Source of the DNA: Bdellovibrio sp. 22V
GTDB lineage: Bacteria > Bdellovibrionota > Bdellovibrionia > Bdellovibrionales > Bdellovibrionaceae
Direction: 5' to 3'
Assembly: GCF_030169785.1 (NCBI RefSeq)
Contig: NZ_CP125854.1
Coordinates: 1,178,001-1,242,000, forward strand
DNA: 64,000 nucleotides
Shown: one piece after another, positions 1 to 64,000 of the stretch
Numbering within the stretch: position 1 is the first letter of the stretch
How the letters are laid out: the number at the start of each line of letters is the position of its first letter
The notes under the pieces: model-generated
What the model was told of the DNA's origin: nothing
The model's database searches: none
What the model saw: the letters and a program-made list of their open reading frames with translations, nothing else
Made by a program: the position numbers and the translations under genes

Positions 1-154
1 GATGGCTCAAATTCGGAATCACAACACGATACTTCTCCGCAAGCCTGTCAGCCACCGCATCCCAATGATGAACACTTCCACCATAGCCATGAAGAAGAAT
101 TAAGATAGGCCCTTGCTCCGGCCCGCGCTCTCTGAAAGTAATCTTGTGAGACAT
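1..154 (-). CDS. Alpha/beta hydrolase, N-terminal fragment (runs off the window)
   Basis: Only the first 51 codons are present; the gene continues past the left edge. The start is ATG at 154. The fragment reads MSHKITFRERGPEQGPILIL then LHGYGGSVHHWDAVADRL. The LHGYGGS strand-turn is the oxyanion-hole region (HGxxGS) of the alpha/beta hydrolase fold, followed by the usual W-x-x-V-A-x-x-L helix and a 'YRVVIPNL' strand. The nucleophile and catalytic His lie outside the window, so the substrate and class (esterase, lipase, haloalkane dehalogenase type) cannot be decided. No strong ribosome binding site is visible upstream. Confidence 0.8.
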   Translation of the reverse strand, partial: MSHKITFRERGPEQGPILILLHGYGGSVHHWDAVADRLAEKYRVVIPNLSH

Positions 155-333
155 TCACAGAACATATCGGCATTAATGACTATGCAATAAACAGGACCAA
201 AGCCCTACTTCTTCACAAGATATTAACCACCAATCCCAAAAAACCAAAAAGCCCAAGCTCCGGAAAAATACCAGCAAAACCTTTAAAAAAATTCTAAATC
301 AGACGGCTCTTTTTAAAGAAAGTTTGAAAGCAA

Positions 334-486
334 GATTTGTTGCTGGAGGGCCTTCCCTAGCTTTGTCCGAAGGCTCGGCCTTAGCCGGCGCAGGATGCGC
401 GAACCGCACGAAGTGCGGCGGCGATTGAGCACGGATGCGTGCCGACCGAAGCGACAAGGCTAGGGAAGGCACTCCAGCAACAAATC
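334..486. repeat. Long nested inverted repeat (REP/MITE-like hairpin)
   Basis: The 378-base gap 155-532 has no gene I can support. It holds a 153-base palindromic element with outer arms at 334-367 and 453-486. The arms are about 34 bases each and nearly perfect complements (GATTTGTTGCTGGAG core, then GCCTTCCCTAGC, with three mismatches). Inside is a second perfect hairpin, CCGCAC-GAA-GTGCGG (near 404-418), and further partial complementarity. There is no T-run suited to a simple terminator. It resembles a mobile REP/BIME-type intergenic element. The architecture (outer arms plus a small perfect central hairpin, shared GGAGGGCCTTCCC string) matches the element at 28034-28152. Confidence 0.7.
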
Positions 487-532
487 CCTCGCTATCAACC
501 GAGACTAGGTAAAAACGACTCTCGTATTCAGA

Positions 533-940
533 TTATCTTTTAGGTTTTTCTTCGTCTTTTTCCGCGAGCAACATTGTATCGTTGACGGCTTTTGATTCGA
601 TTTGTTTGTTAGAACGGAAACCGCGGATTTTCTTAGTTTGATTTTCTTGGCGCTCGACTTGTTCTGTGAGGTCGACCGTCACGTCACCGAAGCAGCGTAC
701 TTGGCAGCTCAAACGGCGGCCATCGATAAAGTGGCTAGTGCCGATCAGATTTAATTCAGCTTTGCCCGGAGGAAGAACATTCGACTCCCCTTCCGTGATT
801 CTTACGCGGCATTCAGCGCAAGAGGGAACGCCTTTGCAGATTGAACGAATCTCAAGCTGGTTTTCCGTCGCAATCTGCAAAAGACTCTTGTTAGGAGTTC
901 CTTCGACTTCGATATTTTGCGGAAGAAATTTAATTTTCAT
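533..940 (-). CDS. 2Fe-2S ferredoxin
   Basis: A 135-residue protein with a plant/adrenodoxin-type 2Fe-2S ferredoxin fold over about residues 1-90. The cluster ligands are visible as C35-x5-C41-x2-C44 and C79 (loop CKGVPSCAEC, then LSC). It probably acts as a soluble one-electron carrier in the cytoplasm; the partner is unknown. The last 45 residues are charged, low-complexity and probably disordered, an extension beyond the usual ~95-110 residue length. The start ATG at 940 follows a weak AGGA site. It is the last gene of the minus-strand run after tyrS, 39 bases downstream of it, so possibly co-transcribed. Confidence 0.85.
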   Translation of the reverse strand: MKIKFLPQNIEVEGTPNKSLLQIATENQLEIRSICKGVPSCAECRVRITEGESNVLPPGKAELNLIGTSHFIDGRRLSCQVRCFGDVTVDLTEQVERQENQTKKIRGFRSNKQIESKAVNDTMLLAEKDEEKPKR

Positions 941-979
941 AACTTGAGATTCCTATTTCACTTAACAATTATAACACTT

Positions 980-2206
980 CTATTTTAGAACGACCTTCGC
1001 GTATTTCGTCTTACCCGCTTTGATCACAAGACCGTTCGCTAAGTCGGCCTCTGCAATCTTCAATTGAGGGTCCGAAATCTTCGTTCCTGCGATTTGTACG
1101 GCACCGCCTTGAATCAGACGTCCGGCTTCTCCGTTAGAAGCTGCTAAACCGACTTTCACCATCAACGGGCGAATACCAATAGTGCCGCCTTCAAGATCCG
1201 CCGCAGAGATATTCGCCACTGGAATTTCATCCGGAAGACCTTTATCGACGAAAATACGATTAAACTCTTCTTCAGCGGCTTGCGCTGCGGCTTCAGAGTG
1301 GAAACGTTTGATCAAGAACTTCGCCAAGTTCACTTTCACATCACGAGGATGTTTGCGTTTTTCCGCCACGTCGGTTTTCAACTGCGACAACTGATGCGCG
1401 GAAATATCCGTGAGCAATTCGTACCAGCGGAACATCAACTCGTCAGAGATGCGCATCGTTTTACCAAACATGTCTTTCGGCGTATCGATCACGGAAATAT
1501 AGTTGTCCAAAGACTTGGACATTTTATTCACGCCATCGATCCCCTCAAGAATCGGCATCGTCAAAACACATTGAGGCTCTTGGCCGTAAGCGGATTGCAT
1601 GTCACGACCAACAAGAAGATTGAACTTCTGATCCGTACCGCCCAACTCGACGTCAGCGTTCAAAGCCACAGAGTCATAGCCTTGAGTCAAAGGATACAAG
1701 AATTCGTGAATACCGATCGGTGTTCCGGATCTGTAGCGCTTCGTGAAGTCTTCACGCTCAAGCATACGCGCGACCGTGTATTGTGCCGACATTTTGATGA
1801 AATCAACAGGAGTCATTTTGCCAATCCAAGAGGAGTTGTAAACGATCTCTGTTTTTTCCGGGTCCAAAATCTTAAAGATTTGCTTCGCGTAAGTACGACC
1901 GTTTTCTTCGATCTCTTCGCGCGTGAGCATAGGACGAGTCGTATTTTTTCCTGAAGGGTCCCCAATCATCGCCGTGAAATCCCCGATCAAGAAGAAAACT
2001 TTATGTCCCAATTCTTGGAAGGTTCTGAGTTTATTGATCACGACCGTGTGACCGATATGAATATCAGGGCGTGTCGGATCTGCTCCCAATTTGATGTTGA
2101 GAGGTTTTCCCTTTTTCAGCTTCTTAAGCATGTCTTCGTCGTTGATAAACTCAGCGACACCGAACTTGATTCTTTCTAGCTGTTCACGAGGATCTAAAAA
2201 ACTCAT
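980..2206 (-). CDS. tyrS: Tyrosine--tRNA ligase
   Basis: A class I aminoacyl-tRNA synthetase that charges tRNA-Tyr in the cytoplasm. The 408-residue length fits the bacterial TyrRZ form. The signature sequences are H50-I-G-H53 and K228-M-S-K-S232 (in [14 protein letters not shown]), with the Rossmann catalytic core between them. An S4 RNA-binding domain closes the C-terminus from about residue 345 ([19 protein letters not shown]... IQGGAVQI). The start at 2206 is ATG with an AGGA-type site upstream. It lies 17 bases after the rny stop and is likely in the same transcript. Confidence 0.97.
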
Positions 2207-2223
2207 ACTTAAATTCCTAAACC

Positions 2224-3789
2224 TTAGCGTGCGTGCTCAACACTTCTTGTTTCACGAACAACAGTGACTTTCACTTGGCCTGCCTGAGGCAGCTCGCGCT
2301 CGATCTTACGAGCGATATCACGAGACAACATCACAGCTTGATCGTCTGTCACCTTGCTGGATTCCACAAGAACACGGACGTCTTTACCCGCTTGCAAAGC
2401 CAACGTCTTAAGAACTCCGTCGAAGCTGTTGCCGATGCTTTCCAAATCCTCCAAACGATGGATGAAGGAATCCATTTGCGGACGACGTGCGCCCGGACGA
2501 GAGCTTGAAAGCACGTAAGCCGCATGCACAATCCACGCAAGAATCGAATGAGGTTTTTCCTCTTCGTCGTGCGCGCGGATGGCATGGCAAACATCTTCGG
2601 ATTCATTGTATTTTTTCGCGGCTTCAGCACCAACAAAAGCGTAACTGCCTTCGGCCGTGTGATCGATCGCTTTACCGATATTGTGCAAAAGACCCGCACG
2701 GCGAGCGAGCTTCACGTTCACACCCATTTCACCCGCAAGAAGTCCTGCGATCTGTGCCACTTCCAAAGCTTGGTTCAAAGCGTTTTGACCTTGGTATGAA
2801 CGGTATTTCAAACCGCCGATGATTTTCACAAGCTCCGGATGGATGTTTGGAATTCCCAACTCCATCACATGGCGCTCGCCTTCTTCTTTAATCGACTTCA
2901 TTAATTCGTTACGTTGTTTCTCAACAACTTCTTCGATACGTGCTGGATGCACACGACCGTCTTCCATCAATTTCTCGATAGTACGGCGAGCCAACTCGCG
3001 GCGAACTGGATCAAAACCAGAGATCACCACCGCTTCCGGAGTATCGTCGACGATCAAGTCCACACCGCAAAGCGCTTCGAGGGTACGAATATTACGACCT
3101 TCACGGCCGATAATCTTGCCCTTCATCTCGTCGTTCGGCAGAGCCAAGACACTGACTGTACGCTCAGAGGTGTATTCCGATGCGAAACGGGAAAGAGCTG
3201 TCGCCAAAATACGTTTTGCTTTTTTATCAGCTTCTTTATTGGCTTCTTCTTCAATGGCTGCGATTTTTTTCGCTGCTTCCATTTTTGCTTCGTCTTCAAG
3301 AGCTCCCAAAAGCTGACGACGAGCTTCGTCTTGCGACATGGAGGCGACACTTTCAAGTTTCGTCTTCAACTCCGCAATGTGCGCCTCGCCTTTTTTCTCT
3401 AAATCCTTGATTCTGTTTTCTGAGATCGCGATTTTTTCTTCGCGGTCTTTGAGCGTATTAAGGTAACGCTCGTTTTCTTCCATCTTCTGTTTGAACTGAT
3501 CGTCGATTTCTTTCAGACGACGTTCCAACTGAGACTCTTTGTTTTTAACTGTGGATTTTTGCTTATGAATGTCGGCTTCGACGTTTTTGCGGGCGCGGGC
3601 TTCGAAATCCTTGGCTTTTGTTTCAGAATCCTTTTTGATTTTTGCGGCTTCTGACTTGGCTTTGTTTACGATTCTTTCCGCTTCGATACGAGCTGACTTC
3701 TTTTTGTTTTCATCTTGAAGGCGCTTAACAACAAAAACACCTACTCCACCTAAAAGAACACCGATAATTGCGGTGATAACGATCTCCAT
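2224..3789 (-). CDS. rny: Ribonuclease Y homologue with a degenerate HD active site
   Basis: 521 residues in RNase Y order: an N-terminal membrane helix (1-22), a long charged coiled coil (about 25-200), a KH domain ([20 protein letters not shown]), then the HD domain and the conserved C-terminal end ([14 protein letters not shown]). RNase Y is the membrane-anchored endoribonuclease that starts mRNA decay in many bacteria. Here the catalytic HD pair is H369-N370 ([11 protein letters not shown]) instead of HD. Other metal ligands also differ from family practice: EGSY for EGSH, AHDEE for SHHGD, AAYVL for AADAL, and VAQIAG for VAHLAG. The codon is clearly AAT. The fold is kept but the nuclease centre looks lost, so it may act as an RNA-binding scaffold. 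It follows the fau gene by 6 bases and precedes tyrS by 17. Confidence 0.92.
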
Positions 3790-3795
3790 GACCTA

Positions 3796-4359
3796 TTACT
3801 CCTGATACTGCTTGCACTCGACAACGCCTGATTCCGTAATGAGATAATCCATCACGACATCGTGGGGCTCCGTGGGAAGTGGATCGACTGTGACTTGAAA
3901 ATCAAAAGCGATTCCGACTTTAATCCCTTGGTATCCAGCAAGAGTCTTGTCATAAAACCCTTTGCCCTTCCCCAGGCGATTGCCATTCTTATTAAACACG
4001 AGTCCTGGAATCAGCAGACCGTGAAGTTCTCTCAGATCCTTTTTGACGGATTCTTGGGATGGTTCCCACACTCCGTAAGGTCCCAGCACAAAATGCGGGG
4101 CTTCGAAAAACTCCAAGTGGCCTTCATGCATGCGCGGAAAAACCCAAGCAATCGAAGGGATTTGAAACACCTCTTCGACTTGCGCTTCCTCCGGCAGAGC
4201 ACGGTAGGCTCCCCAGATTCCCTTTTGCGAACTCATATAGTTGCGCAAATGAGAATTGAGCTGCTGTTGGTTGTGAACAAGACCTTGCGCAAACTCTTGA
4301 GCGCAAAGAGATTTAAAGAAGGAACGACAGTCCTTTTTAGAGCTCCAAGAAACAGGCAT
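3796..4359 (-). CDS. 5-formyltetrahydrofolate cyclo-ligase
   Basis: Converts 5-formyl-THF to 5,10-methenyl-THF with ATP, a folate repair step in the cytoplasm. The C-terminal half carries the family motif GNRLGKGKGFYDKTL, the ATP/Mg-binding loop, preceded by the substrate-binding region FHVLGPYGVWEP-like (here HFVLGPYGVWEPSQ). The end 'VVMDYLITESGVV' is also typical. Length is 187 residues from the ATG at 4359, which has GGGG five bases upstream; an upstream TTG at 4377 is less likely. It lies 25 bases after zapA. The zapA-fau neighbourhood is common in proteobacteria, but here there is no room for a 6S RNA gene between the two. Confidence 0.9.
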   Translation of the reverse strand: MPVSWSSKKDCRSFFKSLCAQEFAQGLVHNQQQLNSHLRNYMSSQKGIWGAYRALPEEAQVEEVFQIPSIAWVFPRMHEGHLEFFEAPHFVLGPYGVWEPSQESVKKDLRELHGLLIPGLVFNKNGNRLGKGKGFYDKTLAGYQGIKVGIAFDFQVTVDPLPTEPHDVVMDYLITESGVVECKQYQE

Positions 4360-4384
4360 GGAAACCCCAAGAATCAAAACAAAG

Positions 4385-4693
4385 TCAGTTGTTCAAAACC
4401 TTGTTGCTCTTGGAATTTTCTAGATCCATAGAAAGTTGCAACGCTTTTTCTTCGAGTTTTTCCAACTCGCGATGCGCCTTTCTTTTCAAAAGGATAAGTT
4501 CCTCCGCCAAATTCATCGCTGTCAAAACAGCGGCATTTTGGAAAGAACCGTTTTTAGTCAGGGACATGGCTTGATTCATTTTGTTGTTAACAAAATCGAC
4601 GAGCTCTTGAACAGTGGCATCGTCATGAGAGGTTTTTAACTTGTAAGGGACACCCGCAATTAGAAAATTGTAGGTTTTTTTATCAGATGTCAC
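4385..4693 (-). CDS. zapA: Cell division protein ZapA
   Basis: A small cytoplasmic FtsZ-ring stabiliser of 102 residues. The N-terminal part (MTSDKKTYNFLIAGVPYKLKTSHDDA) is the ZapA beta-hairpin domain, and the rest is the long dimerisation/coiled-coil helix (VNNKMNQAM... AMNLAEELILLKRK...). I chose the GTG at 4693 because a GAGG site lies five bases upstream; another GTG two codons earlier at 4699 overlaps that site. It heads a likely operon zapA - cyclo-ligase - rny - tyrS - ferredoxin. Confidence 0.88.
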   Translation of the reverse strand: MTSDKKTYNFLIAGVPYKLKTSHDDATVQELVDFVNNKMNQAMSLTKNGSFQNAAVLTAMNLAEELILLKRKAHRELEKLEEKALQLSMDLENSKSNKVLNN

Positions 4694-4803
4694 TAGCACC
4701 TCAACAGCTGCAGAACCGAATTGCCTAAACCTTTTAAAACTCTAGAAAAAACCTAGATCAACACTGTTAAAAGTATATCGCTAAAGGCTCGATATTCAAC
4801 AGT

Positions 4804-5394
4804 TTATTTTTTCGAACAGGTGCATATAATGCCGAGGTCTTTCTTCGTTTCGCAGAGAATCGAACGTTTGCCGGGCTTATCGACCAGCTCGTACTCTTCG
4901 ATCTCCTTAAAGTTCCGGCGGTAGGTCGAGAAAACTTCATTGAGCTTCGTGTCATTATAGGAGTATTCGTCTGATTTAATTGTTCCGTTGAGCAAGAAGT
5001 TGTTGATGATGTCCTGCTTAGGATTGATGCGTTGGTTCGACGTGAGCTTGATATCGGTGATAACGCCCTTCTCATCGACCTCTTGCAGGATCAATTCGGT
5101 ATCCATCTTTTTTGCACCCATGAACTTGGTGCGCAAAATAAGATTCATCAGTTGCTTGTCTGCGTTCACGTACTGAATTTTTCTTTGACGCAGTTGCGAT
5201 TGCGAGGTCACGAACTTTTCATCGCCCAACTCTTTCAGGCGATTGAGATCGACTTTGAACGAAAGCTTTTCGTCCTGAAGTTCAGGAAAACAGCGCATAA
5301 GATTTTCATATGAAACAGAGATGGGCTTGATGGGCTCAGCCTGAACAAAGTGAGCCCCGAATGTGCAGATAATACCAATTAAAACTTTTCGCAT
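4804..5394 (-). CDS. Secreted protein of unknown function
   Basis: I do not recognise a family. The 196-residue product has a Sec signal peptide (MRKVLIGIICTFGAHFVQA-E) and four cysteines in the mature part (one near the N-terminus in MRCF, three at the end in LCETKKDLGIICTCSKK), so disulfides in the periplasm are likely. No catalytic motif is visible. It is the last gene of a four-gene minus-strand run that starts with the L,D-transpeptidase: only 12 bases separate it from the gene upstream, so co-transcription is probable and a cell-envelope role is a reasonable guess. Confidence 0.75.
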   Translation of the reverse strand: MRKVLIGIICTFGAHFVQAEPIKPISVSYENLMRCFPELQDEKLSFKVDLNRLKELGDEKFVTSQSQLRQRKIQYVNADKQLMNLILRTKFMGAKKMDTELILQEVDEKGVITDIKLTSNQRINPKQDIINNFLLNGTIKSDEYSYNDTKLNEVFSTYRRNFKEIEEYELVDKPGKRSILCETKKDLGIICTCSKK

Positions 5395-5406
5395 TCCTTT
5401 TTCCCA

Positions 5407-6378
5407 TTACATGGGTTCGCAGCTCTCCGCCGAAGAGCGATCACAACCTTCTTGTTGATCGCTTGTGCAATAAGCGCGAGACTCCGTCTTCCAAGTACGT
5501 GCAGATGAGCAATCCTCGCCATCAAGGTTAATGAAAGACTTGATTTGGTTCAATGAAAATCCCAAATTCGATGCATTCTGGGACAGATTCCCGACCTTCA
5601 CTGTAACCGCTTGTTGATTTTTTCCTTCAGCTTGGACTTTGTAAGAGCCCGGGAAAACTGAAACAAAGTCAGCATCCGAAATCGGCGCGGAAACCAGATA
5701 GCGCGGGTGTTTTGAAGGAATCACGTCACCCGGGAAGGTCACCCACATCTCTTGAAAAGTGCCGTCGTTGCCAAAGCTGAAAAGCTCGCGCAAGCCCATC
5801 GCAGAGGTCGCGGTATTCCACGCCTTGCACACGGTTTTTGCCGCGCTCGCCACTGATCCATAGGCGTCGATCTTGGGACAAGTCTCGTAAGTGAAGCGCT
5901 GAACGTAATCTCTTTCCCATGCACCCGTAAGATATAAATCGCCGAAATTTTCCTTCTCAAGACGGAAGAAGTGACGATTCATCAAGAACATTGTCATATA
6001 GATTTTCTTTTGCTCCACCAGTGACGTAAAGTCGCGGTACACCCGGATTTTTTGCCCGCGAACTTGCGAAGGCACCGTCAATCTTTCCAAATACAACTGC
6101 GTTGTCGAACCCGGATTTACAGAGATCGTTTCGGGGTGAATGGAGTTTTCAAAACCCACGATATAATTTCCGGCAGGCAGCGCTTGCGGTTTATTGAGAT
6201 CAAAGAACACGGGATTATCACACGCGCCTCGTTGTCCGATCTCACAGCGAACTGCCTTCACCTTTTGGAAAATTTGAAACTTGCCGGCCTGACCGTTGAC
6301 TTGCAAAGCGCCCATGGATTGAGCTTGAGCCAAACCTGCGAACAACAATGTCGAAACTGCGATCCACATTTTTTTCAT
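5407..6378 (-). CDS. Secreted protein of unknown function, next to L,D-transpeptidase
   Basis: 323 residues with a clear signal peptide (MKKMWIAVSTLLFAGLAQAQ-S). The mature N-terminal part (about 25-110) resembles a beta-rich domain ('LPAGNYIVGFENS', 'VNPGSTTQLYLERL'), reminiscent of PEGA/carboxypeptidase-regulatory-like folds, and similar phrasing recurs near 225-275 (PGSYKVQAEGKNQQAVTVKVGNL). The C-terminus is Cys-rich (CTSDQQEGCDRSSAESCEPM). No enzyme signature. The start ATG at 6378 has an AAGGAG site; it follows the transpeptidase stop by 11 bases and precedes the next gene by 12, so all three form one transcript. Confidence 0.78.
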   Translation of the reverse strand: MKKMWIAVSTLLFAGLAQAQSMGALQVNGQAGKFQIFQKVKAVRCEIGQRGACDNPVFFDLNKPQALPAGNYIVGFENSIHPETISVNPGSTTQLYLERLTVPSQVRGQKIRVYRDFTSLVEQKKIYMTMFLMNRHFFRLEKENFGDLYLTGAWERDYVQRFTYETCPKIDAYGSVASAAKTVCKAWNTATSAMGLRELFSFGNDGTFQEMWVTFPGDVIPSKHPRYLVSAPISDADFVSVFPGSYKVQAEGKNQQAVTVKVGNLSQNASNLGFSLNQIKSFINLDGEDCSSARTWKTESRAYCTSDQQEGCDRSSAESCEPM

Positions 6379-6389
6379 AACTCTCTCCT

Positions 6390-8075
6390 TTAGAACAACT
6401 CGCCTGCGGATTTTTTATTCTGCAAAGCTTTGCTTAAACGCGTGTCTTGGCCGTAAACGTCGTCGATAAAGCGCATCGACCCGTCTTCGCCTTTTTCCAC
6501 CGTCAAGTACAAGAAGTACACCGGCATCGGTTTTTTCAAAGTAATACGCTTATCCAGCTCCGCCGCCTGCTGATCTTTGTACATTGGTACAAAGTTCTGA
6601 ATGTCATACAAGCTCCAGCCCGGCTGATCGCGCAGCAAATAGGCGGCAAGCTCCAACGGCTGCTCTAGGCGCACGCAACCTGAACTTAGGTGACGCTTGC
6701 TTTCACCAAAAAGATGTTTGTCATTTGTATCATGCAGATAAATCGCCCAAGGGTTTTGCAACGGAAACTTCACAACACCCAAAGCATTGTCTGGCCCCGG
6801 CAACTGGCGGATGTAATAGACGAAATTTTTTGCCGTCATGTTTTTCCAATCAATCGTTGAAGGATCGATGACTTCGTCCGTCGCTTCTTCAATAAGAAGC
6901 ATGTTGTGTTTTTCGAGATAACGACGGTCTTGTTTCAGCAAAGGCAATTTGTCTTTGATCGCGATACTGCGAGGGACCGTCCAATACGGATTCAAATTCA
7001 CGAAAGTGATCTGATCGCGCATGGATGGAGTCCGGCGGAACGCCTGACCGTTGATTGTTTTAAAATAGAAAACCTGACTGCCTTCATCGAAAAGACGGAA
7101 CTCTGTCGTCGCCAGATTCACAAAGATATGGCGGTTTTCAATAGTCTTCGGAAGCCAACGAAGTTTCTCCATCGTCACTTCCACTTGCGCGATTCTTTGA
7201 CCTACTGTGAAGTTCAAAGCACGCAATACTTCAGAGCGTGTTCCAATAATACCGTCCGATGTAAGACCGTTCATCGCTTGATATTGTTTTACAACATCTT
7301 CCAACTCTGTATCGAAGGTATTTCCCCCGGCATCAGAAACATAGTATCCAAGCTGTCTTAAGCGGGCGCGCAACTGACCAATGATCGGATCCTTCACTCC
7401 ACGTTTCAAAATAAAACCTGGCGAAGTCAACGTCGGCCAGCCGCCGCGGGCCTTCAGATCTTTTAGAGTTACCAACAGACTCATAAGATCTTTATAACGA
7501 GGATGCGAAGGAGCGAAGCCGTCAAGCGCAGACGCCAAAGAGCCCGCGCCATAAGAAACCGCAAGATTGAGTTCATTGTATTCGTTGAAATCTTTTTGTT
7601 TGTACTTAATATCCGTGTCGATTTGTTCCGGATCAAAACGACCCGTCGATAAATGCGTGACGTAACGGATAAGCGCTTCACTTGCCGCCAACTCAAAAGT
7701 GATCCAGTTTTTTTGATTTGTTTGAGCCGCCTTATAAAGATTTTCGACATCCGCATCCCAATAATCACCGGGATTTAAACCGTGGCGGTCCGACGTCAAA
7801 AGAATGTTTTTAAGAGTCACGGCCATCGCATTGGGAAGACCATTGGTGTCTGTCCAAATAGCTTGAAATCCCCGCAAGGAGTATAGCTTGTTTAAAGTTT
7901 CAGTATGAAGAATGAAATTTCCCCAAGAAGGTTTAATCAAGGGAACTGTCGTTTGTCGGCCTACGTAGCCCTGAATGACTGCCGCTTCCCCGTAAGCGTG
8001 CGAAAAGCTCGGCGCCAACAGTGTGAAGCTCATTCCTAAAACGAAAGACTTTCTAATCCAACTTTTTAGCATCAT
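6390..8075 (-). CDS. L,D-transpeptidase, YcbB/LdtD-like
   Basis: A periplasmic cysteine transpeptidase that makes or remodels 3-3 peptidoglycan cross-links. 561 residues from ATG at 8075, chosen because GGAGAGG lies six bases upstream and a signal peptide follows (MMLKSWIRKSFVLGMSFTLL... SHA). Domains in order: a YcbB-type scaffold (about 30-230: 'RGFQAIWTDTNGLP', 'HGLNPGDYW'), a PG_binding_1 domain (GQLRARLRQLGYYVSD... GLTSDGIIGTRS), then the YkuD catalytic domain with 'IYLHDTNDKHLF' and the nucleophile motif SSGC467VRL. The domain order and length match LdtD rather than short ErfK-type enzymes. Bdellovibrio modifies its own and prey walls, and the target here is not shown by sequence. First gene of a run with two secreted unknowns. 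Confidence 0.93.
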   Translation of the reverse strand: MMLKSWIRKSFVLGMSFTLLAPSFSHAYGEAAVIQGYVGRQTTVPLIKPSWGNFILHTETLNKLYSLRGFQAIWTDTNGLPNAMAVTLKNILLTSDRHGLNPGDYWDADVENLYKAAQTNQKNWITFELAASEALIRYVTHLSTGRFDPEQIDTDIKYKQKDFNEYNELNLAVSYGAGSLASALDGFAPSHPRYKDLMSLLVTLKDLKARGGWPTLTSPGFILKRGVKDPIIGQLRARLRQLGYYVSDAGGNTFDTELEDVVKQYQAMNGLTSDGIIGTRSEVLRALNFTVGQRIAQVEVTMEKLRWLPKTIENRHIFVNLATTEFRLFDEGSQVFYFKTINGQAFRRTPSMRDQITFVNLNPYWTVPRSIAIKDKLPLLKQDRRYLEKHNMLLIEEATDEVIDPSTIDWKNMTAKNFVYYIRQLPGPDNALGVVKFPLQNPWAIYLHDTNDKHLFGESKRHLSSGCVRLEQPLELAAYLLRDQPGWSLYDIQNFVPMYKDQQAAELDKRITLKKPMPVYFLYLTVEKGEDGSMRFIDDVYGQDTRLSKALQNKKSAGELF

Positions 8076-8206
8076 AAGAAACCTCTCCGAGTTTCTTACT
8101 ATCAAGTAAGATGCCATCCTGATTGGACTTTCACCGGTTTTTAGATGCCTTTGATAGATCAAAGTTTAGACAGGGCCCTTAATTCGTCACCGCCGTCTCA
8201 AAATGG

Positions 8207-8231
8207 GAAAAAGGCACCAGGTACCTTTTTC
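8207..8231. terminator. Bidirectional hairpin with A/T flanks
   Basis: GAAAAAGGCAC-CAG-GTACCTTTTTC: ten-base arms with one mismatch and a three-base loop, A-run on one side and T-run on the other. It sits between the stop of the gene at 8281 (minus) and the L,D-transpeptidase start, so it can end the upstream minus-strand transcript. The KpnI-like centre gives it near-perfect two-fold symmetry. Confidence 0.6.
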
Positions 8232-8280
8232 TTAAGAGAGTGGAAGGGAGCCCGAAGGCTCACCCTCCACAGGTGGTTTT

Positions 8281-9912
8281 TTATTGCTGCGACTGAAGAT
8301 AGCTAACGATATCGACGTCAGGGGCTTGGGCGATCCCGGCCCCCGGCTTCGGCCCGTTAAGTTCTTCCAGGGAAAAATCCATACGCGCATCATAGCGACG
8401 CTCCCACTGATTGCGGAGCCATTTTTCCCGCGCGTACCATTGGCGTTTGTTTTGACTGTCCTGACAAGAGGAAAGCTCTTGCGGAGTTTTCGCGCCCCAA
8501 CGAAGTTCGACACAGTGATAAGGGTCGAAGCTGATATCGAATAATCGCGCGCGCGCATTTTCTAAATCCAACGTCACAGCGCTGCCGCTGGAGTTCGTAT
8601 AAGAAAACTGGCATGCGCGAGACTCCCGCTCATACACCGCGAGCATGTCCGCTGCGAGATTTCGGCCGTAATAGATGATGTTGGGATCGCCGCCCTTATA
8701 TCTGGAAATCATCGTTTTTGCCTGGAAGAGCAAGTCCATGTACGACACTTTCAAACGCGCATCTCGAGAGGGAGTGGCATACGCCTCCCAATCTCCGTCC
8801 GCGCCATAGATATTCAGGGGCAAACGCAAAGGATGCTCTTGCTTGTCGATGCCAGATTGAATCGCCTGATCCACCGCCACGACGCGGTCTTTTAATGAAG
8901 TGCAAATATCGCCAAGAATTTGGCGCAAGTCTTCGATCGGATTGATTTGCAGGTTTCCATTCGACATCATGATGCGAAGATAATCGTAATAACCAAACTG
9001 CGTTCCGTGGAAAATAAATTTTCCTTTTTGCCAGTCACCCGCAGGATCCGGCGTATTACCGTAAAACTGCTCGTAACTGAAGTGCGGCAGCATATTGTTG
9101 CGAGCGCCAACGATTTTTCCGCCGGTGTATTCACCGGTTGCGGTACGGCGAGCTCCCATCAAATAGAGTGGACGAAAGTTTTTAAAACCCGCACCGTGAT
9201 AGGGATTGCTGCGCACAAACTTAGGAGTGTACATCCCCGACGTCAAAGTATTATCAGGGTGAGAGTCGATATAAAAAATCCGCCCGTCATCACTGATACG
9301 GTGAATGATCGCGACATGTCCGTTGGGATCATAAATCACTGTGCCGGGACGAATCGCTTCACGGCTCAACTTCACAGGATAGAAATCTGAGAACAAGTTG
9401 CCATCTTGATCACCCATCACGCGGAAGGTGGCGGAGTACACCGCATTCACAATCGTTTCGTTCAGCAAACTCACCGCATTCGGTGCGCTAAATCTTCCCG
9501 CGGTGATGCTGTAACGATCCGTCACGATATTGCCGTTACGGGAATAACGGACGTCTTTGCCTGTCTGCGTTTGTCGCGGACGCACGCCGCTTGCGATCGA
9601 CATCGGAAGGCCATTCTTCCACGCAAAGTAAGAACGCAGGTAATAAGGAAGATCGGCGCAGTCCGCGAACAACCTAAGACTCGCGGGATCTGTTCCGGCA
9701 TAAGGATTCGCGCTATAACTGCGCAGACAGTCCGCAACGGTGGCGCATTCGCGGCGCTCTACCGCGGCGCCAATACGTGCGATAAATTCACCAAAGCGCG
9801 CTTCATCTTGCGCCGACCATTCCGTGCGCGTGATTCTCCAGCGATTGTTTTGTGCCTCGGCGAGGGCTGTTCCGAGCAGTAAACTTAAAACTAAGATCCA
9901 TCTTAATCCCAT
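8281..9912 (-). CDS. Secreted NlpC/P60-like (papain-fold) protein
   Basis: 543 residues with a signal peptide (MGLRWILVLSLLLGTALAEA-Q) and an AAGGAGA site before the ATG. A candidate papain-like active site is visible: C85 at the start of a helix (FADCADLPYYLRSYFAWKNGLP) and H199 in a strand (IYDPNGHVAIIHRI), followed by a polar residue in 'IFYIDSHPDN'. This Cys ... GHVAI layout is that of NlpC/P60 peptidoglycan peptidases and relatives. The C-terminal 250 residues (Cys and Trp-rich, 'QWYAREKWLRNQWERR') are not recognised. It stands alone, with a terminator just upstream (10063-10100), so it must have its own promoter in 9913-10062. Enzymatic activity is inference. Confidence 0.65.
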   Translation of the reverse strand: MGLRWILVLSLLLGTALAEAQNNRWRITRTEWSAQDEARFGEFIARIGAAVERRECATVADCLRSYSANPYAGTDPASLRLFADCADLPYYLRSYFAWKNGLPMSIASGVRPRQTQTGKDVRYSRNGNIVTDRYSITAGRFSAPNAVSLLNETIVNAVYSATFRVMGDQDGNLFSDFYPVKLSREAIRPGTVIYDPNGHVAIIHRISDDGRIFYIDSHPDNTLTSGMYTPKFVRSNPYHGAGFKNFRPLYLMGARRTATGEYTGGKIVGARNNMLPHFSYEQFYGNTPDPAGDWQKGKFIFHGTQFGYYDYLRIMMSNGNLQINPIEDLRQILGDICTSLKDRVVAVDQAIQSGIDKQEHPLRLPLNIYGADGDWEAYATPSRDARLKVSYMDLLFQAKTMISRYKGGDPNIIYYGRNLAADMLAVYERESRACQFSYTNSSGSAVTLDLENARARLFDISFDPYHCVELRWGAKTPQELSSCQDSQNKRQWYAREKWLRNQWERRYDARMDFSLEELNGPKPGAGIAQAPDVDIVSYLQSQQ

Positions 9913-10062
9913 ACCGTCTCCTTACGATTCTCGTAAACATCATTGCTTCCAGAGAATATTAAGACGGACCTTGGGTGAGGCTGTCACCGCCGCGCTTGTT
10001 AACTGGCGAGTCAATTTCTGCATTTTAATCGAAGACGAAAGAAACGTTGTGCGATGGCAGTC

Positions 10063-10100
10063 GAAAAAAAGCAAAGGCCCGCGAAGCGCGAGCCTTTGCA
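10063..10100 (-). terminator. Rho-independent terminator
   Basis: On the minus strand the hairpin TGCAAAGGC ... GCCTTTGC, with an inner CGCG stem around TT, is followed by CTTTTTTTC. It lies 26 bases after the stop at 10126 and ends the two-gene unit 11711-10126. Confidence 0.85.
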
Positions 10101-10125
10101 AAGAGAGAGGGAAAAACTTTATTAA

Positions 10126-11331
10126 TTATTTACCAGCTTGAAGAAGCTTGAAACCTTCAAGGTACGCTTTGTACTCGTTCACTTGAGTTGTTGTCTTCGT
10201 GCTTTCACGCAAGTTGATAACTTCACAAGAACCTGGTCTCAAAAGGTCAACCAATGGCATACGTTGACATTTGAACTTCGCCTTACAACCTTTGAAGTCA
10301 CACTGCAAAGACTTACCACCGAAAGAGTCGTAAGTACCGCCAGTCGCAACCGCGTTCTCAAGACCTTGACGGCACTTGTCGCGTTTTTCTTGCAAACCAG
10401 AAGCAGGGCACAACCAGTCGAAAACAACGTCTTTATAGTCTTCAAGGCTGCTGTTCACATTGATCGGTTTCACAGAAACCGCGTTGATCATAGAGCGAGC
10501 CATCGCTTTTTGACAGTCTTGAGTCGTATTGTTCATACAGAAGAACTTGAAGAAACCAAGACCACCTTCAGAGAAAGATCCCCAGTAACCATTGTAGTTG
10601 TGGTTGTCAGGGAAAAGACGGCGGCAAGCACCCTCTGAACAGTTTTCGTTTCTTTCGTAAGTCTTTTTGTTAACGCCTACGAATTTACCTTCGTTTGGTT
10701 TTCTTGCGTCATCAAAGTACCACTGACCGTTTTCATGCAAACGGTTGAAGTCTGTTGATGTGAAAGAACCTGCCACAGGAATGTTCCATTGAAGAGACAA
10801 GATTGGAGCTAGGAACTGACCTGAGTTACAGCCATGAAGATACGCATAAGCATCCTTCGTGAATCTGTTCGCCAATTTTTGGTAACCGTCTCTTTTAGGG
10901 TCCATGCGGTTGAATTTACCGTCAAGGATCACACCGTAATAAGCCACGCTGTGAGAGTAAATATCCACAGTCGCAATCTTGTTGAACTTTTCCATCTCAG
11001 ACATCACGTCCGTCGTGTCAAAGTTAAAACCGCGGTGTTCTTCAACGTTTTTAAATCCGTAAGACGCAAGAAGTTCGAGATTGTCTTTACCACCCGTTTC
11101 GTTCACGGAGATAAGACGGATCTGTTCGTTAGGATAAAGCTCTGCATACTTCTTCGCTTTAGCCGCTGCAGAAGTTTGCAAAAGAGTTGAAAGTTCGTTT
11201 CCTTTACCAACGATCAAAATATGTGTACGAGTGTTTGGATCTGTACCCATGTTACCATAGGTCGCAGTGATATACGCCCAAGCCGGCGAGCTCACCATCA
11301 AGCTCACAAGAGCTGCAAAAATCTTTTTCAT
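10126..11331 (-). CDS. Secreted protein with caspase-like (clan CD) His-Cys layout
   Basis: 401 residues; the ATG at 11331 is preferred over an in-frame GTG at 11340 because AAGGAAAGG is better spaced. A signal peptide (MKKIFAALVSLMVSSPAWA-Y) is followed by an alternating beta/alpha core: strand THILIVGKG, then VDIYSH127S and, 41 residues later, AYLHGC168NSG. A His after one central strand and a Cys after the next is the dyad arrangement of clan CD peptidases (caspase, gingipain, CHAT, DUF4347-like). The C-terminal third is Cys-rich (CDFKGCKAKFKC). Peptidase function is inferred from topology only. It is the second gene after a small secreted protein (17-base gap) and is closed by the terminator at 10063-10100. 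Confidence 0.6.
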   Translation of the reverse strand: MKKIFAALVSLMVSSPAWAYITATYGNMGTDPNTRTHILIVGKGNELSTLLQTSAAAKAKKYAELYPNEQIRLISVNETGGKDNLELLASYGFKNVEEHRGFNFDTTDVMSEMEKFNKIATVDIYSHSVAYYGVILDGKFNRMDPKRDGYQKLANRFTKDAYAYLHGCNSGQFLAPILSLQWNIPVAGSFTSTDFNRLHENGQWYFDDARKPNEGKFVGVNKKTYERNENCSEGACRRLFPDNHNYNGYWGSFSEGGLGFFKFFCMNNTTQDCQKAMARSMINAVSVKPINVNSSLEDYKDVVFDWLCPASGLQEKRDKCRQGLENAVATGGTYDSFGGKSLQCDFKGCKAKFKCQRMPLVDLLRPGSCEVINLRESTKTTTQVNEYKAYLEGFKLLQAGK

Positions 11332-11348
11332 CTTCAACACCTTTCCTT

Positions 11349-11711
11349 TTACTCAGTAGCCAACAAATAAATGATTTCTTCGTCAGTCAAGTTTTGTGCT
11401 TCAGCGTTCACTGTCTTATAGACTTGAATCGCTTGAGTCAAAACCGTAGAACGTTCCGCTGGGTTGCCCGCAACGATATGTGCAATAGCTTCTTGGCGGC
11501 CCAAATCCATGATGATTTTGTAACAAGTGTAATCTGTCATATCACACTCAACATCTGTATAGAGTGATCCGGATGAGCTGCTGATGCCTTTGTCCTTTTT
11601 CTTTTCTTCTTCTACTTTAGGAGCAAGGTCATCGTTCTTTTTGCTCGAAGCTTCGAATGCGAAAGCTTGAACAGACATAAGCAAAGACATAATTAACAAC
11701 GTTCTTTTCAT
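11349..11711 (-). CDS. Small secreted acidic protein, unknown
   Basis: 120 residues from ATG at 11711, chosen because a GAGAGGTG site precedes it and a signal peptide follows (MKRTLLIMSLLMSVQAFA-F). The mature part begins with a Lys/Glu-rich linker (about 22-50), then a short helical domain with two cysteines close together (DVECDMTDYTCYK), probably a disulfide. No known family. It is the first gene of a two-gene unit with the caspase-like protein and might be its partner or inhibitor; that is only a suggestion from the tight spacing. Confidence 0.7.
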   Translation of the reverse strand: MKRTLLIMSLLMSVQAFAFEASSKKNDDLAPKVEEEKKKDKGISSSSGSLYTDVECDMTDYTCYKIIMDLGRQEAIAHIVAGNPAERSTVLTQAIQVYKTVNAEAQNLTDEEIIYLLATE

Positions 11712-11939
11712 AACACACCTCTCGTTAAAATTAAGACTCACGACCCGTTTTGCAACAGGCACGCCAGGGGTTTGCAACACCTATCTCGTGTTTATTCATT
11801 TTGAGACGAAAAGTTCGCTCAGAGTGACCTTATAGGCCGTCACTGACGAGATATTAGACAACGGTAATGAAGGTCTATTGCGAGGAAAGTTTCTTCAGGA
11901 CATCTCTATATGGACTCGATCTTGCACCTAGAGACTTCT

Positions 11940-13859
11940 ATGAAGAAGAGCGTGCTTTTTCTCCTTATATATATGTTGTCTTCCATAGCCCTGGCGCAAA
12001 ACGTAGGCGGCTCACGCCTTTTGGATATGATTGCGTCCCAAGTAAGCTCGCAAGAACGTTTGGATCTTTGGAAAGCTCAGGTCGAAGTCGAAAACATGCT
12101 CCCGCCTTTGATGAAGCAACGTCTTATGCAAAAAAGACCAAAAAATGGATACCGTCTTTTTGCGGAAGACTTCAAAGAACACGTTGCGGGGTCTTCGAAC
12201 CGCAAAGGTGAAATGCGCATTAATAAGAGTCTGTTGAAAAATCGTCCTCTTCTTATCAAGACGATGATTCACGAATGGGCGCATATTTATGACTTCATAA
12301 ATTTCCACTCAATGGAAGTTCTTTCCCACGCCAGCTGGTGCGATACTTATCGCGATGACCGCGAGATGAACACGGGCGAGTGCGATCTTTATTTTGATCT
12401 TAAAACCACAGTTTCAACGACGGCGGAATTCCAGGAAATCGGCGGGTGGTTCCTGAACCTTAGCGGTAAAGGCGCACGCATCCGTCAAACATCGTTTAAC
12501 CTTCGCAGTCCTGACAAATACGAACAAGCCAGCAAAGCCGAGATGTTTGCCGTGAACATGGAATACTTTCTGACCGACCGTGAATATCAATGCCGTCGTC
12601 CAACGATGCATCGGTACCTGAGCGAGCACTTCGGTTACAATCCGTTTCCGTTGGCGTCTTGTGGTGACTACTTAAAGATCGTCGATCCATCATTCACATC
12701 CGCAGACAGAGCCCTTGCGACGATCGATAAAAGAAGACTTTATCAAGTGCATTATCTTCTTGCGAGCCGCGGAGACGGCATCTCTGGCAAGTTCGGCCAT
12801 TCTATGTTCCGTCTTGTGATGTGTGCTCCCTCACGTAAAGTGATGGGACCGGATTGTTTGAAGGACATTCAATATCACTTGGTTCTTTCTTACCGCGCTT
12901 TCGTCAACACGCCTGAGATCAGCAATTTGGCCGGTCTAGGCGGTGACTACCCGTCTCGTCTTTTCTTTATTCCGTTTGCACAGGTCATCGAAGAATATAA
13001 TAAGACAGAGTTGCGCGATTTGATGAGCTATCCTTTGGCTTTGTCCCGCCAAGAGATGAATCAATTCGTCGATCGCGCCGTCGAAACGCACTGGGGTTAC
13101 GACGGTCAGTATTATTTCCTCAGCAACAACTGCGCGGTCGAAAGCATCAATCTTCTTCGTTCGGCGACGTTGCGCAAAGAACTTATGACAGAGAGTGCGC
13201 AAACCCCGTACTCGCTTCGTAATCTTCTGGCGCGCGCCAAACTGACGCAAAAAGAATACATGGACAACCGTGAGTGGGCTGTGAAGAATGGCTATCTGTT
13301 CATCTCTCACGGTGAACACTTGGAAAAAGCGTTGGAGTTTATCGACGACTACGTCACTGTTCGTGAAGCTCAGCGTATCTCGGACTGGGTGGAGCTCACT
13401 CCGGGTCAAAGAAGATACCTTTTCCAAAAGCACATGCCGCAAGACCGTCGTGTGCAAGTGAAATATGCCGCTGCATTCTTGCTTTTGGAAAACTATGCCG
13501 AAAAAGAATCAGAGTCAGGTCTTCAAGGTTTCTTGCTAAAACTTCTTAAGTCGTCGAACTTGGAACAAGGTTTGGCGGATACGTTAAGACAAATCCTCGC
13601 GATTCAGAGTGGTTTCTTTGAAAGCAAAGGCCAGCTGACGACGCCGGCGCAAATGCTCAATATCGGTTACGGTCTTCCGTCTCCGAAAGAGTATGCTACG
13701 ATGCAAAAGCAGCTTGAAAGCATTGCTAAACGTAAGAATGAGAGCAAATCTATTCTAGCGGACCTGTATGAAAGAATCTTTAAACCGGAGCAGTTTTCCA
13801 TCGTGAAACAAATCCGCTATAATAAAGATCTCTACACGCAGACGATTCTCAAACGCTAA
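11940..13859 (+). CDS. Secreted HExxH zinc-peptidase-like / DUF4105-like fusion
   Basis: 639 residues with signal peptide MKKSVLFLLIYMLSSIALA-Q; an ATG ten codons earlier (11910) is possible but would hide the signal peptide. The N-terminal half carries H111-E-W-A-H115 followed 86 residues later by E201 in 'ASKAEMFAVNMEYF', the gluzincin pattern of zinc metallopeptidases. The C-terminal half (about 260-470) looks like DUF4105: 'YLLASRGDGISGKFGHSMFRLV' and 'YFLSNNCAVESINLLR', a His and an NNC-Cys pairing related to NlpC/P60. So two hydrolase-like modules are fused. The gene is divergent from the caspase-like pair. Substrates are unknown; the envelope or prey envelope is plausible. Confidence 0.75.
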   Translation: MKKSVLFLLIYMLSSIALAQNVGGSRLLDMIASQVSSQERLDLWKAQVEVENMLPPLMKQRLMQKRPKNGYRLFAEDFKEHVAGSSNRKGEMRINKSLLKNRPLLIKTMIHEWAHIYDFINFHSMEVLSHASWCDTYRDDREMNTGECDLYFDLKTTVSTTAEFQEIGGWFLNLSGKGARIRQTSFNLRSPDKYEQASKAEMFAVNMEYFLTDREYQCRRPTMHRYLSEHFGYNPFPLASCGDYLKIVDPSFTSADRALATIDKRRLYQVHYLLASRGDGISGKFGHSMFRLVMCAPSRKVMGPDCLKDIQYHLVLSYRAFVNTPEISNLAGLGGDYPSRLFFIPFAQVIEEYNKTELRDLMSYPLALSRQEMNQFVDRAVETHWGYDGQYYFLSNNCAVESINLLRSATLRKELMTESAQTPYSLRNLLARAKLTQKEYMDNREWAVKNGYLFISHGEHLEKALEFIDDYVTVREAQRISDWVELTPGQRRYLFQKHMPQDRRVQVKYAAAFLLLENYAEKESESGLQGFLLKLLKSSNLEQGLADTLRQILAIQSGFFESKGQLTTPAQMLNIGYGLPSPKEYATMQKQLESIAKRKNESKSILADLYERIFKPEQFSIVKQIRYNKDLYTQTILKR

Positions 13860-13869
13860 GGGATGTAAC

Positions 13870-14550
13870 GTGCTCATGAAATTTCCGATCAGTGTCACTC
13901 TTGTTGGCGGCTCCGGCCTCGTTGGAAGTGAGCTCTTGCAGATTATTGGACTGCTGGGCGAGATCAGCTCTATTAAAGCCGTGTCCCGCTCCGCTCTGGG
14001 CAAGTTACCTAAAGACACCGAAAACATTGTCATGAACCTGGACCAGCTGAAAGATCGCAAAGATCTTTTGAAAGCCGACGTTTTCGTTTGCTGTCTGGGT
14101 TCCACGATCAAAAAAGCCGGCAGCCAAGAAGCCTTCCGCAAAGTTGATTACGATTATGTCGTCGAGTTCGCAAAAGTTGCTGAGGCGGTTGGAGCCCAAA
14201 AACTTTTGGTGGTTTCAGCCATGGGCGCGAACAAAGAGTCTTCGATTTTCTATAATCGCGTTAAAGGCGAAATGGAAAGCGCGCTGCGCGAATTAAAAAT
14301 CCCGCAGATTGAGATCTTCCGTCCCTCTTTGATTTTAGGTGAAAGAAAAGAACATCGTGCCGGCGAAAAATTCGCACAGAAGATCACTCCGGTGATGAAT
14401 GCGATTTTGCGCGGGCCTTTGAAAAAATACCGACCTATTGCCGCGAAAGACATCGCCCGCGCGATGGCGATTGCGATGCTTAATTTCCAACCGGGATTCC
14501 ATATTTACGAATCCGATCAGATTGATCACATCGCCCATCAGAGAAATTAA
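13870..14550 (+). CDS. Atypical short-chain dehydrogenase / NAD(P)-binding protein (YbjT/HTATIP2-like)
   Basis: 226 residues. The start is GTG at 13870, with AAGGGA six bases upstream; an ATG two codons later is spaced too far. It opens with a Rossmann strand and glycine motif (VTLVGGSGLVGSELL), then 'VFVCCLGSTIKKAGS', 'LLVVSAMGANKES' and Y..K (FYNRVKGEME), the pattern of atypical SDRs such as the HTATIP2/TIP30 and YbjT groups. It follows the DUF4105 fusion by ten bases and may be read through from it. Substrate unknown; it may be a regulatory NAD(P)H sensor. Confidence 0.82.
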   Translation: MLMKFPISVTLVGGSGLVGSELLQIIGLLGEISSIKAVSRSALGKLPKDTENIVMNLDQLKDRKDLLKADVFVCCLGSTIKKAGSQEAFRKVDYDYVVEFAKVAEAVGAQKLLVVSAMGANKESSIFYNRVKGEMESALRELKIPQIEIFRPSLILGERKEHRAGEKFAQKITPVMNAILRGPLKKYRPIAAKDIARAMAIAMLNFQPGFHIYESDQIDHIAHQRN

Positions 14551-15735
14551 TTACTGAAACAAAGACTCCACGAATTCTTGCGAAGAGAACGAGCGTAAAT
14601 CCTGAATGCGCTCACCTACGCCGATCAGTTTAATAGGAATCTGCAACTCTTGCGCAAGCCCCACGGCCACGCCGCCTTTTGCGGTTCCATCCATCTTCGT
14701 CAAAATCGCGCCTGTCAACGTCAGCGCATTGTGGAATTCTTTAGCTTGCATCAAAGCGTTTTGACCTGAATTCGCATCCAGCACAATCAAAGTTTCATGA
14801 GGCGCTTCCGGAATGACCTTCGCCATAACCCGCTTCATTTTTTTGATCTCTTCCATCAAGTTCGCTTGTGTATGCAGACGGCCTGCCGTATCGACGATCA
14901 CGACGTCATAGCCTTGCGCTTTCCCCTTGGCCACCGCATCGAAAGCCACGGCACTTGGATCCGTCACGCCTTCTGGAGAGAAAATTTCAACCTGCGCGCG
15001 GTCCGTCCAAACCTTAAGCTGTCCACCGGCAGCAGCACGGAAAGTATCCCCTGCCGCAACCAAAACTTTTTTCCCCTGACTTGCCAATTGCGCGGAAATT
15101 TTTCCGATCGAAGTCGTTTTGCCTGCGCCATTCACACCCACGATCATCAACACCGTAGGACCTTCTGCTGCAAAATGAATTTTAGAAAGAATATCTTCGC
15201 TCGGTCTTGCTGAGTGAGAACCCGCAAAAATATTTTTGATTTCTTCTTTCAATGCCTCGCGCACTGTTTCGTAATCGGCGCGTTCTTTTTTAGACAATTT
15301 GTCTTCAACAGCACCCATCAAACGTTGCACTGTCGTAGGCCCCAGATCACTTGTATAAAGAATCTCTTCGATTTCATCCAGGTGCTTATTGCTGGTCTCC
15401 GCTTTAAAAAGACTGCGAATGCGACCAAAAAGATTCTCTTCCGTTTTCTTCAACGCCTCTTTAAGATCGACCGCTTTTTCCTCAACAGCAGCCGTGAGAC
15501 TTGGAATTTCAATTTCGGAGACCGTCTGACCCATGGAATCCACACGCGCAAGTGTCGTTTCCCCTTCTTCTTTCGCAGTTTCCGTTTTTACTTCGTGGGC
15601 AACGGCTTTAGCGGTCGGCTTTTGACGAAGACGCTTAAAGATGCTGAGGAAAATAACGCCAAAGATGATGAGAAGAAGAAGAGCGACAGCTCCAAAAAGA
15701 AGTTGAATCTGTTGTTCATGTCCTGGCGACATCAT
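14551..15735 (-). CDS. ftsY: Signal recognition particle receptor FtsY
   Basis: The SRP receptor GTPase that delivers ribosome-nascent chains to the Sec translocon. About 394 residues: an N-terminal transmembrane helix (LLFGAVALLLLIIFGVIFL), unusual compared with E. coli FtsY which lacks one, then a charged linker, the N domain, and the G domain with GVNGAGKTTS (P-loop), DTAGRLH and TKMDG. Two adjacent ATGs (15735 and 15732) follow a GGAGG site; the ATG at 15759 lacks one. The 3' end abuts the convergent SDR gene (stops at 14550 and 14551). Confidence 0.95.
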   Translation of the reverse strand: MMSPGHEQQIQLLFGAVALLLLIIFGVIFLSIFKRLRQKPTAKAVAHEVKTETAKEEGETTLARVDSMGQTVSEIEIPSLTAAVEEKAVDLKEALKKTEENLFGRIRSLFKAETSNKHLDEIEEILYTSDLGPTTVQRLMGAVEDKLSKKERADYETVREALKEEIKNIFAGSHSARPSEDILSKIHFAAEGPTVLMIVGVNGAGKTTSIGKISAQLASQGKKVLVAAGDTFRAAAGGQLKVWTDRAQVEIFSPEGVTDPSAVAFDAVAKGKAQGYDVVIVDTAGRLHTQANLMEEIKKMKRVMAKVIPEAPHETLIVLDANSGQNALMQAKEFHNALTLTGAILTKMDGTAKGGVAVGLAQELQIPIKLIGVGERIQDLRSFSSQEFVESLFQ

Positions 15736-15812
15736 GGGGCCTCCAACAAAGCGCGTCACAAAGGGTCTAAAATTCCCCTTTTTCTAACCTACTTTGCGTG
15801 CGGAGACCACAA

Positions 15813-15845
15813 GAAAAAGGGCCCTTCTGTGGAAGAAGAGCCCCT
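15813..15845 (-). terminator. Terminator of the MCP gene
   Basis: On the minus strand GGGGCTCTTCT-TCCAC-AGAAGGGCCC followed by TTTTTC. The stem has one mismatch. It lies 27 bases beyond the MCP stop at 15872. Confidence 0.8.
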
Positions 15846-15871
15846 AGGTCGTTTCATTTTTTTAGCTAACT

Positions 15872-17479
15872 TTAAAATCCGGAAACGTCGCCGATTTTTC
15901 TATCGCCGCCCTCGTCATCCAACGGCAGGATATTTTCGGCCTGATTCTTTTTCGCTTTCGGCTGGAAAGACTTTACTTTCGCCAGAGGTTTCGCAGGAGC
16001 ACCGGTACGCACCTGCGGAGCTCTTCGAGCTTGTGAAACAGCGCCTTGACCTTGCACCAGAGTGCGCAGATCCATAACTAAATCCGCCAACATCACCGCT
16101 TGCGCCGACATTTCTTCGGAAGATGCCGCCACTTCCTCAGAGGACGCCGCATTTCCTTGTGTCGCTTGGTCTAACTGATTCATCGCTTTGGAGATCTGCT
16201 CAAGACCTGTTGACTGTTCTTGGCTCGCGACTGCGATCTCATTATTCAAGTCCGCTACTTTTTTAACGGAGTTGACGATGTCTTTAAGAACCGCGCCGCT
16301 TTGACTTGCTACGCGCGCGCCGTTTTCACTCTTGCTGACGTTGTCTTGAATAAGGCTTGTGATATCTTTGGCTGCTGCAGCACTTCGTTGCGCCAAGTTG
16401 CGAACGGCTTCCGCAACGACCGCGAATCCTTTACCTTGTTCACCGGCACGAGCCGCTTCCACTGCCGCATTCAAAGCAAGCAAGTTTGTTTGGAAGGCGA
16501 TATCGTCAATGACCGTGATGATTTCTTCGATTTTTTTCGAACCACTTGCGATATCTTCCATCGCACCAATAAGTTTCGTGATTTCGCCTTCACCTTGCTC
16601 AGCAGAATCTTTCGATTTCTGAGAAAGAGCATTGGCTTCTTTAGCATGATCCGCATTGAGTTTCACCATACTTGAAAGCTCTTCGATGGATGCCACGGTT
16701 TCTTCCAACGAAGCGGCTGCTTCTGAAGAACCTGATGACAACTGCTGGCTGGCTGCTGACAACTGCGTGCCTGAAGCCGATGTTTGATCCGCTGAATTGG
16801 AAATGTCGCCGCTGATTCGAGTTAAAGAGCGCGCAAGTGAATTCGCAAAGATGAATCCAACCACACAGGCACTGATAAAACCGAAAGCGATTACCAACGA
16901 GACGAAGACTTGACCTTGGCGTGTCGTGTCGGCGGCTTCGATTTTCGCTTGCTTCACGGCCTCTTCATGGAAAGACAACAATGCGCCCAAACCGTCGACA
17001 TGTTCGCGGCGGATTTCACGAAGTTCTTCATCAAGCAGCTTCAAGATACGCTCGTTATGCTCGGGCTTTCCGGCATTTTTTACGATGTCGTTTGTCATTG
17101 CGACGTACTTCTTCCAAGACGCATCGACTTTATTGAAAAGAGCTTCTTCCTGACTGTTAAAGAAAGGAACTTCGAGATACTTTTTAATGAAGCTGTCATA
17201 CAATTCCAAAGATTCGCCATACTGTTTCGTATAGTGAGCCACCTCTTCCGGTGTTCTTGCCATGACGGCTCTTAGCATAGTGCGATTCGCTTCCTGGGCA
17301 CGGTAACGAATTCTTCCCAGTGCTTCAACATTTGGAAGATTTAAATTCGCAATACGATCATAAATAGCTACCACTTTGCTATTTGAATAAAAACCCAAAC
17401 CTCCGACGACAAGCAGAAGCATGGAAATCCCCATAAAGGCCAATAACATTTTGGCTTTTAAGCTGAACCTTGAAAGCAT
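15872..17479 (-). CDS. Methyl-accepting chemotaxis protein
   Basis: 535-residue chemoreceptor: TM1 (about 10-30), a periplasmic four-helix-bundle sensor (4HB_MCP type, about 35-185), TM2 ([22 protein letters not shown]), then directly into the helical methylation and signalling hairpin. I do not see a full HAMP domain after TM2. The kinase-control tip is canonical ([23 protein letters not shown]), and Glu/Gln pairs for methylation flank it. The tail (170 bases from the 3' end) is basic and Pro/Lys-rich. The ATG follows GGGGATCG. A 21-base element 50 bases upstream (17529-17549) is shared with the next regulator gene. Confidence 0.93.
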
Positions 17480-17528
17480 TCGATCCCCTATTCGATGTGT
17501 GTATTTAAAAAGACGGCGCAGATAACCT

Positions 17529-17549
17529 AGTGGTGTACTTATACCGTAA
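17529..17549. promoter_or_regulatory. 21-base repeated element, copy 1 (before the MCP gene)
   Basis: Plus strand reads AGTGGTGTACTT then ATACCGTAA. It matches the copy at 17886-17906 at 20 of 21 positions. It is centred about 60 bases before the MCP start. On the minus strand it contains TATAAG, which could serve as a -10 box, so it may be an operator, a promoter, or both. Confidence 0.6.
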
Positions 17550-17623
17550 ACATATTTTTGTTATCGGAAGAGATTGAAAAAACTTAATAGATGAGGAAAA
17601 GAATTATTCGATTTTTTTAATTA

Positions 17624-17851
17624 TTACTTCAGAAGGTCCGAGATGTCGACGCGAAAAGCGACGGCCAACTTATGTAAGGTGTACACACTAGGCGAATGCT
17701 TGCCAGCCTCGAGCCGCTGGTAATTCCGCAGATCAAAGCCAAAAGCTTCCATGTTTCGCTGAGATAAGCCTTGAGCTTTGCGAAGCTCTTTGATGTTCTT
17801 CGCAATTCTCTTCAGGACTTTATCGTATTTCGTTTCGATTGAAGATGCCAC
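17624..17851 (-). CDS. XRE-family helix-turn-helix regulator
   Basis: A 75-residue single-domain HTH_3/Cro-type DNA-binding protein: 'IAKNIKELRKAQGLSQRNMEAFGFDLRNYQRLEAGKHSPSVYTLHKLAVAF' covers all five helices. It probably binds operators as a dimer. Its upstream region carries a 21-base element (17886-17906) and an inverted TATACGGTATA half (near 17868), and the same 21 bases recur between it and the downstream MCP gene. That suggests autoregulation and control of the MCP, which is inference. No partner toxin gene is adjacent. Confidence 0.88.
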   Translation of the reverse strand: MASSIETKYDKVLKRIAKNIKELRKAQGLSQRNMEAFGFDLRNYQRLEAGKHSPSVYTLHKLAVAFRVDISDLLK

Positions 17852-17885
17852 CTAATCAAGTTTATATATACGGTATAGTTTAACC

Positions 17886-17906
17886 AGTGGTGTTCTTATA
17901 CCGTAA
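17886..17906. promoter_or_regulatory. 21-base repeated element, copy 2 (before the XRE gene)
   Basis: Plus strand AGTGGTGTTCTT then ATACCGTAA, one base different from the copy at 17529. It lies 35 bases upstream of the XRE start. An inverted CGGTATA sits closer to the gene at about 17870-17876. Confidence 0.6.
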
Positions 17907-18078
17907 TTTAGTCGAGGACAAAATTGTCATAATACAAAGGCGGCAAATAATTTCTCGTAATTCTACCGAGAATTTCATCGCATTCTCAAGTAACAAAACT
18001 AGCCTTTGTTTTTCTTTTTTTCACCCGAATCATTGTCCACAAAAGTGAGATTTGCTTAGTACTCGCATGAGGGAAACA

Positions 18079-18384
18079 ATGAATTCAGTTCAAACAGTCA
18101 AAGTAGTCGGATTAAACAAGAGCTTTCGCGATGAAGTAGGTGAACTTATTCGCCAGATACTTGCAACTATGCTAAACAACGCAGAACGAGTCACCGTCAC
18201 CTATGAAGTCGGAACACGCACGACTGTTTTCAAAGTCGACTGTCACCCTGACGACTACGGTCAACTCCTAGGGAAACAAGGAAGAAACATCGAGGGCCTC
18301 CGCAGAATTACTATCGCTATGATGGCTAAATATGGATGTCGCGCCATCATTGAGATTCCTTACGTTAAAAAAGACACACCTTAA
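18079..18384 (+). CDS. KH-domain RNA-binding protein (KhpA-like)
   Basis: 101 residues. The start is ATG at 18079, preceded by GAGGGA; an ATG nine codons earlier lacks a site. A type II KH domain fills residues 30-95, with the GxxG loop in 'GQLLGKQGRNIEGLRRI'. This is the KhpA/YlqC layout, extended by a 20-residue N-terminus. KhpA proteins bind RNA, often with KhpB/Jag, and affect division and small RNAs; no khpB or rpsP neighbour is present here. Its last four bases overlap the end of the convergent FHA/coiled-coil gene. Confidence 0.82.
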   Translation: MNSVQTVKVVGLNKSFRDEVGELIRQILATMLNNAERVTVTYEVGTRTTVFKVDCHPDDYGQLLGKQGRNIEGLRRITIAMMAKYGCRAIIEIPYVKKDTP

Positions 18385-20456
18385 TGCTGCGCCATTCTTC
18401 GACGCTGCACTTCTTCTTTATAGAAGTTGCGTTCAAAGCGTCGGAAGGATTCCACACGCACTTCAGAACCCAATACGTCTTTCATACGCGCCAACGTCTC
18501 TGTTTCTAATTGGCGCATCTTTTCCAAACCTTCTTTGATAAAGTCAGGATGGATCTTCGCTTTGCGTTCCGTGAGTTCCTTCACCAAGGCATTCGCTGTT
18601 GAAAGAACTTGAATCGATTTGTCCTCGTCCACGCGCCATGTTTTTAGCAGATATTGGGAAGCGCTTTTATACAGTTTCTGCTGGAACTGTTGATCCGTGT
18701 AAATCTCCGGAAAATTGCGGGTGTAAATCACCGCATCCGTGTATGAGTCCTTCAACTCCTCAGCTTGCGGAGGATTAAAGCGTCTTTTCTCCAGGTCATC
18801 TTGGCGTTTCTTTGCTTCCTTTTGCACAAGCGTTTGCATTGGTGCTTGATCCGCAGAAACTTTATCGACAACGACTTGGCTCACAAAATATCCAAGGGCT
18901 CCCATAGCCAAACCCACTGTCGCCCAGCGAAAACGGTCTGACTTTCTTTTCTTCATAAGGTCGACAGGCTTCGCCGTCGTGACCGTCGACTGAGAAAGAG
19001 ATGCCACCTTGCCGTCCACGGCTTCTTCAATATGGCTCATCACAGAGTCAGAAATTTTTCGCCACTGCGCCGGCTCCATAAGCATGACGACTTCTTTTTC
19101 GATAGCCGCATGCACTTCCTGAACCAGAGAGCTTTTCTTGCGGATCATCTCGTCAAGAAGTCCCTGCTCCATTTTTTGCAGTCGTTTGGACATTTCCAAA
19201 CGCATTTCTTCCAGGCGCTCTTCTTCAGATTTAACGATCTGAGATTTTTCTTTTTCGAGTTTTTCATTAAGGAAAATCTTCTGCGCTTCATATTCCTTGA
19301 AAAGATGCGCTTTTTTGGCGTCGAGATCCCGCACATCCATGGTCAGCTGCGCTTGTTTTTCCTGCAAAGCCCGCACGCTGTCTTCCAGCGCCTTGTTTTG
19401 AGTGCTCAAAGTCTGTTGCTGGCTTTTCAGCTCTTTGACTTTCTTTTCTTCGTTGCTCAAAAGTTCTTTGATGCGTTCGTCTTGGATTTTATGCAGTTCC
19501 GCCAAACGATTGGCTTCATCTTCCAAAAGCTGCTTAATACGCGCTTCTTCATTCTTAATCTGTTCTTGCAGATCCGCTTCTTTTTCGACAGTGCTTTGCA
19601 GCTGCGTTTGCGCGGCAAGGAAATCCTCTTGAGTGCGCTGCAAGTCCGCACTGACCTTCGTTAAAGTCTCGCGGTCTTGAGTCAGCTTTTCTTGCACTTC
19701 TTGATTCTGCAATCGCGTAAATTCGCGGATTCTTTCCGCCTCTTCCTGAGCCCGCGCGACAACCATCTCGGATTCTAAGCGAGCGGTATTGCGGCCCGCT
19801 TCCAAGGCTTCTGATTTCAAGCGCTCCGCGGAAAGAGTCGCCTCGGAAATCAAATCTTCTACGTCTTTTTTAGCTTTGTCTTTAAGAGACTGAACATAGA
19901 CGTCGACTTCTTCACGCAGCTCCTGCGCCATATTACGAGCGTCATGTAAAAGCGCCTGCCCCTGTTTTTGGAAGTCGATCAAAATCGCATCCGCTTCCTT
20001 ATGGGCTTCCGCCATACGGGTTTGATAGAAGGACTCTGCTTGAGCTTGCGCTTCGCGCGCTTTTTGATAAATCGCCTGCACACGTTTTTCAGCCTGCGTT
20101 TCGCCTTCAAGAATAATTTGCGCGGCTCTGCGCTTGGCTTCGTGCAAAGCTTTCTCGGCTTGAAACTGCGCCATGCTGTGTGCTGGCGGTGGCATCGCCA
20201 CTGTGTCCTCAAGAGGCGGTTCTTCCGGAGCCGGAAGCTCAGGCTCCGGCTCGGGAACTTCCACCTCATCTGTTTTTAAATCAATAATAAGAACATATTC
20301 AGAACGGCCGATCTGGATCTTATCGGTATTAACGATATTCACCGGCGTTCCTTGCACAATCTTGGTCCCATTAACGAAGGTGCCGTTGGAAGAGTTTTTA
20401 TCTTCGATCCAAATTTGATTCCAACGGCGATTCACGACAAGATGAACACGACTCAC
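18381..20456 (-). CDS. FHA (truncated) coiled-coil membrane protein
   Basis: 691 codons from a GTG at 20456. The reading begins inside an FHA domain: upstream in-frame codons give WGDDSH and then VSRVHLVV, NSSNGTFVNG and 'DKIQIGRSEYVLI'. The Ser of the SRxH turn and the NG-T loop are present, but the first third of the fold, with the Gly-Arg that binds phosphothreonine, is missing. After a Pro/Glu-rich linker (65-90) comes a ~400-residue coiled coil (E/K/Q-rich), one transmembrane helix (FRWATVGLAMGALGYFVSQVVV, about 505-525) and a ~165-residue basic end. The break coincides with the end of the HigBA-type module (stop at 20515), and no plausible start or ribosome binding site remains, so the gene looks 5'-truncated. 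Confidence 0.75.
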   Translation of the reverse strand: MSRVHLVVNRRWNQIWIEDKNSSNGTFVNGTKIVQGTPVNIVNTDKIQIGRSEYVLIIDLKTDEVEVPEPEPELPAPEEPPLEDTVAMPPPAHSMAQFQAEKALHEAKRRAAQIILEGETQAEKRVQAIYQKAREAQAQAESFYQTRMAEAHKEADAILIDFQKQGQALLHDARNMAQELREEVDVYVQSLKDKAKKDVEDLISEATLSAERLKSEALEAGRNTARLESEMVVARAQEEAERIREFTRLQNQEVQEKLTQDRETLTKVSADLQRTQEDFLAAQTQLQSTVEKEADLQEQIKNEEARIKQLLEDEANRLAELHKIQDERIKELLSNEEKKVKELKSQQQTLSTQNKALEDSVRALQEKQAQLTMDVRDLDAKKAHLFKEYEAQKIFLNEKLEKEKSQIVKSEEERLEEMRLEMSKRLQKMEQGLLDEMIRKKSSLVQEVHAAIEKEVVMLMEPAQWRKISDSVMSHIEEAVDGKVASLSQSTVTTAKPVDLMKKRKSDRFRWATVGLAMGALGYFVSQVVVDKVSADQAPMQTLVQKEAKKRQDDLEKRRFNPPQAEELKDSYTDAVIYTRNFPEIYTDQQFQQKLYKSASQYLLKTWRVDEDKSIQVLSTANALVKELTERKAKIHPDFIKEGLEKMRQLETETLARMKDVLGSEVRVESFRRFERNFYKEEVQRRRMAQH

Positions 20457-20514
20457 GTGACTGTCATCGCCCCATAAAATTATATAGAATGCGAAGAGGT
20501 AAAAGATGTGATGC

Positions 20515-20829
20515 CTATACGGCTTTCTTTGTTGTTTTATTTCGAAGCTGTTTCAGCTCTTCGATCTGACGTGGTTGTATCTTTTTAGTTAAAGGCCAGT
20601 TTGGAAATAATAGGACGGCAGGATGGACCCCAAGTGCAATCGCCAATCGTTCTGCACGCTCGGCACCTAGTGGGACTCTGCCCGATTCGATTCCAGAGAT
20701 TGTCGATTGAGGAATATCAGATTCTTCTGCAAGTTGGCTCTGAGACCAGTTGAGCATTTCACGGGCAATTCGAACACTTATTCCTGGCGTTAAATCTAAT
20801 CTTGATTTCGATTTTACAAACTCTGACAT
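20515..20829 (-). CDS. HigA-type antitoxin, XRE family
   Basis: 104 residues with a Cro/C1 helix-turn-helix (about 17-70: ISVRIAREMLNWSQSQLAEE... IPQSTISGIESGRVPLGAERAERLAIAL). It follows the RelE-like toxin gene by 38 bases in the toxin-first order typical of HigBA. As antitoxin it should neutralise the toxin and repress the operon through the palindrome at 21164-21179. The basic tail (KQLRNKTTKKAV) overlaps no other gene but ends 58 bases before the truncated FHA gene. Confidence 0.85.
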   Translation of the reverse strand: MSEFVKSKSRLDLTPGISVRIAREMLNWSQSQLAEESDIPQSTISGIESGRVPLGAERAERLAIALGVHPAVLLFPNWPLTKKIQPRQIEELKQLRNKTTKKAV

Positions 20830-20867
20830 AACATTCTCTCAATTCATACATTTGATCTTCATTTCAA

Positions 20868-21149
20868 TTAACGCCGCCGATAGTCGTGGTGGTTTACATC
20901 AATAACATAGACTCGCACCTCGTCTCGCTCTATCACATAAATAACTCGGTATGATTCATTTAAGTACGAGGAACGACAGCCTTGCCACTCTCCTTTTAAA
21001 GAGTGATCTTTAAATCCTTTAAAAGCCCTGAGACCTTCGGGACCTGATACTCGGATGACATTTTTCCAAAACTCGTACTTCTCCTGAATCCGTATGGGAA
21101 GCTTATCTATGTTTTTAACAGCAGATCTTTTTTCAAAAACCTCCCACAT
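20868..21149 (-). CDS. RelE/HigB-type toxin
   Basis: 93 residues with the RelE-fold pattern: an N-terminal helix (VFEKRSAVKNIDKLPIRIQEKYEFWKNVI), 'GLRAFKGFKDHSLKGEWQGCRSSYLNESYRVIYVIE' and the terminal strand 'VRVYVIDVNHHDYRRR'. The R/K and His/Tyr residues at the end are those expected in ribosome-dependent mRNA interferases. First gene of a toxin-antitoxin pair; the start ATG at 21149 lies just after a compact promoter (21156-21184). The pair is probably a recent insertion next to the FHA gene. Confidence 0.87.
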   Translation of the reverse strand: MWEVFEKRSAVKNIDKLPIRIQEKYEFWKNVIRVSGPEGLRAFKGFKDHSLKGEWQGCRSSYLNESYRVIYVIERDEVRVYVIDVNHHDYRRR

Positions 21150-21155
21150 ACTAAA

Positions 21156-21184
21156 TATATACTATACCAAAAATGGTATGTCTA
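21156..21184 (-). promoter_or_regulatory. HigBA promoter with embedded operator palindrome
   Basis: On the minus strand TAGACA (21184-21179), 17 bases, then TATATA (21161-21156): a near-consensus sigma-70 promoter six bases before the toxin ATG. The spacer contains the perfect palindrome ATACCA-AAAA-TGGTAT (21164-21179), well placed for autorepression by the HTH antitoxin. Confidence 0.75.
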
Positions 21185-21310
21185 TCCTTTCCACAAAAAG
21201 GGTAAATATTGAAATCACAGGGAGTTCAGCAAAAAGGAGCCCAGAATATAAACTGCATGAAATAACTTTAAGGATCGGAATTCGTTTTTTTGACGTAAAA
21301 AATCTTGAGT

Positions 21311-21345
21311 ACAAAACTTCAAAGGGCCTAGGAGGCCCTTCGAAG
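21311..21345 (-). terminator. Terminator of dps
   Basis: Stem ACTTCGAAGGGCCT / AGGCCCTTTGAAGT (14-base arms, one mismatch) followed on the minus strand by TTTTGT. It lies 21 bases past the dps stop. Confidence 0.8.
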
Positions 21346-21365
21346 TTCTTCGTGCTGGAGAGCGT

Positions 21366-21872
21366 TTACTCTTCGAGCAAGCTACGCAACATCCACGCGT
21401 TTTTCTCGTGGAGTTGCATTCTTTGCGTGAGAAGATCGGCGCTGACTTCATCGCCTGCTTTTTCGACTCTTGGGAAAATCGAGCGAGCTGTTTTAACTAC
21501 GGCTTCTTGGCCTTCGACTAATTGGCGGATCATTTCTTTTGCGGATGGCACGCCCTCTGGCTCTTCAATGGAAGTCAGTTTGGCGAATTCTTTGTAGGTG
21601 CCTGGAGCGTAAACACCCAAAGAGCGGATGCGTTCCGCGATCAAATCGACAGCCAATGCCAACTCTGTGTACTGAGTTTCAAACATCAAGTGCAATGTTT
21701 GAAACATAGGCCCTGTGACGTTCCAGTGAAAGTTGTGGGTCTTAAGATAAAGAGTGTAAGAGTCCGCGAGAAGACGAGAAAGACCCTCGGCGATTTTTTC
21801 GCGGTCGGAAGTAGAGATGCCGATATCAATAACTGGTTTCTCAGACGCATTTTTCTTTTTTGAAGATTTCAT
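21366..21872 (-). CDS. dps: Dps-family ferritin (DNA-binding protein from starved cells)
   Basis: 168 residues of the Dps/miniferritin fold, a dodecamer that oxidises iron with peroxide and shields DNA. The ferroxidase-centre motif is visible: '[41 protein letters not shown]', with the His and D/E ligands across a subunit interface. The N-terminus is Lys/Ser-rich ([12 protein letters not shown]), as in Dps proteins that bind DNA. The ATG is preceded by AAAGGTGAG. Single gene with its own terminator. Confidence 0.95.
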
Positions 21873-21981
21873 AACTCACCTTTCTTAGTGGACTTGTAAA
21901 AGCCTAAACTAAAAATAGATCATGAGGTAGAACTCTCACTTGCCTTCGACGCCTGCGGTTAGGAAAGATGTGTTGGAACCC

Positions 21982-22018
21982 AAAAAAACAAGAGCCAAGT
22001 TGGTGGACTTGGCTCTTG
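21982..22018 (-). terminator. Strong Rho-independent terminator
   Basis: Perfect 12-base stem CAAGAGCCAAGT / ACTTGGCTCTTG with a six-base loop, followed on the minus strand by TTTTTTTGGG. It ends the gene at 22048-22596. Confidence 0.9.
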
Positions 22019-22047
22019 AGTGGTTTTGTATTTTAATGCTTTTCAGT

Positions 22048-22596
22048 TTAGCGACGGCCGGATTTGATTTTCACTTGAAGTTTAGAGATCAAGTGAACAG
22101 CCATTTTCTCTTGAACTTTACACATCTTCAATTCGTCACGACGGTAAGATCTTTGTGACGGAGTCAAAGTGCCTGTTTCAAGTTCCATTTCGTAATCAAG
22201 TTTAGAAGAACGGATGCCTTCCAACTCTTTCGTTTGTTGTTTGAAAAGTTTTGTGACGCCAGAAAGAGGAGCGACTTCAATCCACTCTTCTTTTCCGCGA
22301 TACCAGCTCACCATTCTCAAAAAGCGAGCTTTATTCTTAGCCAAAGTGAATTTAGGGAATCCACCTTCGTTAAGCTCAAGGATGTTCTCGATTTCATCAA
22401 GGTTCAAATCGTCTTCTTCACCTTCCATAAGAAGGTTGCCGGGCATTGCTGCAAGGGCAGCTTCATTTTCCAGCTCGTCATCCATGTCTGCTTCAAAAGC
22501 AGAGGTTTTCTTCATCTCTTTTTCGTTCTCTAGGTCCGAGTCCAAGTCAGAGTCGATCATTTCATCAGCGTGCATGTTAGTGCCTGGATTGATCAA
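22048..22596 (-). CDS. Acidic cytoplasmic protein of unknown function
   Basis: 182 residues. The likely start is a TTG at 22596, because GGGGAGG lies six bases upstream; the in-frame ATG at 22623 sits before that site, and the ATG at 22575 is too far from it. The N-terminal third is strongly acidic (DEMIDSDLDSDLENEKE... MDDELENE... EGEEDDLNLDEIENILEL). The C-terminal half is basic and helical ('KEWIEV'-like strand, 'LFKQQTKELEGIRSSKL', 'SYRRDELKMCKVQEKMAVHLISKL'). No known domain. Single gene with a strong terminator. The charge split hints at a nucleic-acid or protein-binding adaptor, but that is a guess. Confidence 0.7.
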   Translation of the reverse strand: MINPGTNMHADEMIDSDLDSDLENEKEMKKTSAFEADMDDELENEAALAAMPGNLLMEGEEDDLNLDEIENILELNEGGFPKFTLAKNKARFLRMVSWYRGKEEWIEVAPLSGVTKLFKQQTKELEGIRSSKLDYEMELETGTLTPSQRSYRRDELKMCKVQEKMAVHLISKLQVKIKSGRR

Positions 22597-22784
22597 AGCG
22601 AGCCTCCCCAAAATGTGCTTCAATAGGTATGTGATTCAAAGTGGGCCCAGTTATATCGCAAATTTTAAAATGACACAATATGTTAATTGCATGAAAAAAG
22701 GTGAAAATAAGAAAAACGGCCGGGAAAAATGGAAACGTTTTTTACTTTCCATAGTTCTTTTTCATGGTCAAATTTTAGGCACTG

Positions 22785-23252
22785 TTATCTCACAGCAACG
22801 ATATCCACGCGAAAACTTCCGGGCTTTTTCCAAAAGTAAATCGGCGATGCTTTAATCGAAATGCGATAGACTGGTCGTCCGCCGAGATAAACTTCTCTCG
22901 CGCGGCCCGAACGCAAATCTCCCTCTAATGAGCGCTCTGAAATCTCACCACCATAATCGGCGTACCAAATGCGAACTTCCTTAATCTGAATGTTCTCTCG
23001 GCCACCGACAATTCGCAATTTGAGAACCTGATTCAGGTCCGCCCGCGGGTAAAAATCGTGAGACTTCCCAGTAAACCGCCCTGTTTCTCCGCCACCTAAT
23101 GTGTACGGAACCTCCACTCGCGGCGGAGGCTCTTGTTCTGGTGGAATTTGCGGGTAGGGATCATCAGGCAGAGGTCGCGGCAGACCTTGGGCTCCGGCAA
23201 TTCCGTGAGATAATGAAAGAACTGTAAACACTAACAAGATCCATTTCAACAT
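22785..23252 (-). CDS. Secreted protein of unknown function
   Basis: 155 residues with a signal peptide (MLKWILLVFTVLSLSHGIAGA-Q) and an excellent GAGGAGG site. A proline-rich linker (LPRPLPDDPYPQIPPEQEPPP) leads into one beta-sandwich-like domain (about 45-155: 'LKLRIVGGRENIQIKEVRIWYADYGGE', 'VYRISIKASPIYFWKKPGSFRVDIVAVR'). No cysteines in the mature part, no catalytic motif. Family not recognised. It lies alone between the acidic protein gene and AMP nucleosidase. Confidence 0.75.
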   Translation of the reverse strand: MLKWILLVFTVLSLSHGIAGAQGLPRPLPDDPYPQIPPEQEPPPRVEVPYTLGGGETGRFTGKSHDFYPRADLNQVLKLRIVGGRENIQIKEVRIWYADYGGEISERSLEGDLRSGRAREVYLGGRPVYRISIKASPIYFWKKPGSFRVDIVAVR

Positions 23253-23325
23253 GCAGGCCTCCTCGCAAAAAGCTAGTCGACCTGCCCGTCTTATGGAAAG
23301 TGGTGGCGCATTTCTTTGTACGAAA

Positions 23326-24099
23326 TCAATCCCAACGCAAGTGCTTCACAGACTCACCAGAGTCGCGAAGTTCACGAAGGGCATCAATGCCGATAGAGAG
23401 ATGTTTCTCTACAAATGACGAAGTGACTTTTTTATCACTTTCTTCCGTCTTCACGCCTTCCGGAATCATCGGGTTGTCAGACACGAGCAATAAAGCACCA
23501 CGAGGAATCTCGTTCACAAAGCCCGTGAGGAAGATCGTCGCCGTTTCCATGTCGACAGCCATAGCACGTGTTTTCGTCAAATAATCTTTGAAAGCTTCAT
23601 CATGCTCCCACACACGACGGTTCGTTGTATAAACTGTCCCCGTCCAGTAGTCGCATTTGTGTTTTGCAATTGTCGCAGAGACCGCTTTTTGCAAACGGAA
23701 CGAAGGAAGAGCCGGAACCTCTGCAGGAAGATATTCGTTACTTGTTCCTTCACCACGAATCGCCGCGATAGGCAGAACAAAGTCGCCGAGTTGGTTTTTC
23801 TTTTTAAGACCGCCGCATTTTCCCAAAAACAAAGCGGCCTTGGGATTCACTGCAGAAAGCAGATCCATGCACGTCGCTGCCAGCGCACTTCCCATACCGA
23901 AGTTGATAATTGTGATGTTTTCAGCCGTGGCAGACTGCATAGGTTTATCCAGACCATTCACTGGAACGTCGAACTGCTGCGCGAACATTTTGACGTAATT
24001 GCCAAAGTTTGTGAGCAAAATATACTGACCAAATTCATTAAGCGGTACGCCTGTGTAGCGAGGCAACCAGTTCTCAACAATTTCTTTTTTTGTTTTCAT
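23326..24099 (-). CDS. amn: AMP nucleosidase (phosphorylase fold)
   Basis: 257 residues from ATG at 24099 (AGGAG upstream). The phosphorylase/nucleosidase family-1 fold is marked by 'NITIINFGMGSALAATCMDLL', 'AALFLGKCGGLKK', 'GDFVLPIAAIRGEGTSNEYLP' and the purine/ribose motif 'AMAVDMETATIF' followed by 'LLLVSDNP'. This is the short AMP nucleosidase type (AMP to adenine plus ribose 5-phosphate), without the extra N-terminal domain of the enterobacterial Amn. A related purine-nucleoside phosphorylase role cannot be fully excluded. It would suit nucleotide salvage, including from prey. Single gene, divergent from the pirin gene. Confidence 0.87.
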   Translation of the reverse strand: MKTKKEIVENWLPRYTGVPLNEFGQYILLTNFGNYVKMFAQQFDVPVNGLDKPMQSATAENITIINFGMGSALAATCMDLLSAVNPKAALFLGKCGGLKKKNQLGDFVLPIAAIRGEGTSNEYLPAEVPALPSFRLQKAVSATIAKHKCDYWTGTVYTTNRRVWEHDEAFKDYLTKTRAMAVDMETATIFLTGFVNEIPRGALLLVSDNPMIPEGVKTEESDKKVTSSFVEKHLSIGIDALRELRDSGESVKHLRWD

Positions 24100-24178
24100 G
24101 CTACTCCTAATATTTTTCTTCAATAGATAAATTGGTTTAAGATAACATGAGTGATGACAATTTAAAAGAGGCCTTATT

Positions 24179-25069
24179 ATGAGTTCTACACAAAATAGTA
24201 TTCTTATGGAGATTGCACCGCGCCTTATCTCATTAGGTGGTGCTCAGGTTCATCGTCTGATTCCTTACGCGAAGAAACGCATGGTGGGGCCTTTTATTTT
24301 CTTCGATTATTTCCCTGCGACAGACTTTGTAGCAGGAGACGGCATGGATGTTCGTCCTCATCCTCACATTGGTCTTTCAACCTTGAGTTATCTCCTTGAG
24401 GGCAAAGTCTTGCATCACGATAGCCTCGGCAACAAACAAGTGTTAGCTCCCGGCGACGTGAATTGGATGACTGCGGGAAAAGGGATTTCGCACTCTGAGC
24501 GCATGCCGCCGGAGATTATCGGAAAAGCACATCGCCTGAACCTGTTACAATTTTGGGTGGCGCTTCCCTTAGATCAGGAAGACTGCGAGCCTGCGTTTGA
24601 TCATCATCCCGAAGAAAGCATTCCACGCTTCCGTGTCGGTGATGCCGAAGTGGCTTTGGTGGCCGGATCCGCATTTGGTAAACGCTCTCCTGTGGACGTT
24701 CGTTCACCGCTCTTTTTCATGGATGTACGTTTGCAAAAAGGCCAACAGTTTGCCTTTGATCCTGAAGATCAAGAACTGGCGTTTTTCATTCTTAAAGGAA
24801 GCTTGAGCTTAGATAGCGATAAAGAAATTCTGCTCGATGATTTTGTCGTGCTTGAGCAAGGTTCAACGCTGAAAGCAACCGCGAATCAAGAAACCCACTT
24901 TGTGGTTCTTGGTGGAAAACCTTTCCCTGAACCGCGTCACATTTATTGGAACTTCGTTTCTTCTTCGAAAGAAAAAATCGAACAGGCCAAACAAGCGTGG
25001 CGTGACGGAAGCTTTCCACAAGTGCCAGGGGAAACGGATATTATTCCGCTGCCCCTTGATACGCGCTAG
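24179..25069 (+). CDS. Pirin-family bicupin protein
   Basis: 296 residues. The N-terminal cupin has the pirin metal site (VRPHPHIGLSTLSYLLEG, then 'WMTAGKGISHSE'), with two His, a further His and a Glu as iron ligands, followed by a C-terminal Pirin_C cupin (FFMDVRLQKGQQFAFDPEDQELAFFILKGSL). Pirins are redox-linked regulators or quercetinase-like dioxygenases; which applies here is not readable. Its last 29 bases overlap the 3' end of the convergent nitronate monooxygenase gene. Confidence 0.93.
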   Translation: MSSTQNSILMEIAPRLISLGGAQVHRLIPYAKKRMVGPFIFFDYFPATDFVAGDGMDVRPHPHIGLSTLSYLLEGKVLHHDSLGNKQVLAPGDVNWMTAGKGISHSERMPPEIIGKAHRLNLLQFWVALPLDQEDCEPAFDHHPEESIPRFRVGDAEVALVAGSAFGKRSPVDVRSPLFFMDVRLQKGQQFAFDPEDQELAFFILKGSLSLDSDKEILLDDFVVLEQGSTLKATANQETHFVVLGGKPFPEPRHIYWNFVSSSKEKIEQAKQAWRDGSFPQVPGETDIIPLPLDTR

Positions 25070-26129
25070 TTTCTTCGATCAAGGAGCGGAACAACGCATC
25101 GACCGTTTTGTGTTTAAGAAGTGGGTAAGACTGACTTGCCCACAACGACATCATGTCAGAGCGTCCCTGATCAATCGCCGCTTTCTTAAATTGCCCCGTG
25201 AACCATGACTGAATTGGATACGGAGGCAAATCATCTTTGATCGTATCAAGATCTTGCACAAGACGATTCTCAATTCCGCGAGCCAAACGCCCCGTGAAGA
25301 TGCGCGTAAGCACGGTTCTTCCCGCCGCGCCTTTGGAAAGTAATTTTTCGCGATGAAATTTCGCAGCGGCAGATTCTTCGCACGCTAAAAAGGCTGTGCC
25401 GATTTGCACGCCTTGAGCTCCTAAAGTCAACGCGGCAGCGATGCCTTTTCCGTTGGCGACTCCGCCTGCAGCAGCGAAAGGTATTTTAAGATTCTCGGCC
25501 ATCTGCGGGACTAACGAGAAAGTTCCCGTCAAAGATTTTTCTGCGGATTGCACGAATGAACCGCGGTGTCCTCCGGCTTCAAAACCTGAAGCGACAACAA
25601 CGTCGATCCCCGCTTTTTCCAAAAGCAAACCTTCTTCGACCGTTGTCGCTGTACCGATTGTTTTGATTCCTTGTTTACGACACTCTTGCAAGATTGCCGA
25701 GTCAGGAACACCATAAACGAAACTGATCACCGGAGGTTTTTCTTTGATCAAAACATCAATTTGATCTACGAACTTTTGCCCATAGCTGGACGGCATCTCG
25801 GGAACCGGCACGGAAAGTTCTTTATAAAACGGCAGCATGCGCTTGAGATGCGCCTCGAATTTTTCTTTCGTGAATTTATCAACTCCTTCATCGTGATCGG
25901 AAACCCACAAGTTGATCGCGTAAGGATTTTTTGTCGTGCTGCGAACTTCTCTACACAACTCTTGAATCTGCTCGGCCGTCATGTAGTGAGCGCCATAGCT
26001 GCCAAGTCCGCCAAGATTTGAAACTTTCGCAAGAAGAGAAACGGAAGAGAGACCTCCGCCAAAAGGTCCCTGAATGATGGGATAGCGAAGTCCGAGGGTT
26101 TTAGTGAGAGATGTTTGATTCCAAGCCAT
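25041..26129 (-). CDS. Nitronate monooxygenase (2-nitropropane dioxygenase family)
   Basis: 362-residue FMN-dependent TIM-barrel enzyme that oxidises alkyl nitronates. Family signatures are 'YPIIQGPFGGGLSSVSLLAKVSNLGGLGSYG' at the N-terminus, the catalytic-His region 'GFEAGGHRG' and the FMN-phosphate loops 'PFAAAGGVANGKGIAAAL' and 'LGAQGVQIGTAFL'. The length suits class I NMOs. It is divergent from an HxlR-type regulator, and an inverted repeat between them (26192-26219) probably controls it. Confidence 0.9.
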   Translation of the reverse strand: MAWNQTSLTKTLGLRYPIIQGPFGGGLSSVSLLAKVSNLGGLGSYGAHYMTAEQIQELCREVRSTTKNPYAINLWVSDHDEGVDKFTKEKFEAHLKRMLPFYKELSVPVPEMPSSYGQKFVDQIDVLIKEKPPVISFVYGVPDSAILQECRKQGIKTIGTATTVEEGLLLEKAGIDVVVASGFEAGGHRGSFVQSAEKSLTGTFSLVPQMAENLKIPFAAAGGVANGKGIAAALTLGAQGVQIGTAFLACEESAAAKFHREKLLSKGAAGRTVLTRIFTGRLARGIENRLVQDLDTIKDDLPPYPIQSWFTGQFKKAAIDQGRSDMMSLWASQSYPLLKHKTVDALFRSLIEETSAYQGAAE

Positions 26130-26191
26130 TTTTTACTCCTTCACTTGAAATCAGCCTAACACTTCTATTAACATCAAGGAAGTTAGTTTCC

Positions 26192-26226
26192 TTTGGTAAC
26201 CAATAATGTCGTTACCAAACGGTAAC
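26192..26226. promoter_or_regulatory. Inverted repeat, likely HxlR operator
   Basis: TTTGGTAAC (26192-26200), ten bases, GTTACCAAA (26211-26219): a perfect nine-base inverted repeat. A third GGTAAC half site follows at 26221-26226. It lies in the 110-base gap between the nitronate monooxygenase and HxlR genes, 14 bases before the HxlR start. Confidence 0.75.
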
Positions 26227-26239
26227 TCGAAGGTGACAT

Positions 26240-26584
26240 ATGGTTCCAAGACGTAAAAGCAAAGTGCAACCTCCCCGGCCCGCTTGTCCTCTTACAACAT
26301 GCATGAGTTTTATTGGCGGAGCTTGGACGCCCAATATTATTTGGTACTTGCGTGAAGGTCCGCGCCGTTTTTCAGAGTTGAAGAATGATATTGGCAAAGT
26401 CTCTGCCAAAGTTTTGACGACTCGACTAAAGAAAATGGAGGCCGACGGCGTTTTGCTTCGTAACGAAGTTCCGACAAGTCCACCTACCGTCGAGTACAGC
26501 CTGACGCCTTTGGGCGCGCGCTTGATTTCCGCCATCGAATCCATCGTCGAAGTGGGTCACGAACTCAAATCCCGCCGCAAATAA
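26240..26584 (+). CDS. HxlR-family winged-helix regulator
   Basis: 114 residues of the HxlR type: 'CPLTTCMSFIGGAWTPNIIWYLREGPRRFSELKNDIGKVSAKVLTTRLKKMEADGVLLRNEVPTSPPTVEYSLTPLG' is split as helix, recognition helix and wing. Two cysteines at the N-terminus (C20, C25 region 'PACPLTTC') could sense thiol-reactive or electrophilic compounds, as known for HypR/YodB-type members. The divergent nitronate monooxygenase and the intergenic inverted repeat point to local control of nitronate or electrophile detoxification. Confidence 0.92.
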   Translation: MVPRRKSKVQPPRPACPLTTCMSFIGGAWTPNIIWYLREGPRRFSELKNDIGKVSAKVLTTRLKKMEADGVLLRNEVPTSPPTVEYSLTPLGARLISAIESIVEVGHELKSRRK

Positions 26585-26953
26585 CTAAGAAAGAATCGTC
26601 ACGATCAAAGCGATTGTTGCTGGAAGACCTTGGATGTAAAGGATCTTTCTGCCGACGGAATATCCGCCGTAGATTGCCGCCACAATCACACATGTCAGAA
26701 AAAACACGGCTACCTGGTAAGAGAACTCGGGGTTCGGGTGAAATATCGACCAGAGAAGTCCCGCCGCCAAAAATCCATTATAGAGACCTTGATTCGCCGC
26801 GAGCACCGCCGTGCTTTGCGCCTGCTGCGCGTTCATGCGAAACGCCTTCATGCCTTGAGGCTTCGTCCAGAGGAACATCTCAAGATAGAGAAAATAAAAA
26901 TGCATGAGTGCAACGATGAGGACAAAGCCGTTTTTTAGAGTGAAATATTCCAT
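26585..26953 (-). CDS. DUF1304 family membrane protein
   Basis: 122 residues from ATG at 26953, which fits the usual DUF1304 length and starts directly with the first helix (FVLIVALMHFYFLYLEMFLW). Four membrane helices are visible, with the family's 'MFLWTKP' and 'NQGLYNGFLAAGLLW' motifs. Function unknown. An upstream extension to 27028 is basic and unlike the family. The stop is directly next to the stop of the convergent HxlR gene (26584/26585). Confidence 0.85.
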   Translation of the reverse strand: MEYFTLKNGFVLIVALMHFYFLYLEMFLWTKPQGMKAFRMNAQQAQSTAVLAANQGLYNGFLAAGLLWSIFHPNPEFSYQVAVFFLTCVIVAAIYGGYSVGRKILYIQGLPATIALIVTILS

Positions 26954-27073
26954 AAACGCAGCATATCCACGAATGCGCTTTGCAAGCAACCTCGGTGACT
27001 GCACGCGAAAGCGCTTCCCAACGACCAAATCCTTGCATTTTTATGCGGCACCTTCTAATCTGAGGGCCTCTAT

Positions 27074-27149
27074 GCAGTCGTAGTTCAATGGATAGAGCAC
27101 TTGGCTTCGAACCAAGGGGTTGCAGGTTCGAGTCCTGCCGACTGCACCA
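27074..27149 (+). tRNA. tRNA-Arg (anticodon TCG)
   Basis: 76 bases with encoded CCA. Acceptor GCAGTCG pairs with CGACTGC, the anticodon arm is TTGG-CTTCGAA-CCAA with TCG at 34-36, and the T arm is GCAGG-TTCGAGT-CCTGC. The 17-base 3' end recurs 202 bases downstream. Confidence 0.97.
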
Positions 27150-27299
27150 CTTCTTTCTTACTTCTTCTGTTGGAAATTCCGTCTTTGATCTTTGTCGTTT
27201 GCTACGTCAGGACGCGGAAAAGCGCGCATTGAGCGCACTTTTCCTAAGCGCTCGACATTTGCCGCCTTCGCGGCAAGAGCCTCGCGCATGCTCCGCACT

Positions 27300-27323
27300 A
27301 AAAAACGCCACCGGCGTTTTTTT
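27300..27323 (+). terminator. Terminator downstream of tRNA-Arg
   Basis: AAAAAACGCC-ACC-GGCGTTTTTTT: a short GC stem inside A and T runs. It probably ends the tRNA transcript, which would carry a ~170-base trailer with further small hairpins (for example GCCGC-CTTC-GCGGC). Confidence 0.75.
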
Positions 27324-27336
27324 ACCGCGGGCACAA

Positions 27337-27353
27337 CTGCCGACTGCACCACT
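27337..27353. repeat. 17-base direct repeat of the tRNA-Arg 3' end
   Basis: CTGCCGACTGCACCACT at 27337-27353 is identical to 27135-27151, the T-arm/acceptor end of the tRNA with its CCA. The 185 bases between hold hairpins and a terminator but no gene. It looks like an attachment-site remnant left by an element that used the tRNA, or the stump of a second tRNA copy. Confidence 0.6.
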
Positions 27354-27361
27354 CTTTTTTT

Positions 27362-28006
27362 CTAGTCTTTTACGATTAGATGATTTTTTAGTTCGTTGTG
27401 GCCGGGAACGCCGATGGGGAAATGGGTTTTGAGGTGGTCGCCGCAGCTTTCGATGGCTTCGACAAAACCTTGCGTCCATTCGCCTTTGTGAAGTTTTGTG
27501 CCGAGGTTCTGCAAAACCTTGTCCCAGGTTTCTTTTGGAAGTTTGGATGAGATACCCTCATCCGCCAACACGACGGCTTTTTTCTCCATCACAGAAACGA
27601 AGATCAAAACGCCGGTGCCCGCGTGCGTGCGGTGTATTCTGTTGAGATAAAATTCCAAATGCGCACGCTGATGAACTTGCGCGACTTCATCTTTTTCCGG
27701 CACGAAAACTTTTTGAATCCAGTGAAAACGCGAAAGTAACTGGGAGAAATAATAAATCACCACAAGCAGCGGAAGCCACAACCACACCCACGGCGTCACC
27801 CACAACCAATCACTGAACGGCAATTCTACAATCACCAAAAGAAGCGTGATCAACAAAGTCAGCGTCAAAGGAACATGCCCCACTGTCGAAGATTTTTTGA
27901 CGATGACAGGAACAATCTCACCAGAAGTAGATTCCTCCACGCGAGAAATAGTCTCTTCAATTTTTTTAAGGTCAGAATCACTCAAGTATTTATTAATCCA
28001 AGCCAC
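27362..28006 (-). CDS. TPM-domain membrane protein
   Basis: 214 residues. The start is GTG at 28006, with AGGAG six bases upstream. After an N-terminal TPM segment (about 10-40: 'ISRVEESTSGEIVPVIV') come two to three membrane helices (HVPLTLTLLITLLLVIVEL, 'LWLPLLVVIYYFSQLL'), then the rest of the TPM_phosphatase (Psb32/YgcG) domain: 'THAGTGVLIFVSVMEKKAVVLADEGI' and 'WDKVLQNLGTKLHKGEW'. TPM proteins include a plant thylakoid factor with phosphatase activity and YgcG-type bacterial proteins of unknown role. The split placement of the helices is typical of the second TPM protein in lemA-associated clusters, but lemA is absent here. Confidence 0.8.
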   Translation of the reverse strand: MAWINKYLSDSDLKKIEETISRVEESTSGEIVPVIVKKSSTVGHVPLTLTLLITLLLVIVELPFSDWLWVTPWVWLWLPLLVVIYYFSQLLSRFHWIQKVFVPEKDEVAQVHQRAHLEFYLNRIHRTHAGTGVLIFVSVMEKKAVVLADEGISSKLPKETWDKVLQNLGTKLHKGEWTQGFVEAIESCGDHLKTHFPIGVPGHNELKNHLIVKD

Positions 28007-28033
28007 ATTTCGCTCCTGATACAAAGAAACAAA

Positions 28034-28152
28034 GGCTGTTCAAAAAGGTCCAGATGCAAGGCGGAGGGCCTTCCCGCAGCGCAGGCGTGCTAAAAGCACG
28101 TCGGAGCCAGGACAAGGCCCGACAACGAAGTCAGATGGGCCTTTTTCAACAC
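28034..28152. repeat. REP-like nested hairpin element
   Basis: 119 bases with GGCTGTTCAAAAAGGTCC at the left and its near complement GGGCCTTTTTCAACACC at the right, an inner GGGCCTT/AAGGCCC pair and a perfect central hairpin CGTGCT-AAA-AGCACG. From memory, elements with 'CTGTTCAAAAA-GTCCAGATGCAAGGC' and 'AGATGGGC-TTTTTCAACAG' ends are dispersed in many delta-type proteobacteria; a database search would settle this. It lies between the TPM gene start and a gene remnant, and its right end runs into the remnant's proline codons. Confidence 0.7.
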
Positions 28153-28322
28153 CACCACCTCCTCCTCCACCTCCGCCTGCGGAGACTGAAGTACAAATGG
28201 GTAAATGGAGTCTCGCCGCCGTGCTAGGACCGTGTACGGGCGCACCAACTCCTAACACAAGTTGTTCCCCCGTAGGAACGACAGTTTCCGTCTGTGGATC
28301 AACCTTTAGATGCGAGCCGTGA
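28149..28322 (+). pseudogene. 3' remnant of a proline-rich secreted-protein gene
   Basis: In the frame ending with TGA at 28320-28322 the bases read about nine prolines, then AETEVQMGKWSLAAVLGPC and TGAPTPNTSCSPVGTTVSVC, ending GSTFRCEP. Four cysteines and the clean stop look like the genuine C-terminus of an extracellular protein. No start codon with a site exists; upstream the frame enters the REP-like element. So the 5' part was probably lost when that element arrived, or by a deletion ending at it. The family is not recognisable. Confidence 0.45.
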
Positions 28323-28332
28323 TGGGAATAGT

Positions 28333-29370
28333 ATGACATTCTCATCACAAAAGGGTTTCAGCTTAGTTCAAACAGTTATTGTCCTTGCCCTTTCGACGAT
28401 TGTGGGTGTTGGCATGGCTTCTGTTATTAAAGACAGCTATTACAATTCCAAGCGAGCGGCAGTGCAGTCGATGCGGTTGATGGCCATCAATAATATTCGC
28501 TTCAGTTCAGGTAATTTTATAGCGATGAATAAAAGCGCGTTGGAGAATAGGAAAAAAGGAACGAATAGTCAGCTCGTTTCCTGCGTGTGTGGCAAATCGA
28601 ACTGTGCCACCAATGTGAAATACGACGTTGGGATTTATGACGTCAGCGGTGTTCCACTCGCAGGAACCTTGGCGGCACCTCGTTACTACAACACTCAGGG
28701 CGACAGATGTGATCAGGATCAAGAAGGATGTATTCTGCAGGCGACAGCCCAATTTACATGTATTGGGACAAACTGTGGCGATGCCAGTGCCATGACTGAC
28801 AGTGATCCTGTTTTGAGAATCAGCTACTCTCTAAAACCTATCGCCAATAAAGACATTTCGGGACTAGGGCCGATGCCCGAAGTAAAAGGTCCCGACATAG
28901 ACATAACGGCAAAGTCCATACGCAATTATGCTTTGGAAAACAGTCTTTGCGTCCAGATCAGCAGTTTTTCACCCAACGTCGGTTTTGTAACCGGTGGCGA
29001 AGAAATTGTTTTTCAGGGAGGCGGTCTGATGGATGTCAATCAGGTATATATTGGCGGTCAGGTCTGTCCGATTATAGCCCAAGCCAATTTGTCGTTATCC
29101 TGTCGGGCTCCGGCTGCAAGTGAGGGACTGTACGATGTTCTCGTTGCTTACGGAAACACAGAAAATCCCGAAACGATTTTGTTGCCTCAATCTTACGCTT
29201 ATAATCCCGTCCCCGCGGGTGGAGGCAACACCAATACGTGTCTTTGGCAACCCAAAGAGGCGTGCTCAATTAATTGCGACAAAGAACTGCCGTTTTTTCC
29301 TCCATGCTTTCAGGGAAATAGAGGAGAAAGAATCAACGTAAAGGAATACATCTATGAGTGTTCTTGTTAG
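28333..29370 (+). CDS. Type IV prepilin-like protein with IPT/TIG domain
   Basis: 345 residues from ATG at 28333. It starts with a short basic leader and prepilin peptidase site MTFSSQKG/FSLVQTVIVLALS, then a single hydrophobic helix. The usual Glu at position +5 of the mature pilin is Gln here. A Cys-rich globular region follows (about 70-190: CVCGKSNC, 'CDQDQEGC', 'CIGTNCGD'), then an IPT/TIG-like Ig domain (about 215-300: 'ISSFSPNVGFVTGGEEIVFQGGGLMDVNQVYIGGQVCPI... YDVLVAYGN') and a Cys-rich end. It is likely a minor pilin or pseudopilin displaying a binding domain. The next prepilin gene overlaps it by 17 bases. Confidence 0.8.
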   Translation: MTFSSQKGFSLVQTVIVLALSTIVGVGMASVIKDSYYNSKRAAVQSMRLMAINNIRFSSGNFIAMNKSALENRKKGTNSQLVSCVCGKSNCATNVKYDVGIYDVSGVPLAGTLAAPRYYNTQGDRCDQDQEGCILQATAQFTCIGTNCGDASAMTDSDPVLRISYSLKPIANKDISGLGPMPEVKGPDIDITAKSIRNYALENSLCVQISSFSPNVGFVTGGEEIVFQGGGLMDVNQVYIGGQVCPIIAQANLSLSCRAPAASEGLYDVLVAYGNTENPETILLPQSYAYNPVPAGGGNTNTCLWQPKEACSINCDKELPFFPPCFQGNRGERINVKEYIYECSC

Positions 29371-29959
29371 GACTTCGTCGGGATTCACCTTGGTGGAAGT
29401 TCTTATAAGCTTATCCATCGTCTCGGCTTTGGCATTAGGGGTGTCTTCTTTTTTACTGCAGTCATCGCAAGAACAGGTGAGGCTCAATGCTGATTCCACA
29501 CGGATGGCTCTGATTAACAGTTTAAGATTCAGTGCCGCGAACGCTGTAGCTCTGAAGAGAACGGCTGCAAGTATGACTTATCTCAAAAACTGCTTTTGCG
29601 GAGTGAATACGTGTTTGGAAAATAGAGTCGTGGAATTCTCTTTACGGGATATTACCGGAGCGGCTCTTTCGGGAATGACTTCGTCCCCGCAACGATACGA
29701 TATTTTAGGAAACCCCTGCAACAGTCCTTCCGCCGCCTGTGTTTTTGAGGTCACGACGACCTTTGAATGCAAAGGCTATCAATGTGGACGAGGAGTATAT
29801 TTAGAAGGAGATCCAACGGGGCGGGTGACGTACAGGATCGCCTTAAGTGCCGCCGCCAGAACACGTAAGGAACTGAGTTACCTGCGTGACGTCGTTGGTG
29901 TTCCTGTTGATTTTTCGATTAAATCATTGCGAGTCTATTCTGCCGAGATATGTAATTAG
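29354..29959 (+). CDS. Type IV prepilin-like protein
   Basis: 201 residues with a canonical prepilin leader: MSVLVRTSSG/FTLVEVLISLSIVSALALG, Glu at mature +5. The globular part has cysteine pairs (CFCGVNTC, 'CNSPSAAC', 'CKGYQCG') in the same order as the IPT/TIG pilin upstream ('CVCGKSNC', 'CDQDQEGC', 'CIGTNCG'), so the two are paralogues over about 150 residues and this one lacks the IPT/TIG part. The start lies inside the upstream gene (17-base overlap), indicating translational coupling and 1:1 assembly. It is probably processed by the housekeeping PilD and assembled by the pil machinery at the right end of the window. Confidence 0.85.
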   Translation: MSVLVRTSSGFTLVEVLISLSIVSALALGVSSFLLQSSQEQVRLNADSTRMALINSLRFSAANAVALKRTAASMTYLKNCFCGVNTCLENRVVEFSLRDITGAALSGMTSSPQRYDILGNPCNSPSAACVFEVTTTFECKGYQCGRGVYLEGDPTGRVTYRIALSAAARTRKELSYLRDVVGVPVDFSIKSLRVYSAEICN

Positions 29960-29983
29960 AGTCGCAAATAAAAAGGGACCCGC

Positions 29984-30002
29984 GTTCTATAATTTCCAGA
30001 AC
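29984..30002. promoter_or_regulatory. Palindrome GTTCT-N9-AGAAC, copy 1 (before kinase 1)
   Basis: Perfect ten half-site bases; spacer ATAATTTCC. It is centred about 63 bases before the kinase start at 30056 and lies just after the prepilin stop, giving the kinase its own control point. Confidence 0.75.
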
Positions 30003-30055
30003 AATAAAAGAATATCGAATATCCAGATCTGTCTTTGTAAAACCGAATAATATTT

Positions 30056-31471
30056 ATGAGTGAACTTCAAAGCATTGGCTCTTACGATTTGTTAAAACTG
30101 CTTGCGACTGGCGGGATGGCGGAGATTTATCTAGCGAGGTCAAAAACTTTAAAGGGCAAGATTGTTGCGCTTAAAAGGACCATTCCAGATCTTATCGACA
30201 GTCCTGAGATGAGCATAATGTTCACTGACGAAATGAAAGTGGCGGCTTGTTTAAATCACCAGAATATCGTTCAGACTTTTGATTTCGGATTTGTGGAGTC
30301 CCGCGCCTATTTAGTGATGGAATACATTCACGGGGTTTCACTGCGCGATCTCCTTCGCGTACTGCGAGGCAAAACTGAATTTCTAAAGATCCCGGTTATT
30401 CTCTATATCGTTAAGAAGGTGGCCGAAGGGTTGGCCTATCTCGCAAGAGTTCCAGATCCCGTAACGGGTGCACCTTTGAGTCTTATTCATCGGGATCTCA
30501 GCCCGCATAATATTATGCTCACGTATGAGGGCGAAGTGAAGATCATCGATTTTGGCATCGCCAAGGGAGTTTCAACAACACAAACCCAGCATGGCGTTAT
30601 CAAGGGAAAATTCGCCTATATGAGTCCCGAACAAATGCGGGGCGAGGACATAGACCAACGAAGTGACCTGTTTTCTTTAGGAGTCATTTTTTGGGAAATG
30701 CTGAGCAACAGCCGCTTTTTTTCGGGAAACTCAGTCAATGATCTCTATCATGTGGTTAGTAATTATCGATTGGAAAATATTGACTGTTCGATGTGGGGAC
30801 CTCTTGAGCCGGTTTTGCGAAGACTGCTGCATCATGATGCCAAACAAAGATACATATATGCATCTGATTTAGCTAGGGACTTGCAACGGCTTTTAAATCA
30901 ACTTGCTCCGCAATTTTCGTCGGAAGAAATATCTTATCTTTTGAAAGTTAAGTACTTTCGCAGAGACTATGAACTTTCCTTGAGCGAAATACGAAGACTG
31001 CAGACGCCAGAGCCTGTAAATATTCCTGTTTTCGTTTCGACTCTGCCGGAAGAAACAAGTGGGGAAACTGTCACAAGGGCCGCAGCGGCGAACGATTTCG
31101 CGAGCACTTTTGCATTCAGATTTAAAGAATATATTTCGATAGGTTTGCTAATCTGTCTCTTTGCCATTTACAAATATACCAACAAGAGCGGCTATCCTGC
31201 GCCGAGCACGATTGAAAGAAATGCATCGGCCATCTCTGAAGTTTATTTTCCTATCGCATTTTATACCGTGCCATCTCAGGCGAAAATTGAGGTGGACGGT
31301 AAAGTTATAGGTTCGGCAGGCATTGCCTTTGTGAAGATGAAAGAGAAAACATCTTATTTAGTCAAAGCCTCCAAACCCGGATATGCGACACGGGTTTTCA
31401 CATTCTCTCCGACGAAGCCGGCCCGATATGAAATTCACTTATCCAAAAAAATCGCAAAGGGGGACAGATGA
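30056..31471 (+). CDS. Membrane Ser/Thr protein kinase with PEGA-like extracytoplasmic domain (kinase 1)
   Basis: 471 residues. A Hanks-type kinase domain fills about 9-275: glycine loop LLATGGMAEIYLA, VALKR (catalytic Lys), HRDLSPHNIML, DFGIAK, 'GKFAYMSPEQ' and the conserved Arg region. All catalytic residues are present, so it should be active. 'HRDLSPHN' is the variant common in myxobacteria and Bdellovibrio. One membrane helix (YISIGLLICLFAIYKYT, about 362-378) leads to a small PEGA-like domain at the end (YTVPSQAKIEVDGKVIGSAG... VKASKPGYATRVF). It lacks a clear ribosome binding site. The next gene overlaps by ATGA. The N9 palindrome at 29984 lies upstream. Confidence 0.93.
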   Translation: MSELQSIGSYDLLKLLATGGMAEIYLARSKTLKGKIVALKRTIPDLIDSPEMSIMFTDEMKVAACLNHQNIVQTFDFGFVESRAYLVMEYIHGVSLRDLLRVLRGKTEFLKIPVILYIVKKVAEGLAYLARVPDPVTGAPLSLIHRDLSPHNIMLTYEGEVKIIDFGIAKGVSTTQTQHGVIKGKFAYMSPEQMRGEDIDQRSDLFSLGVIFWEMLSNSRFFSGNSVNDLYHVVSNYRLENIDCSMWGPLEPVLRRLLHHDAKQRYIYASDLARDLQRLLNQLAPQFSSEEISYLLKVKYFRRDYELSLSEIRRLQTPEPVNIPVFVSTLPEETSGETVTRAAAANDFASTFAFRFKEYISIGLLICLFAIYKYTNKSGYPAPSTIERNASAISEVYFPIAFYTVPSQAKIEVDGKVIGSAGIAFVKMKEKTSYLVKASKPGYATRVFTFSPTKPARYEIHLSKKIAKGDR

Positions 31472-32160
31472 AACCAGTTCATGCCGCCGTTATTTCGGCT
31501 CTTGTAGGACTATTGGGATTGGCTATGGCAGGGAAGCTATCAAAGAAATCCGAAGAGGCTTTAATTATTCAGTCGTCGAAGCTTCCAGCACCAGTATCGG
31601 AAGGGGCGGAGGCAGAAAACGCATCGGACTCCGCTTTTAAAAAGATGCTGGTCAATAAGCTTACGCGCAAACTGGATGCATTGAATTCCCAGTTGGATGT
31701 GTGCGACAAAGATTTGGCGGCGGCAACGGATTCTGCCTATGTATCCCGTGCGCAACCGCCTTCCGATGACGTCAAGACTCTTGGAATGCTCATAGAGTCT
31801 TCCGAAAAAGATCTCGCGCAATGCCAGAAGGAACTCGCTCGCTCTGAAAAAAACGGCAACAAAACAAATGCGCGAGAAACATTAGCGCGCTTACAAGAAG
31901 AAATTTATAATATTAACAATAAAATTTATAAGTGTAATATGAGCCTGGGGCGTGAAAATCGTTGGGCATACATTGATGAGCTCCTGCCGTCAGAGGACGC
32001 CACGCTGGAAGTTCTCCAAGCGCAAATCGCACGGGCGGAATCTATCAAAGCTTCACGAAACACAGAACTTATTCATTGTGCTATGCGCGCGGGTTCGCAA
32101 AACAGGGGAGGAGACGACGGCGATGGCACCTCCAGCGAATCCAATGTCGGCGTTAAATAG
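31468..32160 (+). CDS. Membrane-anchored coiled-coil protein, kinase partner candidate
   Basis: 230 residues, starting inside the kinase stop (ATGA overlap), so translation is coupled. An N-terminal hydrophobic helix (VHAAVISALVGLLGLAMAG) is either a signal peptide or an anchor; the remainder is helical and charged, with coiled-coil stretches (LTRKLDALNSQLDVCDKDL, 'ETLARLQEEIYNINNKIYKC') and regularly spaced single cysteines (C77, C117, C154, C203 regions). It ends in a Gly/Asp/Ser-rich tail. Not a known family. The tight coupling suggests that it works with kinase 1, for example as an extracytoplasmic partner. Confidence 0.75.
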   Translation: MKPVHAAVISALVGLLGLAMAGKLSKKSEEALIIQSSKLPAPVSEGAEAENASDSAFKKMLVNKLTRKLDALNSQLDVCDKDLAAATDSAYVSRAQPPSDDVKTLGMLIESSEKDLAQCQKELARSEKNGNKTNARETLARLQEEIYNINNKIYKCNMSLGRENRWAYIDELLPSEDATLEVLQAQIARAESIKASRNTELIHCAMRAGSQNRGGDDGDGTSSESNVGVK

Positions 32161-32168
32161 CAAACATT

Positions 32169-32711
32169 TTACTTGAGTTCACAATTTCCGATATTGAAAA
32201 GGACGATATCATGTTTGTCTAAGACACCTTTTTGAAAGGCGGCGGCAACGGCACGATCAATCATCAAAGAATCGCCGCCCCTGTATCCTGGGTATTGCAA
32301 TCCTGCCGCGTGCATTTTTCGTACGAACTGCGGTGTGAAGTCACATTCAGAATAGATCGAGATAAGGTCTTCGGCATCATTTTTCGACGTGGCTAATATC
32401 TCGCGAGCTGTTGCGATTCTGCCTTCGCTATCAGACATAGAAACTTGAACTTTGTAAATACCAAGCGCCTCTGTTTCTTCGGCAGCACATAGGGAAAGCG
32501 TCATATTCTTGACTGTCGTGGTAGCACATTTACTTGTATCTGTGACGGGCGCAGCTGCGAGGACGAATTCATCATCCATAGGAACTAAGCCAATATGCGA
32601 AGCTGTCACCATTTGTACGCCACATTGCATGGTTCTGGCGTTTGCAGAAGAGTAAGCTCCTAAACTCAAAGACATAAGTGCAACCGGAATAGTGCTTCTA
32701 AGACTCAACAT
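32169..32711 (-). CDS. Secreted protein of unknown function, coupled to a TIGR02147 regulator
   Basis: 180 residues with signal peptide (MLSLRSTIPVALMSLSLGAYSSANA-R) and five cysteines in the mature part (MQCGV, SKCAT, LSLCA, SECDF, NCELK). Its start overlaps the upstream TIGR02147 gene by 14 bases, so translation is coupled. No enzyme motif. The same layout, regulator followed by an overlapping secreted-protein gene, repeats at 35044-33585. The conserved region 'GYRGGDSLMIDRAVAAAFQKGVL' is not recognised. Confidence 0.78.
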   Translation of the reverse strand: MLSLRSTIPVALMSLSLGAYSSANARTMQCGVQMVTASHIGLVPMDDEFVLAAAPVTDTSKCATTTVKNMTLSLCAAEETEALGIYKVQVSMSDSEGRIATAREILATSKNDAEDLISIYSECDFTPQFVRKMHAAGLQYPGYRGGDSLMIDRAVAAAFQKGVLDKHDIVLFNIGNCELK

Positions 32712-33498
32712 GTTTTTCCAATTCTGAAGACAGCTCTTTCTTCGTCAGCGGGACAAAGGATACGTTCAACAAATAAACTTCTTTTTTAGGAGCATTCGCT
32801 CGGCCCAAATATTCGGCGCATTCGTTCACGAAACTGATGGATTTAGAGTGAATGTAATCTCGGTCTTCTTGGGAGGTCGCAACAAGCATATAGCCCGAAG
32901 AGACATCATCCAAAGGTAATTTCCGAACAGAACCTTTTATTATTTCCAAGAGTTCGTCATGAGTTTTAATAATAGCTTCGCGACTGTCATCGTCGGCAAA
33001 TTTAATATTATTGTTATGAGCGGGAGTGAGTTTATTAAACTGGCTGCGTCTGATCGCCTCAATCTTGAGTAAATCTGCAAGGGCCTTTTCGACGCTTTCG
33101 ACCTGAATACCCAATCTCTTGGCGATCCAAGCAGGGTCTTCGTTAAAGTCTTCCGTTTGCATGAGTTCAAGAATAGCGAGATAAAACCAATTTGACGCCG
33201 TTTCAGTCATCGCTTTCGATTCAATGTGAAATGTTGAAAAGACAGCAGAGGTTTGATCATCCAAAATTTGGAGCAACTCTTCGTTTTCAGAGAAAGCGGC
33301 CTTTAGTTTTGCGATCGTTTTAGGCGAGATCTTTCTTTTACCTTTAAGAATTTCGTTGAGAGTTGTACTTGTTAAACCAATCTGCTGCGCAAACGCCCTT
33401 TGCGAGAAGCGCGGATTTTTTTTCTTCTTCTGCTCGATTATTTGCGAAAGATATTCTTTGATATCGTGTTTTAGAAGTTTCTTCCAGCCGCTACTCAT
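32698..33498 (-). CDS. TIGR02147-family regulator 1
   Basis: 266 residues of the TIGR02147 family, common in Bdellovibrio and Fibrobacter. Residues 1-75 form a helix-turn-helix (FSQRAFAQQIGLTSTTLNEILKGKRKISPKTIAKLKAAF). The remainder is the DUF4423-like domain, with a second winged-helix-like section (WIAKRLGIQVESVEKALADLLKIEAI) and the family end 'EVYLLNVSFVPLT'. It is predicted to bind DNA; signals and targets are unknown. It overlaps a secreted-protein gene downstream. It is a candidate binder of the GTTCT-N9-AGAAC palindromes of this region, although none lies directly before it. Confidence 0.88.
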   Translation of the reverse strand: MSSGWKKLLKHDIKEYLSQIIEQKKKKNPRFSQRAFAQQIGLTSTTLNEILKGKRKISPKTIAKLKAAFSENEELLQILDDQTSAVFSTFHIESKAMTETASNWFYLAILELMQTEDFNEDPAWIAKRLGIQVESVEKALADLLKIEAIRRSQFNKLTPAHNNNIKFADDDSREAIIKTHDELLEIIKGSVRKLPLDDVSSGYMLVATSQEDRDYIHSKSISFVNECAEYLGRANAPKKEVYLLNVSFVPLTKKELSSELEKHVES

Positions 33499-33584
33499 GA
33501 TTCCCCCGCAATAGCCAGAAAAATTCTTACAATCTTTCCGTGCTATTTGCCAGTGAGGGAGGTCAGGAACCGTTCTCTATTTTT

Positions 33585-34286
33585 TTATTTTTGCAGAACA
33601 ACCTCTGGGTTTTGTCCTAAAAGACTTTTTTTAATTTGCTCATACTTCTGACGGGTTAAAACAGCTTTCGCAAGAACGTGAGAAGAGAAGTATCGCACTT
33701 TTTCCGAAGAGGAAATATGGGGATTAATTTTAAGTGCGGCTTTGTAGACAACCTCGTGCATTAATAGTGCGACTTTATCTGCAACACGCAAACGCAGCCA
33801 CAAAGGCTTCGAGATAAAATATGTATAATCCTCTTCAAACTCTTTAACGTGTTGAATTGCCAGTTGCTGTAATTCGCATCCGGCAGGAACAAAGCTCAAC
33901 CCGACATCGTCAGTGGAAGAAAGGGTGCCATTAACAAAGAGGGCATCTAGCGCGAATCTTCCCAGAAGACGAGACAGCTCTGCCGCGAATATAGGATCGT
34001 AGGCTTTGATTTTATCGAGACTTTTTTCCGCAAGCTCAAGGCTTGGAGTCAGGCATGGAGTCAATATCTCCCAACCTCGAGTCTCAGGAACGTCGCATAC
34101 AGAGTCGGTAACGTCCTCAAGCTCGGGGGTAAGATTGTAACGCTGTTTGGATTCGTAAGTATCGTAAAAGAACACCTGGTGGGTCTCTTTACAGACGATT
34201 CCTTTTCCACCATTGCCAAATTCCGTGGATCTTGCGTTGGCGAAAGAGACAGACAGAAAAAGAGTAAAGAAGATCAGGTTCTTCAT
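33585..34286 (-). CDS. Secreted protein of unknown function, coupled to TIGR02147 regulator 2
   Basis: 233 residues from ATG at 34286 (AGAGGAAC upstream; signal peptide MKNLIFFTLFLSVSFANA-R). An in-frame start at 34328 would only add a cytosolic leader. The mature part begins with STEFGNGGKGIVCK, a phrase typical of a group of Bdellovibrio secreted proteins, and includes 'VALLMHEVVYKAAL', an HExxY helix that resembles but is not an HExxH zinc site. Four cysteines. The ATG overlaps the stop of the upstream regulator as ATGA. Confidence 0.8.
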   Translation of the reverse strand: MKNLIFFTLFLSVSFANARSTEFGNGGKGIVCKETHQVFFYDTYESKQRYNLTPELEDVTDSVCDVPETRGWEILTPCLTPSLELAEKSLDKIKAYDPIFAAELSRLLGRFALDALFVNGTLSSTDDVGLSFVPAGCELQQLAIQHVKEFEEDYTYFISKPLWLRLRVADKVALLMHEVVYKAALKINPHISSSEKVRYFSSHVLAKAVLTRQKYEQIKKSLLGQNPEVVLQK

Positions 34287-35044
34287 GAAGAGGTTCCTCT
34301 TTGTGTTAAAGGATAGATCTGAACGCATACGCTATAAACTTCCGTTTTCTCACCTTGCTCTAAAAGTTCATTTGCTTGCTTGCGAAACTCTCGCGCCAGC
34401 ATTTTTACTTTGTAGATGTTTTCGGGGTTGCTAGGAATAATAATGGAAGTTATGTCGCGAATATCGACTGGATCCCGTATTAAAGAATCTAAGCCTTTGT
34501 TGATAAGCTGATTGTGAAAGTATTTTAACGCGGATGAGGGAATGTCACTGGTGGAAGTAAGATTTTTATAGGTTGGAGCATATCCCTTTGGCGTGTTCTT
34601 AATAAGACCGCTTTTAAGAAGTTTATTCAGGGAATCTTGGACAGTTTCGGGTGCTAAGGCCAGACGTTGTGCGATAACCTCGACGTCACTTTGGAAAGAA
34701 GTCGTCTCCATCAGATTGAGAATGGCATAGTGATACCACTCGGGCAAAAAGGCGTAATCTTTTTCGGTGAGCTGGTGGGCGTTTCGAGAATCCTTAGCGC
34801 GATGACGTGTTTTTTCGATTAAGTAGTTTAGATACTCGACTTCGGATTTATTAAGGTGAAGTGATGTGGCCAGGCGCCGACGAACAATTTTTCCGGGAAG
34901 AGCTTTGCCAGTGACGATATTGGAAACGCGGCTCGGGGAGACCTTGAGGTCCCGAGCAAAGGCGCGCAGTGAGTAGTGAGGATTTCTAAGGCGCCTTTTT
35001 TCTAAAACTTTATTTATGAGTTCCGCGACTTCCCCGTACTTCAT
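34283..35044 (-). CDS. TIGR02147-family regulator 2
   Basis: 253 residues, ATG at 35044 chosen because the family starts a few residues before the HTH (MKYGEVAELINKVLEKRRL); earlier codons to 35098 look like leader. The HTH is 'YSLRAFARDLKVSPSRVSNIVTGKALPGKIVRRRLATSL' and the domain end is 'VYSVCVQIYPLT'. It is a paralogue of the regulator at 32698-33498 with the same downstream arrangement. A perfect GTTCT-N9-AGAAC palindrome lies 66 bases before the start (35110-35128), so it may be autoregulated. Confidence 0.88.
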   Translation of the reverse strand: MKYGEVAELINKVLEKRRLRNPHYSLRAFARDLKVSPSRVSNIVTGKALPGKIVRRRLATSLHLNKSEVEYLNYLIEKTRHRAKDSRNAHQLTEKDYAFLPEWYHYAILNLMETTSFQSDVEVIAQRLALAPETVQDSLNKLLKSGLIKNTPKGYAPTYKNLTSTSDIPSSALKYFHNQLINKGLDSLIRDPVDIRDITSIIIPSNPENIYKVKMLAREFRKQANELLEQGEKTEVYSVCVQIYPLTQRGTSS

Positions 35045-35109
35045 GCGGGCGAACCTACGTAAAGCCACGCTTTTAAGCAATATCTGCCTATGATACAACG
35101 CGAAAAACT

Positions 35110-35128
35110 GTTCTGAAAAAACCAGAAC
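35110..35128. promoter_or_regulatory. Palindrome GTTCT-N9-AGAAC, copy 2 (before TIGR02147 regulator 2)
   Basis: Perfect half sites; spacer GAAAAAACC. It is 66 bases upstream of the regulator start on the minus strand and 117 bases before the first ATG of the aspartic protease unit on the plus strand. Confidence 0.75.
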
Positions 35129-35244
35129 ACCCCTGTTCGGCAGGTTCAGGTGAGATTTAGAACTTTGGCTTCGTATAAGGAAGTCTTATTCAGCGCATAG
35201 CTTTGCTTATAGACGGCACCCAAGTTAAATTCATAACATCAAGT

Positions 35245-35313
35245 ATGAAATCAGTTTTGGCATGTTTGATACTGGTGAACATCTCCTGGGTGCGCAATCA
35301 ATCAAAGAATTGA
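35245..35313 (+). other. Signal-peptide-like reading frame cut by TGA, in frame with the protease gene
   Basis: ATG at 35245 reads MKSVLACLILVNISW and VRNQSKN, then TGA (35311-35313). Three codons later, in the same frame, is the GTG used as start of the aspartic protease at 35323. Without the TGA the two would make one secreted protein. No good ribosome binding site precedes the ATG, so it may also be chance. Confidence 0.4.
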
Positions 35314-35322
35314 GGATCGTCG

Positions 35323-36096
35323 GTGAAAGTAAATTTTGTTGCAGATGCAGATGAACCAGAAGCAGGCCAAATTTTTGCGCACTTGATCTTTGATGGGCAT
35401 TCTGAAAAATGCTTTTGGGATACCGGAGCTACGTCGACAAAAGTTGTTTCGAACTATTTTTTCGCAAAATATCCTATAGTTAAAGAGGGTGAGTTAGCGG
35501 GCCTTGCGGGAAAAGGGGTGTCGGCGGCTCGAATCCAAATTCGTAACATTTCTTGGGGAAACTATTCGCTAGGGCAACATGAAGTCATGCTACTCTCTGA
35601 AAAACTAGGTATTTCTCCCACTGCGGGCATTGATCTATTCAAAGAGAACCGATTCGGCTTAGATTCAAAAACCCAAGAAGTAAGCTTCGAAAAACAGGAT
35701 GCCAGTCTGACTTTCGAGCTCGGAACCTTCGGACACATTTTGGTGTCACCAGTTTTCAATGGGCTTCGTTTGCATTTAATTTGGGATACGGGTGCTGGTC
35801 TTACAACGATTGATCAAAAAGTTATTGATGAGAATCCAAGTATTTTTAGCTTTATTAAAAGCCTAGATGTCGGTGATACGGTTCACGCAAAAGCAATGCA
35901 GCTTAAGTTATATGAAGCGACAAACTTTGCTATCGGCTCTGTATCTCTTAAGAAAGTACAGGTTTTGGGAGCAGATTTCAGTTCAATCAAATCAAAGCTG
36001 GGCGCCCAATCAATTCAAGGTGCACTAGGATACAACGTGATTACTCACTTTAGTTGGTACTTCGATCTACAAGCAAAGAAGTATTCGGTCAGATAA
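35323..36096 (+). CDS. Retropepsin-like aspartic protease with two DTG motifs
   Basis: 257 residues in two similar halves, each with a catalytic-type aspartate motif: WD33TGATSTKV and IWD155TGAGLTTI, each followed by a hydrophobic-Gly section ('GIDLFKENRFGLD', 'ALGYNVITHFSWYFDL'). This is a pepsin-like tandem of retropepsin folds within one short chain; bacterial retropepsin-like proteins more often have one. The start is GTG with GAGGA upstream. No signal peptide is encoded in this frame from the GTG, but one is present upstream beyond an in-frame TGA, so export of the current product is doubtful. A terminator follows at 36127. Confidence 0.8.
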   Translation: MKVNFVADADEPEAGQIFAHLIFDGHSEKCFWDTGATSTKVVSNYFFAKYPIVKEGELAGLAGKGVSAARIQIRNISWGNYSLGQHEVMLLSEKLGISPTAGIDLFKENRFGLDSKTQEVSFEKQDASLTFELGTFGHILVSPVFNGLRLHLIWDTGAGLTTIDQKVIDENPSIFSFIKSLDVGDTVHAKAMQLKLYEATNFAIGSVSLKKVQVLGADFSSIKSKLGAQSIQGALGYNVITHFSWYFDLQAKKYSVR

Positions 36097-36126
36097 CACT
36101 TGTTTTTTGAGTCCAACTCCATTCGC

Positions 36127-36161
36127 AAAGCGCTGAATTCTTATCAGTGCTTTTTTATTTT
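36127..36161 (+). terminator. Terminator of the aspartic protease gene
   Basis: AAAGCGCTGA / TCAGTGCTTT stem (one G-T pair) followed by TTTATTTTT. Confidence 0.8.
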
Positions 36162-36167
36162 TAAATT

Positions 36168-36186
36168 GTTCTAAATAAAACAGAAT
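36168..36186. promoter_or_regulatory. Palindrome GTTCT-N9-AGAAT, copy 3 (no obvious target)
   Basis: Nine of ten half-site bases; spacer AAATAAAAC. It lies in the gap between two 3' ends, so no gene start is near; the 57 bases up to 36243 hold no convincing gene. It may be a relic of a lost gene. Confidence 0.6.
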
Positions 36187-36243
36187 GAGCCAATCCCTTA
36201 TATCGAAACTCACTGGCAGGCTGAGGCTAACTAGCTAGCATTC

Positions 36244-36600
36244 TCATAGCGATTGTGTTGAAGGAGATTTTAGTTTCTGACAAAACTTTAGAGTAACAAA
36301 AACGGTTGGTGTAACGACGTGAAAGAGAAGAAGTGGACTCTGGTCACCGAAGATGTTGGAAAAAACTGTGTATGTAAACAGTTGGGAGACAGTGACGACT
36401 AAAAATAAAGCTATTCCCCAATTTTGACGTCGCCATAGGCCCACAGAAGCAAGTAAATCAAAAATCGTAAGATAGATTATCCAAGTTTTCCAAATGTTGT
36501 CCATTTCGCTAAACTTTAAACGCAAGTCGAACAGATCCGCTATGTGCAGCAAGCCACCAAAGAAATACAAAAGCGCGAGAATTCGAAGATAGAGTTTCAT
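36244..36600 (-). CDS. Small four-helix membrane protein, unknown
   Basis: 118 residues, nearly all in four hydrophobic helices (YLRILALLYFFGGLLHIADL, 'TWIIYLTIFDLLASVGLW', 'WGIALFLVVTVSQLFTYTVF', 'LLLFHVVTPTVFVTLKF'). The 'GGLLHIADLFDLR' start resembles small inner-membrane proteins of the DoxX-like size class, but I cannot assign a family. The ATG has only a weak ribosome binding site. It follows the broken zinc-protease gene on the same strand by 68 bases. Confidence 0.7.
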   Translation of the reverse strand: MKLYLRILALLYFFGGLLHIADLFDLRLKFSEMDNIWKTWIIYLTIFDLLASVGLWRRQNWGIALFLVVTVSQLFTYTVFSNIFGDQSPLLLFHVVTPTVFVTLKFCQKLKSPSTQSL

Positions 36601-36668
36601 AAATTAGAGAATGCCATTCACTGGAAACCCGGTCAAAGGCGGCTGATGGACTCACACTAAAGTGTCAA

Positions 36669-37691
36669 CTATCGACAGGGGACTCCCATATCGCAAAGGA
36701 CAGCGGCATCAAGATTTGAAACGCGAATTCTCAAACCTTGATCTGCGCGGAAAAGCCATGCTCCGCCCATCAGTCCTTGAAGGCTTTTCGCTGACTCATT
36801 GCTGGCAGTATAACGACCGTAATGAGTTAGGTTCTGAGAGGGATGTAAGGTGGCGATGTAATTCACACCTGCAATCGAATAGGTGTTAGTGCGGGAGTCT
36901 GGAAATGTAAAGAATGTCACTGGAAGTTTGCTTCCGTAGGCCGTGAGTGTTTTAGCGCCAGTAAAGACGGGGGAACCGCTCAGGTTTGTTTCATACATCA
37001 GAGAATCAAAGACAGAGATTCCATTGTGCGCGGGAACGGCTCCCGTCGAACGCTCAAGAAAGCCGTTAAAGCCCAACCCATGCCCTAACTCGTGCGCGAA
37101 GACTGTGACCAGATCGACTTTTCCTACAGGGACGGGAAGAGTTCGCGTCTCTGGTTGAGGATCAATCCAATAAGCCTGCCGCATGAAATTCACATTGATA
37201 TCAAGATAAATGTCAGGAAGCCGAGGCTCGGGGTCTTTGCCTGTTCTCAGTTTGTAAGGAGCAATGTCTTCAAAGACATTGTGTCCATTCGCCGTTTTTA
37301 GAAAAACAGAAGTTCGCGAAGCTCCCGAGAAGCGGGCTTGATCATTGTTGATACGAACTAAAATTCTTATCGGCGCTTTGCCATAAATGTAGCGGCCCCA
37401 GTCCTGACAAGCGGCCTAAAGGTTCTTTAGAATGAGATCTCGGTCTGCGCCTAAACTATTTTGGGGGTCATCAACGGTGACCGTATAGTTAAATTCGGTT
37501 GTTGTGGTTACAGGTGTCGGACGGAGCTTGAACGCCGTTGTATCTTCTGGAGAAGAGGTTGCTTCTAATGGCGAGACTGATTTGCCAACGGGAGCGCAAT
37601 TTTGAAATGAAACTAACAGCGCCGCAAGAATAAGGACTTTGGTGAAACTTCTTTTTAAAGTCACAGAAACCCCCTGAAAAAACGATAGCAA
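36669..37691 (-). pseudogene. Lipoprotein zinc protease (HELGHGLGF) interrupted by an in-frame TAG
   Basis: One continuous frame of 341 codons is broken only by TAG at codon 92 (37418-37416). Before it: a lipoprotein signal (LKRSFTKVLILAALLVSFQNC-A) and a Thr/Pro-rich linker ending in DRDLILKNL. After it: AACQDWGRYIYGKAPIRILV, 'RFSGASRTSVFLKTANGHNVF', then H200-E-L-G-H204 in VTVFAHELGHGLGFNGF, and a Cys-containing end. HELGHGLGF is the zinc site of a zincin group in which the third ligand is not the classical His at +11. Translation as written would give a 91-residue lipoprotein stub and an unexported fragment (possible GTG restart at 37193). So it is a recent pseudogene, a readthrough gene, or a sequence error. 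Confidence 0.8.
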
Positions 37692-37749
37692 ATTTATATT
37701 TTCAAATGAATGGATATGATCCTTGAAAGGGATTCCTTTATCAGATTGT

Positions 37750-37768
37750 GTTCTAAAAAAAAGGGAAC
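37750..37768. promoter_or_regulatory. Palindrome GTTCT-N9-GGAAC, copy 4
   Basis: Nine of ten half-site bases; spacer AAAAAAAAG. It lies between the start of the broken zinc-protease gene (minus, 58 bases away) and the small secreted-protein gene (plus, 123 bases away) and could serve either. Confidence 0.65.
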
Positions 37769-37891
37769 GTTATTAATTGAGGCGCTCAGTGAATGTCTCT
37801 TCGGGAAGACTCGATTGTAAACTTCACAACAGGACTTCTCATTTTGGAGGAGGCAGGGTAGAAACACTATGCAAAATCAATGGAGGTTCTT

Positions 37892-38266
37892 GTGAAGTCG
37901 GTCATGTTCGTATTCCTATCTTTATTTCTGTCTCTTTCCTGTTTTGCTGAGCAGCTCGAATTGCCATTGGAACCAAAACAGTGCATCGAAATCAACCAGG
38001 CTAAAGCTGTTTTGAACAATTATCTTGCGCCTCTCGTGGGCCAGTCTTTGAATGATGAATTTTATTGGATCATCGACGGCGAATATACTCTAACGACAGA
38101 CGACGTGAAACGCGCTTTGAAATCTTTAACTTGGAATGCCAAGTCCTTCAAATACCAAACGTCTGCGATCATTGACGGTTACTGTGCGGCGGGCGCTTCA
38201 TGCTGGGGTTGGTACACAGTGGACTGCGCTGGAAAAATTGATGCCCTCGTTGACGGCGAAGACTAG
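37892..38266 (+). CDS. Small secreted protein of unknown function
   Basis: 124 residues. The start is GTG at 37892 because GGAGG lies five bases before it; the ATG at 37880 overlaps that site. Signal peptide MKSVMFVFLSLFLSLSCFA-E, then a mature domain of ~100 residues with four cysteines, the last three in 'DGYCAAGASCWGWYTVDCAGK'. The cysteines suggest a disulfide-stabilised secreted domain. No known family. Palindrome copies flank it at 37750 and 38279. Confidence 0.75.
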   Translation: MKSVMFVFLSLFLSLSCFAEQLELPLEPKQCIEINQAKAVLNNYLAPLVGQSLNDEFYWIIDGEYTLTTDDVKRALKSLTWNAKSFKYQTSAIIDGYCAAGASCWGWYTVDCAGKIDALVDGED

Positions 38267-38278
38267 GTCCTCATCACA

Positions 38279-38297
38279 CTTCTAAAAAGAACAGAAC
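38279..38297. promoter_or_regulatory. Palindrome CTTCT-N9-AGAAC, copy 5
   Basis: Nine of ten half-site bases; spacer AAAAAGAAC. It lies 108 bases before the HNH-like zinc protein gene at 38405. Confidence 0.65.
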
Positions 38298-38404
38298 GAC
38301 ATCGGTTCAACACAATCCACAAAGGCTTGTGAGAATGCCCAAGATTGAGTTTCTAATAATAACTGTACACGACAGTATTATGACTGCTTGAAGGGGAGAC
38401 AGAG

Positions 38405-38695
38405 ATGGGCATTCTTTCTGGTTGGAAAAACAAAGGTGGGACCGCAAACCGTTCTTGTGCAAAGTGCGGCTCATGGCGAGATCATTGGCAAAAGAAAGCC
38501 TTGGTGGTTTGGCCCATTTACTGTGCGGTTCAAGGTTGTACGTCAAGAGCGATGCTCGGCGCTCACGTCCATAACAAGGAAATCTCGGGAGAGCGCATTA
38601 TTCCGATGTGCCATGAATGCAATACTAAAGATGAAAACGTGATATTTTCAATTAAGCCAGGAACTCAGTACCCAAGCGCCAATCAATGCACTTAA
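38405..38695 (+). CDS. Small HNH-like zinc-binding protein
   Basis: 96 residues with AAGGGGAGA before the ATG. Zinc ligands are regularly placed: C18-x2-C21 with H27 (CAKCGSWRDHW), C40-x4-C45 (CAVQGC), 'LGAH54VH' and C69-x2-C72 (PMCHEC). The 'GAHV-x10-RIIPMCHECN' part is the shape of a beta-beta-alpha-metal (HNH) finger, with the final 'CHxCN' helix. A DNA-binding or nuclease role is possible; the full catalytic H-N-H set is not obvious. It has no signal peptide, unlike its neighbours. Confidence 0.7.
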   Translation: MGILSGWKNKGGTANRSCAKCGSWRDHWQKKALVVWPIYCAVQGCTSRAMLGAHVHNKEISGERIIPMCHECNTKDENVIFSIKPGTQYPSANQCT

Positions 38696-38717
38696 GATTT
38701 CTCCAAAGCGAAATTAT

Positions 38718-39761
38718 TCACGGAAGAATGTGGGTTGTTGCCGAAATAAATGGAGCGAGTTCCTTCGCTGTAAGCCAGACATTCCCTTTATCGCAGCGAT
38801 CCGCAGGAAAGCGGCTGGAAGGGCACCATGATGTGCCCCAGGTGTTGCGAAGTTTAAATTCGCATGTTTTTGTCTTGGTATTCCATCTTCGACCGACAAT
38901 AGAGCTTGCATGGGTAGGCATGCTAGGGCGGACACGAGCGTCATCTCCGAAAATTTTCTGCGCATCATAGGATATAATTGTCGGAATATTTTTACTTAGA
39001 TTTTTGTTCACCTGAGCCATGTTCGCGCTTGGAGAACCCCATGTTGAAGATGGAAGAAGGGGTTTTGTTAAGGGCATTCTGTTAGAGCAGGAAGCTTCGA
39101 TTTTACCGAGAACTTTGTTTTTGTTCCCTTTGTTTATAATATCCGTGATGACGCCAGTTAAGTTTGTTAATTCTGAGTCAGAAAAAAAAGGTGGGCATTC
39201 AAAGGGTTTCGTTGTGTTTTGCGCTCGAACGTACTCTAAAGCCAGAGACTCATAAATATAGTTTTCTCTTTCTTTGCGAGCTAGAGGCAGCTCGGAAGGC
39301 AAATTCCGTTCGGTGCATACTCCCGATTTATTATTATAGGAGAGCAAAGAGAGATCGGACCATCCTCCTTGCATTTGCATGACATTAGACGGGCGATCTT
39401 TAAGGGAACTCCATATCATGGCGCTATGATCGTCGTAGAGCTTTCTATTCTCCGACGTAGAGGGAAGTGCTTTCCGAGTCCAGACGTCGTTCAGGATTCT
39501 AATAAAATCTTCTCGCTCGTTCTTGTAATACTGTAAGGCGACGTCAAAGGCAGAAACACGATTTGTTGGATCTAGTTTCAAATACTCAGTCATGACGTCG
39601 GCACTGGCGAAGGCAAAACACCATCCGATAGAACCTTGGTCTCGTACGGGGCCCATGTGAGTAGAGGCATCAACAGCAGAACAGTCTTTCTTGGAAATTT
39701 CTTGGGTGAAGGCGGGGACAGCCATAAGCAATTGAAGCATGGTCAAAAGGCCCAAAATCAT
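38718..39761 (-). CDS. Secreted papain-family (C1) cysteine protease
   Basis: 347 residues with a signal peptide (MILGLLTMLQLLMAVPAFT-Q). The catalytic Cys region is classical: GPVRDQGSIGWC-FAFASADVM, with the oxyanion Gln before it. The catalytic His is in 'PTHASSIVGRRWN' and the Asn in 'FKLRNTWGTSWCP'. There is little room for a pro-domain (about 20 residues), and the chain between Cys and His is long with several cysteines. An extracellular or periplasmic protease, plausible in prey digestion. It converges with the HNH-like gene (22-base gap). Confidence 0.9.
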   Translation of the reverse strand: MILGLLTMLQLLMAVPAFTQEISKKDCSAVDASTHMGPVRDQGSIGWCFAFASADVMTEYLKLDPTNRVSAFDVALQYYKNEREDFIRILNDVWTRKALPSTSENRKLYDDHSAMIWSSLKDRPSNVMQMQGGWSDLSLLSYNNKSGVCTERNLPSELPLARKERENYIYESLALEYVRAQNTTKPFECPPFFSDSELTNLTGVITDIINKGNKNKVLGKIEASCSNRMPLTKPLLPSSTWGSPSANMAQVNKNLSKNIPTIISYDAQKIFGDDARVRPSMPTHASSIVGRRWNTKTKTCEFKLRNTWGTSWCPSSRFPADRCDKGNVWLTAKELAPFISATTHILP

Positions 39762-39835
39762 TTTCCACTCCCCCTTTTATTGATTCTCGGAAGGATAATG
39801 AGAAAACTCAAGGCCCTTTTTAGAGAGTCTGTTCC

Positions 39836-39867
39836 CAAAAACGCGCGCGCAAGTTTATTGCGTGCGC
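39836..39867 (-). terminator. Rho-independent terminator
   Basis: On the minus strand GCGCACGCAA-TAAAC-TTGCGCGCGC followed by GTTTTTGGG; one G-T/A-C position in a ten-base stem. It ends the gene at 39881. Confidence 0.8.
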
Positions 39868-39880
39868 CTTCGTTTACTTT

Positions 39881-40642
39881 CTAATTCGCCGCTACTTGGC
39901 ACGAAGGAATTCCAGTTCTCAAAAGGTCCTTTATATCTGAATTCCTGCCCATGTCATTCTGACGAATTTCTTCAAGAAGAAAAAGTTTAATGAAGTTGCC
40001 GAGTTCATCGTTGGCCCTAGGGTCATTTTTGGCGATGAGTAATAGATCGTTGTCCTTTGTTCCTTTTTTTAAAATCTTTCGTGCCACTTCCGCGAAGCTA
40101 AATAGCGGGGATCGGTAAACGACGTTTTCGATAAGCGGAGTCAGTTTTAAAACGATCCAATATTGTTCCACTCTATTTACTGCGGCGGTATCGGTTGAAA
40201 CAACGATTTCGAAACGAATTTTTTGCGTATTGTCCTTCGGAAACTGCGGAATATCCATAGAGAACACTGGAGAGTCGAACGACTCCACGTTTAACTTCAG
40301 CAATTCACCTTGCTCATTGTAGAAGCGATAGTTGACTTTGGGGGAAACATGCAAAGCTTGAACACGCGCTAAAGTTTCGTTTTTAGCAACGGCTTCGCGA
40401 TTCGTATTGGGAGTGTTGCGGGATATGAGATCCGTCACCCCACTCATTTTGAAATTATGGGAATGGCCTTTATAGTCGATAATCTCGAAGCTTGCGCGGT
40501 GATATCCTTTTTGCGTGAGTTCTGCTTCCGTTAAAAGATTTGTGACGATGGCGCAGCTTTGGTGCTGAACAGTGGAGGCTGACGGGGCTGCAACAGCGGA
40601 CGCCGCGCACAGGAAGGCTGTTAAGAACGTAAGACTTTTCAT
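39881..40642 (-). CDS. Secreted protein of unknown function
   Basis: 253 residues with a signal peptide (MKSLTFLTAFLCAASAVAA-P). Only two cysteines in the mature part (C31 region 'HQSCAIV' and near the end 'PSCQVAAN'). The middle is beta-rich ('KVNYRFYNEQGELLKLNVESF', 'KIRFEIVVSTD') and the end helical. No family recognised. A GTTCT-N9-AGAAT palindrome lies 91 bases upstream (40733-40751), so it may belong to the regulon. Own terminator at 39836. Confidence 0.75.
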   Translation of the reverse strand: MKSLTFLTAFLCAASAVAAPSASTVQHQSCAIVTNLLTEAELTQKGYHRASFEIIDYKGHSHNFKMSGVTDLISRNTPNTNREAVAKNETLARVQALHVSPKVNYRFYNEQGELLKLNVESFDSPVFSMDIPQFPKDNTQKIRFEIVVSTDTAAVNRVEQYWIVLKLTPLIENVVYRSPLFSFAEVARKILKKGTKDNDLLLIAKNDPRANDELGNFIKLFLLEEIRQNDMGRNSDIKDLLRTGIPSCQVAAN

Positions 40643-40732
40643 AAAGAACTCCTCTTGGTTAAGTTTCCAATCGAAGGTTCATGTTCCAAGGATTATGCCA
40701 CTGGAAACTCGCGCTTATTGCACAACCTACAT

Positions 40733-40751
40733 GTTCTAAAAAACGCAGAAT
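40733..40751. promoter_or_regulatory. Palindrome GTTCT-N9-AGAAT, copy 6
   Basis: Nine of ten half-site bases; spacer AAAAAACGC. First of three copies in the 329-base gap 40643-40971, which holds no gene. Nearest start is the secreted protein at 40642 (minus). Confidence 0.7.
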
Positions 40752-40830
40752 ATTGAGTTCGGTCGATGAGTAGTGATTAAGGAATATACCTGTGTGACGA
40801 GAAATGTGTCTCGTCGAGAGAATAACGAGC

Positions 40831-40849
40831 ATTCTGGAAAATTCAGAAC
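40831..40849. promoter_or_regulatory. Palindrome ATTCT-N9-AGAAC, copy 7
   Basis: Nine of ten half-site bases; spacer GGAAAATTC, identical to the spacer at 50929. Its centre is 49 bases from copy 8. Confidence 0.7.
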
Positions 40850-40879
40850 ATCTCATTTCATTTTATCTCTCTCGAGCAT

Positions 40880-40898
40880 GTTCTAAATGAACCAGAAC
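40880..40898. promoter_or_regulatory. Palindrome GTTCT-N9-AGAAC, copy 8 (before the AP-linker lipoprotein)
   Basis: Perfect half sites, extended to ATGTTCT...AGAACAT; spacer AAATGAACC. It is followed by TATCAAAG, as is the copy at 42015. 74 bases before the lipoprotein start. Confidence 0.75.
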
Positions 40899-40971
40899 AT
40901 TATCAAAGTTCTAGGTATTTAGTCTGGCCGTTGAGAGGCCGATTTAAATACATGGTTCAAAGGGGGAATGA

Positions 40972-41925
40972 ATGAAACCATTGTTATATACTGCGAGAGC
41001 AGTTGCGGTCCTTTTTTTAGGAAGTATGACGGTACTTTCTTTTCAAAACTGTTCACCGCAACAGTTTGCGCCATCTGATGTGGCGTCATTGAAATCTCAA
41101 GGCGCTTCAGGTCGTTTTGGGACATCAAACGATGACCCGTCTATGGGCGGTCCTGCGATGCAACTCACGGATAATTCAATCAGTAACGGTTCTATGGTGC
41201 TAAGAATTACGCAGACACTTATGAATGCTGAAACGGGAGTGAGAGCCTGCACAGTTCTCGCGACCCAAGCAATGCGCTACTGTACAAGTGATTCTGAATT
41301 TCGTGTCATAGGTGGATCCGGCGATTCGTGGCGATACAATAATGTCACACACTCTTATAGCGCGGACTTTAGCGTCGAGGGAGCGGGATGGCCTCACGCT
41401 GAATACATCACCCGTTACATCGCGAGTAATGGTGAGAGATATGAGTTCCGTTTTACGCCCAGAATCGTTCAGTCGAATCAACCGGCACCAGCTCCAGCAC
41501 CGTCGGCGCCTGCTCCAGCACCCGCACCTGCGCCAGCTCCCTCGACGGGTTCTGGTTCAGGATCAACGGATATTTCTGGTGGAGGAGACTGGCCATTGCA
41601 CTTCTATGATTACTCAACGAGCGATGGCACGAAAGTGCTTCGTGTGACTCAACGTTTTGTCGGAGCCAAAAAATACGCGGGCAGTCCTGTTCTGCGCGGT
41701 TGTACGGTGACCGCGGCTCAATCGGGAACTTACTGCATAAATGATTCTGAGTTCCGTGTCATTGGTGGCGCTGGTGATACATGGAAATACGACGCAGCGA
41801 CAGATACATATTCAGTGGATATGGATGTCTCAGCATATAACTGGCCGCAAACGGTTTACTTCACTCGCTATATTTTTGCGAATGGAAGTCGCGGCGAGTT
41901 TTCATGGGCGCCAAGAAAAAGATAG
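40972..41925 (+). CDS. Lipoprotein with two tandem homologous domains joined by a Pro-Ala linker
   Basis: 317 residues, strong GGGGG site. The lipobox is LSFQNC. Two ~95-residue domains are clear duplicates: 'MVLRITQTLM... RACTVLATQAMRYCTSDSEFRVIGGSGDSWRYN... WPHAEYITRYIASNGERYEF' and 'KVLRVTQRFV... RGCTVTAAQSGTYCINDSEFRVIGGAGDTWKYD... WPQTVYFTRYIFANGSRGEF', each with one Cys pair. Between them is a (PA)n linker of about 30 residues and a Gly/Ser stretch. This is a surface-displayed bead-on-string design. The domain is unknown to me. It has a palindrome upstream and a terminator at 41949. Confidence 0.82.
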   Translation: MKPLLYTARAVAVLFLGSMTVLSFQNCSPQQFAPSDVASLKSQGASGRFGTSNDDPSMGGPAMQLTDNSISNGSMVLRITQTLMNAETGVRACTVLATQAMRYCTSDSEFRVIGGSGDSWRYNNVTHSYSADFSVEGAGWPHAEYITRYIASNGERYEFRFTPRIVQSNQPAPAPAPSAPAPAPAPAPAPSTGSGSGSTDISGGGDWPLHFYDYSTSDGTKVLRVTQRFVGAKKYAGSPVLRGCTVTAAQSGTYCINDSEFRVIGGAGDTWKYDAATDTYSVDMDVSAYNWPQTVYFTRYIFANGSRGEFSWAPRKR

Positions 41926-41948
41926 AACTCTAAGTTAAGGTTTATTTT

Positions 41949-41987
41949 AAAAGGTCCCTGCAGAATTGTGGGGACCTTTTCCTATTT
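41949..41987. terminator. Terminator after the AP-linker lipoprotein
   Basis: AAAAGGTCCC / GGGACCTTTT perfect ten-base stem, twelve-base loop, followed by CCTATTTTT. Confidence 0.85.
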
Positions 41988-42014
41988 TTATCAACGCATT
42001 CGTCATCAGAAAAC

Positions 42015-42033
42015 ATTCTGAATAAAACAGAAC
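42015..42033. promoter_or_regulatory. Palindrome ATTCT-N9-AGAAC, copy 9 (before the fibre operon)
   Basis: Nine of ten half-site bases; spacer GAATAAAAC, then AATATCAAAG. It lies 88 bases before the small lipoprotein that heads the fibre and NHL genes. Confidence 0.75.
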
Positions 42034-42120
42034 AATATCAAAGACGAAAGGGTCAAGAAGTGGTGAAGCTCAGTCGATAAAGTATATGAGTTTTCTTTTG
42101 GGAGCGGATCGTGAGGGACG

Positions 42121-42381
42121 ATGAAGAAAAGTCATTTTAAAATTATCATTTGCTCTTCTTTACTGTGGTTGTCAGCGTGTTCTTTCGAAGCCAGTATTTC
42201 GGGGCTTGAAAGTGAAATAAATCCTTCTTTGGATTCCTTGCAGCGTAAACAGCCTGATTTTGTTTCCGGTGAAGTTGTGACGACTTCAAGTGGTGTCGTT
42301 ATCACGGGGACTTTTGGGGAGATTTCCGAAACTAAAAAAGTATCCTCTGAGATTACGATCCAAGGGGCCTTTTATGAATAA
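42121..42381 (+). CDS. Small lipoprotein heading the fibre operon
   Basis: 86 residues, GAGGGACG site, lipobox LSAC-S after a hydrophobic helix (IIICSSLLWLSAC). The short mature part is Ser/Glu/Thr-rich, with a possible beta-hairpin (VVTTSSGVVITGTFGEISE). Its stop overlaps the start of the fibre gene by eight bases, so it is coupled and could be the anchor or assembly factor of the fibre. This is inference from position only. Confidence 0.8.
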   Translation: MKKSHFKIIICSSLLWLSACSFEASISGLESEINPSLDSLQRKQPDFVSGEVVTTSSGVVITGTFGEISETKKVSSEITIQGAFYE

Positions 42382-45208
42382 GATCTTTGTTGTTTTCTTG
42401 ACCATCAGTTTGTTCACTACCGGAGTTTCCGCACAAACTCATAAAGGAATTAATTTTCAAGGGGTAATAAAAGTCGGGACTGAGTATCCCACACGATCGG
42501 GTATTACAATCAACGCACGCATCCTTTCATCAACGGGTTGTATTTTGCGTGAAGAAAGTTTTAGCGGCGTTAACATTTCGAACGGATATATCAATATACC
42601 CATCGGCAAGGGGAGTGTTGGAGGTTACGATCCTGGATTGACTCTGGCGCAGGTCATGGACAATTCAAAGATTATCGCAAATGGTCCCTCTCGTCCTGCG
42701 GGATTGGTGTGTTTGGATTCTGACGGAGTTGTGGATGGAAGTGTCACCTCGTTTGATCCGTCTCTTTCTGACGGGGTTAGAAAATTTCGCTTAAGTCTGG
42801 TGTTGGACAGTATTCCGGTAGTTGCTGATTTCAATATGAGATCTGTGGCTTACGCCGTGAATTCCGAAACAGTCAACGGCAAAAAAGACACCGACTTTGT
42901 AAACATCAATTCAGCGCAAGGTGTTTCGCAAGCGAATGTTGAGAGTATTTTCAGTCGTTTTACTCAACTGGATTCGATTTTAAATAATTTCAATCTTGCC
43001 GGTACGACGGCGGGAATTAATATCACAGGGAATGCGGCAACAGCGACGACGGCAACAACGGCGACCACAGCAACAAACGTGAGTGGTGTGGTCGCGCTTG
43101 CTAATGGTGGTACCGGAGCAAGCACGGCGGCGGCGGCCAGAACGAATTTAGGCTTGGGTGCTTTAGCGACCTTGAATCCCACAGGAACGGCCGACAATAC
43201 GACATTCTTACGTGGAGATGGAACTTGGACGGCTGTGAATGGCGGAGATATCGCTGGTTTGGGAATGGCGGCGACAAAGGATGCCGGAACCAATGCTGGC
43301 AATGTCTTACTGTTGGCAAATTCCAATCAGCTTCCGGCATTGGACGGCAGTTTATTAACGAACGTCGTGGGAACAGATAATACAAAGCTGCCTTTGTCAG
43401 GTGGAACAATGAGCGGAGCCATTAATATGGGTGGCAGTGACATTCTTAATATCGGGCACTTGACGATGGCTGCGCAGAAAACTTTGCGTTTGGGAACTTA
43501 TACAAACGGGCAGCAGGCTTCGCTCGTAGCTACTTTGGATTCGTCCTATAAAGGAACGACTTGGTACAACAGCGAAACAAATAAGATGATGTATTGGGAT
43601 GGGGCCTCTGCGCTTGCTCTGGGAAATGGAACAGGGAATGTGTCTTCGGTAACGGGAAATGCACCAATAGTTGTCGATAATACTTTGCCTGCGATGCCTG
43701 TCATCAGTTTAGGAAATGTGGATGCCAGTAAAATCGCAACAGGAACATTGGCCCCCGCCCGCTTAGGAAACGGCACGGCGGATAGTACAAAATATTTAGC
43801 GGGAGATGGAAATTGGACGGCGTTTCCAAGCACCTTGTCTCCTTCAAGTGTTTTTGCGGGTGATGTGAGCGGTACTTCCGCAACGATGAGTGTCGATAAG
43901 ATTAAAGGTAAAACCGTATCACCTGTGGCGTACTCGGCGGGACAAGTTCTGCGTTATGATGGTACGAATTGGGTGAATGCCGCAATTAATGCAGCGACGG
44001 ATCTTACGGGAGCTCTTGCTGTTGGTAATGGCGGTACAGGGGCGACGACCGCTGCCGGAGCAAGAACAAATTTGGGATTAGGATCTGCGGCGACAGTCGA
44101 TGCAGGATCGGCGGCGGGGAATGTTCCTCTTTTAGGTATTGGTGGTTTAGTCGCAAATAAAATTTGTACTTCTGACGGTACAGCGAGTGGAATTATTTGT
44201 AGCACGACGATGCCGGCAAGTTCGCAGTGGAGCACCTCAGGAGCAAATATTTACTACAATAGTGGCAACGTGGGTATTGGCACCAGTGCGCCGGAAAACA
44301 TCCTTGATGTTCGCGGAGCACTCTCCATCGGTACGCTGAACAAGAACGTGACAAATACGAATGCCCAGATTCATTTAAAATCTTCCAGCAACCCGCACCT
44401 TCTCCTCGAGAAAGTCGGTTTGACCGTCGCGGGTTTTTCAATCGACGATAGCAAAAACATGCTTATTGCCTCTGAAAGTGGAGGCATAACTTTCCGTACA
44501 GGCGTTGTCAACTCAAGCAATTTTACTACGACAGGAACCGAACGCATGCGCATCGACTTGTCGGGTAACGTCGGTATTGGAACCGCGACGCCGTCGTATC
44601 CGCTGGATGTGAGAAGTTCTACGGTGACCGCCAATTTTGTTTCCTCTAGTACGAGCAACCCGGCGTCTCTTCGAGTGGGTAACGGACTAAGTCCGGCGGT
44701 GCTGGGCATTGAAAATGCTGCTGGCGCCTCTTTGTTTGCAGATACAGCCCCCTTGGCAACGGTCGTCGGCTCCAACAACGCGAGCGCTTTACAGCTGGTC
44801 ACGAGTGGTCTTGCGCGAGTGAGCGTATTGGGAACTGGGGCGGTCGGTATCGCAACAAGTACTCCTCGTTCAGCTTTGGATGTCAGCGGGACCATCTTGA
44901 CGAAACCTGCGGCCGACACCGGTGTCGCGAGCACGATAGATTTTTCCTCCGGAAATTTAAAATACACAACACGAGATTGTGGTTCGTATCAGTTTAATAA
45001 TTTGCAAGATGGCGGTCAGTATTCGTTCGCTGTTCAAGGAACGAACTCGGCCTTGTGTGACTTCACGGCTTTTAGTGACAATGGAATAACTCCCTTGACG
45101 GTGCATCTGCCGCCGAATCATACAACAACGACATCAGGCAAACATACGCTATATTCGTTGATGGTGATGGGAACGCATGTATATGTGGCTTGGGTCTCAG
45201 GGTACTAA
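42374..45208 (+). CDS. Long fibre protein of phage-tail-fibre / MAT type (fibre 1)
   Basis: 944 residues from ATG at 42374, overlapping the lipoprotein gene. Signal peptide MNKIFVVFLTISLFTTGVSA-Q. A globular N-terminal domain (about 20-200) is followed by triple-beta-type fibre repeats: 'VALANGGTGASTAAAARTNLGLGALATL', 'NTTFLRGDGTWTA', 'ALAVGNGGTGATTAAGARTNLGLGSAA', then 'NVGIGTSAPENILDVRG' and 'NVGIGTATPSYPLDVRS' heads and a small C-terminal domain (about 860-944) ending HVYVAWVSGY. No Peptidase_S74 motif at the end, unlike fibre 2. Such mosaic trimeric fibres are known prey-contact proteins of Bdellovibrio (MAT family). An ~85-residue block is nearly identical to fibre 2. Confidence 0.85.
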   Translation: MNKIFVVFLTISLFTTGVSAQTHKGINFQGVIKVGTEYPTRSGITINARILSSTGCILREESFSGVNISNGYINIPIGKGSVGGYDPGLTLAQVMDNSKIIANGPSRPAGLVCLDSDGVVDGSVTSFDPSLSDGVRKFRLSLVLDSIPVVADFNMRSVAYAVNSETVNGKKDTDFVNINSAQGVSQANVESIFSRFTQLDSILNNFNLAGTTAGINITGNAATATTATTATTATNVSGVVALANGGTGASTAAAARTNLGLGALATLNPTGTADNTTFLRGDGTWTAVNGGDIAGLGMAATKDAGTNAGNVLLLANSNQLPALDGSLLTNVVGTDNTKLPLSGGTMSGAINMGGSDILNIGHLTMAAQKTLRLGTYTNGQQASLVATLDSSYKGTTWYNSETNKMMYWDGASALALGNGTGNVSSVTGNAPIVVDNTLPAMPVISLGNVDASKIATGTLAPARLGNGTADSTKYLAGDGNWTAFPSTLSPSSVFAGDVSGTSATMSVDKIKGKTVSPVAYSAGQVLRYDGTNWVNAAINAATDLTGALAVGNGGTGATTAAGARTNLGLGSAATVDAGSAAGNVPLLGIGGLVANKICTSDGTASGIICSTTMPASSQWSTSGANIYYNSGNVGIGTSAPENILDVRGALSIGTLNKNVTNTNAQIHLKSSSNPHLLLEKVGLTVAGFSIDDSKNMLIASESGGITFRTGVVNSSNFTTTGTERMRIDLSGNVGIGTATPSYPLDVRSSTVTANFVSSSTSNPASLRVGNGLSPAVLGIENAAGASLFADTAPLATVVGSNNASALQLVTSGLARVSVLGTGAVGIATSTPRSALDVSGTILTKPAADTGVASTIDFSSGNLKYTTRDCGSYQFNNLQDGGQYSFAVQGTNSALCDFTAFSDNGITPLTVHLPPNHTTTTSGKHTLYSLMVMGTHVYVAWVSGY

Positions 45209-45209
45209 T

Positions 45210-47294
45210 ATGATTTACAACCGCACACGACGCCTTCGCATTCTAATCTTATGCTTTCTTTTTAGCTGCGTGAGTTTTAGTCCGGAAGTCCAAGCGCAGT
45301 TTTTCAATGCAGCTATATTTCAACAGCTCAACAGTTTGAGGTTGTTGGCGGGTCCCGCCGGGGGACGAGGCTTCAGAGATGGGACTGGGTCTAATGCCAG
45401 ATTTAATTGGCCTATCGGAATAGCCGTTGATAGCGGCGGAAATATTTATGTGGCAGATCGAGCTAATCACGTCATCCGTAAGATCACACCGGGCGGAGTT
45501 GTAACGACGCTGGCAGGAAAGGCGGGCGTCTCAGGCAGCGCGGATGGCGCTGGCTCCGCAGCAAGGTTTAATGCACCACGGGGAATTGCCATTGACAGTG
45601 GTGGAACTCTTTATGTGTCGGATTGGTCTAACCACACGATTCGTAAAATAACATCTGCCGGAGTTGTGACGACTTTTGCGGGCTTAGCTGGAAACGCTGG
45701 CAGTACGGATGGCACAGGTTCTACTGCAAGGTTCAATGGGCCCCAGGGGATCGCTTTAGATTCTAGCGGGAATGTATATGTGTCTGCATCCAACGCGATT
45801 CGAAAAATAACATCCGGCGGAGCTGTAACGACCTTAGCGGGTTCATCGGGGATTTCGGGGTTTGCGGATGGAACGGGTTCTGCGGCGAGGTTTAATTTCC
45901 TTGATGGAATCGCCGTTGATAGTGGCGGCAATCTGTATGTGGCTGATAAATGGAATCATGTCATACGAAAGGTGACTCCCGGAGGCGTTGTAACAACGTT
46001 TGCAGGTTCCGCGGGAGTTTCAGGCAGTTTGGATGGTACGGGCTCAGCCGCAAGATTTTACAATCCACAAGGAATTTCTGTCGATGGCAGTGGGAATCTA
46101 TTTGTAACGGATAGTAGTAACAGCACGATTCGCAAAATAACCTCCGCTGGAGTTGTCACGACGATGGCAGGTCTGGCTGGAAGTGCAGATAGTACGGACG
46201 GTACAGGTTTCGCAGCAAGGTTTTCTGCGGCAAATGGAATTGCCGTGGATGGCAGTGGAAATATATTTGTGGCTGACGAGGGCAACCACACGATTCGTAA
46301 AATCACTTCGGGCGGTGTCGTGACGACCCTCGCCGGATTAGCGGGAGGAGCTGGCAGTGCTGACGATACAGGTTCGGCAGCAAGGTTTAATGCACCCGTG
46401 GGAATGGCTATGGACAGTGGTGGAAATATTTATGTGGCTGATAGAGGAAATCATGTAATAAGAAAAATAACATCGGCCGGAGAAGTCACAACGCTCGCCG
46501 GATTATCCGGGACTTGGGGAACCACGAACGGGACGGGGTCCGGCGCCAGATTTAGTTCCCCCTATGGCGTGGCCGTTGATAGCAGTGGAAATCTTTTTGT
46601 AACGGACAGCAGTAACCACACAATTCGTAAAATAACTTCCGCTGGTGTTGTGACGACGATTGCAGGTCTGGCTGGGAGTATAGGCTATGCGGACGGAGCG
46701 GGCTCGAGTGCGAGATTTTTTTATCCCGATGGCGTTGCTGTAGATAATAGCGGGAACATTTATGTGGCAGATACTTATTCTCACACAATACGCAAAATAA
46801 CCTCAGATGGAGTCGTGACGACCCTTGCAGGTTTGGGGGGAAACCCTGGCAGTACGGATGGAACAGGTGCCGCGGCAAGGTTTAATTATCCTACCGGAGT
46901 TGCAGTAGATAACGCGGGAAATGTGTACGTAGCGGATAGAGACAATCATGTGATTCGCAAAATAACCTCAGGTGGAGTGGTCACTACTATAGCAGGTTTG
47001 GCGGGAAGCTCTGGCGCTGCTGATGGAACTGGGCCTGCGGCACGGTTTAATAGTCCTTCTGGAATTGCAATCGATAGCGGTGGAAATATTTTTGTGGCGG
47101 ATACATACAACTACATGGTCCGAAAAATCACTCCCGCCGGACTTGTTACAACAGTCGTCGGGAAAGCGGGGGACTTTGGAAACTATACTGATTTTTTGCC
47201 TGCGAGTTTAGGTTCTTGTAGAGGACTGGTAATTCGAGAAGGTCGAATTTTTATTTCATCCGAAAATGCCATTTTCTATTCCACGGGCCCATAA
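45210..47294 (+). CDS. Secreted NHL-repeat beta-propeller protein (11 repeats)
   Basis: 694 residues starting two bases after the fibre 1 stop (ATG at 45210, AGGGT upstream). N-terminal hydrophobic helix ([22 protein letters not shown]). Then eleven NHL repeats of about 56 residues, each with '[42 protein letters not shown]' logic and '[12 protein letters not shown]' linkers. Eleven blades is more than one six- or seven-blade propeller, so probably two propellers or an open solenoid. Role likely protein or glycan binding at the surface, together with fibre 1 in one operon. Confidence 0.9.
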   Translation: [694 protein letters not shown]

Positions 47295-47312
47295 GGGGCC
47301 CCGCGAGGAATC

Positions 47313-49283
47313 TTACGGGCGAGGGAAGTACCGGGCCCACGATCTCTTTTGATTATTCAGTTTATTGACTAAAATCACATCTAAGCCGCGGGCTCGGTAG
47401 ACGGCGAGGGCGGCCATCGGGATTTTGAAGCTCACGGCTTTTGTGCCATCCTCGCGAGATCTCACTAAGAGTAAATCTTGCGCGGTGATGCGGGGAGCGT
47501 AGGCATAATTTTGCGGGTCTCTGACGTACACTTCGTAGTCTGCTGTAAGTGCCGTTACAATCACCCAAAGGCAAAGATTATCGCTGCAACCGGTGCCTTG
47601 GCTAATAATCTGCGGATCCGGTGGAGGCGCTGAGGAAGAGTTTGAGGAAGAATCACCATTGGTGATCAGCTGCCAATGGTTCGGCTGGTTGAGCGTTGCC
47701 TGCGTTGTCGTTAAACCGTTGCACAGATTCGTAAAATGATCTGCCGTGAAATCTAAAGCCCAAGGACCGTTACATCTTTTCGTCAGTGCGACTGTTCCAT
47801 TGGGATAATAAATCGTCACCGCTTGTCCTCCTGTGCGAGAAAGACAAAGCTCTCCGATTCTGCACGAGATGTTTCCGGTTCTATTCGTAAAATTGACAAA
47901 TCGACTTGAGTTGGCGGTTTGTGAAAGAGAGGCGTTGATCGCATTAAACCAACGCTTTGCCATTTCTTTTTGTCCCGCATAGGAGAAGTGCACGCAAGCG
48001 CCGACTTCGCCCGGATAACGATATCCTTCTTTCAAATCATCAGACTCGGGTCCCTGATAAATGTTGTTCATTCCCCATAAAGCCTGCTGACTTGCTCTTA
48101 AAAGTTGCGAATTGAAAGGTTTTGTTTGCGTAATGCCGATGCAGTTAGGTGTTTCTACTTCGCGACTGAATGTCGTGCGCGCCACAACCCATTTTAGATT
48201 CATTCCTAAATCCGTATCCAAAGAGTTTTTCAGTTGCATGAAGCGCGCTGTATAAAGAACCGGAGCGCAAGTGCCCAGGGAGCTCGGCTCGCACTCATTT
48301 TCGTAAAGATCGGCTTCGCCTTGATGCCAAAGAATCATCTTGAAGCCGCCGCTTTTTTCGAGAAGGTATTTCGCCGCAAAAAGCAAGCGCGTGTACGGAT
48401 AATAGTCTTTGTAGACCCAATCAATGCTGGCGCCTGAGTTGAAGGGGGCCGCTCCCGGTTGCCATTGAGAAACTGAGGTTCCACCAATCGCTGTATTTAA
48501 AAAGGCCACGGGGACGCCTTGGCTTTGCACCAGATAGTCACCGAGCTCAGGCCAGTTAGAGCCCTGACCTTTCCCATTTAACATTCTTGTTGGAGTTACC
48601 GTGGCATAAGGGAGTGGATCCGCGGCCTGTGCCCATGTGTGGGTCTCTGGGTCCGTCATGACGACAAGAGAGCTTTTCGCTGCCGTTTTAACTTCGGCGT
48701 GTTGAGCGGCATTGGATTGACCAGCGATGAGATAAATATCACCGACACCAAAAGCCGAAACTCTTGATTTATACATCGTTCTTTGGGAGTCATCGACTTG
48801 TGTCAGCTCTAACAAATACCATCCTCCAGCCCGAAGAGCGAAAGGCAGCTGAAGTTCACTTGCAGAATCCGTCGTCGAGTAAGTTCTGTCTATAAGTGTC
48901 GCGGAAGGAGACTTTACGACGACGGTAACCCAGCGAATATTTGCGGAAGCTTTTTTAAACTTCAAAGGAACAATGACGGCGTTGTCATAAACGGAACCGT
49001 TTAAATTGACGGAACTCTGTCTTTGGAAAACCTGTTTGTTGCGAACATTTAGAATCAGATCATCTGCATAGCGGTACTCATAAGAGGCCGCCTGATAAGG
49101 TGTGGTGGTGTCTGCGGCTTCATTGCGAAGTCCTTGAAGGCCTTCATTAGGAAGTGAAGAAAAACTGCTCGCGTTGAGGGATTCTCGGAGTTGGAATCCT
49201 CCGCCACAGTTTTGGAAAATCGGCAGAATAGTGATTGATAGAATGAACAATAGAAAAAATCGATTGCAGCTCTGGAAATTCAC
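47313..49283 (-). CDS. Lipoprotein SASA-type carbohydrate esterase (SGNH fold)
   Basis: 656 residues from GTG at 49283 (AAGGGG six bases upstream; lipobox LPIFQNC-G). An upstream start at 49370 would give a long cytosolic leader. An Ig-like N-terminal part (about 70-190) precedes a sialate O-acetylesterase-like SGNH hydrolase: 'IYLIAGQSNAAQ' (catalytic Ser), 'NTAIGGTSVSQW', 'MILWHQGEAD' and catalytic His in 'CVHFSYAGQKEMAK'. The Asp before that His (DxxH) is not present (ACVH), which may weaken the triad. A C-terminal disulfide-rich region (about 470-560) and a final beta domain follow. Probably a deacetylase of surface glycans, possibly prey wall or LPS sugars. Divergent from kinase 2; shares the palindrome at 49385. 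Confidence 0.85.
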   Translation of the reverse strand: MNFQSCNRFFLLFILSITILPIFQNCGGGFQLRESLNASSFSSLPNEGLQGLRNEAADTTTPYQAASYEYRYADDLILNVRNKQVFQRQSSVNLNGSVYDNAVIVPLKFKKASANIRWVTVVVKSPSATLIDRTYSTTDSASELQLPFALRAGGWYLLELTQVDDSQRTMYKSRVSAFGVGDIYLIAGQSNAAQHAEVKTAAKSSLVVMTDPETHTWAQAADPLPYATVTPTRMLNGKGQGSNWPELGDYLVQSQGVPVAFLNTAIGGTSVSQWQPGAAPFNSGASIDWVYKDYYPYTRLLFAAKYLLEKSGGFKMILWHQGEADLYENECEPSSLGTCAPVLYTARFMQLKNSLDTDLGMNLKWVVARTTFSREVETPNCIGITQTKPFNSQLLRASQQALWGMNNIYQGPESDDLKEGYRYPGEVGACVHFSYAGQKEMAKRWFNAINASLSQTANSSRFVNFTNRTGNISCRIGELCLSRTGGQAVTIYYPNGTVALTKRCNGPWALDFTADHFTNLCNGLTTTQATLNQPNHWQLITNGDSSSNSSSAPPPDPQIISQGTGCSDNLCLWVIVTALTADYEVYVRDPQNYAYAPRITAQDLLLVRSREDGTKAVSFKIPMAALAVYRARGLDVILVNKLNNQKRSWARYFPRP

Positions 49284-49384
49284 AAAGATCCCCTTCCCCA
49301 AAAAGGATTCTCTATTGTTCGGTACGATGATCCGAAAAGTTGACGTGAAGGACGTATCGTTTTTGGTCAATCGAAAGGATTAAT

Positions 49385-49403
49385 GTTCTAAAAAATTTAG
49401 AAC
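49385..49403. promoter_or_regulatory. Palindrome GTTCT-N9-AGAAC, copy 10 (between esterase and kinase 2)
   Basis: Perfect half sites in an extended perfect palindrome ATGTTCT...AGAACAT; spacer AAAAAATTT. It stands in the divergent gap between the esterase (minus, 101 bases) and kinase 2 (plus, 153 bases). Confidence 0.8.
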
Positions 49404-49556
49404 ATTTTTGACTCATTTGTGGGCTATTTTAAGTATAACGAGACGTCGTGTTCTGTTTTTTGTTCCGGATTTCTAAGGTTCAAAATGGCGTGGATTTTTG
49501 AATTTCAGCGCACGCGAAAGACAGCTAAAATAAAGAGACAGGAAAGTAAGAACGAA

Positions 49557-50912
49557 ATGACGCAACTGGGACAATTTCGCATTGTAAGGTCTTTAGCTTC
49601 AGGTGGAATGGCAGACATCTTTTTGGTTAAAAAGGTGGGTGGCGATCCATCGCAAACTTTTGTACTCAAGAAGGTTGCGGGTAACGTCAACGACAAATGG
49701 TACTATTCTAAGCTCTTCCTGCGCGAGGCAAAACTTTCACTCTCGTTAACGCATAAAAATCTTGTTCGCACTTTTGAGATGGGTGCGCACGGCGATGATT
49801 TGTACTTGATTCAGGAATATATCAATGGCGTGAATCTCCGCGATGTGACCAGAGTGAGTGAAGCTATCTCTGTGAAGATTCCACTCGAAATGACCTATTA
49901 TCTTATGACAGAGATCGCATTGGGGCTTTCCTACATGCACGGCGAGGTGCCGGGTCCACAAAATCAGGTGTTCGTGCATCGCGATTTAAGCCCGCATAAT
50001 ATTATGCTAAGCCGGGACGGCGAAGTGAAAATTATCGACTTCGGTATTTCGAAATCCTATACCAGCGAGTCATTGACTCAAGTTGGGGCCGTGCGAGGAA
50101 AGTATTCCTATATGAGTCCCGAGCAAATTCAGGGAGCTTCATTGACAGCGGCGTCAGATATTTTTGGTTTAGGCATTATTTTTTACGAGTTGCTTACGGG
50201 AAAGCGTTTTTTCGGAACTGTAAACGAAGTTGAGATCGTGCGAATACTGGATGCTTGGTCCGATGCAAATGTCGAAGAAAAGCTCATGGATGTTAGCGGT
50301 GAAGACCAGGAGATTCTGCGCCGGATGATAGCACCGGACTTCAAGGATCGCGCGTCTTCATCGCAATTAACAAAACTATTTGCGGGTCGCTTGAAGGCTT
50401 TGAACGATAAATATGATAAGGCGTCTTTTGCTCTGTCGTTGCGGGAACTGGTCGGAGACGCGCCGGATCTGGAGTCGGATGCCAGTGTCCCTGTGGCGAC
50501 TCACGAAGCCATCTCATTAAATCAAATCACTTTATATGATGTGTTGACTCGGCAAGAAAAGAAGACGAGCGCCATTCCATTATTCATGATTCTCATTGGG
50601 ATGGCCGTCGCAGGGCTGCATTATTGGAAATACAAACAGGAGGAGTTTGCGGAGCAGAAGAGGTCTCTGGCGGCAGTGGCTCCTCCGCAAAAAAAATCCA
50701 TGCTGATGAACTTTCGCAACTTCAGCAATGAATTCGTTAAAATTTTTGTAAATAACGAAGTCATAGAAGGTTCAAAAGTGAAAACGGGTTTCAAGGTCTA
50801 CGACGGGGATACTCTTGTTATTAAGTACTATTCACATGAAAAGAATAAGTGGCTGAGCCAACAAGTCGTTGTAGACACCTCAAAACCTCTCAATCTCGTA
50901 TTAGATTTATAA
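49557..50912 (+). CDS. Membrane Ser/Thr protein kinase (kinase 2)
   Basis: 451 residues from ATG at 49557, set by alignment with kinase 1 (MTQLGQFRIVRSLASGGMADIFL against 'IGSYDLLKLLATGGMAEIYL'); an in-frame ATG at 49485 with AAGG upstream would add a basic 24-residue leader. Catalytic residues are complete: FVLKK, RE (helix C), HRDLSPHNIML, DFGISK, 'GKYSYMSPEQ'. A membrane helix (IPLFMILIGMAVAGLHYW, about 340-357) leads to a short C-terminal domain ('FVKIFVNNEVIEGSKVKTGFKVYDGDTLVIKYYS') with PEGA-like spacing. It is a paralogue of kinase 1 and also has the palindrome upstream. It precedes fibre 2. Confidence 0.92.
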   Translation: MTQLGQFRIVRSLASGGMADIFLVKKVGGDPSQTFVLKKVAGNVNDKWYYSKLFLREAKLSLSLTHKNLVRTFEMGAHGDDLYLIQEYINGVNLRDVTRVSEAISVKIPLEMTYYLMTEIALGLSYMHGEVPGPQNQVFVHRDLSPHNIMLSRDGEVKIIDFGISKSYTSESLTQVGAVRGKYSYMSPEQIQGASLTAASDIFGLGIIFYELLTGKRFFGTVNEVEIVRILDAWSDANVEEKLMDVSGEDQEILRRMIAPDFKDRASSSQLTKLFAGRLKALNDKYDKASFALSLRELVGDAPDLESDASVPVATHEAISLNQITLYDVLTRQEKKTSAIPLFMILIGMAVAGLHYWKYKQEEFAEQKRSLAAVAPPQKKSMLMNFRNFSNEFVKIFVNNEVIEGSKVKTGFKVYDGDTLVIKYYSHEKNKWLSQQVVVDTSKPLNLVLDL

Positions 50913-50928
50913 GTACTTATAAATTGAT

Positions 50929-50947
50929 GTTCTGGAAAATTCAGAAC
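50929..50947. promoter_or_regulatory. Palindrome GTTCT-N9-AGAAC, copy 11 (before fibre 2)
   Basis: Perfect half sites; spacer GGAAAATTC. Centre 42 bases, about four helical turns, from copy 12. Confidence 0.75.
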
Positions 50948-50970
50948 ACTTCAATTCATGAAGTTTCGCT

Positions 50971-50989
50971 ATTCTGTTTTTATTAGAAC
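50971..50989. promoter_or_regulatory. Palindrome ATTCT-N9-AGAAC, copy 12 (before fibre 2)
   Basis: Nine of ten half-site bases; spacer GTTTTTATT, the reverse orientation of the usual A-rich spacer. Followed by ATTATC. 84 bases before the fibre 2 start. Confidence 0.75.
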
Positions 50990-51072
50990 ATTATCTTTCT
51001 TGACGGGATCTTAATCATATTTAGCGCACTGAAAAGAACTCCGAAATAGATTCATAACTTAGGAGCTCGCCG

Positions 51073-54000
51073 ATGTGCGCACGTTTTCTGACATTCTTTC
51101 TCCTATATTTTTTTATTGCGTCAGTACAGGCTGCAGGGCCGGTCGCATCTTCGGGGTCTCTGACTTACCAAGGTCGTATTTTAAAGTCTGACGGAACGTC
51201 CTTTGAAAACTCCAACGTCTCTTTTGTATTTCAGATTTTGGATCCTTCCGGTCAGTGTGTTGTTTACCAAGAGCAAGTTAACGGTATTAATATGAGTCAG
51301 TCCCGTGGTGTCTTTGACGTTCCTATTGGGATGGGCTCCATTCAATACATCACGGGGACGGGCGCCTCTTCAGTCGTAGATGTTTTCAATAATGATGCAA
51401 GTATTGGTTACTATTGCGGGGCTTGTTCGAGTTCAGGAAATTCTTATAACTGTTCGGCAACGACCACTCCATATAATCCTATCGCCGCTGATGGACGACT
51501 CTTGCGGGTTGCTTTTTATGATGGAACGGGTTGGCAGACGATCACGCCCGATAATGTGATTCGCTCCGTCCCCTATGCCGGATTTTCTTTATCGGCACAA
51601 AAATTGGGAAAAAATTCCGTCGCGGACTTCGTATTAAAGAATGATGTGAATAACTCGGGAGCGGGAAGTGTTTCTTGTGACGGCGGGAAGTTTTTAACTT
51701 GGGATGCGGCAACGAAAAAGTTTGGATGCGCGGCCGTTGGCGGAGCCAATGGTGGCACTGTGACAAGCATCACTGCCGGAGTGGGGCTTAACGGTGGCAC
51801 CATTACTAGCAGTGGAACTATTGATTTGGCAACGACGAGTGTGACAAGTGGAACATATGGATCCGCAACGCAAGTGCCCGTGATCCAAGTGGACTCTTAT
51901 GGCCGTATTACATCGGCTGTAAGTACGACCATCGCTGGGGTTTCTCCAGGCGGAGCCGCCGGAGGCGACCTTTCAGGAAATTACCCTAATCCCACAGTCG
52001 GAGCGCTGAGCGGAAAACCTCTGACGATCACGTCGGCCTCGAGTGGGCAATTTCTGAAATATGATGGAGCGAATTGGGTCAATGCCGCTATTCAACAATC
52101 CGATGTTGCAAATCTTGCGACGACGTTGGGTGGTTACGTTTCTTATTCAAGCATTCCAACCTGCAACTCTGCAAACACGACTCTGACCTTTGTATCGGCG
52201 ACGGACACTTTTTCTTGCACGGCCATTGCAATCGCAGGTTCGAAAGTTTCTGGCGATATCGCAGGCAATGCCAGTGGATTTACGGGTGCTCTTGCTGGTG
52301 ATGTGACGGGGACACAGGGGGCCACTGTGGTTGGCGCAATTCAGGGAAAAGCCGTTGCGACGACAGTGCCGACGACAAATCAAGTTTTACAATTTGATGG
52401 TTCGCAATGGACTCCTGCGACGATCTCGACGGCGCCAAGCGGAGCTGCTGGTGGAGATTTAACTGGAACCTATCCAAATCCTACTTTGAGTCCGATTGTT
52501 GTCGCAGGAACAGGAACAAAAATTACTTACGATACCAAAGGTCGTGTGACTGCTTCAGCCTCATTAGTGGCGGGTGATATTCCGTCTCTTGACTGGAGTA
52601 AAATCGCAACGGGTAAACCCACAACACTTACGGGTTATGGAATTGGTGACGCTATTAAGAACGGCGGTGGTATCGGAGCTATTACTTCGGGAACTGATGC
52701 AAGCAAGTCTTCGCTGACGCCTGCTTCGGGAGATCTTTTTGTCGCAACAGATACGCAAAAAATTTATCGCTATAATGGTTCTGCTTGGGATTTAATGAGT
52801 TCCGCGTCCGGGTCTGGTGGAACGATTACGGGTGTTACGGCGGGTGCAGGACTTTCCGGAGGCGGAACTTCCGGCAATGTGACTTTGAATGTAAACGTGG
52901 GAACGAATGCAAATGAGATCGTTCAACTAGATACCTCTTCAAGGCTTCCGGCTGTGGATGCGAGTCTCTTAACGAATTTGCAGGCGGCACAAATTCCGAA
53001 CTTAGACGTTTCAAAAATCACTACCGGAGTTTTGCCAGTCATTCGCGGCGGTACGGGGCAATCTACTTATACTGACGGTCAGTTGTTAATTGGTAATACA
53101 GCGACGAACGGTCTCTCGAAGGCGACCTTAAGCGCGGGCGCTGGAGTGTCCATTACGAACGGAAATGGTTCTATCACAATTAGCGCGACAGGTTCCGGCG
53201 GGACTGTCACTTCGGTTTCAGGCTCATCTCCGATCAATGTGGCGACGGGAACATCAACGCCGATGATTTCTTTGGCGAATGGTTCAGCAGTAGGACAGGT
53301 GTATCGTTGGGATGGAGCAAGCGCATGGGTCGCAACGAAACTTTTTTATACAGACCTTATCAATGTTGCGAGTGGAAGTCCTTGGCCTGCGTCTTCTTGT
53401 ACAGCGGGACAAGCAGTGACGTGGAGTTCTGCGACGGATAGTTTTTCTTGCACAACATTATCTATTGCAGCAACTCAACTCACGGGAACATTGGTTGCCG
53501 CACAGATGCCTGCATTGAGCGGAGATGTGACATCTGCTGCGGGCTCAACGACTTTAACTCTTGCAACATCCGGCGTGACAGCAGGAACTTATAAGTCTGT
53601 GACAGTCGATGCGAAGGGCAGAGTTACTGCTGGAACAAATCCTACGACTCTTTCCGGTTACGGCATCACGGATGCTGTTAAAAATGCGGGAAGTGGGGCT
53701 GGCAATGTGGTCACAAGTATACAATCGGGAAATACGGCGGGAAGACCCGCAGCAGGTACCGATGGAAGACTCTATTTAGATACACAAGCTGGAATAATCT
53801 ACCGCGATAACGGAGCAAGTTGGACGACAGTCGCTTCAAGCGCAGGAACAGGTATTTCAGCATTGACTGGCGACGTAACGGCATCAGGAACAGGTTCCGT
53901 TGCTGCAACAGTTGGTAAAGTGAATGGTGTAACGTATCCTTCAGGACCCTCCACAAATACAGTTCCTGTTGTCACTGGTGCAAACACAGTGACCTATCAA

Positions 54001-55950
54001 ACAGTGCCATTGGCAGCAGGTGGTACAGGCGCGACGACAGCTGCAGGCGCAAGAACGAATTTAGGACTTGGTTCAGCAGCAACTGTGAATACGGGATCAG
54101 CGGCGGGGAATATTCCTGTCTTGGGAGTTGGCGGATTAGTCGCAAATAAAATTTGTACTTCCGACGGAACGGCGAGCGGAATCATTTGTAGCACGACGAT
54201 GCCGGTGAGTTCGCAATGGATCGCCTCTGGATCTGATATTTACTATAGTGCCGGAAAAGTGGGCGTGGGTGTTACAGCTCCCAGTGCACCTCTTCACGTG
54301 AATGGAAATGCGACCGATGGTAATTTTGATCCTAGCAAGGGTCTATTAATCAGCGGCGGTTCTTGGCCTAATTTAAACAGCTCTCTCACTCTTGCATACG
54401 GGGGAAAATATTCTACGGGTTCTTCTTTAGGGGCTCAGTTTGCTTTAATCGGCGTTAATACTAAGTACGACAGCGCGGCCGACACTTTGAAGCGTCAGGG
54501 AGTGGATTCTTCGCGTGAAAGCTCTATGGCTATCACGATGAATCCATATTCGAATCAAACGGGCGGATACAGAATGGGATTTTGGCTTGGTGCTGGCGGC
54601 GATCCTTCCGAACGCATGGTTATCACCGGTTCCGGAAACGTGGGAATTGGAACGACGTCTCCGGCGTTCAAACTCGAAATCTCCGGCGCTTCGCCTGCTG
54701 ATCAGAAAATCGGAATTGATGGACGACAAACCGTATACTTGCCGTCTCAAGGAGCATTTGCTGGCTCTCTTTTTCTAGGAGATGGAGGCGAAAATCTTCT
54801 TAACACTGACGGTAGTGAAGGATTAGCGAATACGGGGCTTGGCGTTAGTGCACTGTATTCAATTACGAAAGGTAGTTACAATCTGGCCGGTGGTTACCAA
54901 GCACTTTACTCGAATACAACCGGTTCTTATAACGTAGCTTTAGGTCCTTTGGCTCTATTATCTAATTCGACGGGCGGTATCAATACGGCCACCGGGGGCT
55001 ATTCGCTTATGCTCAATACAACCGGTAATCTCAATGTTGCGAATGGGTTTTCTTCACTCAACAATAATACGACCGGTAGCGGAAATGCCGGGATCGGAAC
55101 TTACTCGCTTTATCGTAATACAGAAGGTGTAAACAATGTCGCGGTGGGAACGCAGACGCTTTACAACAATACGATAGGCAATGGAAACACGGCCATTGGA
55201 AATGGCAGTCTGGTAAACGTAACATCGGGTTCAAGTAACATAGGCTTGGGGCGTGGCTCTGGTTCGGCAATTTCAACGGGAAACGCCAACGTCATCATAG
55301 GATCTGATGATGGAACTTCCATTGCGACGCTTTCAAATTATGTTTTGATAGCAGACGGTGTTGGCAACCGCAGAATCACTATTGATAACACCGGTAAGGT
55401 CGGTGTAGGGATCACAAGTCCCGGACAGGCACTTGACGTGTCAGGAAATATTAAAACCAGTGGTTGCTTGTATTACGCAAGTTCCTCGTTGGGAACCTGT
55501 GCTTCAGACGTAAGAATCAAAAAAGACGTTCACGCGTTCGATTTAGGTTTGGAAAGTTTATTAGGGATTCGTCCAGTGTCGTTTAAATATAATGGCCTGG
55601 CTGGTTATCCGGATAATGGTCAGAGTCAGTTAGGTGTGATTGCCCAAGATGTTGAAAAAGTGGCGCCGACCTTAGTGAAAAAACAAATGGTGCAGTTGCG
55701 TGCTGGTGACAAGAAGAAAACAGAAATTAAAGTGGTGGACTATGGAGCTTTCACCTACGTCATTATCAATGCGGTGAAAGACATGTACCAACGTTTCACA
55801 GAGCGATTTGACTCTCAGGACCGGTCCATCGCTTCGATAAAATCAGAAAACGAAGAAATTAAAATTCAAAACATGCAGTTGAAAAACGAGAATTCAGCGA
55901 TTAGGGACTACCTTTGCAAGAAGGACCCTGCGGCTCCGTTCTGCAAATGA
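51073..55950 (+). CDS. Giant mosaic fibre protein with Peptidase_S74 chaperone (fibre 2)
   Basis: 1625 residues, TAGGAG site, signal peptide MCARFLTFFLLYFFIASVQA-A. After an N-terminal domain with cysteines (about 25-200), there are ~800 residues of phage-fibre-type repeats ('GGDLSGNYPNPTVGAL', 'ITGVTAGAGLSGGGTSGNVTL', 'LANGSAVGQVYRWDGASAW', 'GGTGATTAAGARTNLGLGSAA'). Then 'KVGVGVTAPSAPLHVNG' heads, a YadA-head-like run of ~24-residue repeats (about 1260-1410: 'NTTGSYNVALGPLAL', 'NTTGNLNVANGFSSL'), and the C-terminal S74 domain 'CASDVRIKKDVHAF... QLGVIAQDVEKVAPTLV' with a coiled coil. S74 domains trimerise fibres and cut themselves off at the Ser of the SD motif. It matches Bdellovibrio mosaic adhesive trimers, which act in prey recognition. 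Confidence 0.92.
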   Translation: MCARFLTFFLLYFFIASVQAAGPVASSGSLTYQGRILKSDGTSFENSNVSFVFQILDPSGQCVVYQEQVNGINMSQSRGVFDVPIGMGSIQYITGTGASSVVDVFNNDASIGYYCGACSSSGNSYNCSATTTPYNPIAADGRLLRVAFYDGTGWQTITPDNVIRSVPYAGFSLSAQKLGKNSVADFVLKNDVNNSGAGSVSCDGGKFLTWDAATKKFGCAAVGGANGGTVTSITAGVGLNGGTITSSGTIDLATTSVTSGTYGSATQVPVIQVDSYGRITSAVSTTIAGVSPGGAAGGDLSGNYPNPTVGALSGKPLTITSASSGQFLKYDGANWVNAAIQQSDVANLATTLGGYVSYSSIPTCNSANTTLTFVSATDTFSCTAIAIAGSKVSGDIAGNASGFTGALAGDVTGTQGATVVGAIQGKAVATTVPTTNQVLQFDGSQWTPATISTAPSGAAGGDLTGTYPNPTLSPIVVAGTGTKITYDTKGRVTASASLVAGDIPSLDWSKIATGKPTTLTGYGIGDAIKNGGGIGAITSGTDASKSSLTPASGDLFVATDTQKIYRYNGSAWDLMSSASGSGGTITGVTAGAGLSGGGTSGNVTLNVNVGTNANEIVQLDTSSRLPAVDASLLTNLQAAQIPNLDVSKITTGVLPVIRGGTGQSTYTDGQLLIGNTATNGLSKATLSAGAGVSITNGNGSITISATGSGGTVTSVSGSSPINVATGTSTPMISLANGSAVGQVYRWDGASAWVATKLFYTDLINVASGSPWPASSCTAGQAVTWSSATDSFSCTTLSIAATQLTGTLVAAQMPALSGDVTSAAGSTTLTLATSGVTAGTYKSVTVDAKGRVTAGTNPTTLSGYGITDAVKNAGSGAGNVVTSIQSGNTAGRPAAGTDGRLYLDTQAGIIYRDNGASWTTVASSAGTGISALTGDVTASGTGSVAATVGKVNGVTYPSGPSTNTVPVVTGANTVTYQTVPLAAGGTGATTAAGARTNLGLGSAATVNTGSAAGNIPVLGVGGLVANKICTSDGTASGIICSTTMPVSSQWIASGSDIYYSAGKVGVGVTAPSAPLHVNGNATDGNFDPSKGLLISGGSWPNLNSSLTLAYGGKYSTGSSLGAQFALIGVNTKYDSAADTLKRQGVDSSRESSMAITMNPYSNQTGGYRMGFWLGAGGDPSERMVITGSGNVGIGTTSPAFKLEISGASPADQKIGIDGRQTVYLPSQGAFAGSLFLGDGGENLLNTDGSEGLANTGLGVSALYSITKGSYNLAGGYQALYSNTTGSYNVALGPLALLSNSTGGINTATGGYSLMLNTTGNLNVANGFSSLNNNTTGSGNAGIGTYSLYRNTEGVNNVAVGTQTLYNNTIGNGNTAIGNGSLVNVTSGSSNIGLGRGSGSAISTGNANVIIGSDDGTSIATLSNYVLIADGVGNRRITIDNTGKVGVGITSPGQALDVSGNIKTSGCLYYASSSLGTCASDVRIKKDVHAFDLGLESLLGIRPVSFKYNGLAGYPDNGQSQLGVIAQDVEKVAPTLVKKQMVQLRAGDKKKTEIKVVDYGAFTYVIINAVKDMYQRFTERFDSQDRSIASIKSENEEIKIQNMQLKNENSAIRDYLCKKDPAAPFCK

Positions 55951-55965
55951 AACCTATAAAGCGAA

Positions 55966-55986
55966 ACGACCAGAGGGCCTGGTCGT
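55966..55986 (+). terminator. Probable terminator of fibre 2
   Basis: ACGACCAG-AGGGC-CTGGTCGT, an eight-base perfect stem; only a short T-rich tail (ATTCAGTTTT) follows, so it may need Rho or be a weak terminator. Confidence 0.55.
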
Positions 55987-56135
55987 ATTCAGTTTTCAAA
56001 GAGCGAAAAATTTCATCGCAAATTTTGCTTCGTTGCCGAAGCGCGAGGAACCAATCTTAATGATTTTTTTGTCCCCGTCAATGTTCTTTCTTTATTTTTT
56101 TTCAGTTCCGACGAACGTCATGAAATAAAGAAAAT

Positions 56136-56211
<76 letters not shown>

Positions 56212-56299
56212 GAACAAAGTGGAGCTGTTTTCTCGTAACGGCCCAAAAAGGTCAATAGCTTTTTTTCGAAAATTTAATAACTCACCGGAAGTTGCACAA

Positions 56300-56326
56300 T
56301 AAATAAACCGAGGACTGGGCCTCGGT
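56300..56326 (-). terminator. Terminator of the gene at 56367
   Basis: On the minus strand ACCGAGG-CCCAGT-CCTCGGT followed by TTATTT. Located 40 bases past the stop. Confidence 0.75.
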
Positions 56327-56366
56327 CTAGATTGAACTCGACTTAAGTCTTTGGATTTATTGAAGC

Positions 56367-56882
56367 TTAAGCGCTAGCCTTCAATTTTGACGCAAGAAGT
56401 CTGTTGAGCCACTTTCTTTCAAAAGAAAGATCAAACCCCACCTTCTCACCACCAGAAATAATAGCCATATATACTTTTTTAAGGATCTCTACCTCTGTAT
56501 CTAGGCCGTTATCTGCCCCTAGAGACTCCTCAATAGCCTCAAATACACTCACTAAATCCGGTGTCGTTACTACTTTAGGAATACGACCCATATCTAGACC
56601 CAATGTCTCTTGCGGCTTGAAACCAACCAGAGTTTCCGTGAGAAGAACTTTTGTTCCGTTTTTAAAATTCACCTGAATAAAAGGTTTTCCCTCAGAGTCT
56701 GCGCGATGAAGAACTTCACTCACGTCTTGCGTGTTAAAGGAGAATACTTTTCCGTCGAGATCTTGACGAATTTGCACTCGGCCTGACTCATTGATCTTCG
56801 CTCGAAGACCCTTGGAGGCATCGACAAAATTCAAGATGTGATCTAATTCCGCATGTGTCGACTTCGCTTTAGAACTGCTCAA
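56367..56882 (-). CDS. Cytoplasmic protein of unknown function
   Basis: 171 residues without signal peptide or membrane helix. The first half is beta-rich ('GRVQIRQDLDGKVFSFNTQDVSEVLHR', 'PFIQVNFKNGTKVLLTETLVGFKP'), reading like a small OB/SH3-type or dimerisation fold; 'ETLGLDMGRIPKVVTTPDLVSVFEAIEESLG' and a helical end follow ('ILKKVYMAIISGGEKVGFDLSFERKWLNRLL'). Several Bdellovibrio proteins of this size class are conserved with unknown roles. Own terminator; single gene next to tRNA-Ala. Confidence 0.75.
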   Translation of the reverse strand: MSSSKAKSTHAELDHILNFVDASKGLRAKINESGRVQIRQDLDGKVFSFNTQDVSEVLHRADSEGKPFIQVNFKNGTKVLLTETLVGFKPQETLGLDMGRIPKVVTTPDLVSVFEAIEESLGADNGLDTEVEILKKVYMAIISGGEKVGFDLSFERKWLNRLLASKLKASA

Positions 56883-57101
56883 AATACCCTCCCCTACTTA
56901 AAGGGATTTTCTTTACACTAGAGGTATCGACAATCCATAAAAGGACTTAACGAGAAAACAAAAAAAGATGAGAATCCAGCCTCTTAGCCTGTCGCAATTT
57001 GAAAAATAATTGCGATAATGTTTCAAGGCGAGATTCCGTCGGCGGCGTGACTTGTATTGGCTGTGCCGATTTGAGATAAAGATTTTGAAAGAGGCAGCAC
57101 T

Positions 57102-57407
57102 ATGATCATCACACGTTGGCAAGCACCGATTGTTCCCAGCAAAGAACAAGTTCACATGATTCTTGAGTCTGAAGGCTTAGAGCCTTTTGATGAAGTGTAT
57201 GATCCGCAAATGAAAGTGTCTGATCATCGCCATCCCTTTGCCGAAGTGCGCGTGATTGTTGCGGGAGAAATGATCTTTAATATTTCGGGAAATCAGTTTG
57301 TTCTTCGTCCCGGCGATCGCGTGGAAATTCCTGCCAATACCAAGCACTCCCATGTGGCTCAGGGAGCTGCACAGTGCGTTTGCGTGTGCGCACAAAGAGC
57401 GATCTAA
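57102..57407 (+). CDS. Small cupin-domain protein
   Basis: 101 residues forming one cupin barrel: first motif 'DHRHPFAEVRVIVAGEMIFNI' with His, His and Glu as metal ligands, second 'LRPGDRVEIPANTKHSHVAQG' with the third His. A cytoplasmic metal-dependent enzyme or sensor; the substrate cannot be told. The ATG at 57102 has GAGGCAG upstream. Its last four bases overlap the stop of the convergent rarA gene. Confidence 0.88.
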   Translation: MIITRWQAPIVPSKEQVHMILESEGLEPFDEVYDPQMKVSDHRHPFAEVRVIVAGEMIFNISGNQFVLRPGDRVEIPANTKHSHVAQGAAQCVCVCAQRAI

Positions 57408-58714
57408 GTTTTTCCCGAACCCTTCATCCAGTTCAAATATTCACGAATGTTTTTTTCGAATCCGCGCGTGGTCGGCTCATAAAGCTGTGCATCGGCCACT
57501 TCCTCGGGAAGATAAGACTGCTCGGTCCATCCTGTTGGGAAATTGTGCGGATATTTATAGTCTCGACCGTAACCCATATCTTTTGCCATCGCTGTCTTTG
57601 CGGAACGTAAATGCAACGGCACCGGCAGAGTGCGTGTTTTATCCACCAATTCGCGAGCTTTGTTGAGGGCCATGTAAGAGGCGTTCGATTTTGGACATGA
57701 AGCTAAATAAGTCGTCACTTGAGAAAGCGTGATCGCTCCTTCAGGCAAACCAATAGCTTCGACCGCCTGCAAGCCAGAAACAGCGACCGAAATCGCGCGC
57801 GGATCCGCGTTGCCTATGTCTTCGGAGGCCAAGATGATCAAACGACGCGCGATAAAAATAGGATCTTCCCCACCATCAAGCATGCGCGCCAGATAATAAA
57901 CGGCGGCGTCGGGGTCGCTCCCGCGAACACTTTTGATGAAAGCCGAGATAAGATCGTAGTGCATCTCGGAGCTTTTGTCGTAACCGATGGGATTCTGCTG
58001 AAGAAGCTCTCGCATATCATTGACGTCGAGAAGCGCGCCGTCTTTTTCGTCTTTCGTGAAAGTATACAGAATTTCGAGACTGTTGATCAGGCGGCGAGCG
58101 TCTCCGTCGGAATATTCGATCAAATTTGTGATGGCCTCAGCTGTAAGAATCTTATTAAGCGGTTTACTGTAGTGCACTTCCGCTCTATGGATGATTTTAC
58201 GCAGATCTTGATCGGAAAGTCGTTCGAACACGACGACACGACACCGGCTTAAAAGAGCGCGATTAAGTTCATAGCTTGGATTTTCGGTCGTTGCGCCGAC
58301 AAGAACGATATCCCCTTTTTCTACAAATGGAAGCAAGACATCCTGCTGAGCTTTGTTGAAACGATGGATTTCATCCACGAAAAGAACCGTTTTCTGCTGA
58401 TACTGCAGACGACGATCTTTTCCCGACTCACCGACTTCGCGCAAAGCCTTTGCCCCCGTATCGACAGCGTTCAAGTTCACGAAATGGGCATTAAAGTGCT
58501 GTGATAAAGCCAAGGCGAAAGTCGTTTTACCTGTTCCCGGAGGCCCCCAAATAATGAGACTCGGCAAATAGCCTTTTCGCAACATTTGGCCCAACTTTGC
58601 CTGCGGGCCTAAAGTTTTTTCCTGTCCAAAAATCTCGTCCAAGTTTTTCGGACGAAGAACTTCAGACAAAGGCGACGAACTTAAGGCTGCAGAAGAGGAG
58701 GAAAACAAATCCAT
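57404..58714 (-). CDS. rarA: Replication-associated recombination protein RarA (MgsA), AAA+ ATPase
   Basis: 436 residues from the ATG at 58714, chosen to match the family's N-terminus (MDLFSSSSAALSSSPLSEVLRPKNLDEIFGQ); earlier in-frame codons to 58768 are possible and none has a good site. Walker A 'IWGPPGTGKTTFALAL', Walker B 'VLFVDEIHRFNKAQQD', sensor 1 'VGATTENPSYELNRALLSRC', and the RarA C-terminal 'DPDAAVYYLARMLDGGEDPIFIARRL' and 'KDMGYGRDYKYPHNFP' blocks are all present. It acts at stalled replication forks as a tetramer. Single gene. Confidence 0.95.
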   Translation of the reverse strand: MDLFSSSSAALSSSPLSEVLRPKNLDEIFGQEKTLGPQAKLGQMLRKGYLPSLIIWGPPGTGKTTFALALSQHFNAHFVNLNAVDTGAKALREVGESGKDRRLQYQQKTVLFVDEIHRFNKAQQDVLLPFVEKGDIVLVGATTENPSYELNRALLSRCRVVVFERLSDQDLRKIIHRAEVHYSKPLNKILTAEAITNLIEYSDGDARRLINSLEILYTFTKDEKDGALLDVNDMRELLQQNPIGYDKSSEMHYDLISAFIKSVRGSDPDAAVYYLARMLDGGEDPIFIARRLIILASEDIGNADPRAISVAVSGLQAVEAIGLPEGAITLSQVTTYLASCPKSNASYMALNKARELVDKTRTLPVPLHLRSAKTAMAKDMGYGRDYKYPHNFPTGWTEQSYLPEEVADAQLYEPTTRGFEKNIREYLNWMKGSGKT

Positions 58715-58859
58715 AAAGGCTTTTATAGAGGAGGACTTGGCGCAGGTCATGTAGATTTCAATGCGCACGATTTGAATCCGCGCAGGAGGCTGTAATTATA
58801 CAGTATTTGCCTGTTTGCCAATGCGCTTCAGAGGTTTTAGTTCTGAAACAGGAGGCCTT

Positions 58860-59129
58860 ATGAAAAAGCTCAGTTTGGCAGGCATGGGTTTGCTGACCAT
58901 TATCACGGGAATTGCCATTGCGATGGAGCCTTCTAAAAATGAACTCGCTCCTTTTGTCACGGGAGCCTTTAGCGATGGTACGACGGTGGAAACCCTTTCA
59001 GTGGCTCTAGAAAATCGGGCCACATCTGTTATCTATCAAATTAAACAAACGAATGGAGTTGTTTGTTACGCCCTGGCAGGAATAGGAAATGCGACCATCA
59101 ACAATCCTTCTGTTTTTTGCGTAAAATGA
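58860..59129 (+). CDS. Small secreted protein of unknown function
   Basis: 89 residues from ATG at 58860 with an AGGAGG site. Signal peptide MKKLSLAGMGLLTIITGIAIA-M. The ~65-residue mature part has two cysteines ('GVVCYALAGIG' and the final 'SVFCVK'), probably one disulfide. No known family. A bidirectional terminator separates it from the convergent lipoprotein gene. Confidence 0.75.
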   Translation: MKKLSLAGMGLLTIITGIAIAMEPSKNELAPFVTGAFSDGTTVETLSVALENRATSVIYQIKQTNGVVCYALAGIGNATINNPSVFCVK

Positions 59130-59143
59130 TAACGGCTTTAAAT

Positions 59144-59175
59144 AAAAAAGGACCGAGACAACCCGGTCCTTTTTT
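59144..59175. terminator. Bidirectional terminator
   Basis: AAAAAAGGACCG / CGGTCCTTTTTT around GAGACAAC. It serves the small secreted gene on the plus strand and the pil-lipoprotein transcript on the minus strand. Confidence 0.9.
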
Positions 59176-59195
59176 CAAATTATAAACGTCGCGAA

Positions 59196-59741
59196 TTAGA
59201 AGTTCTGAATAGTAATAACTGTGGAGGTCTTAACAGGGACTTCGTTCTGAGCGGCGTCTCTTTCAAGACCAAAGATTTCCATTGTTCCTGACGCTGTAAA
59301 AGGAGTAGTTGCCGCAATACCGCCGCAGTAAAGAGCGCAGTCTGTCTGAAAGGTCGCTGTTCCTGCAGGAATAAGCGCTTCTCTTGTTGTACTGTCGTAC
59401 CAAGATCCTCGAAGCGCTGAAAGATTGTCGCCCCCGACTTCACAAGAAAGAGGTGTTGAGCTGCCGGGAATCGGGATTGAAATTCGAATGAATGAAATCA
59501 CAAGAGTTTTCGTCGTATCTTGTCGATTAAATGTGATGACGGGAATACGGAAGTAACTCGGAGAAATATCTGGAGTGGGCACGTCGTTTCCAGCATTTTC
59601 CTTCGCAAGACAGCTCACTGCTGATGCGGGGATAAGTGGATAGGCAGAAGAGCTGATAGAAACCTCAACATTGCCTTCTTCGCCGGAACAACCGGAGAGC
59701 AGCATGGGGGCCATTAAGAGCGTAATCAAAATACGTTTCAT
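59196..59741 (-). CDS. Lipoprotein at the end of the pil operon
   Basis: 181 residues, TAAGGAGCG site, lipobox LLSGC-S (MKRILITLLMAPMLLSGCSG). The mature part is beta-rich, with four or five cysteines (SCLAK, LSCEV, TDCALYCGG). It lies nine bases after pilQ on the same strand and in front of the bidirectional terminator, so it is the last gene of the pil transcript. The position suggests a pilus-associated lipoprotein, but it does not look like PilF/PilW (no TPR). Confidence 0.78.
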   Translation of the reverse strand: MKRILITLLMAPMLLSGCSGEEGNVEVSISSSAYPLIPASAVSCLAKENAGNDVPTPDISPSYFRIPVITFNRQDTTKTLVISFIRISIPIPGSSTPLSCEVGGDNLSALRGSWYDSTTREALIPAGTATFQTDCALYCGGIAATTPFTASGTMEIFGLERDAAQNEVPVKTSTVITIQNF

Positions 59742-59750
59742 AGTCGCTCC

Positions 59751-61910
59751 TTAGAAGTCTTGTGTCGTAGGTGTCGAATTGTTTTGATCAACCTGGCCCA
59801 TAATTCTTGGCGTGAGGAAGATCAAAAGTTCCGATTTTTCCTTACTGATGTTCTTAGTCTTGAACAAATAACTAATAAAAGGAAGTTCACGGAACCAAGG
59901 AACACCAGCTTCACCGTCCGTCGCGTCGCTTTGGTAAATACCACCGATAACAGCCGTTTGCCCGTTTTTCACAAGGACACGAGTGTTCGCTTCACGGCTG
60001 TTAACCGCAAAAGCACCCTGACCGGCACTACTCACGTCGGCGCCCCGGAACTGTCTGTTCACAAGCACTTTCATTATAACAGATCCATCGGCTGTTACCT
60101 GAGGGGTCACCTCAAGTTTCAAAGTCAATGGCTTGAACTGGAACGTCTCTTGTGTCGCTGTTCCATTTTGAGTCACTTGACGAACCGGAACCTCGGTCGT
60201 CTGATTGATGTCGGCTTTCTCGTTTGTCATAGTCATGATTCGCGGAGCAGAGATGATTTTGACTTGCTCTTCGCTTTCAGACAAAGCCAATGCCGCTGTC
60301 AAAGTTCCGAAGATATCCAAGGTACCCAACGTCAAATTCAGGTTGAAGTTACCGTTGTTACCCGCACCAGGATTCACGTTAAAGCTTGGATTCATATTCA
60401 CTGGGCCACGAGCTGTATTACCCAATTTGATTGGAGCTCCTGTGGCACCCCAATTGATACCAATATTTCTTGTGAAGCTTTCTTTGGCTTCGACGATTTT
60501 GCCTTCGATGAGGACTTGGGCTGGTTGGGTGTCGAGGCTGGCGATGAGTTTTGCGGCGCGCTCGAGGTTTTCTTCAATGTCTGTGACGACAAGAGCGTTT
60601 GTGCGGACGTCACCGACCACGCGGCCACGGTCACCCAAGAAATCTTTGATTTTCTTTTCCAGCTCGTCGACACGCGCGTAGCTTACTGGGAACATGCGAA
60701 CTTTCAATGGTTCGACGTTCTTACGAGCTTGCGCAAGTTTCGTCGCATCGTCTTCCTCGGCCTTCAGGTCTTGAAGAGGAGCAATACGAAGAACGTTCCC
60801 TTGACGAGTATAACCCAGCTTTTTAGCTTTCATGATAACAACCAAAGCTTGGTCCCAAGGCACCTGGCGAAGTTTCAAACTGACCGCGCCTTTAACGTCT
60901 TCAGAAATCACCATGTTGACGCCGCTCTCTTCAGTAATGAAGTTCAAAGCGTCGCGAATATCCATATTGTTAGTTTCGATCGAAATTTTCTTTCCGTAGA
61001 ACTTCGTGTTCCCCGCCAAGAACTCTGTCAGATTTTGGCTTGGCAGGATATTTCCATCGTTCATGTCGACGTTTGGAGAATCCGCTTGCGCCACTTGCGA
61101 AGCCGCCGCAGCCGAACCGTTGGCCACGATCAAAAGGCTGTTGCCTTCGGCCTGAACCGTCGGTTCACCCACGCCTTCGCGCAATTGGATCACGAAACGC
61201 GCTGTTGTAGAACCAGGATTTTGATAGGCGTCGATCGCACCCACACTGCCTTTAATATCGCGTGTATTCAAAGATCTTTTCAAACGATCAGGCAAGTTCG
61301 CATTATCAACTTCAACGATAAACTGGCGAAGATCTGGATTTGAACGAGTCGTGAACGTCACAGGCTTGTCCGCTTGCACGACAACGGTACCGCCCGTCTC
61401 ATTTGCTTTAAACTGCAGATCCGTGATATTCGCAGGAACACCCACCGGCTGTGTTGCGACAGGTGTTGTTTCGACAGGAACTGGTGTTGTTTCTGTGATT
61501 GTCGGCTCCGGAGTCGTCTCTGGAATTGTTGTTTCAGGTGCAGGTGCCGGAGCGTCCGCAACTGTCGTGTCGGCAAAGGGGTCCTCCGTCGGAGAGGTCT
61601 CTACAGGAGCTGGCTCTGCAGGCGGAACCTCTTGAGCAGCTTGCTGGTCACCACCCGCTTGATTCACTTCATCTTCAATCGCAAGATCTTGATCGGCTTG
61701 AGTTGGAGCCGGTTCTTGCGCTTGTTGCTGGTCAACATCGGTTTCTTCGAAGTCAGCGAAATCGTCTTGAGGACCGGATTCAGCAGGAGCCGACTCCGTG
61801 GAAGATTCCATACCATCCAATGCCAAATCATCCTCGACAGGCTGACTTGCACAAGAGGTCAACGATGCAATCATTGCAGTAAGGATAAAAAATCTAATGA
61901 ATCCGTTCAT
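59751..61910 (-). CDS. pilQ: Type IV pilus secretin PilQ
   Basis: 719 residues from ATG at 61910 (GGAGGA site). Outer-membrane secretin through which type IV pili pass. An N-terminal lipobox-like end (LTSC-A), a long Glu/Pro/Thr-rich linker (about 20-150), an AMIN domain (about 160-260: 'VVVQADKPVTFTTRSNPDLRQFIVEVDNANLPDRL'), the N0/N1 domains ('ISIETNNMDIRDALNFITEESGVNMVIS', 'VRTNALVVTDIEENLERAAKLIASLD'), and the secretin barrel (about 460-705) with 'FQFKPLTLKLEVTPQV' and 'VKNGQTAVIGGIY'. Only one AMIN domain is clear, fewer than in Myxococcus or Pseudomonas PilQ. Type IV pili are required for predation in Bdellovibrio. Confidence 0.96.
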   Translation of the reverse strand: MNGFIRFFILTAMIASLTSCASQPVEDDLALDGMESSTESAPAESGPQDDFADFEETDVDQQQAQEPAPTQADQDLAIEDEVNQAGGDQQAAQEVPPAEPAPVETSPTEDPFADTTVADAPAPAPETTIPETTPEPTITETTPVPVETTPVATQPVGVPANITDLQFKANETGGTVVVQADKPVTFTTRSNPDLRQFIVEVDNANLPDRLKRSLNTRDIKGSVGAIDAYQNPGSTTARFVIQLREGVGEPTVQAEGNSLLIVANGSAAAASQVAQADSPNVDMNDGNILPSQNLTEFLAGNTKFYGKKISIETNNMDIRDALNFITEESGVNMVISEDVKGAVSLKLRQVPWDQALVVIMKAKKLGYTRQGNVLRIAPLQDLKAEEDDATKLAQARKNVEPLKVRMFPVSYARVDELEKKIKDFLGDRGRVVGDVRTNALVVTDIEENLERAAKLIASLDTQPAQVLIEGKIVEAKESFTRNIGINWGATGAPIKLGNTARGPVNMNPSFNVNPGAGNNGNFNLNLTLGTLDIFGTLTAALALSESEEQVKIISAPRIMTMTNEKADINQTTEVPVRQVTQNGTATQETFQFKPLTLKLEVTPQVTADGSVIMKVLVNRQFRGADVSSAGQGAFAVNSREANTRVLVKNGQTAVIGGIYQSDATDGEAGVPWFRELPFISYLFKTKNISKEKSELLIFLTPRIMGQVDQNNSTPTTQDF

Positions 61911-61933
61911 TAGCTCCTCCAATTAAAAAAGTA

Positions 61934-62641
61934 CTACTTCTTGAGCTCCAAGACGCGAGATTCTTTGAACGACTTACCGTCATCGTAACGAGTTTCTACG
62001 ACAACGACTTCTCCCTCGCGAATGACCGCGACATATCCTTCTGCGCGACCAATCTTGGCATTTTTTGTAACCGTAAACACAGCCCCATCTGGATCTCTGA
62101 TCATCGCACGCGGCGTGCGTACGTCCCAAAGAATTCCAACAACCTGCAAACGATCAAGTTCCCAACGTTGCAATGGTTCTACTTTTTCCATTGGCTTCGC
62201 CGGGTCGATTGCCACAGGTCTGACAGTTCGGAAAGGTTTGAACGGGTCTCTCTTTCCTGTCGGGTCATAAATATATCCATCTTGCTGAACAATGCCTGGA
62301 ACCGGTGCTGGAGGAGGCGCTGTCATCGCATCACCAATCGGAGCATCCATCGGCGGCGGAGGTACTTGTTGTTGTGTACCTTGAGCCGCAGGAGGAACTC
62401 CTTCCATAGGTGGAGCTGTCGGCGGCGGCGGCGTAGTTCCCTGTGCAGGCGGAGGTGTTGTTCCTGCCGGCGGCACTTGCGTTTGTTCAACCTCTTTCAT
62501 GAAATCAGGAGGCAAATCACCGTTCGCCGGAGTCTCTTGCGAATACGCCGGCGCCATGAACTTCATGCTGACTGCAAAAGCCAGCCAAAGTCCCAATGAA
62601 GCTACTACAATGTAAGATACCATCCATCTTACAGATTTCAC
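61934..62641 (-). CDS. pilP: Type IV pilus assembly protein PilP
   Basis: 235 residues. An inner-membrane helix (MVSYIVVASLGLWLAFAVSM) replaces the usual lipobox, followed by a ~90-residue Pro/Ala/Gly-rich linker (PPPAQGTTPPPPTAPP and similar) and the PilP beta-sandwich ('YDPTGKRDPFKPF', 'LQRWELDRLQVVGIL', 'PRAMIRDPDGAVFTVTKNAKIGR'). It links the PilN/PilO platform to PilQ across the periplasm. Start overlaps the pilO stop by four bases; pilQ follows after 23. Confidence 0.94.
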   Translation of the reverse strand: MKSVRWMVSYIVVASLGLWLAFAVSMKFMAPAYSQETPANGDLPPDFMKEVEQTQVPPAGTTPPPAQGTTPPPPTAPPMEGVPPAAQGTQQQVPPPPMDAPIGDAMTAPPPAPVPGIVQQDGYIYDPTGKRDPFKPFRTVRPVAIDPAKPMEKVEPLQRWELDRLQVVGILWDVRTPRAMIRDPDGAVFTVTKNAKIGRAEGYVAVIREGEVVVVETRYDDGKSFKESRVLELKK

Positions 62642-63234
62642 TGCGGCGTCTCCGTGCCCTCAGGCTTTTTCTTTTCTTCAGGAGCTAATTTGTAACCAAC
62701 TACTTGGCCTTCAAATTTCAGTTTCTTAGATCCTGGTTCACTTTCCGTAATAATCACGTTCTTAACACGAGCCATTCTTTCAGCTGTTGATACGAGGTAA
62801 GTGAATTGTGCGAGCTCTGCATAATTCCCCTCAAGGCCCACTTCAACGGGCACTTCTTCAACGACTTCTTTTTTAATATTCTCGCCCGGTTTTTTCGACT
62901 TCACGCTGACACCCGCATTACGGGCGAAATCATCAATCGCTTTATTGATATCGATGGAGAATAAAACCGAAGGAAGACGACGGGAAATCTCTTGATACTT
63001 CTGACTGAGTTGACCGACTTTTTCCTGCATTTCCTGCACTTGTTTCAAAGTCGCATCCGTGTCTTTCTTCTTGTTTTCTTCCACTTGCAATTCTTGGCTG
63101 ATCGACGCAATTTGCGCATCAATTGCCGAGCCGTCATTGTAAAGCGCATACCAATAGAAGGCCGTCAGTCCCAGACCGATAATGAGGATCTTTCCTACTT
63201 GTTGTGCTGCGAGAGTTTCAAAAAACTTATTCAT
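62638..63234 (-). CDS. pilO: Type IV pilus assembly protein PilO
   Basis: 198 residues: one membrane helix (KILIIGLGLTAFYWYALY), a coiled coil (about 40-85: LQVEENKKKDTDATLKQVQEM), then the ferredoxin-like PilO fold ('EVPVEVGLEGNYAELAQFTYLVSTAERMARVKNVIITES'). It pairs with PilN in the inner-membrane alignment complex. Overlaps pilN by eight bases. Confidence 0.94.
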   Translation of the reverse strand: MNKFFETLAAQQVGKILIIGLGLTAFYWYALYNDGSAIDAQIASISQELQVEENKKKDTDATLKQVQEMQEKVGQLSQKYQEISRRLPSVLFSIDINKAIDDFARNAGVSVKSKKPGENIKKEVVEEVPVEVGLEGNYAELAQFTYLVSTAERMARVKNVIITESEPGSKKLKFEGQVVGYKLAPEEKKKPEGTETPQ

Positions 63235-63838
63235 TTGGTCTCTCCAACAAACAACTGATCTCGAATTTTTTCAGTGTCGACCCTTCTTGCGTCACTTCAC
63301 TGGAACTCACAAGGTTGACGTCCATTAAGAAAACACTCTTCGTCAAAGCTTCCAAGAACGAAGACACTTCAAAGTCACTCAATGCAAGACCTTGAATGTT
63401 CACACGCTCCGGATTGATTTGAATACGTGTGACCCAAGCTTTTTCGGGAATCACGGACTGGAGCAAATCCAACACGCGGATTTCCCTTTGACGGTCTTTG
63501 GAGATTTTTTCCAAAGCGGCGATACGCGCCTCCATCAAAGCTTCGTCTTCTTTAAACTTTTTAATTTCCGCAACGGAAGCCGCCGCACGCGCGTTGTAGT
63601 TTTGCAACTCTGTCAGCACTTGCTGTTTTGAATTCAAATCAGCCTGTTTCTGCGGAATATTTTGATTTTCGTAAATATAAAGAGCCAGCGGCCCCACCAA
63701 AAGAAGGACCAAACGCTTCAGGGCCTCTTTACGAACTTCATCAGGAGCCAAGAAAGTCTCAGATGAAATTCCTAGAGAAGAACTTAAAGCGGCGGAACTG
63801 CCAATGGATGCTGAAGACGCAAGATTGATTTTAATCAT
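63227..63838 (-). CDS. pilN: Type IV pilus assembly protein PilN
   Basis: 203 residues starting with the conserved MIKINLA motif, which binds PilM. A membrane segment (ALKRLVLLLVGPLALYIYE), a coiled coil (about 65-115) and the periplasmic ferredoxin-like domain follow ('AWVTRIQINPERVNIQGLALSDFEVSSFLEAL'). An insert of ~25 residues, Ser/Ala-rich (SSASIGSSAALSSSLGISSE), separates the PilM-binding peptide from the helix; this is longer than in most PilN. The ATG overlaps the pilM stop (ATGA). Confidence 0.94.
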   Translation of the reverse strand: MIKINLASSASIGSSAALSSSLGISSETFLAPDEVRKEALKRLVLLLVGPLALYIYENQNIPQKQADLNSKQQVLTELQNYNARAAASVAEIKKFKEDEALMEARIAALEKISKDRQREIRVLDLLQSVIPEKAWVTRIQINPERVNIQGLALSDFEVSSFLEALTKSVFLMDVNLVSSSEVTQEGSTLKKFEISCLLERPNE

Positions 63839-64000
63839 GTCGCATCCCCCACCGCACGCAATGCCAAACCTGTCACAACACCGGCAAAAGAACTGATCTG
63901 ATCAAGATATTCCGGAGAGAATTTTTTCGGATTTGCTTTCACGCGCAAGAACGGATTGAACGGCTCCATGAGGATGCCTGTCACACGTGAAACCGTTTCA
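63835..64000 (-). CDS. pilM: Type IV pilus assembly protein PilM, C-terminal fragment
   Basis: The last 54 codons and the stop are present; the gene runs off the right edge. It reads ETVSRVTGILMEPFNPFLRV then KANPKKFSPEYLDQISSFAG and VVTGLALRAVGDAT. The 'NPF' and 'GLALRAVGD' ends are those of the actin-like (FtsA-fold) PilM, the cytoplasmic partner of PilN. Its TGA overlaps the pilN ATG. Confidence 0.93.
   Translation of the reverse strand, partial: ETVSRVTGILMEPFNPFLRVKANPKKFSPEYLDQISSFAGVVTGLALRAVGDAT

What the first reader, a model, noticed from the sequence alone, without database searches (positions are those of the whole stretch)
32169..35044. Two tandem pairs of TIGR02147 regulator plus overlapping secreted-protein gene
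33498-32698/32711-32169 overlap by 14 bases and 35044-34283/34286-33585 overlap by ATGA. The secreted partners differ in sequence, yet the arrangement is the same. A cytoplasmic regulator tied in translation to an exported protein suggests a paired sensor or effector system not described for this family.
Basis: partly seen in the sequence, partly recalled or inferred. Interest (0 to 1): 0.55.

Follow-up and report, generated by a model that had tools for sequence, protein, structure and literature searches.

The report
Regulator genes paired with exported proteins
Predatory bacteria of the Bdellovibrio group carry many copies of a two-gene unit in which a DNA-binding regulator overlaps the gene for an exported protein of an undescribed family, so each exported protein seems to have its own private switch; one of the two pairs in this window is such a unit, the other probably is not.

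Summary
The coordinates are right: regulator/exported-protein overlaps of 4 nt (ATGA, 34283-34286) and 14 nt (32698-32711). The two pairs differ in kind.

Pair A (35044-33585) is one copy of a phylum-wide module: a DUF4423/TIGR02147 regulator followed by an exported protein with GNGG near the mature N-terminus, an invariant His-Glu, near-invariant Tyr, Ser, Arg and Asp, and a covarying cysteine pair. The exported family has no Pfam or PDB match. It occurs in 63 of 114 phylum genomes; 56 of 56 loci examined have a TIGR02147 gene within about 2 kb. Of TIGR02147 genes, 74 of 142 have a signal-peptide gene starting by +20, against 30 of 312 controls. Paired regulators often carry paralog-specific palindromes, mostly 50-110 nt upstream (46 of 100 against 42 of 324). 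A named plasmid gives an independent example.

Pair B is probably a one-off: its exported protein stands alone in 4 of 4 relatives. Its regulator is instead linked to TGTTCTG-N7-CAGAACA sites, one before pair A and two before an S74 fibre gene.

Best mechanism, inferred: autoregulated operons with private operators and translational coupling.

The parts
34283..35044 (-). regulator A: N-terminal XRE-type HTH, then winged-helix DUF4423 region (TIGR02147 family), 253 aa
   Evidence: AlphaFold model with mean pLDDT 60.7 shows a five-helix N-terminal unit and a winged-helix-like unit
33585..34286 (-). partner A: exported protein of the GNGG/HExxY family, 233 aa
   Evidence: signal-peptide heuristic; homologous to partners of other TIGR02147 genes; no Pfam or PDB match
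34283..34286 (-). ATGA overlap of regulator A stop and partner A start
   Evidence: sequence; -4 is the commonest offset, 34 of the 93 signal-peptide partners
34206..34217 (-). GNGG motif of partner A (residues 24-27)
   Evidence: Gly27 in 76 of 78 distinct rows
33753..33758 (-). invariant His177-Glu178 of partner A, in HEVVY
   Evidence: H and E in 77 of 77 rows with a residue there; Tyr181 in 73 of 78
35109..35129 (-). palindrome TGTTCTG-N7-CAGAACA upstream of regulator A; assigned here by inference to the regulator B type
   Evidence: one of three exact copies in the 3.6 Mb genome
35125..35138 (-). GAACA-GGGG-TGTTC, a second inverted repeat sharing a half-site with the above; possible operator of regulator A
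   Evidence: seen by eye in the sequence; not tested statistically
32698..33498 (-). regulator B: TIGR02147 family, 266 aa, of a clade without exported partner
   Evidence: closest relative 68% identical at 2867593-2868339 of the same genome, itself without exported partner
32169..32711 (-). partner B: exported 180 aa protein without family match, overlapping regulator B by 14 nt; its relatives elsewhere stand alone
29983..30003 (+). TGTTCTG-N7-CAGAACA-like site (2 mismatches) before the protein kinase gene at 30056
40732..40899 (+). three such sites (40732, 40830, 40879; 2, 2 and 1 mismatches) between divergent genes 40642(-) and 40972(+)
42014..42034 (+). such a site (2 mismatches) before the fibre-like gene at 42290
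49384..49404 (+). such a site (2 mismatches) in the 48 nt between an esterase-like lipoprotein gene (-) and a kinase gene (+)
50928..50990 (+). two such sites (50928 exact, 50970 with 2 mismatches) before the S74 fibre gene at 51073
   Evidence: PF13884 Peptidase_S74, E 2.2e-11

Best explanation
Pair A is one copy of a dedicated regulator-effector operon that Bdellovibrionota have multiplied. The regulator (HTH plus winged-helix DUF4423) binds a palindrome in front of its own gene and sets transcription of the two-gene message. Ribosomes finishing the regulator restart at the ATGA overlap, so regulator and exported protein are made together. The exported protein crosses the inner membrane, forms a disulphide between its GNGG end and its middle, and acts in the envelope or outside through a zincin-like His-Glu site. 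Each paralog has its own palindrome, so the circuits are probably insulated from one another. Shown by computation: the module, its linkage, the conserved residues, the cysteine covariation, the enrichment of upstream palindromes. Inferred: DNA binding, autoregulation (sign unknown), translational coupling, export, place and nature of the activity. Regulator B is read as a separate regulator of nearby surface genes, including the pair A operon.
For: Linkage: 8 of 8 partner-family matches in this genome lie beside a TIGR02147 gene, 6 downstream and 2 divergent; with these, 37 of 37 plus 19 of 19 weaker ones over the phylum. Spacing: 74 of 142 regulators against 30 of 312 controls. Operators: perfect inverted repeats (arm 7 or more, spacer up to 6) within 150 nt upstream in 46 of 100 paired regulators, 10 of 57 unpaired, 42 of 324 control genes, 20 of 124 control genes with free upstream; the core NNNNCA-N3-TGNNNN in 21 of 100, 2 of 57 and 1 of 324 (p 2e-13). 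Orthologs of one pair share GGTAATTACC-like sequence upstream amid otherwise diverged DNA. Export: cysteines 32 and 137 occur together or not at all in 75 of 77 rows. Independent named case: Bdellovibrio sp. HAGR004 plasmid pBdHAGR1, HAGR004_40930/40940, ATGA overlap, signal peptide, GNGG and HELL, and GAACA-CTT-TGTTC 51 nt before the start.
Against: No DNA-binding, expression or secretion data. The palindrome clearest in front of pair A fits the regulator B type better than regulator A; regulator A's own operator is a weaker guess. More than half of paired regulators (54 of 100) show no palindrome at this threshold. Sequence divergence of regulators and partners is only weakly correlated (Spearman 0.14; 63 of 2000 permutations as high; same nearest neighbour in 6 of 51), so pairs are not strictly co-inherited or the signal is saturated. 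Half-sites are alike only among regulators at least 45% identical (13 pairs). The fold of partner A could not be modelled (mean pLDDT 37.6).
Confidence: 0.6

Rival explanations
1. Signal return: the exported protein or a fragment of it reports back to its regulator, as exported peptides do for PlcR or Rgg. The conserved GNGG end would be the common handle.
For: A cytoplasmic regulator directly followed by an exported product is the layout of such circuits; the G-rich end is shared by partners whose later parts differ. The top Foldseek match of the regulator model is PlcR, but at E 0.025 with TM-score 0.23, so not significant.
Against: The partners are 119 to about 500 aa, not short peptides. 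No TPR domain in the regulators. Weak co-divergence of regulator and partner.
Confidence: 0.15
2. Repressor plus antirepressor protease, as in ImmR-ImmA: the HE protein cleaves or blocks its regulator before export.
For: HTH regulator overlapping a gene whose product carries an HE-containing helix; some partners have full HExxH and one reaches Peptidase_M10 at E 3.6e-5, just above the curated cut-off. Profile comparison of HExxY and HExxH partners aligns the HE region (probability 79, E 1.6e-5).
Against: Most partners, partner A among them, lack the second His (Tyr in 73 of 78); they carry signal peptides and a cysteine pair typical of exported proteins. No Pfam metallopeptidase match for partner A.
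Confidence: 0.08
3. Toxin-antitoxin-like unit in which the regulator is the antitoxin.
For: The regulators' HTH part matches HigA models; small overlapping pairs, one on a plasmid.
Against: HigA matches are partial and under the cut-off (27.9 and 17.3 bits against 47.7); an exported partner would be out of reach of a cytoplasmic antitoxin; dozens of stable chromosomal copies.
Confidence: 0.04
4. Compact-operon coincidence: signal-peptide genes happen to follow these regulators.
For: Fits pair B: the four relatives of partner B have no regulator within 1.5 kb, and the closest relatives of regulator B have no exported partner.
Against: For pair A: 56 of 56 partner-family loci linked, tenfold odds over control genes, G-rich end shared, upstream palindromes.
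Confidence: 0.05

Closest known systems
TIGR02147 / DUF4423 (PF14394) regulators
   Same: both window regulators pass the curated cut-offs
   Different: the family entry gives no function, and no paper found ties it to an exported partner: TIGR02147 in 0 papers, DUF4423 in 1 of the library searched, that one a table row (Bd3700, 2.67-fold; passages seen)
RRNPP circuits (PlcR-PapR, Rgg-SHP, AimR-AimP; recalled)
   Same: cytoplasmic HTH regulator directly followed by an exported product
   Different: no TPR domain, partner is a folded protein with a conserved possible active site, palindromes before the regulator itself
ImmR-ImmA repressor/antirepressor protease (search listing seen; otherwise recalled)
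   Same: HTH regulator with an adjacent HE-containing partner
   Different: partner is exported, usually lacks the second zinc-binding His
BlaI/MecI with BlaR1/MecR1 (recalled)
   Same: regulator A's winged helix weakly resembles Penicillinase_R and MecI models (under cut-off)
   Different: no membrane receptor-protease in the operon
MAT fibres of Bdellovibrio (PMC10769870; passages seen)
   Same: window gene 51073-55950 is exported with a C-terminal S74 domain, as 13 of 21 MATs are reported to be
   Different: the passages seen name no regulator; the site-based link to a DUF4423 regulator is new here and inferred

Membership tests
TIGR02147 / DUF4423 regulators | score over the curated cut-off | tested here: met
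   86.7 and 77.4 bits against 50; 145.3 and 98.8 against 30
TIGR02147 / DUF4423 regulators | DNA-binding activity | not testable with these tools
   HTH_3 over cut-off for regulator B only (27.9 against 23); regulator A 17.8, under it
GNGG/HExxY exported family (defined here) | signal peptide, Gly27, Asp42, Asp127, HExxY, Ser, Arg | tested here: met
   partner A meets all; partner B does not match the profile
Zinc metallopeptidase (zincin) | HExxH with third ligand | tested here: not met
   partner A has HEVVY; no Pfam peptidase match; some paralogous partners have HExxH
ImmR-ImmA | cytoplasmic HExxH protease partner | tested here: not met
   signal peptide and HExxY
RRNPP quorum-sensing regulators | TPR peptide-binding domain | tested here: not met
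   no TPR match at E 1 or less in Pfam
HigBA toxin-antitoxin | HigA over cut-off and RelE/HigB-type toxin partner | tested here: not met
   27.9 and 17.3 bits against 47.7; no toxin match for the partners
MAT fibre (gene 51073) | exported fibre with S74 chaperone-protease domain | tested here: met
   PF13884 E 2.2e-11; the conserved N-terminal domain and trimer formation were not tested

The most novel reading that the evidence does not exclude
Dozens of mutually insulated circuits per predator genome, each a private regulator whose activity is set by the fate of its own co-translated exported protein (retained precursor against exported product), so that the cell reads out, channel by channel, whether each exported protein is leaving and reaching its place, for instance on contact with prey.
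Probability: 0.12. Interest if true: 0.9.

Novelty: new variant of a known kind. Interest (0 to 1): 0.66.

Why it matters
A regulator family with no stated function gains a strict partner, a candidate operator type and a testable role. The partner is an exported protein family with an invariant possible active site that Pfam and the PDB searches did not recognise, present in 63 of 114 Bdellovibrionota genomes examined. The palindromes turn an uncharacterised set of about 20-35 regulators per genome into circuits that can be tested one by one with reporters. The regulator B sites add a concrete candidate for what controls a phage-tail-like fibre gene of the type reported to recognise prey.

Tried and rejected
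Viral contigs searched with partner A: no relative. The fold of partner A was not usable (mean pLDDT 37.6 with two rows), so no fold search was made with it. The regulator model (mean pLDDT 60.7) gave only generic HTH and winged-helix matches, none at E 0.001 or better. GGTAATTACC-like sites are not confined to that operon: 62 hits with up to one mismatch against 52 for the reversed control, two exact. Half-site similarity against regulator similarity gave a trend only at 45% identity and more. Co-divergence of pairs was weak. S74 fibre genes near DUF4423 genes: 3 of 15 within 5 kb by my comparison, roughly one expected, not decisive. No phage record encodes regulator A's relatives; one plasmid does. 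Literature; nothing found that describes the module, within an open-licence library only.
Full report
Observation. Both regulators are TIGR02147/DUF4423 over the curated cut-offs. Both downstream genes start with a signal-peptide-like stretch by a heuristic of my own; SignalP was not available.

Survey of the family. The window's genome holds 22 TIGR02147 genes after merging split matches. Ten of 22 have a signal-peptide gene that overlaps or abuts them downstream. All 20 relatives searched have the family. Of 147 distinct regulators read with their 3' flank, 142 were counted: 93 have a signal-peptide ORF within 300 nt, 74 at or before +20, 55 at or before 0, and 34 at exactly -4. Under the same rule 312 control genes of the same genome gave 97, 30 and 14 (the 14 counted from its listing). 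The excess is strong. Outside G000, G011 and G019 the loci were mostly the best-scoring matches, so the fraction is not an unbiased estimate for all genomes.

The partner family. Partner A is homologous to partners of other pairs in this and other genomes (36.5% identity to one in G011, E 4e-37; weaker hits in other families). Aligned and extended to 78 distinct rows, the family shows Gly27 in 76, Asp42 in 76, Asp127 in 75, His177 and Glu178 in 77 (gap in the other), Tyr181 in 73, Ser194 in 70 and Arg198 in 71. Cysteines 32 and 137 are both present in 62, both absent in 13 and discordant in 2 of 77, which fits a disulphide formed outside the cytoplasm. No Pfam family was shared by its members (three families, each in 1 of 23) and no PDB sequence matched. 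Other partners carry HExxH at a comparable place; one reaches Peptidase_M10 at E 3.6e-5 with 24.1 bits against a cut-off of 24, and profile comparison of the two sets aligns the HE region (probability 79; a second HExxH set gave probability 3.6). A zincin ancestry is therefore plausible, not shown.

Linkage. In this genome the profile finds eight places, all beside a TIGR02147 gene. Over 114 genomes of the phylum 63 have the family at E 0.001 or better. I read 29 loci of that search plus the eight own ones: 37 of 37 have a regulator, 35 upstream on the same strand (five with about 600 nt between) and 2 divergent. I then took 19 of the weakest listed places, leaving out one at a contig edge: 19 of 19 have a regulator, 13 upstream on the same strand, 5 divergent (one about 1 kb away) and 1 with the order reversed. 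More than 150 places were listed; the rest were not read. The profile was built from coupled partners, so an uncoupled branch too distant for it would be missed.

Regulator tree. On a quick tree of 186 regulators the labels (HExxY partner, other G-rich partner, TGNP lipoprotein, other signal-peptide partner, none) need 50 changes against 91 for shuffled labels. Most paired regulators fall in one weakly supported set; a starred set of 18 has no exported partner at all. Regulator A sits among paired regulators (26-row starred set: 20 HExxY, 6 none). Regulator B groups with two regulators without partner.

Operators. Within 150 nt upstream of the start, 46 of 100 paired regulators have a perfect inverted repeat with arms of 7 or more and spacer up to 6, against 10 of 57 unpaired regulators, 42 of 324 control genes and 20 of 124 control genes with free upstream DNA. 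A CA-N3-TG core with four further matched bases occurs in 21 of 100, 2 of 57 and 1 of 324. Centres lie mostly 50 to 110 nt before the start. The arms differ between paralogs. Starts were chosen by expected length, so distances may be off by some bases. Orthologs of one pair (L005 type) share GGTAATTACC-like sequence upstream while the flanks have diverged.

Independent case. Searching plasmid records with regulator A found one: pBdHAGR1 of Bdellovibrio sp. HAGR004. HAGR004_40930 and 40940, both annotated as hypothetical protein, overlap by ATGA. The second begins with a signal peptide, has IGNGGNE and later LHELLSL. GAACA-CTT-TGTTC lies 51 nt before the regulator start. None of this record was used in building the description.

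Pair B. Relatives of partner B were found in 4 of 38 other genomes; none has a regulator in the 1.5 kb read on either side. The nearest relatives of regulator B in this genome have no exported partner, and a 52% relative in G077 has none overlapping either: the next gene starts 78 nt on. So pair B looks like a one-off neighbourhood.

Sites of the regulator B type. TGTTCTG-N7-CAGAACA stands in front of pair A. Exact copies occur at three places in 3.6 Mb: before pair A, before the S74 fibre gene (window 50928), and directly before the 68% relative of regulator B at 2.868 Mb. Places with one mismatch number four, three of them in the same two neighbourhoods. In the window there are 13 matches with up to three mismatches against 3.1 expected; of the ten with up to two, nine lie between genes (by comparison). 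The genes behind them are two protein kinases, an esterase-like lipoprotein, a fibre-like gene, an S74 fibre gene and further exported proteins. Near the relative the sites precede pilin-like genes and a lipoprotein gene. Exact copies are absent from 22 of 24 genomes of the genus, the window's included in the 24; one other genome has one. The 52% relative in G077 has a two-mismatch site beside it, although one such match is not rare by chance (38 of 200 shuffles). I infer that regulator B, not A, reads these sites and that pairs A and B form one operon (86 nt between them). A second inverted repeat, GAACA-GGGG-TGTTC, shares a half-site and may serve regulator A; this was seen by eye only.

How it most likely works. 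The leading gene is the regulator, which binds in front of itself; translation of the exported protein follows through the overlap. This gives each exported protein a private, self-adjusting switch. Whether binding represses or activates, what the signal is, and what the exported protein does are not shown. The weak co-divergence of regulators and partners speaks against tight physical co-evolution and so rather for transcription control than for direct binding.

Known or new. Within the library searched, TIGR02147 is in no paper and DUF4423 in one, as a table row. The module resembles known regulator-effector operons in logic, but the regulator family, the exported family and their strict pairing were not found described.

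Noticed in passing
window 51073-55950 and 42290-45208: A 1625 aa exported fibre with S74 domain and a 972 aa fibre-like exported protein, each with regulator B-type sites in front; the genome has 15 S74 matches.
   Followed up: partly
window 30056-31471 and 49419-50912: Two serine/threonine kinase genes with a C-terminal predicted membrane segment, each behind a TGTTCTG-N7-CAGAACA-like site.
   Followed up: partly
L066, L143, L196, L203, L204, L207, L209: Three-gene variant in which a lipoprotein-like gene or a gap of about 600 nt lies between regulator and HExxY partner.
   Followed up: no
L121:20-1459: A partner of the HExxY family that also carries a sulfatase-modifying-factor domain (PF03781, E 5.5e-43).
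   Followed up: no
L001, L029, L055, L056, L113: TIGR02147 genes whose partner is a lipoprotein with a TGNP motif after the lipobox; four of the five form a starred set on the regulator tree.
   Followed up: no
L002 and orthologs (18-row set): A TIGR02147 lineage kept across the genus and order that never has an exported partner; often with a longer open frame.
   Followed up: no
L274 (pBdHAGR1 33277-42062): A regulator/exported-protein pair on a plasmid next to an IS66 element, suggesting that such pairs can move.
   Followed up: partly
window 35323-36096: Divergent neighbour of pair A is a predicted aspartyl protease (PF13650, E 1.6e-9); it shares the upstream region with the 35109 site.
   Followed up: no
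window 36669-37193: ORF with HELGHGLGFNGF, a possible exported metallopeptidase.
   Followed up: no
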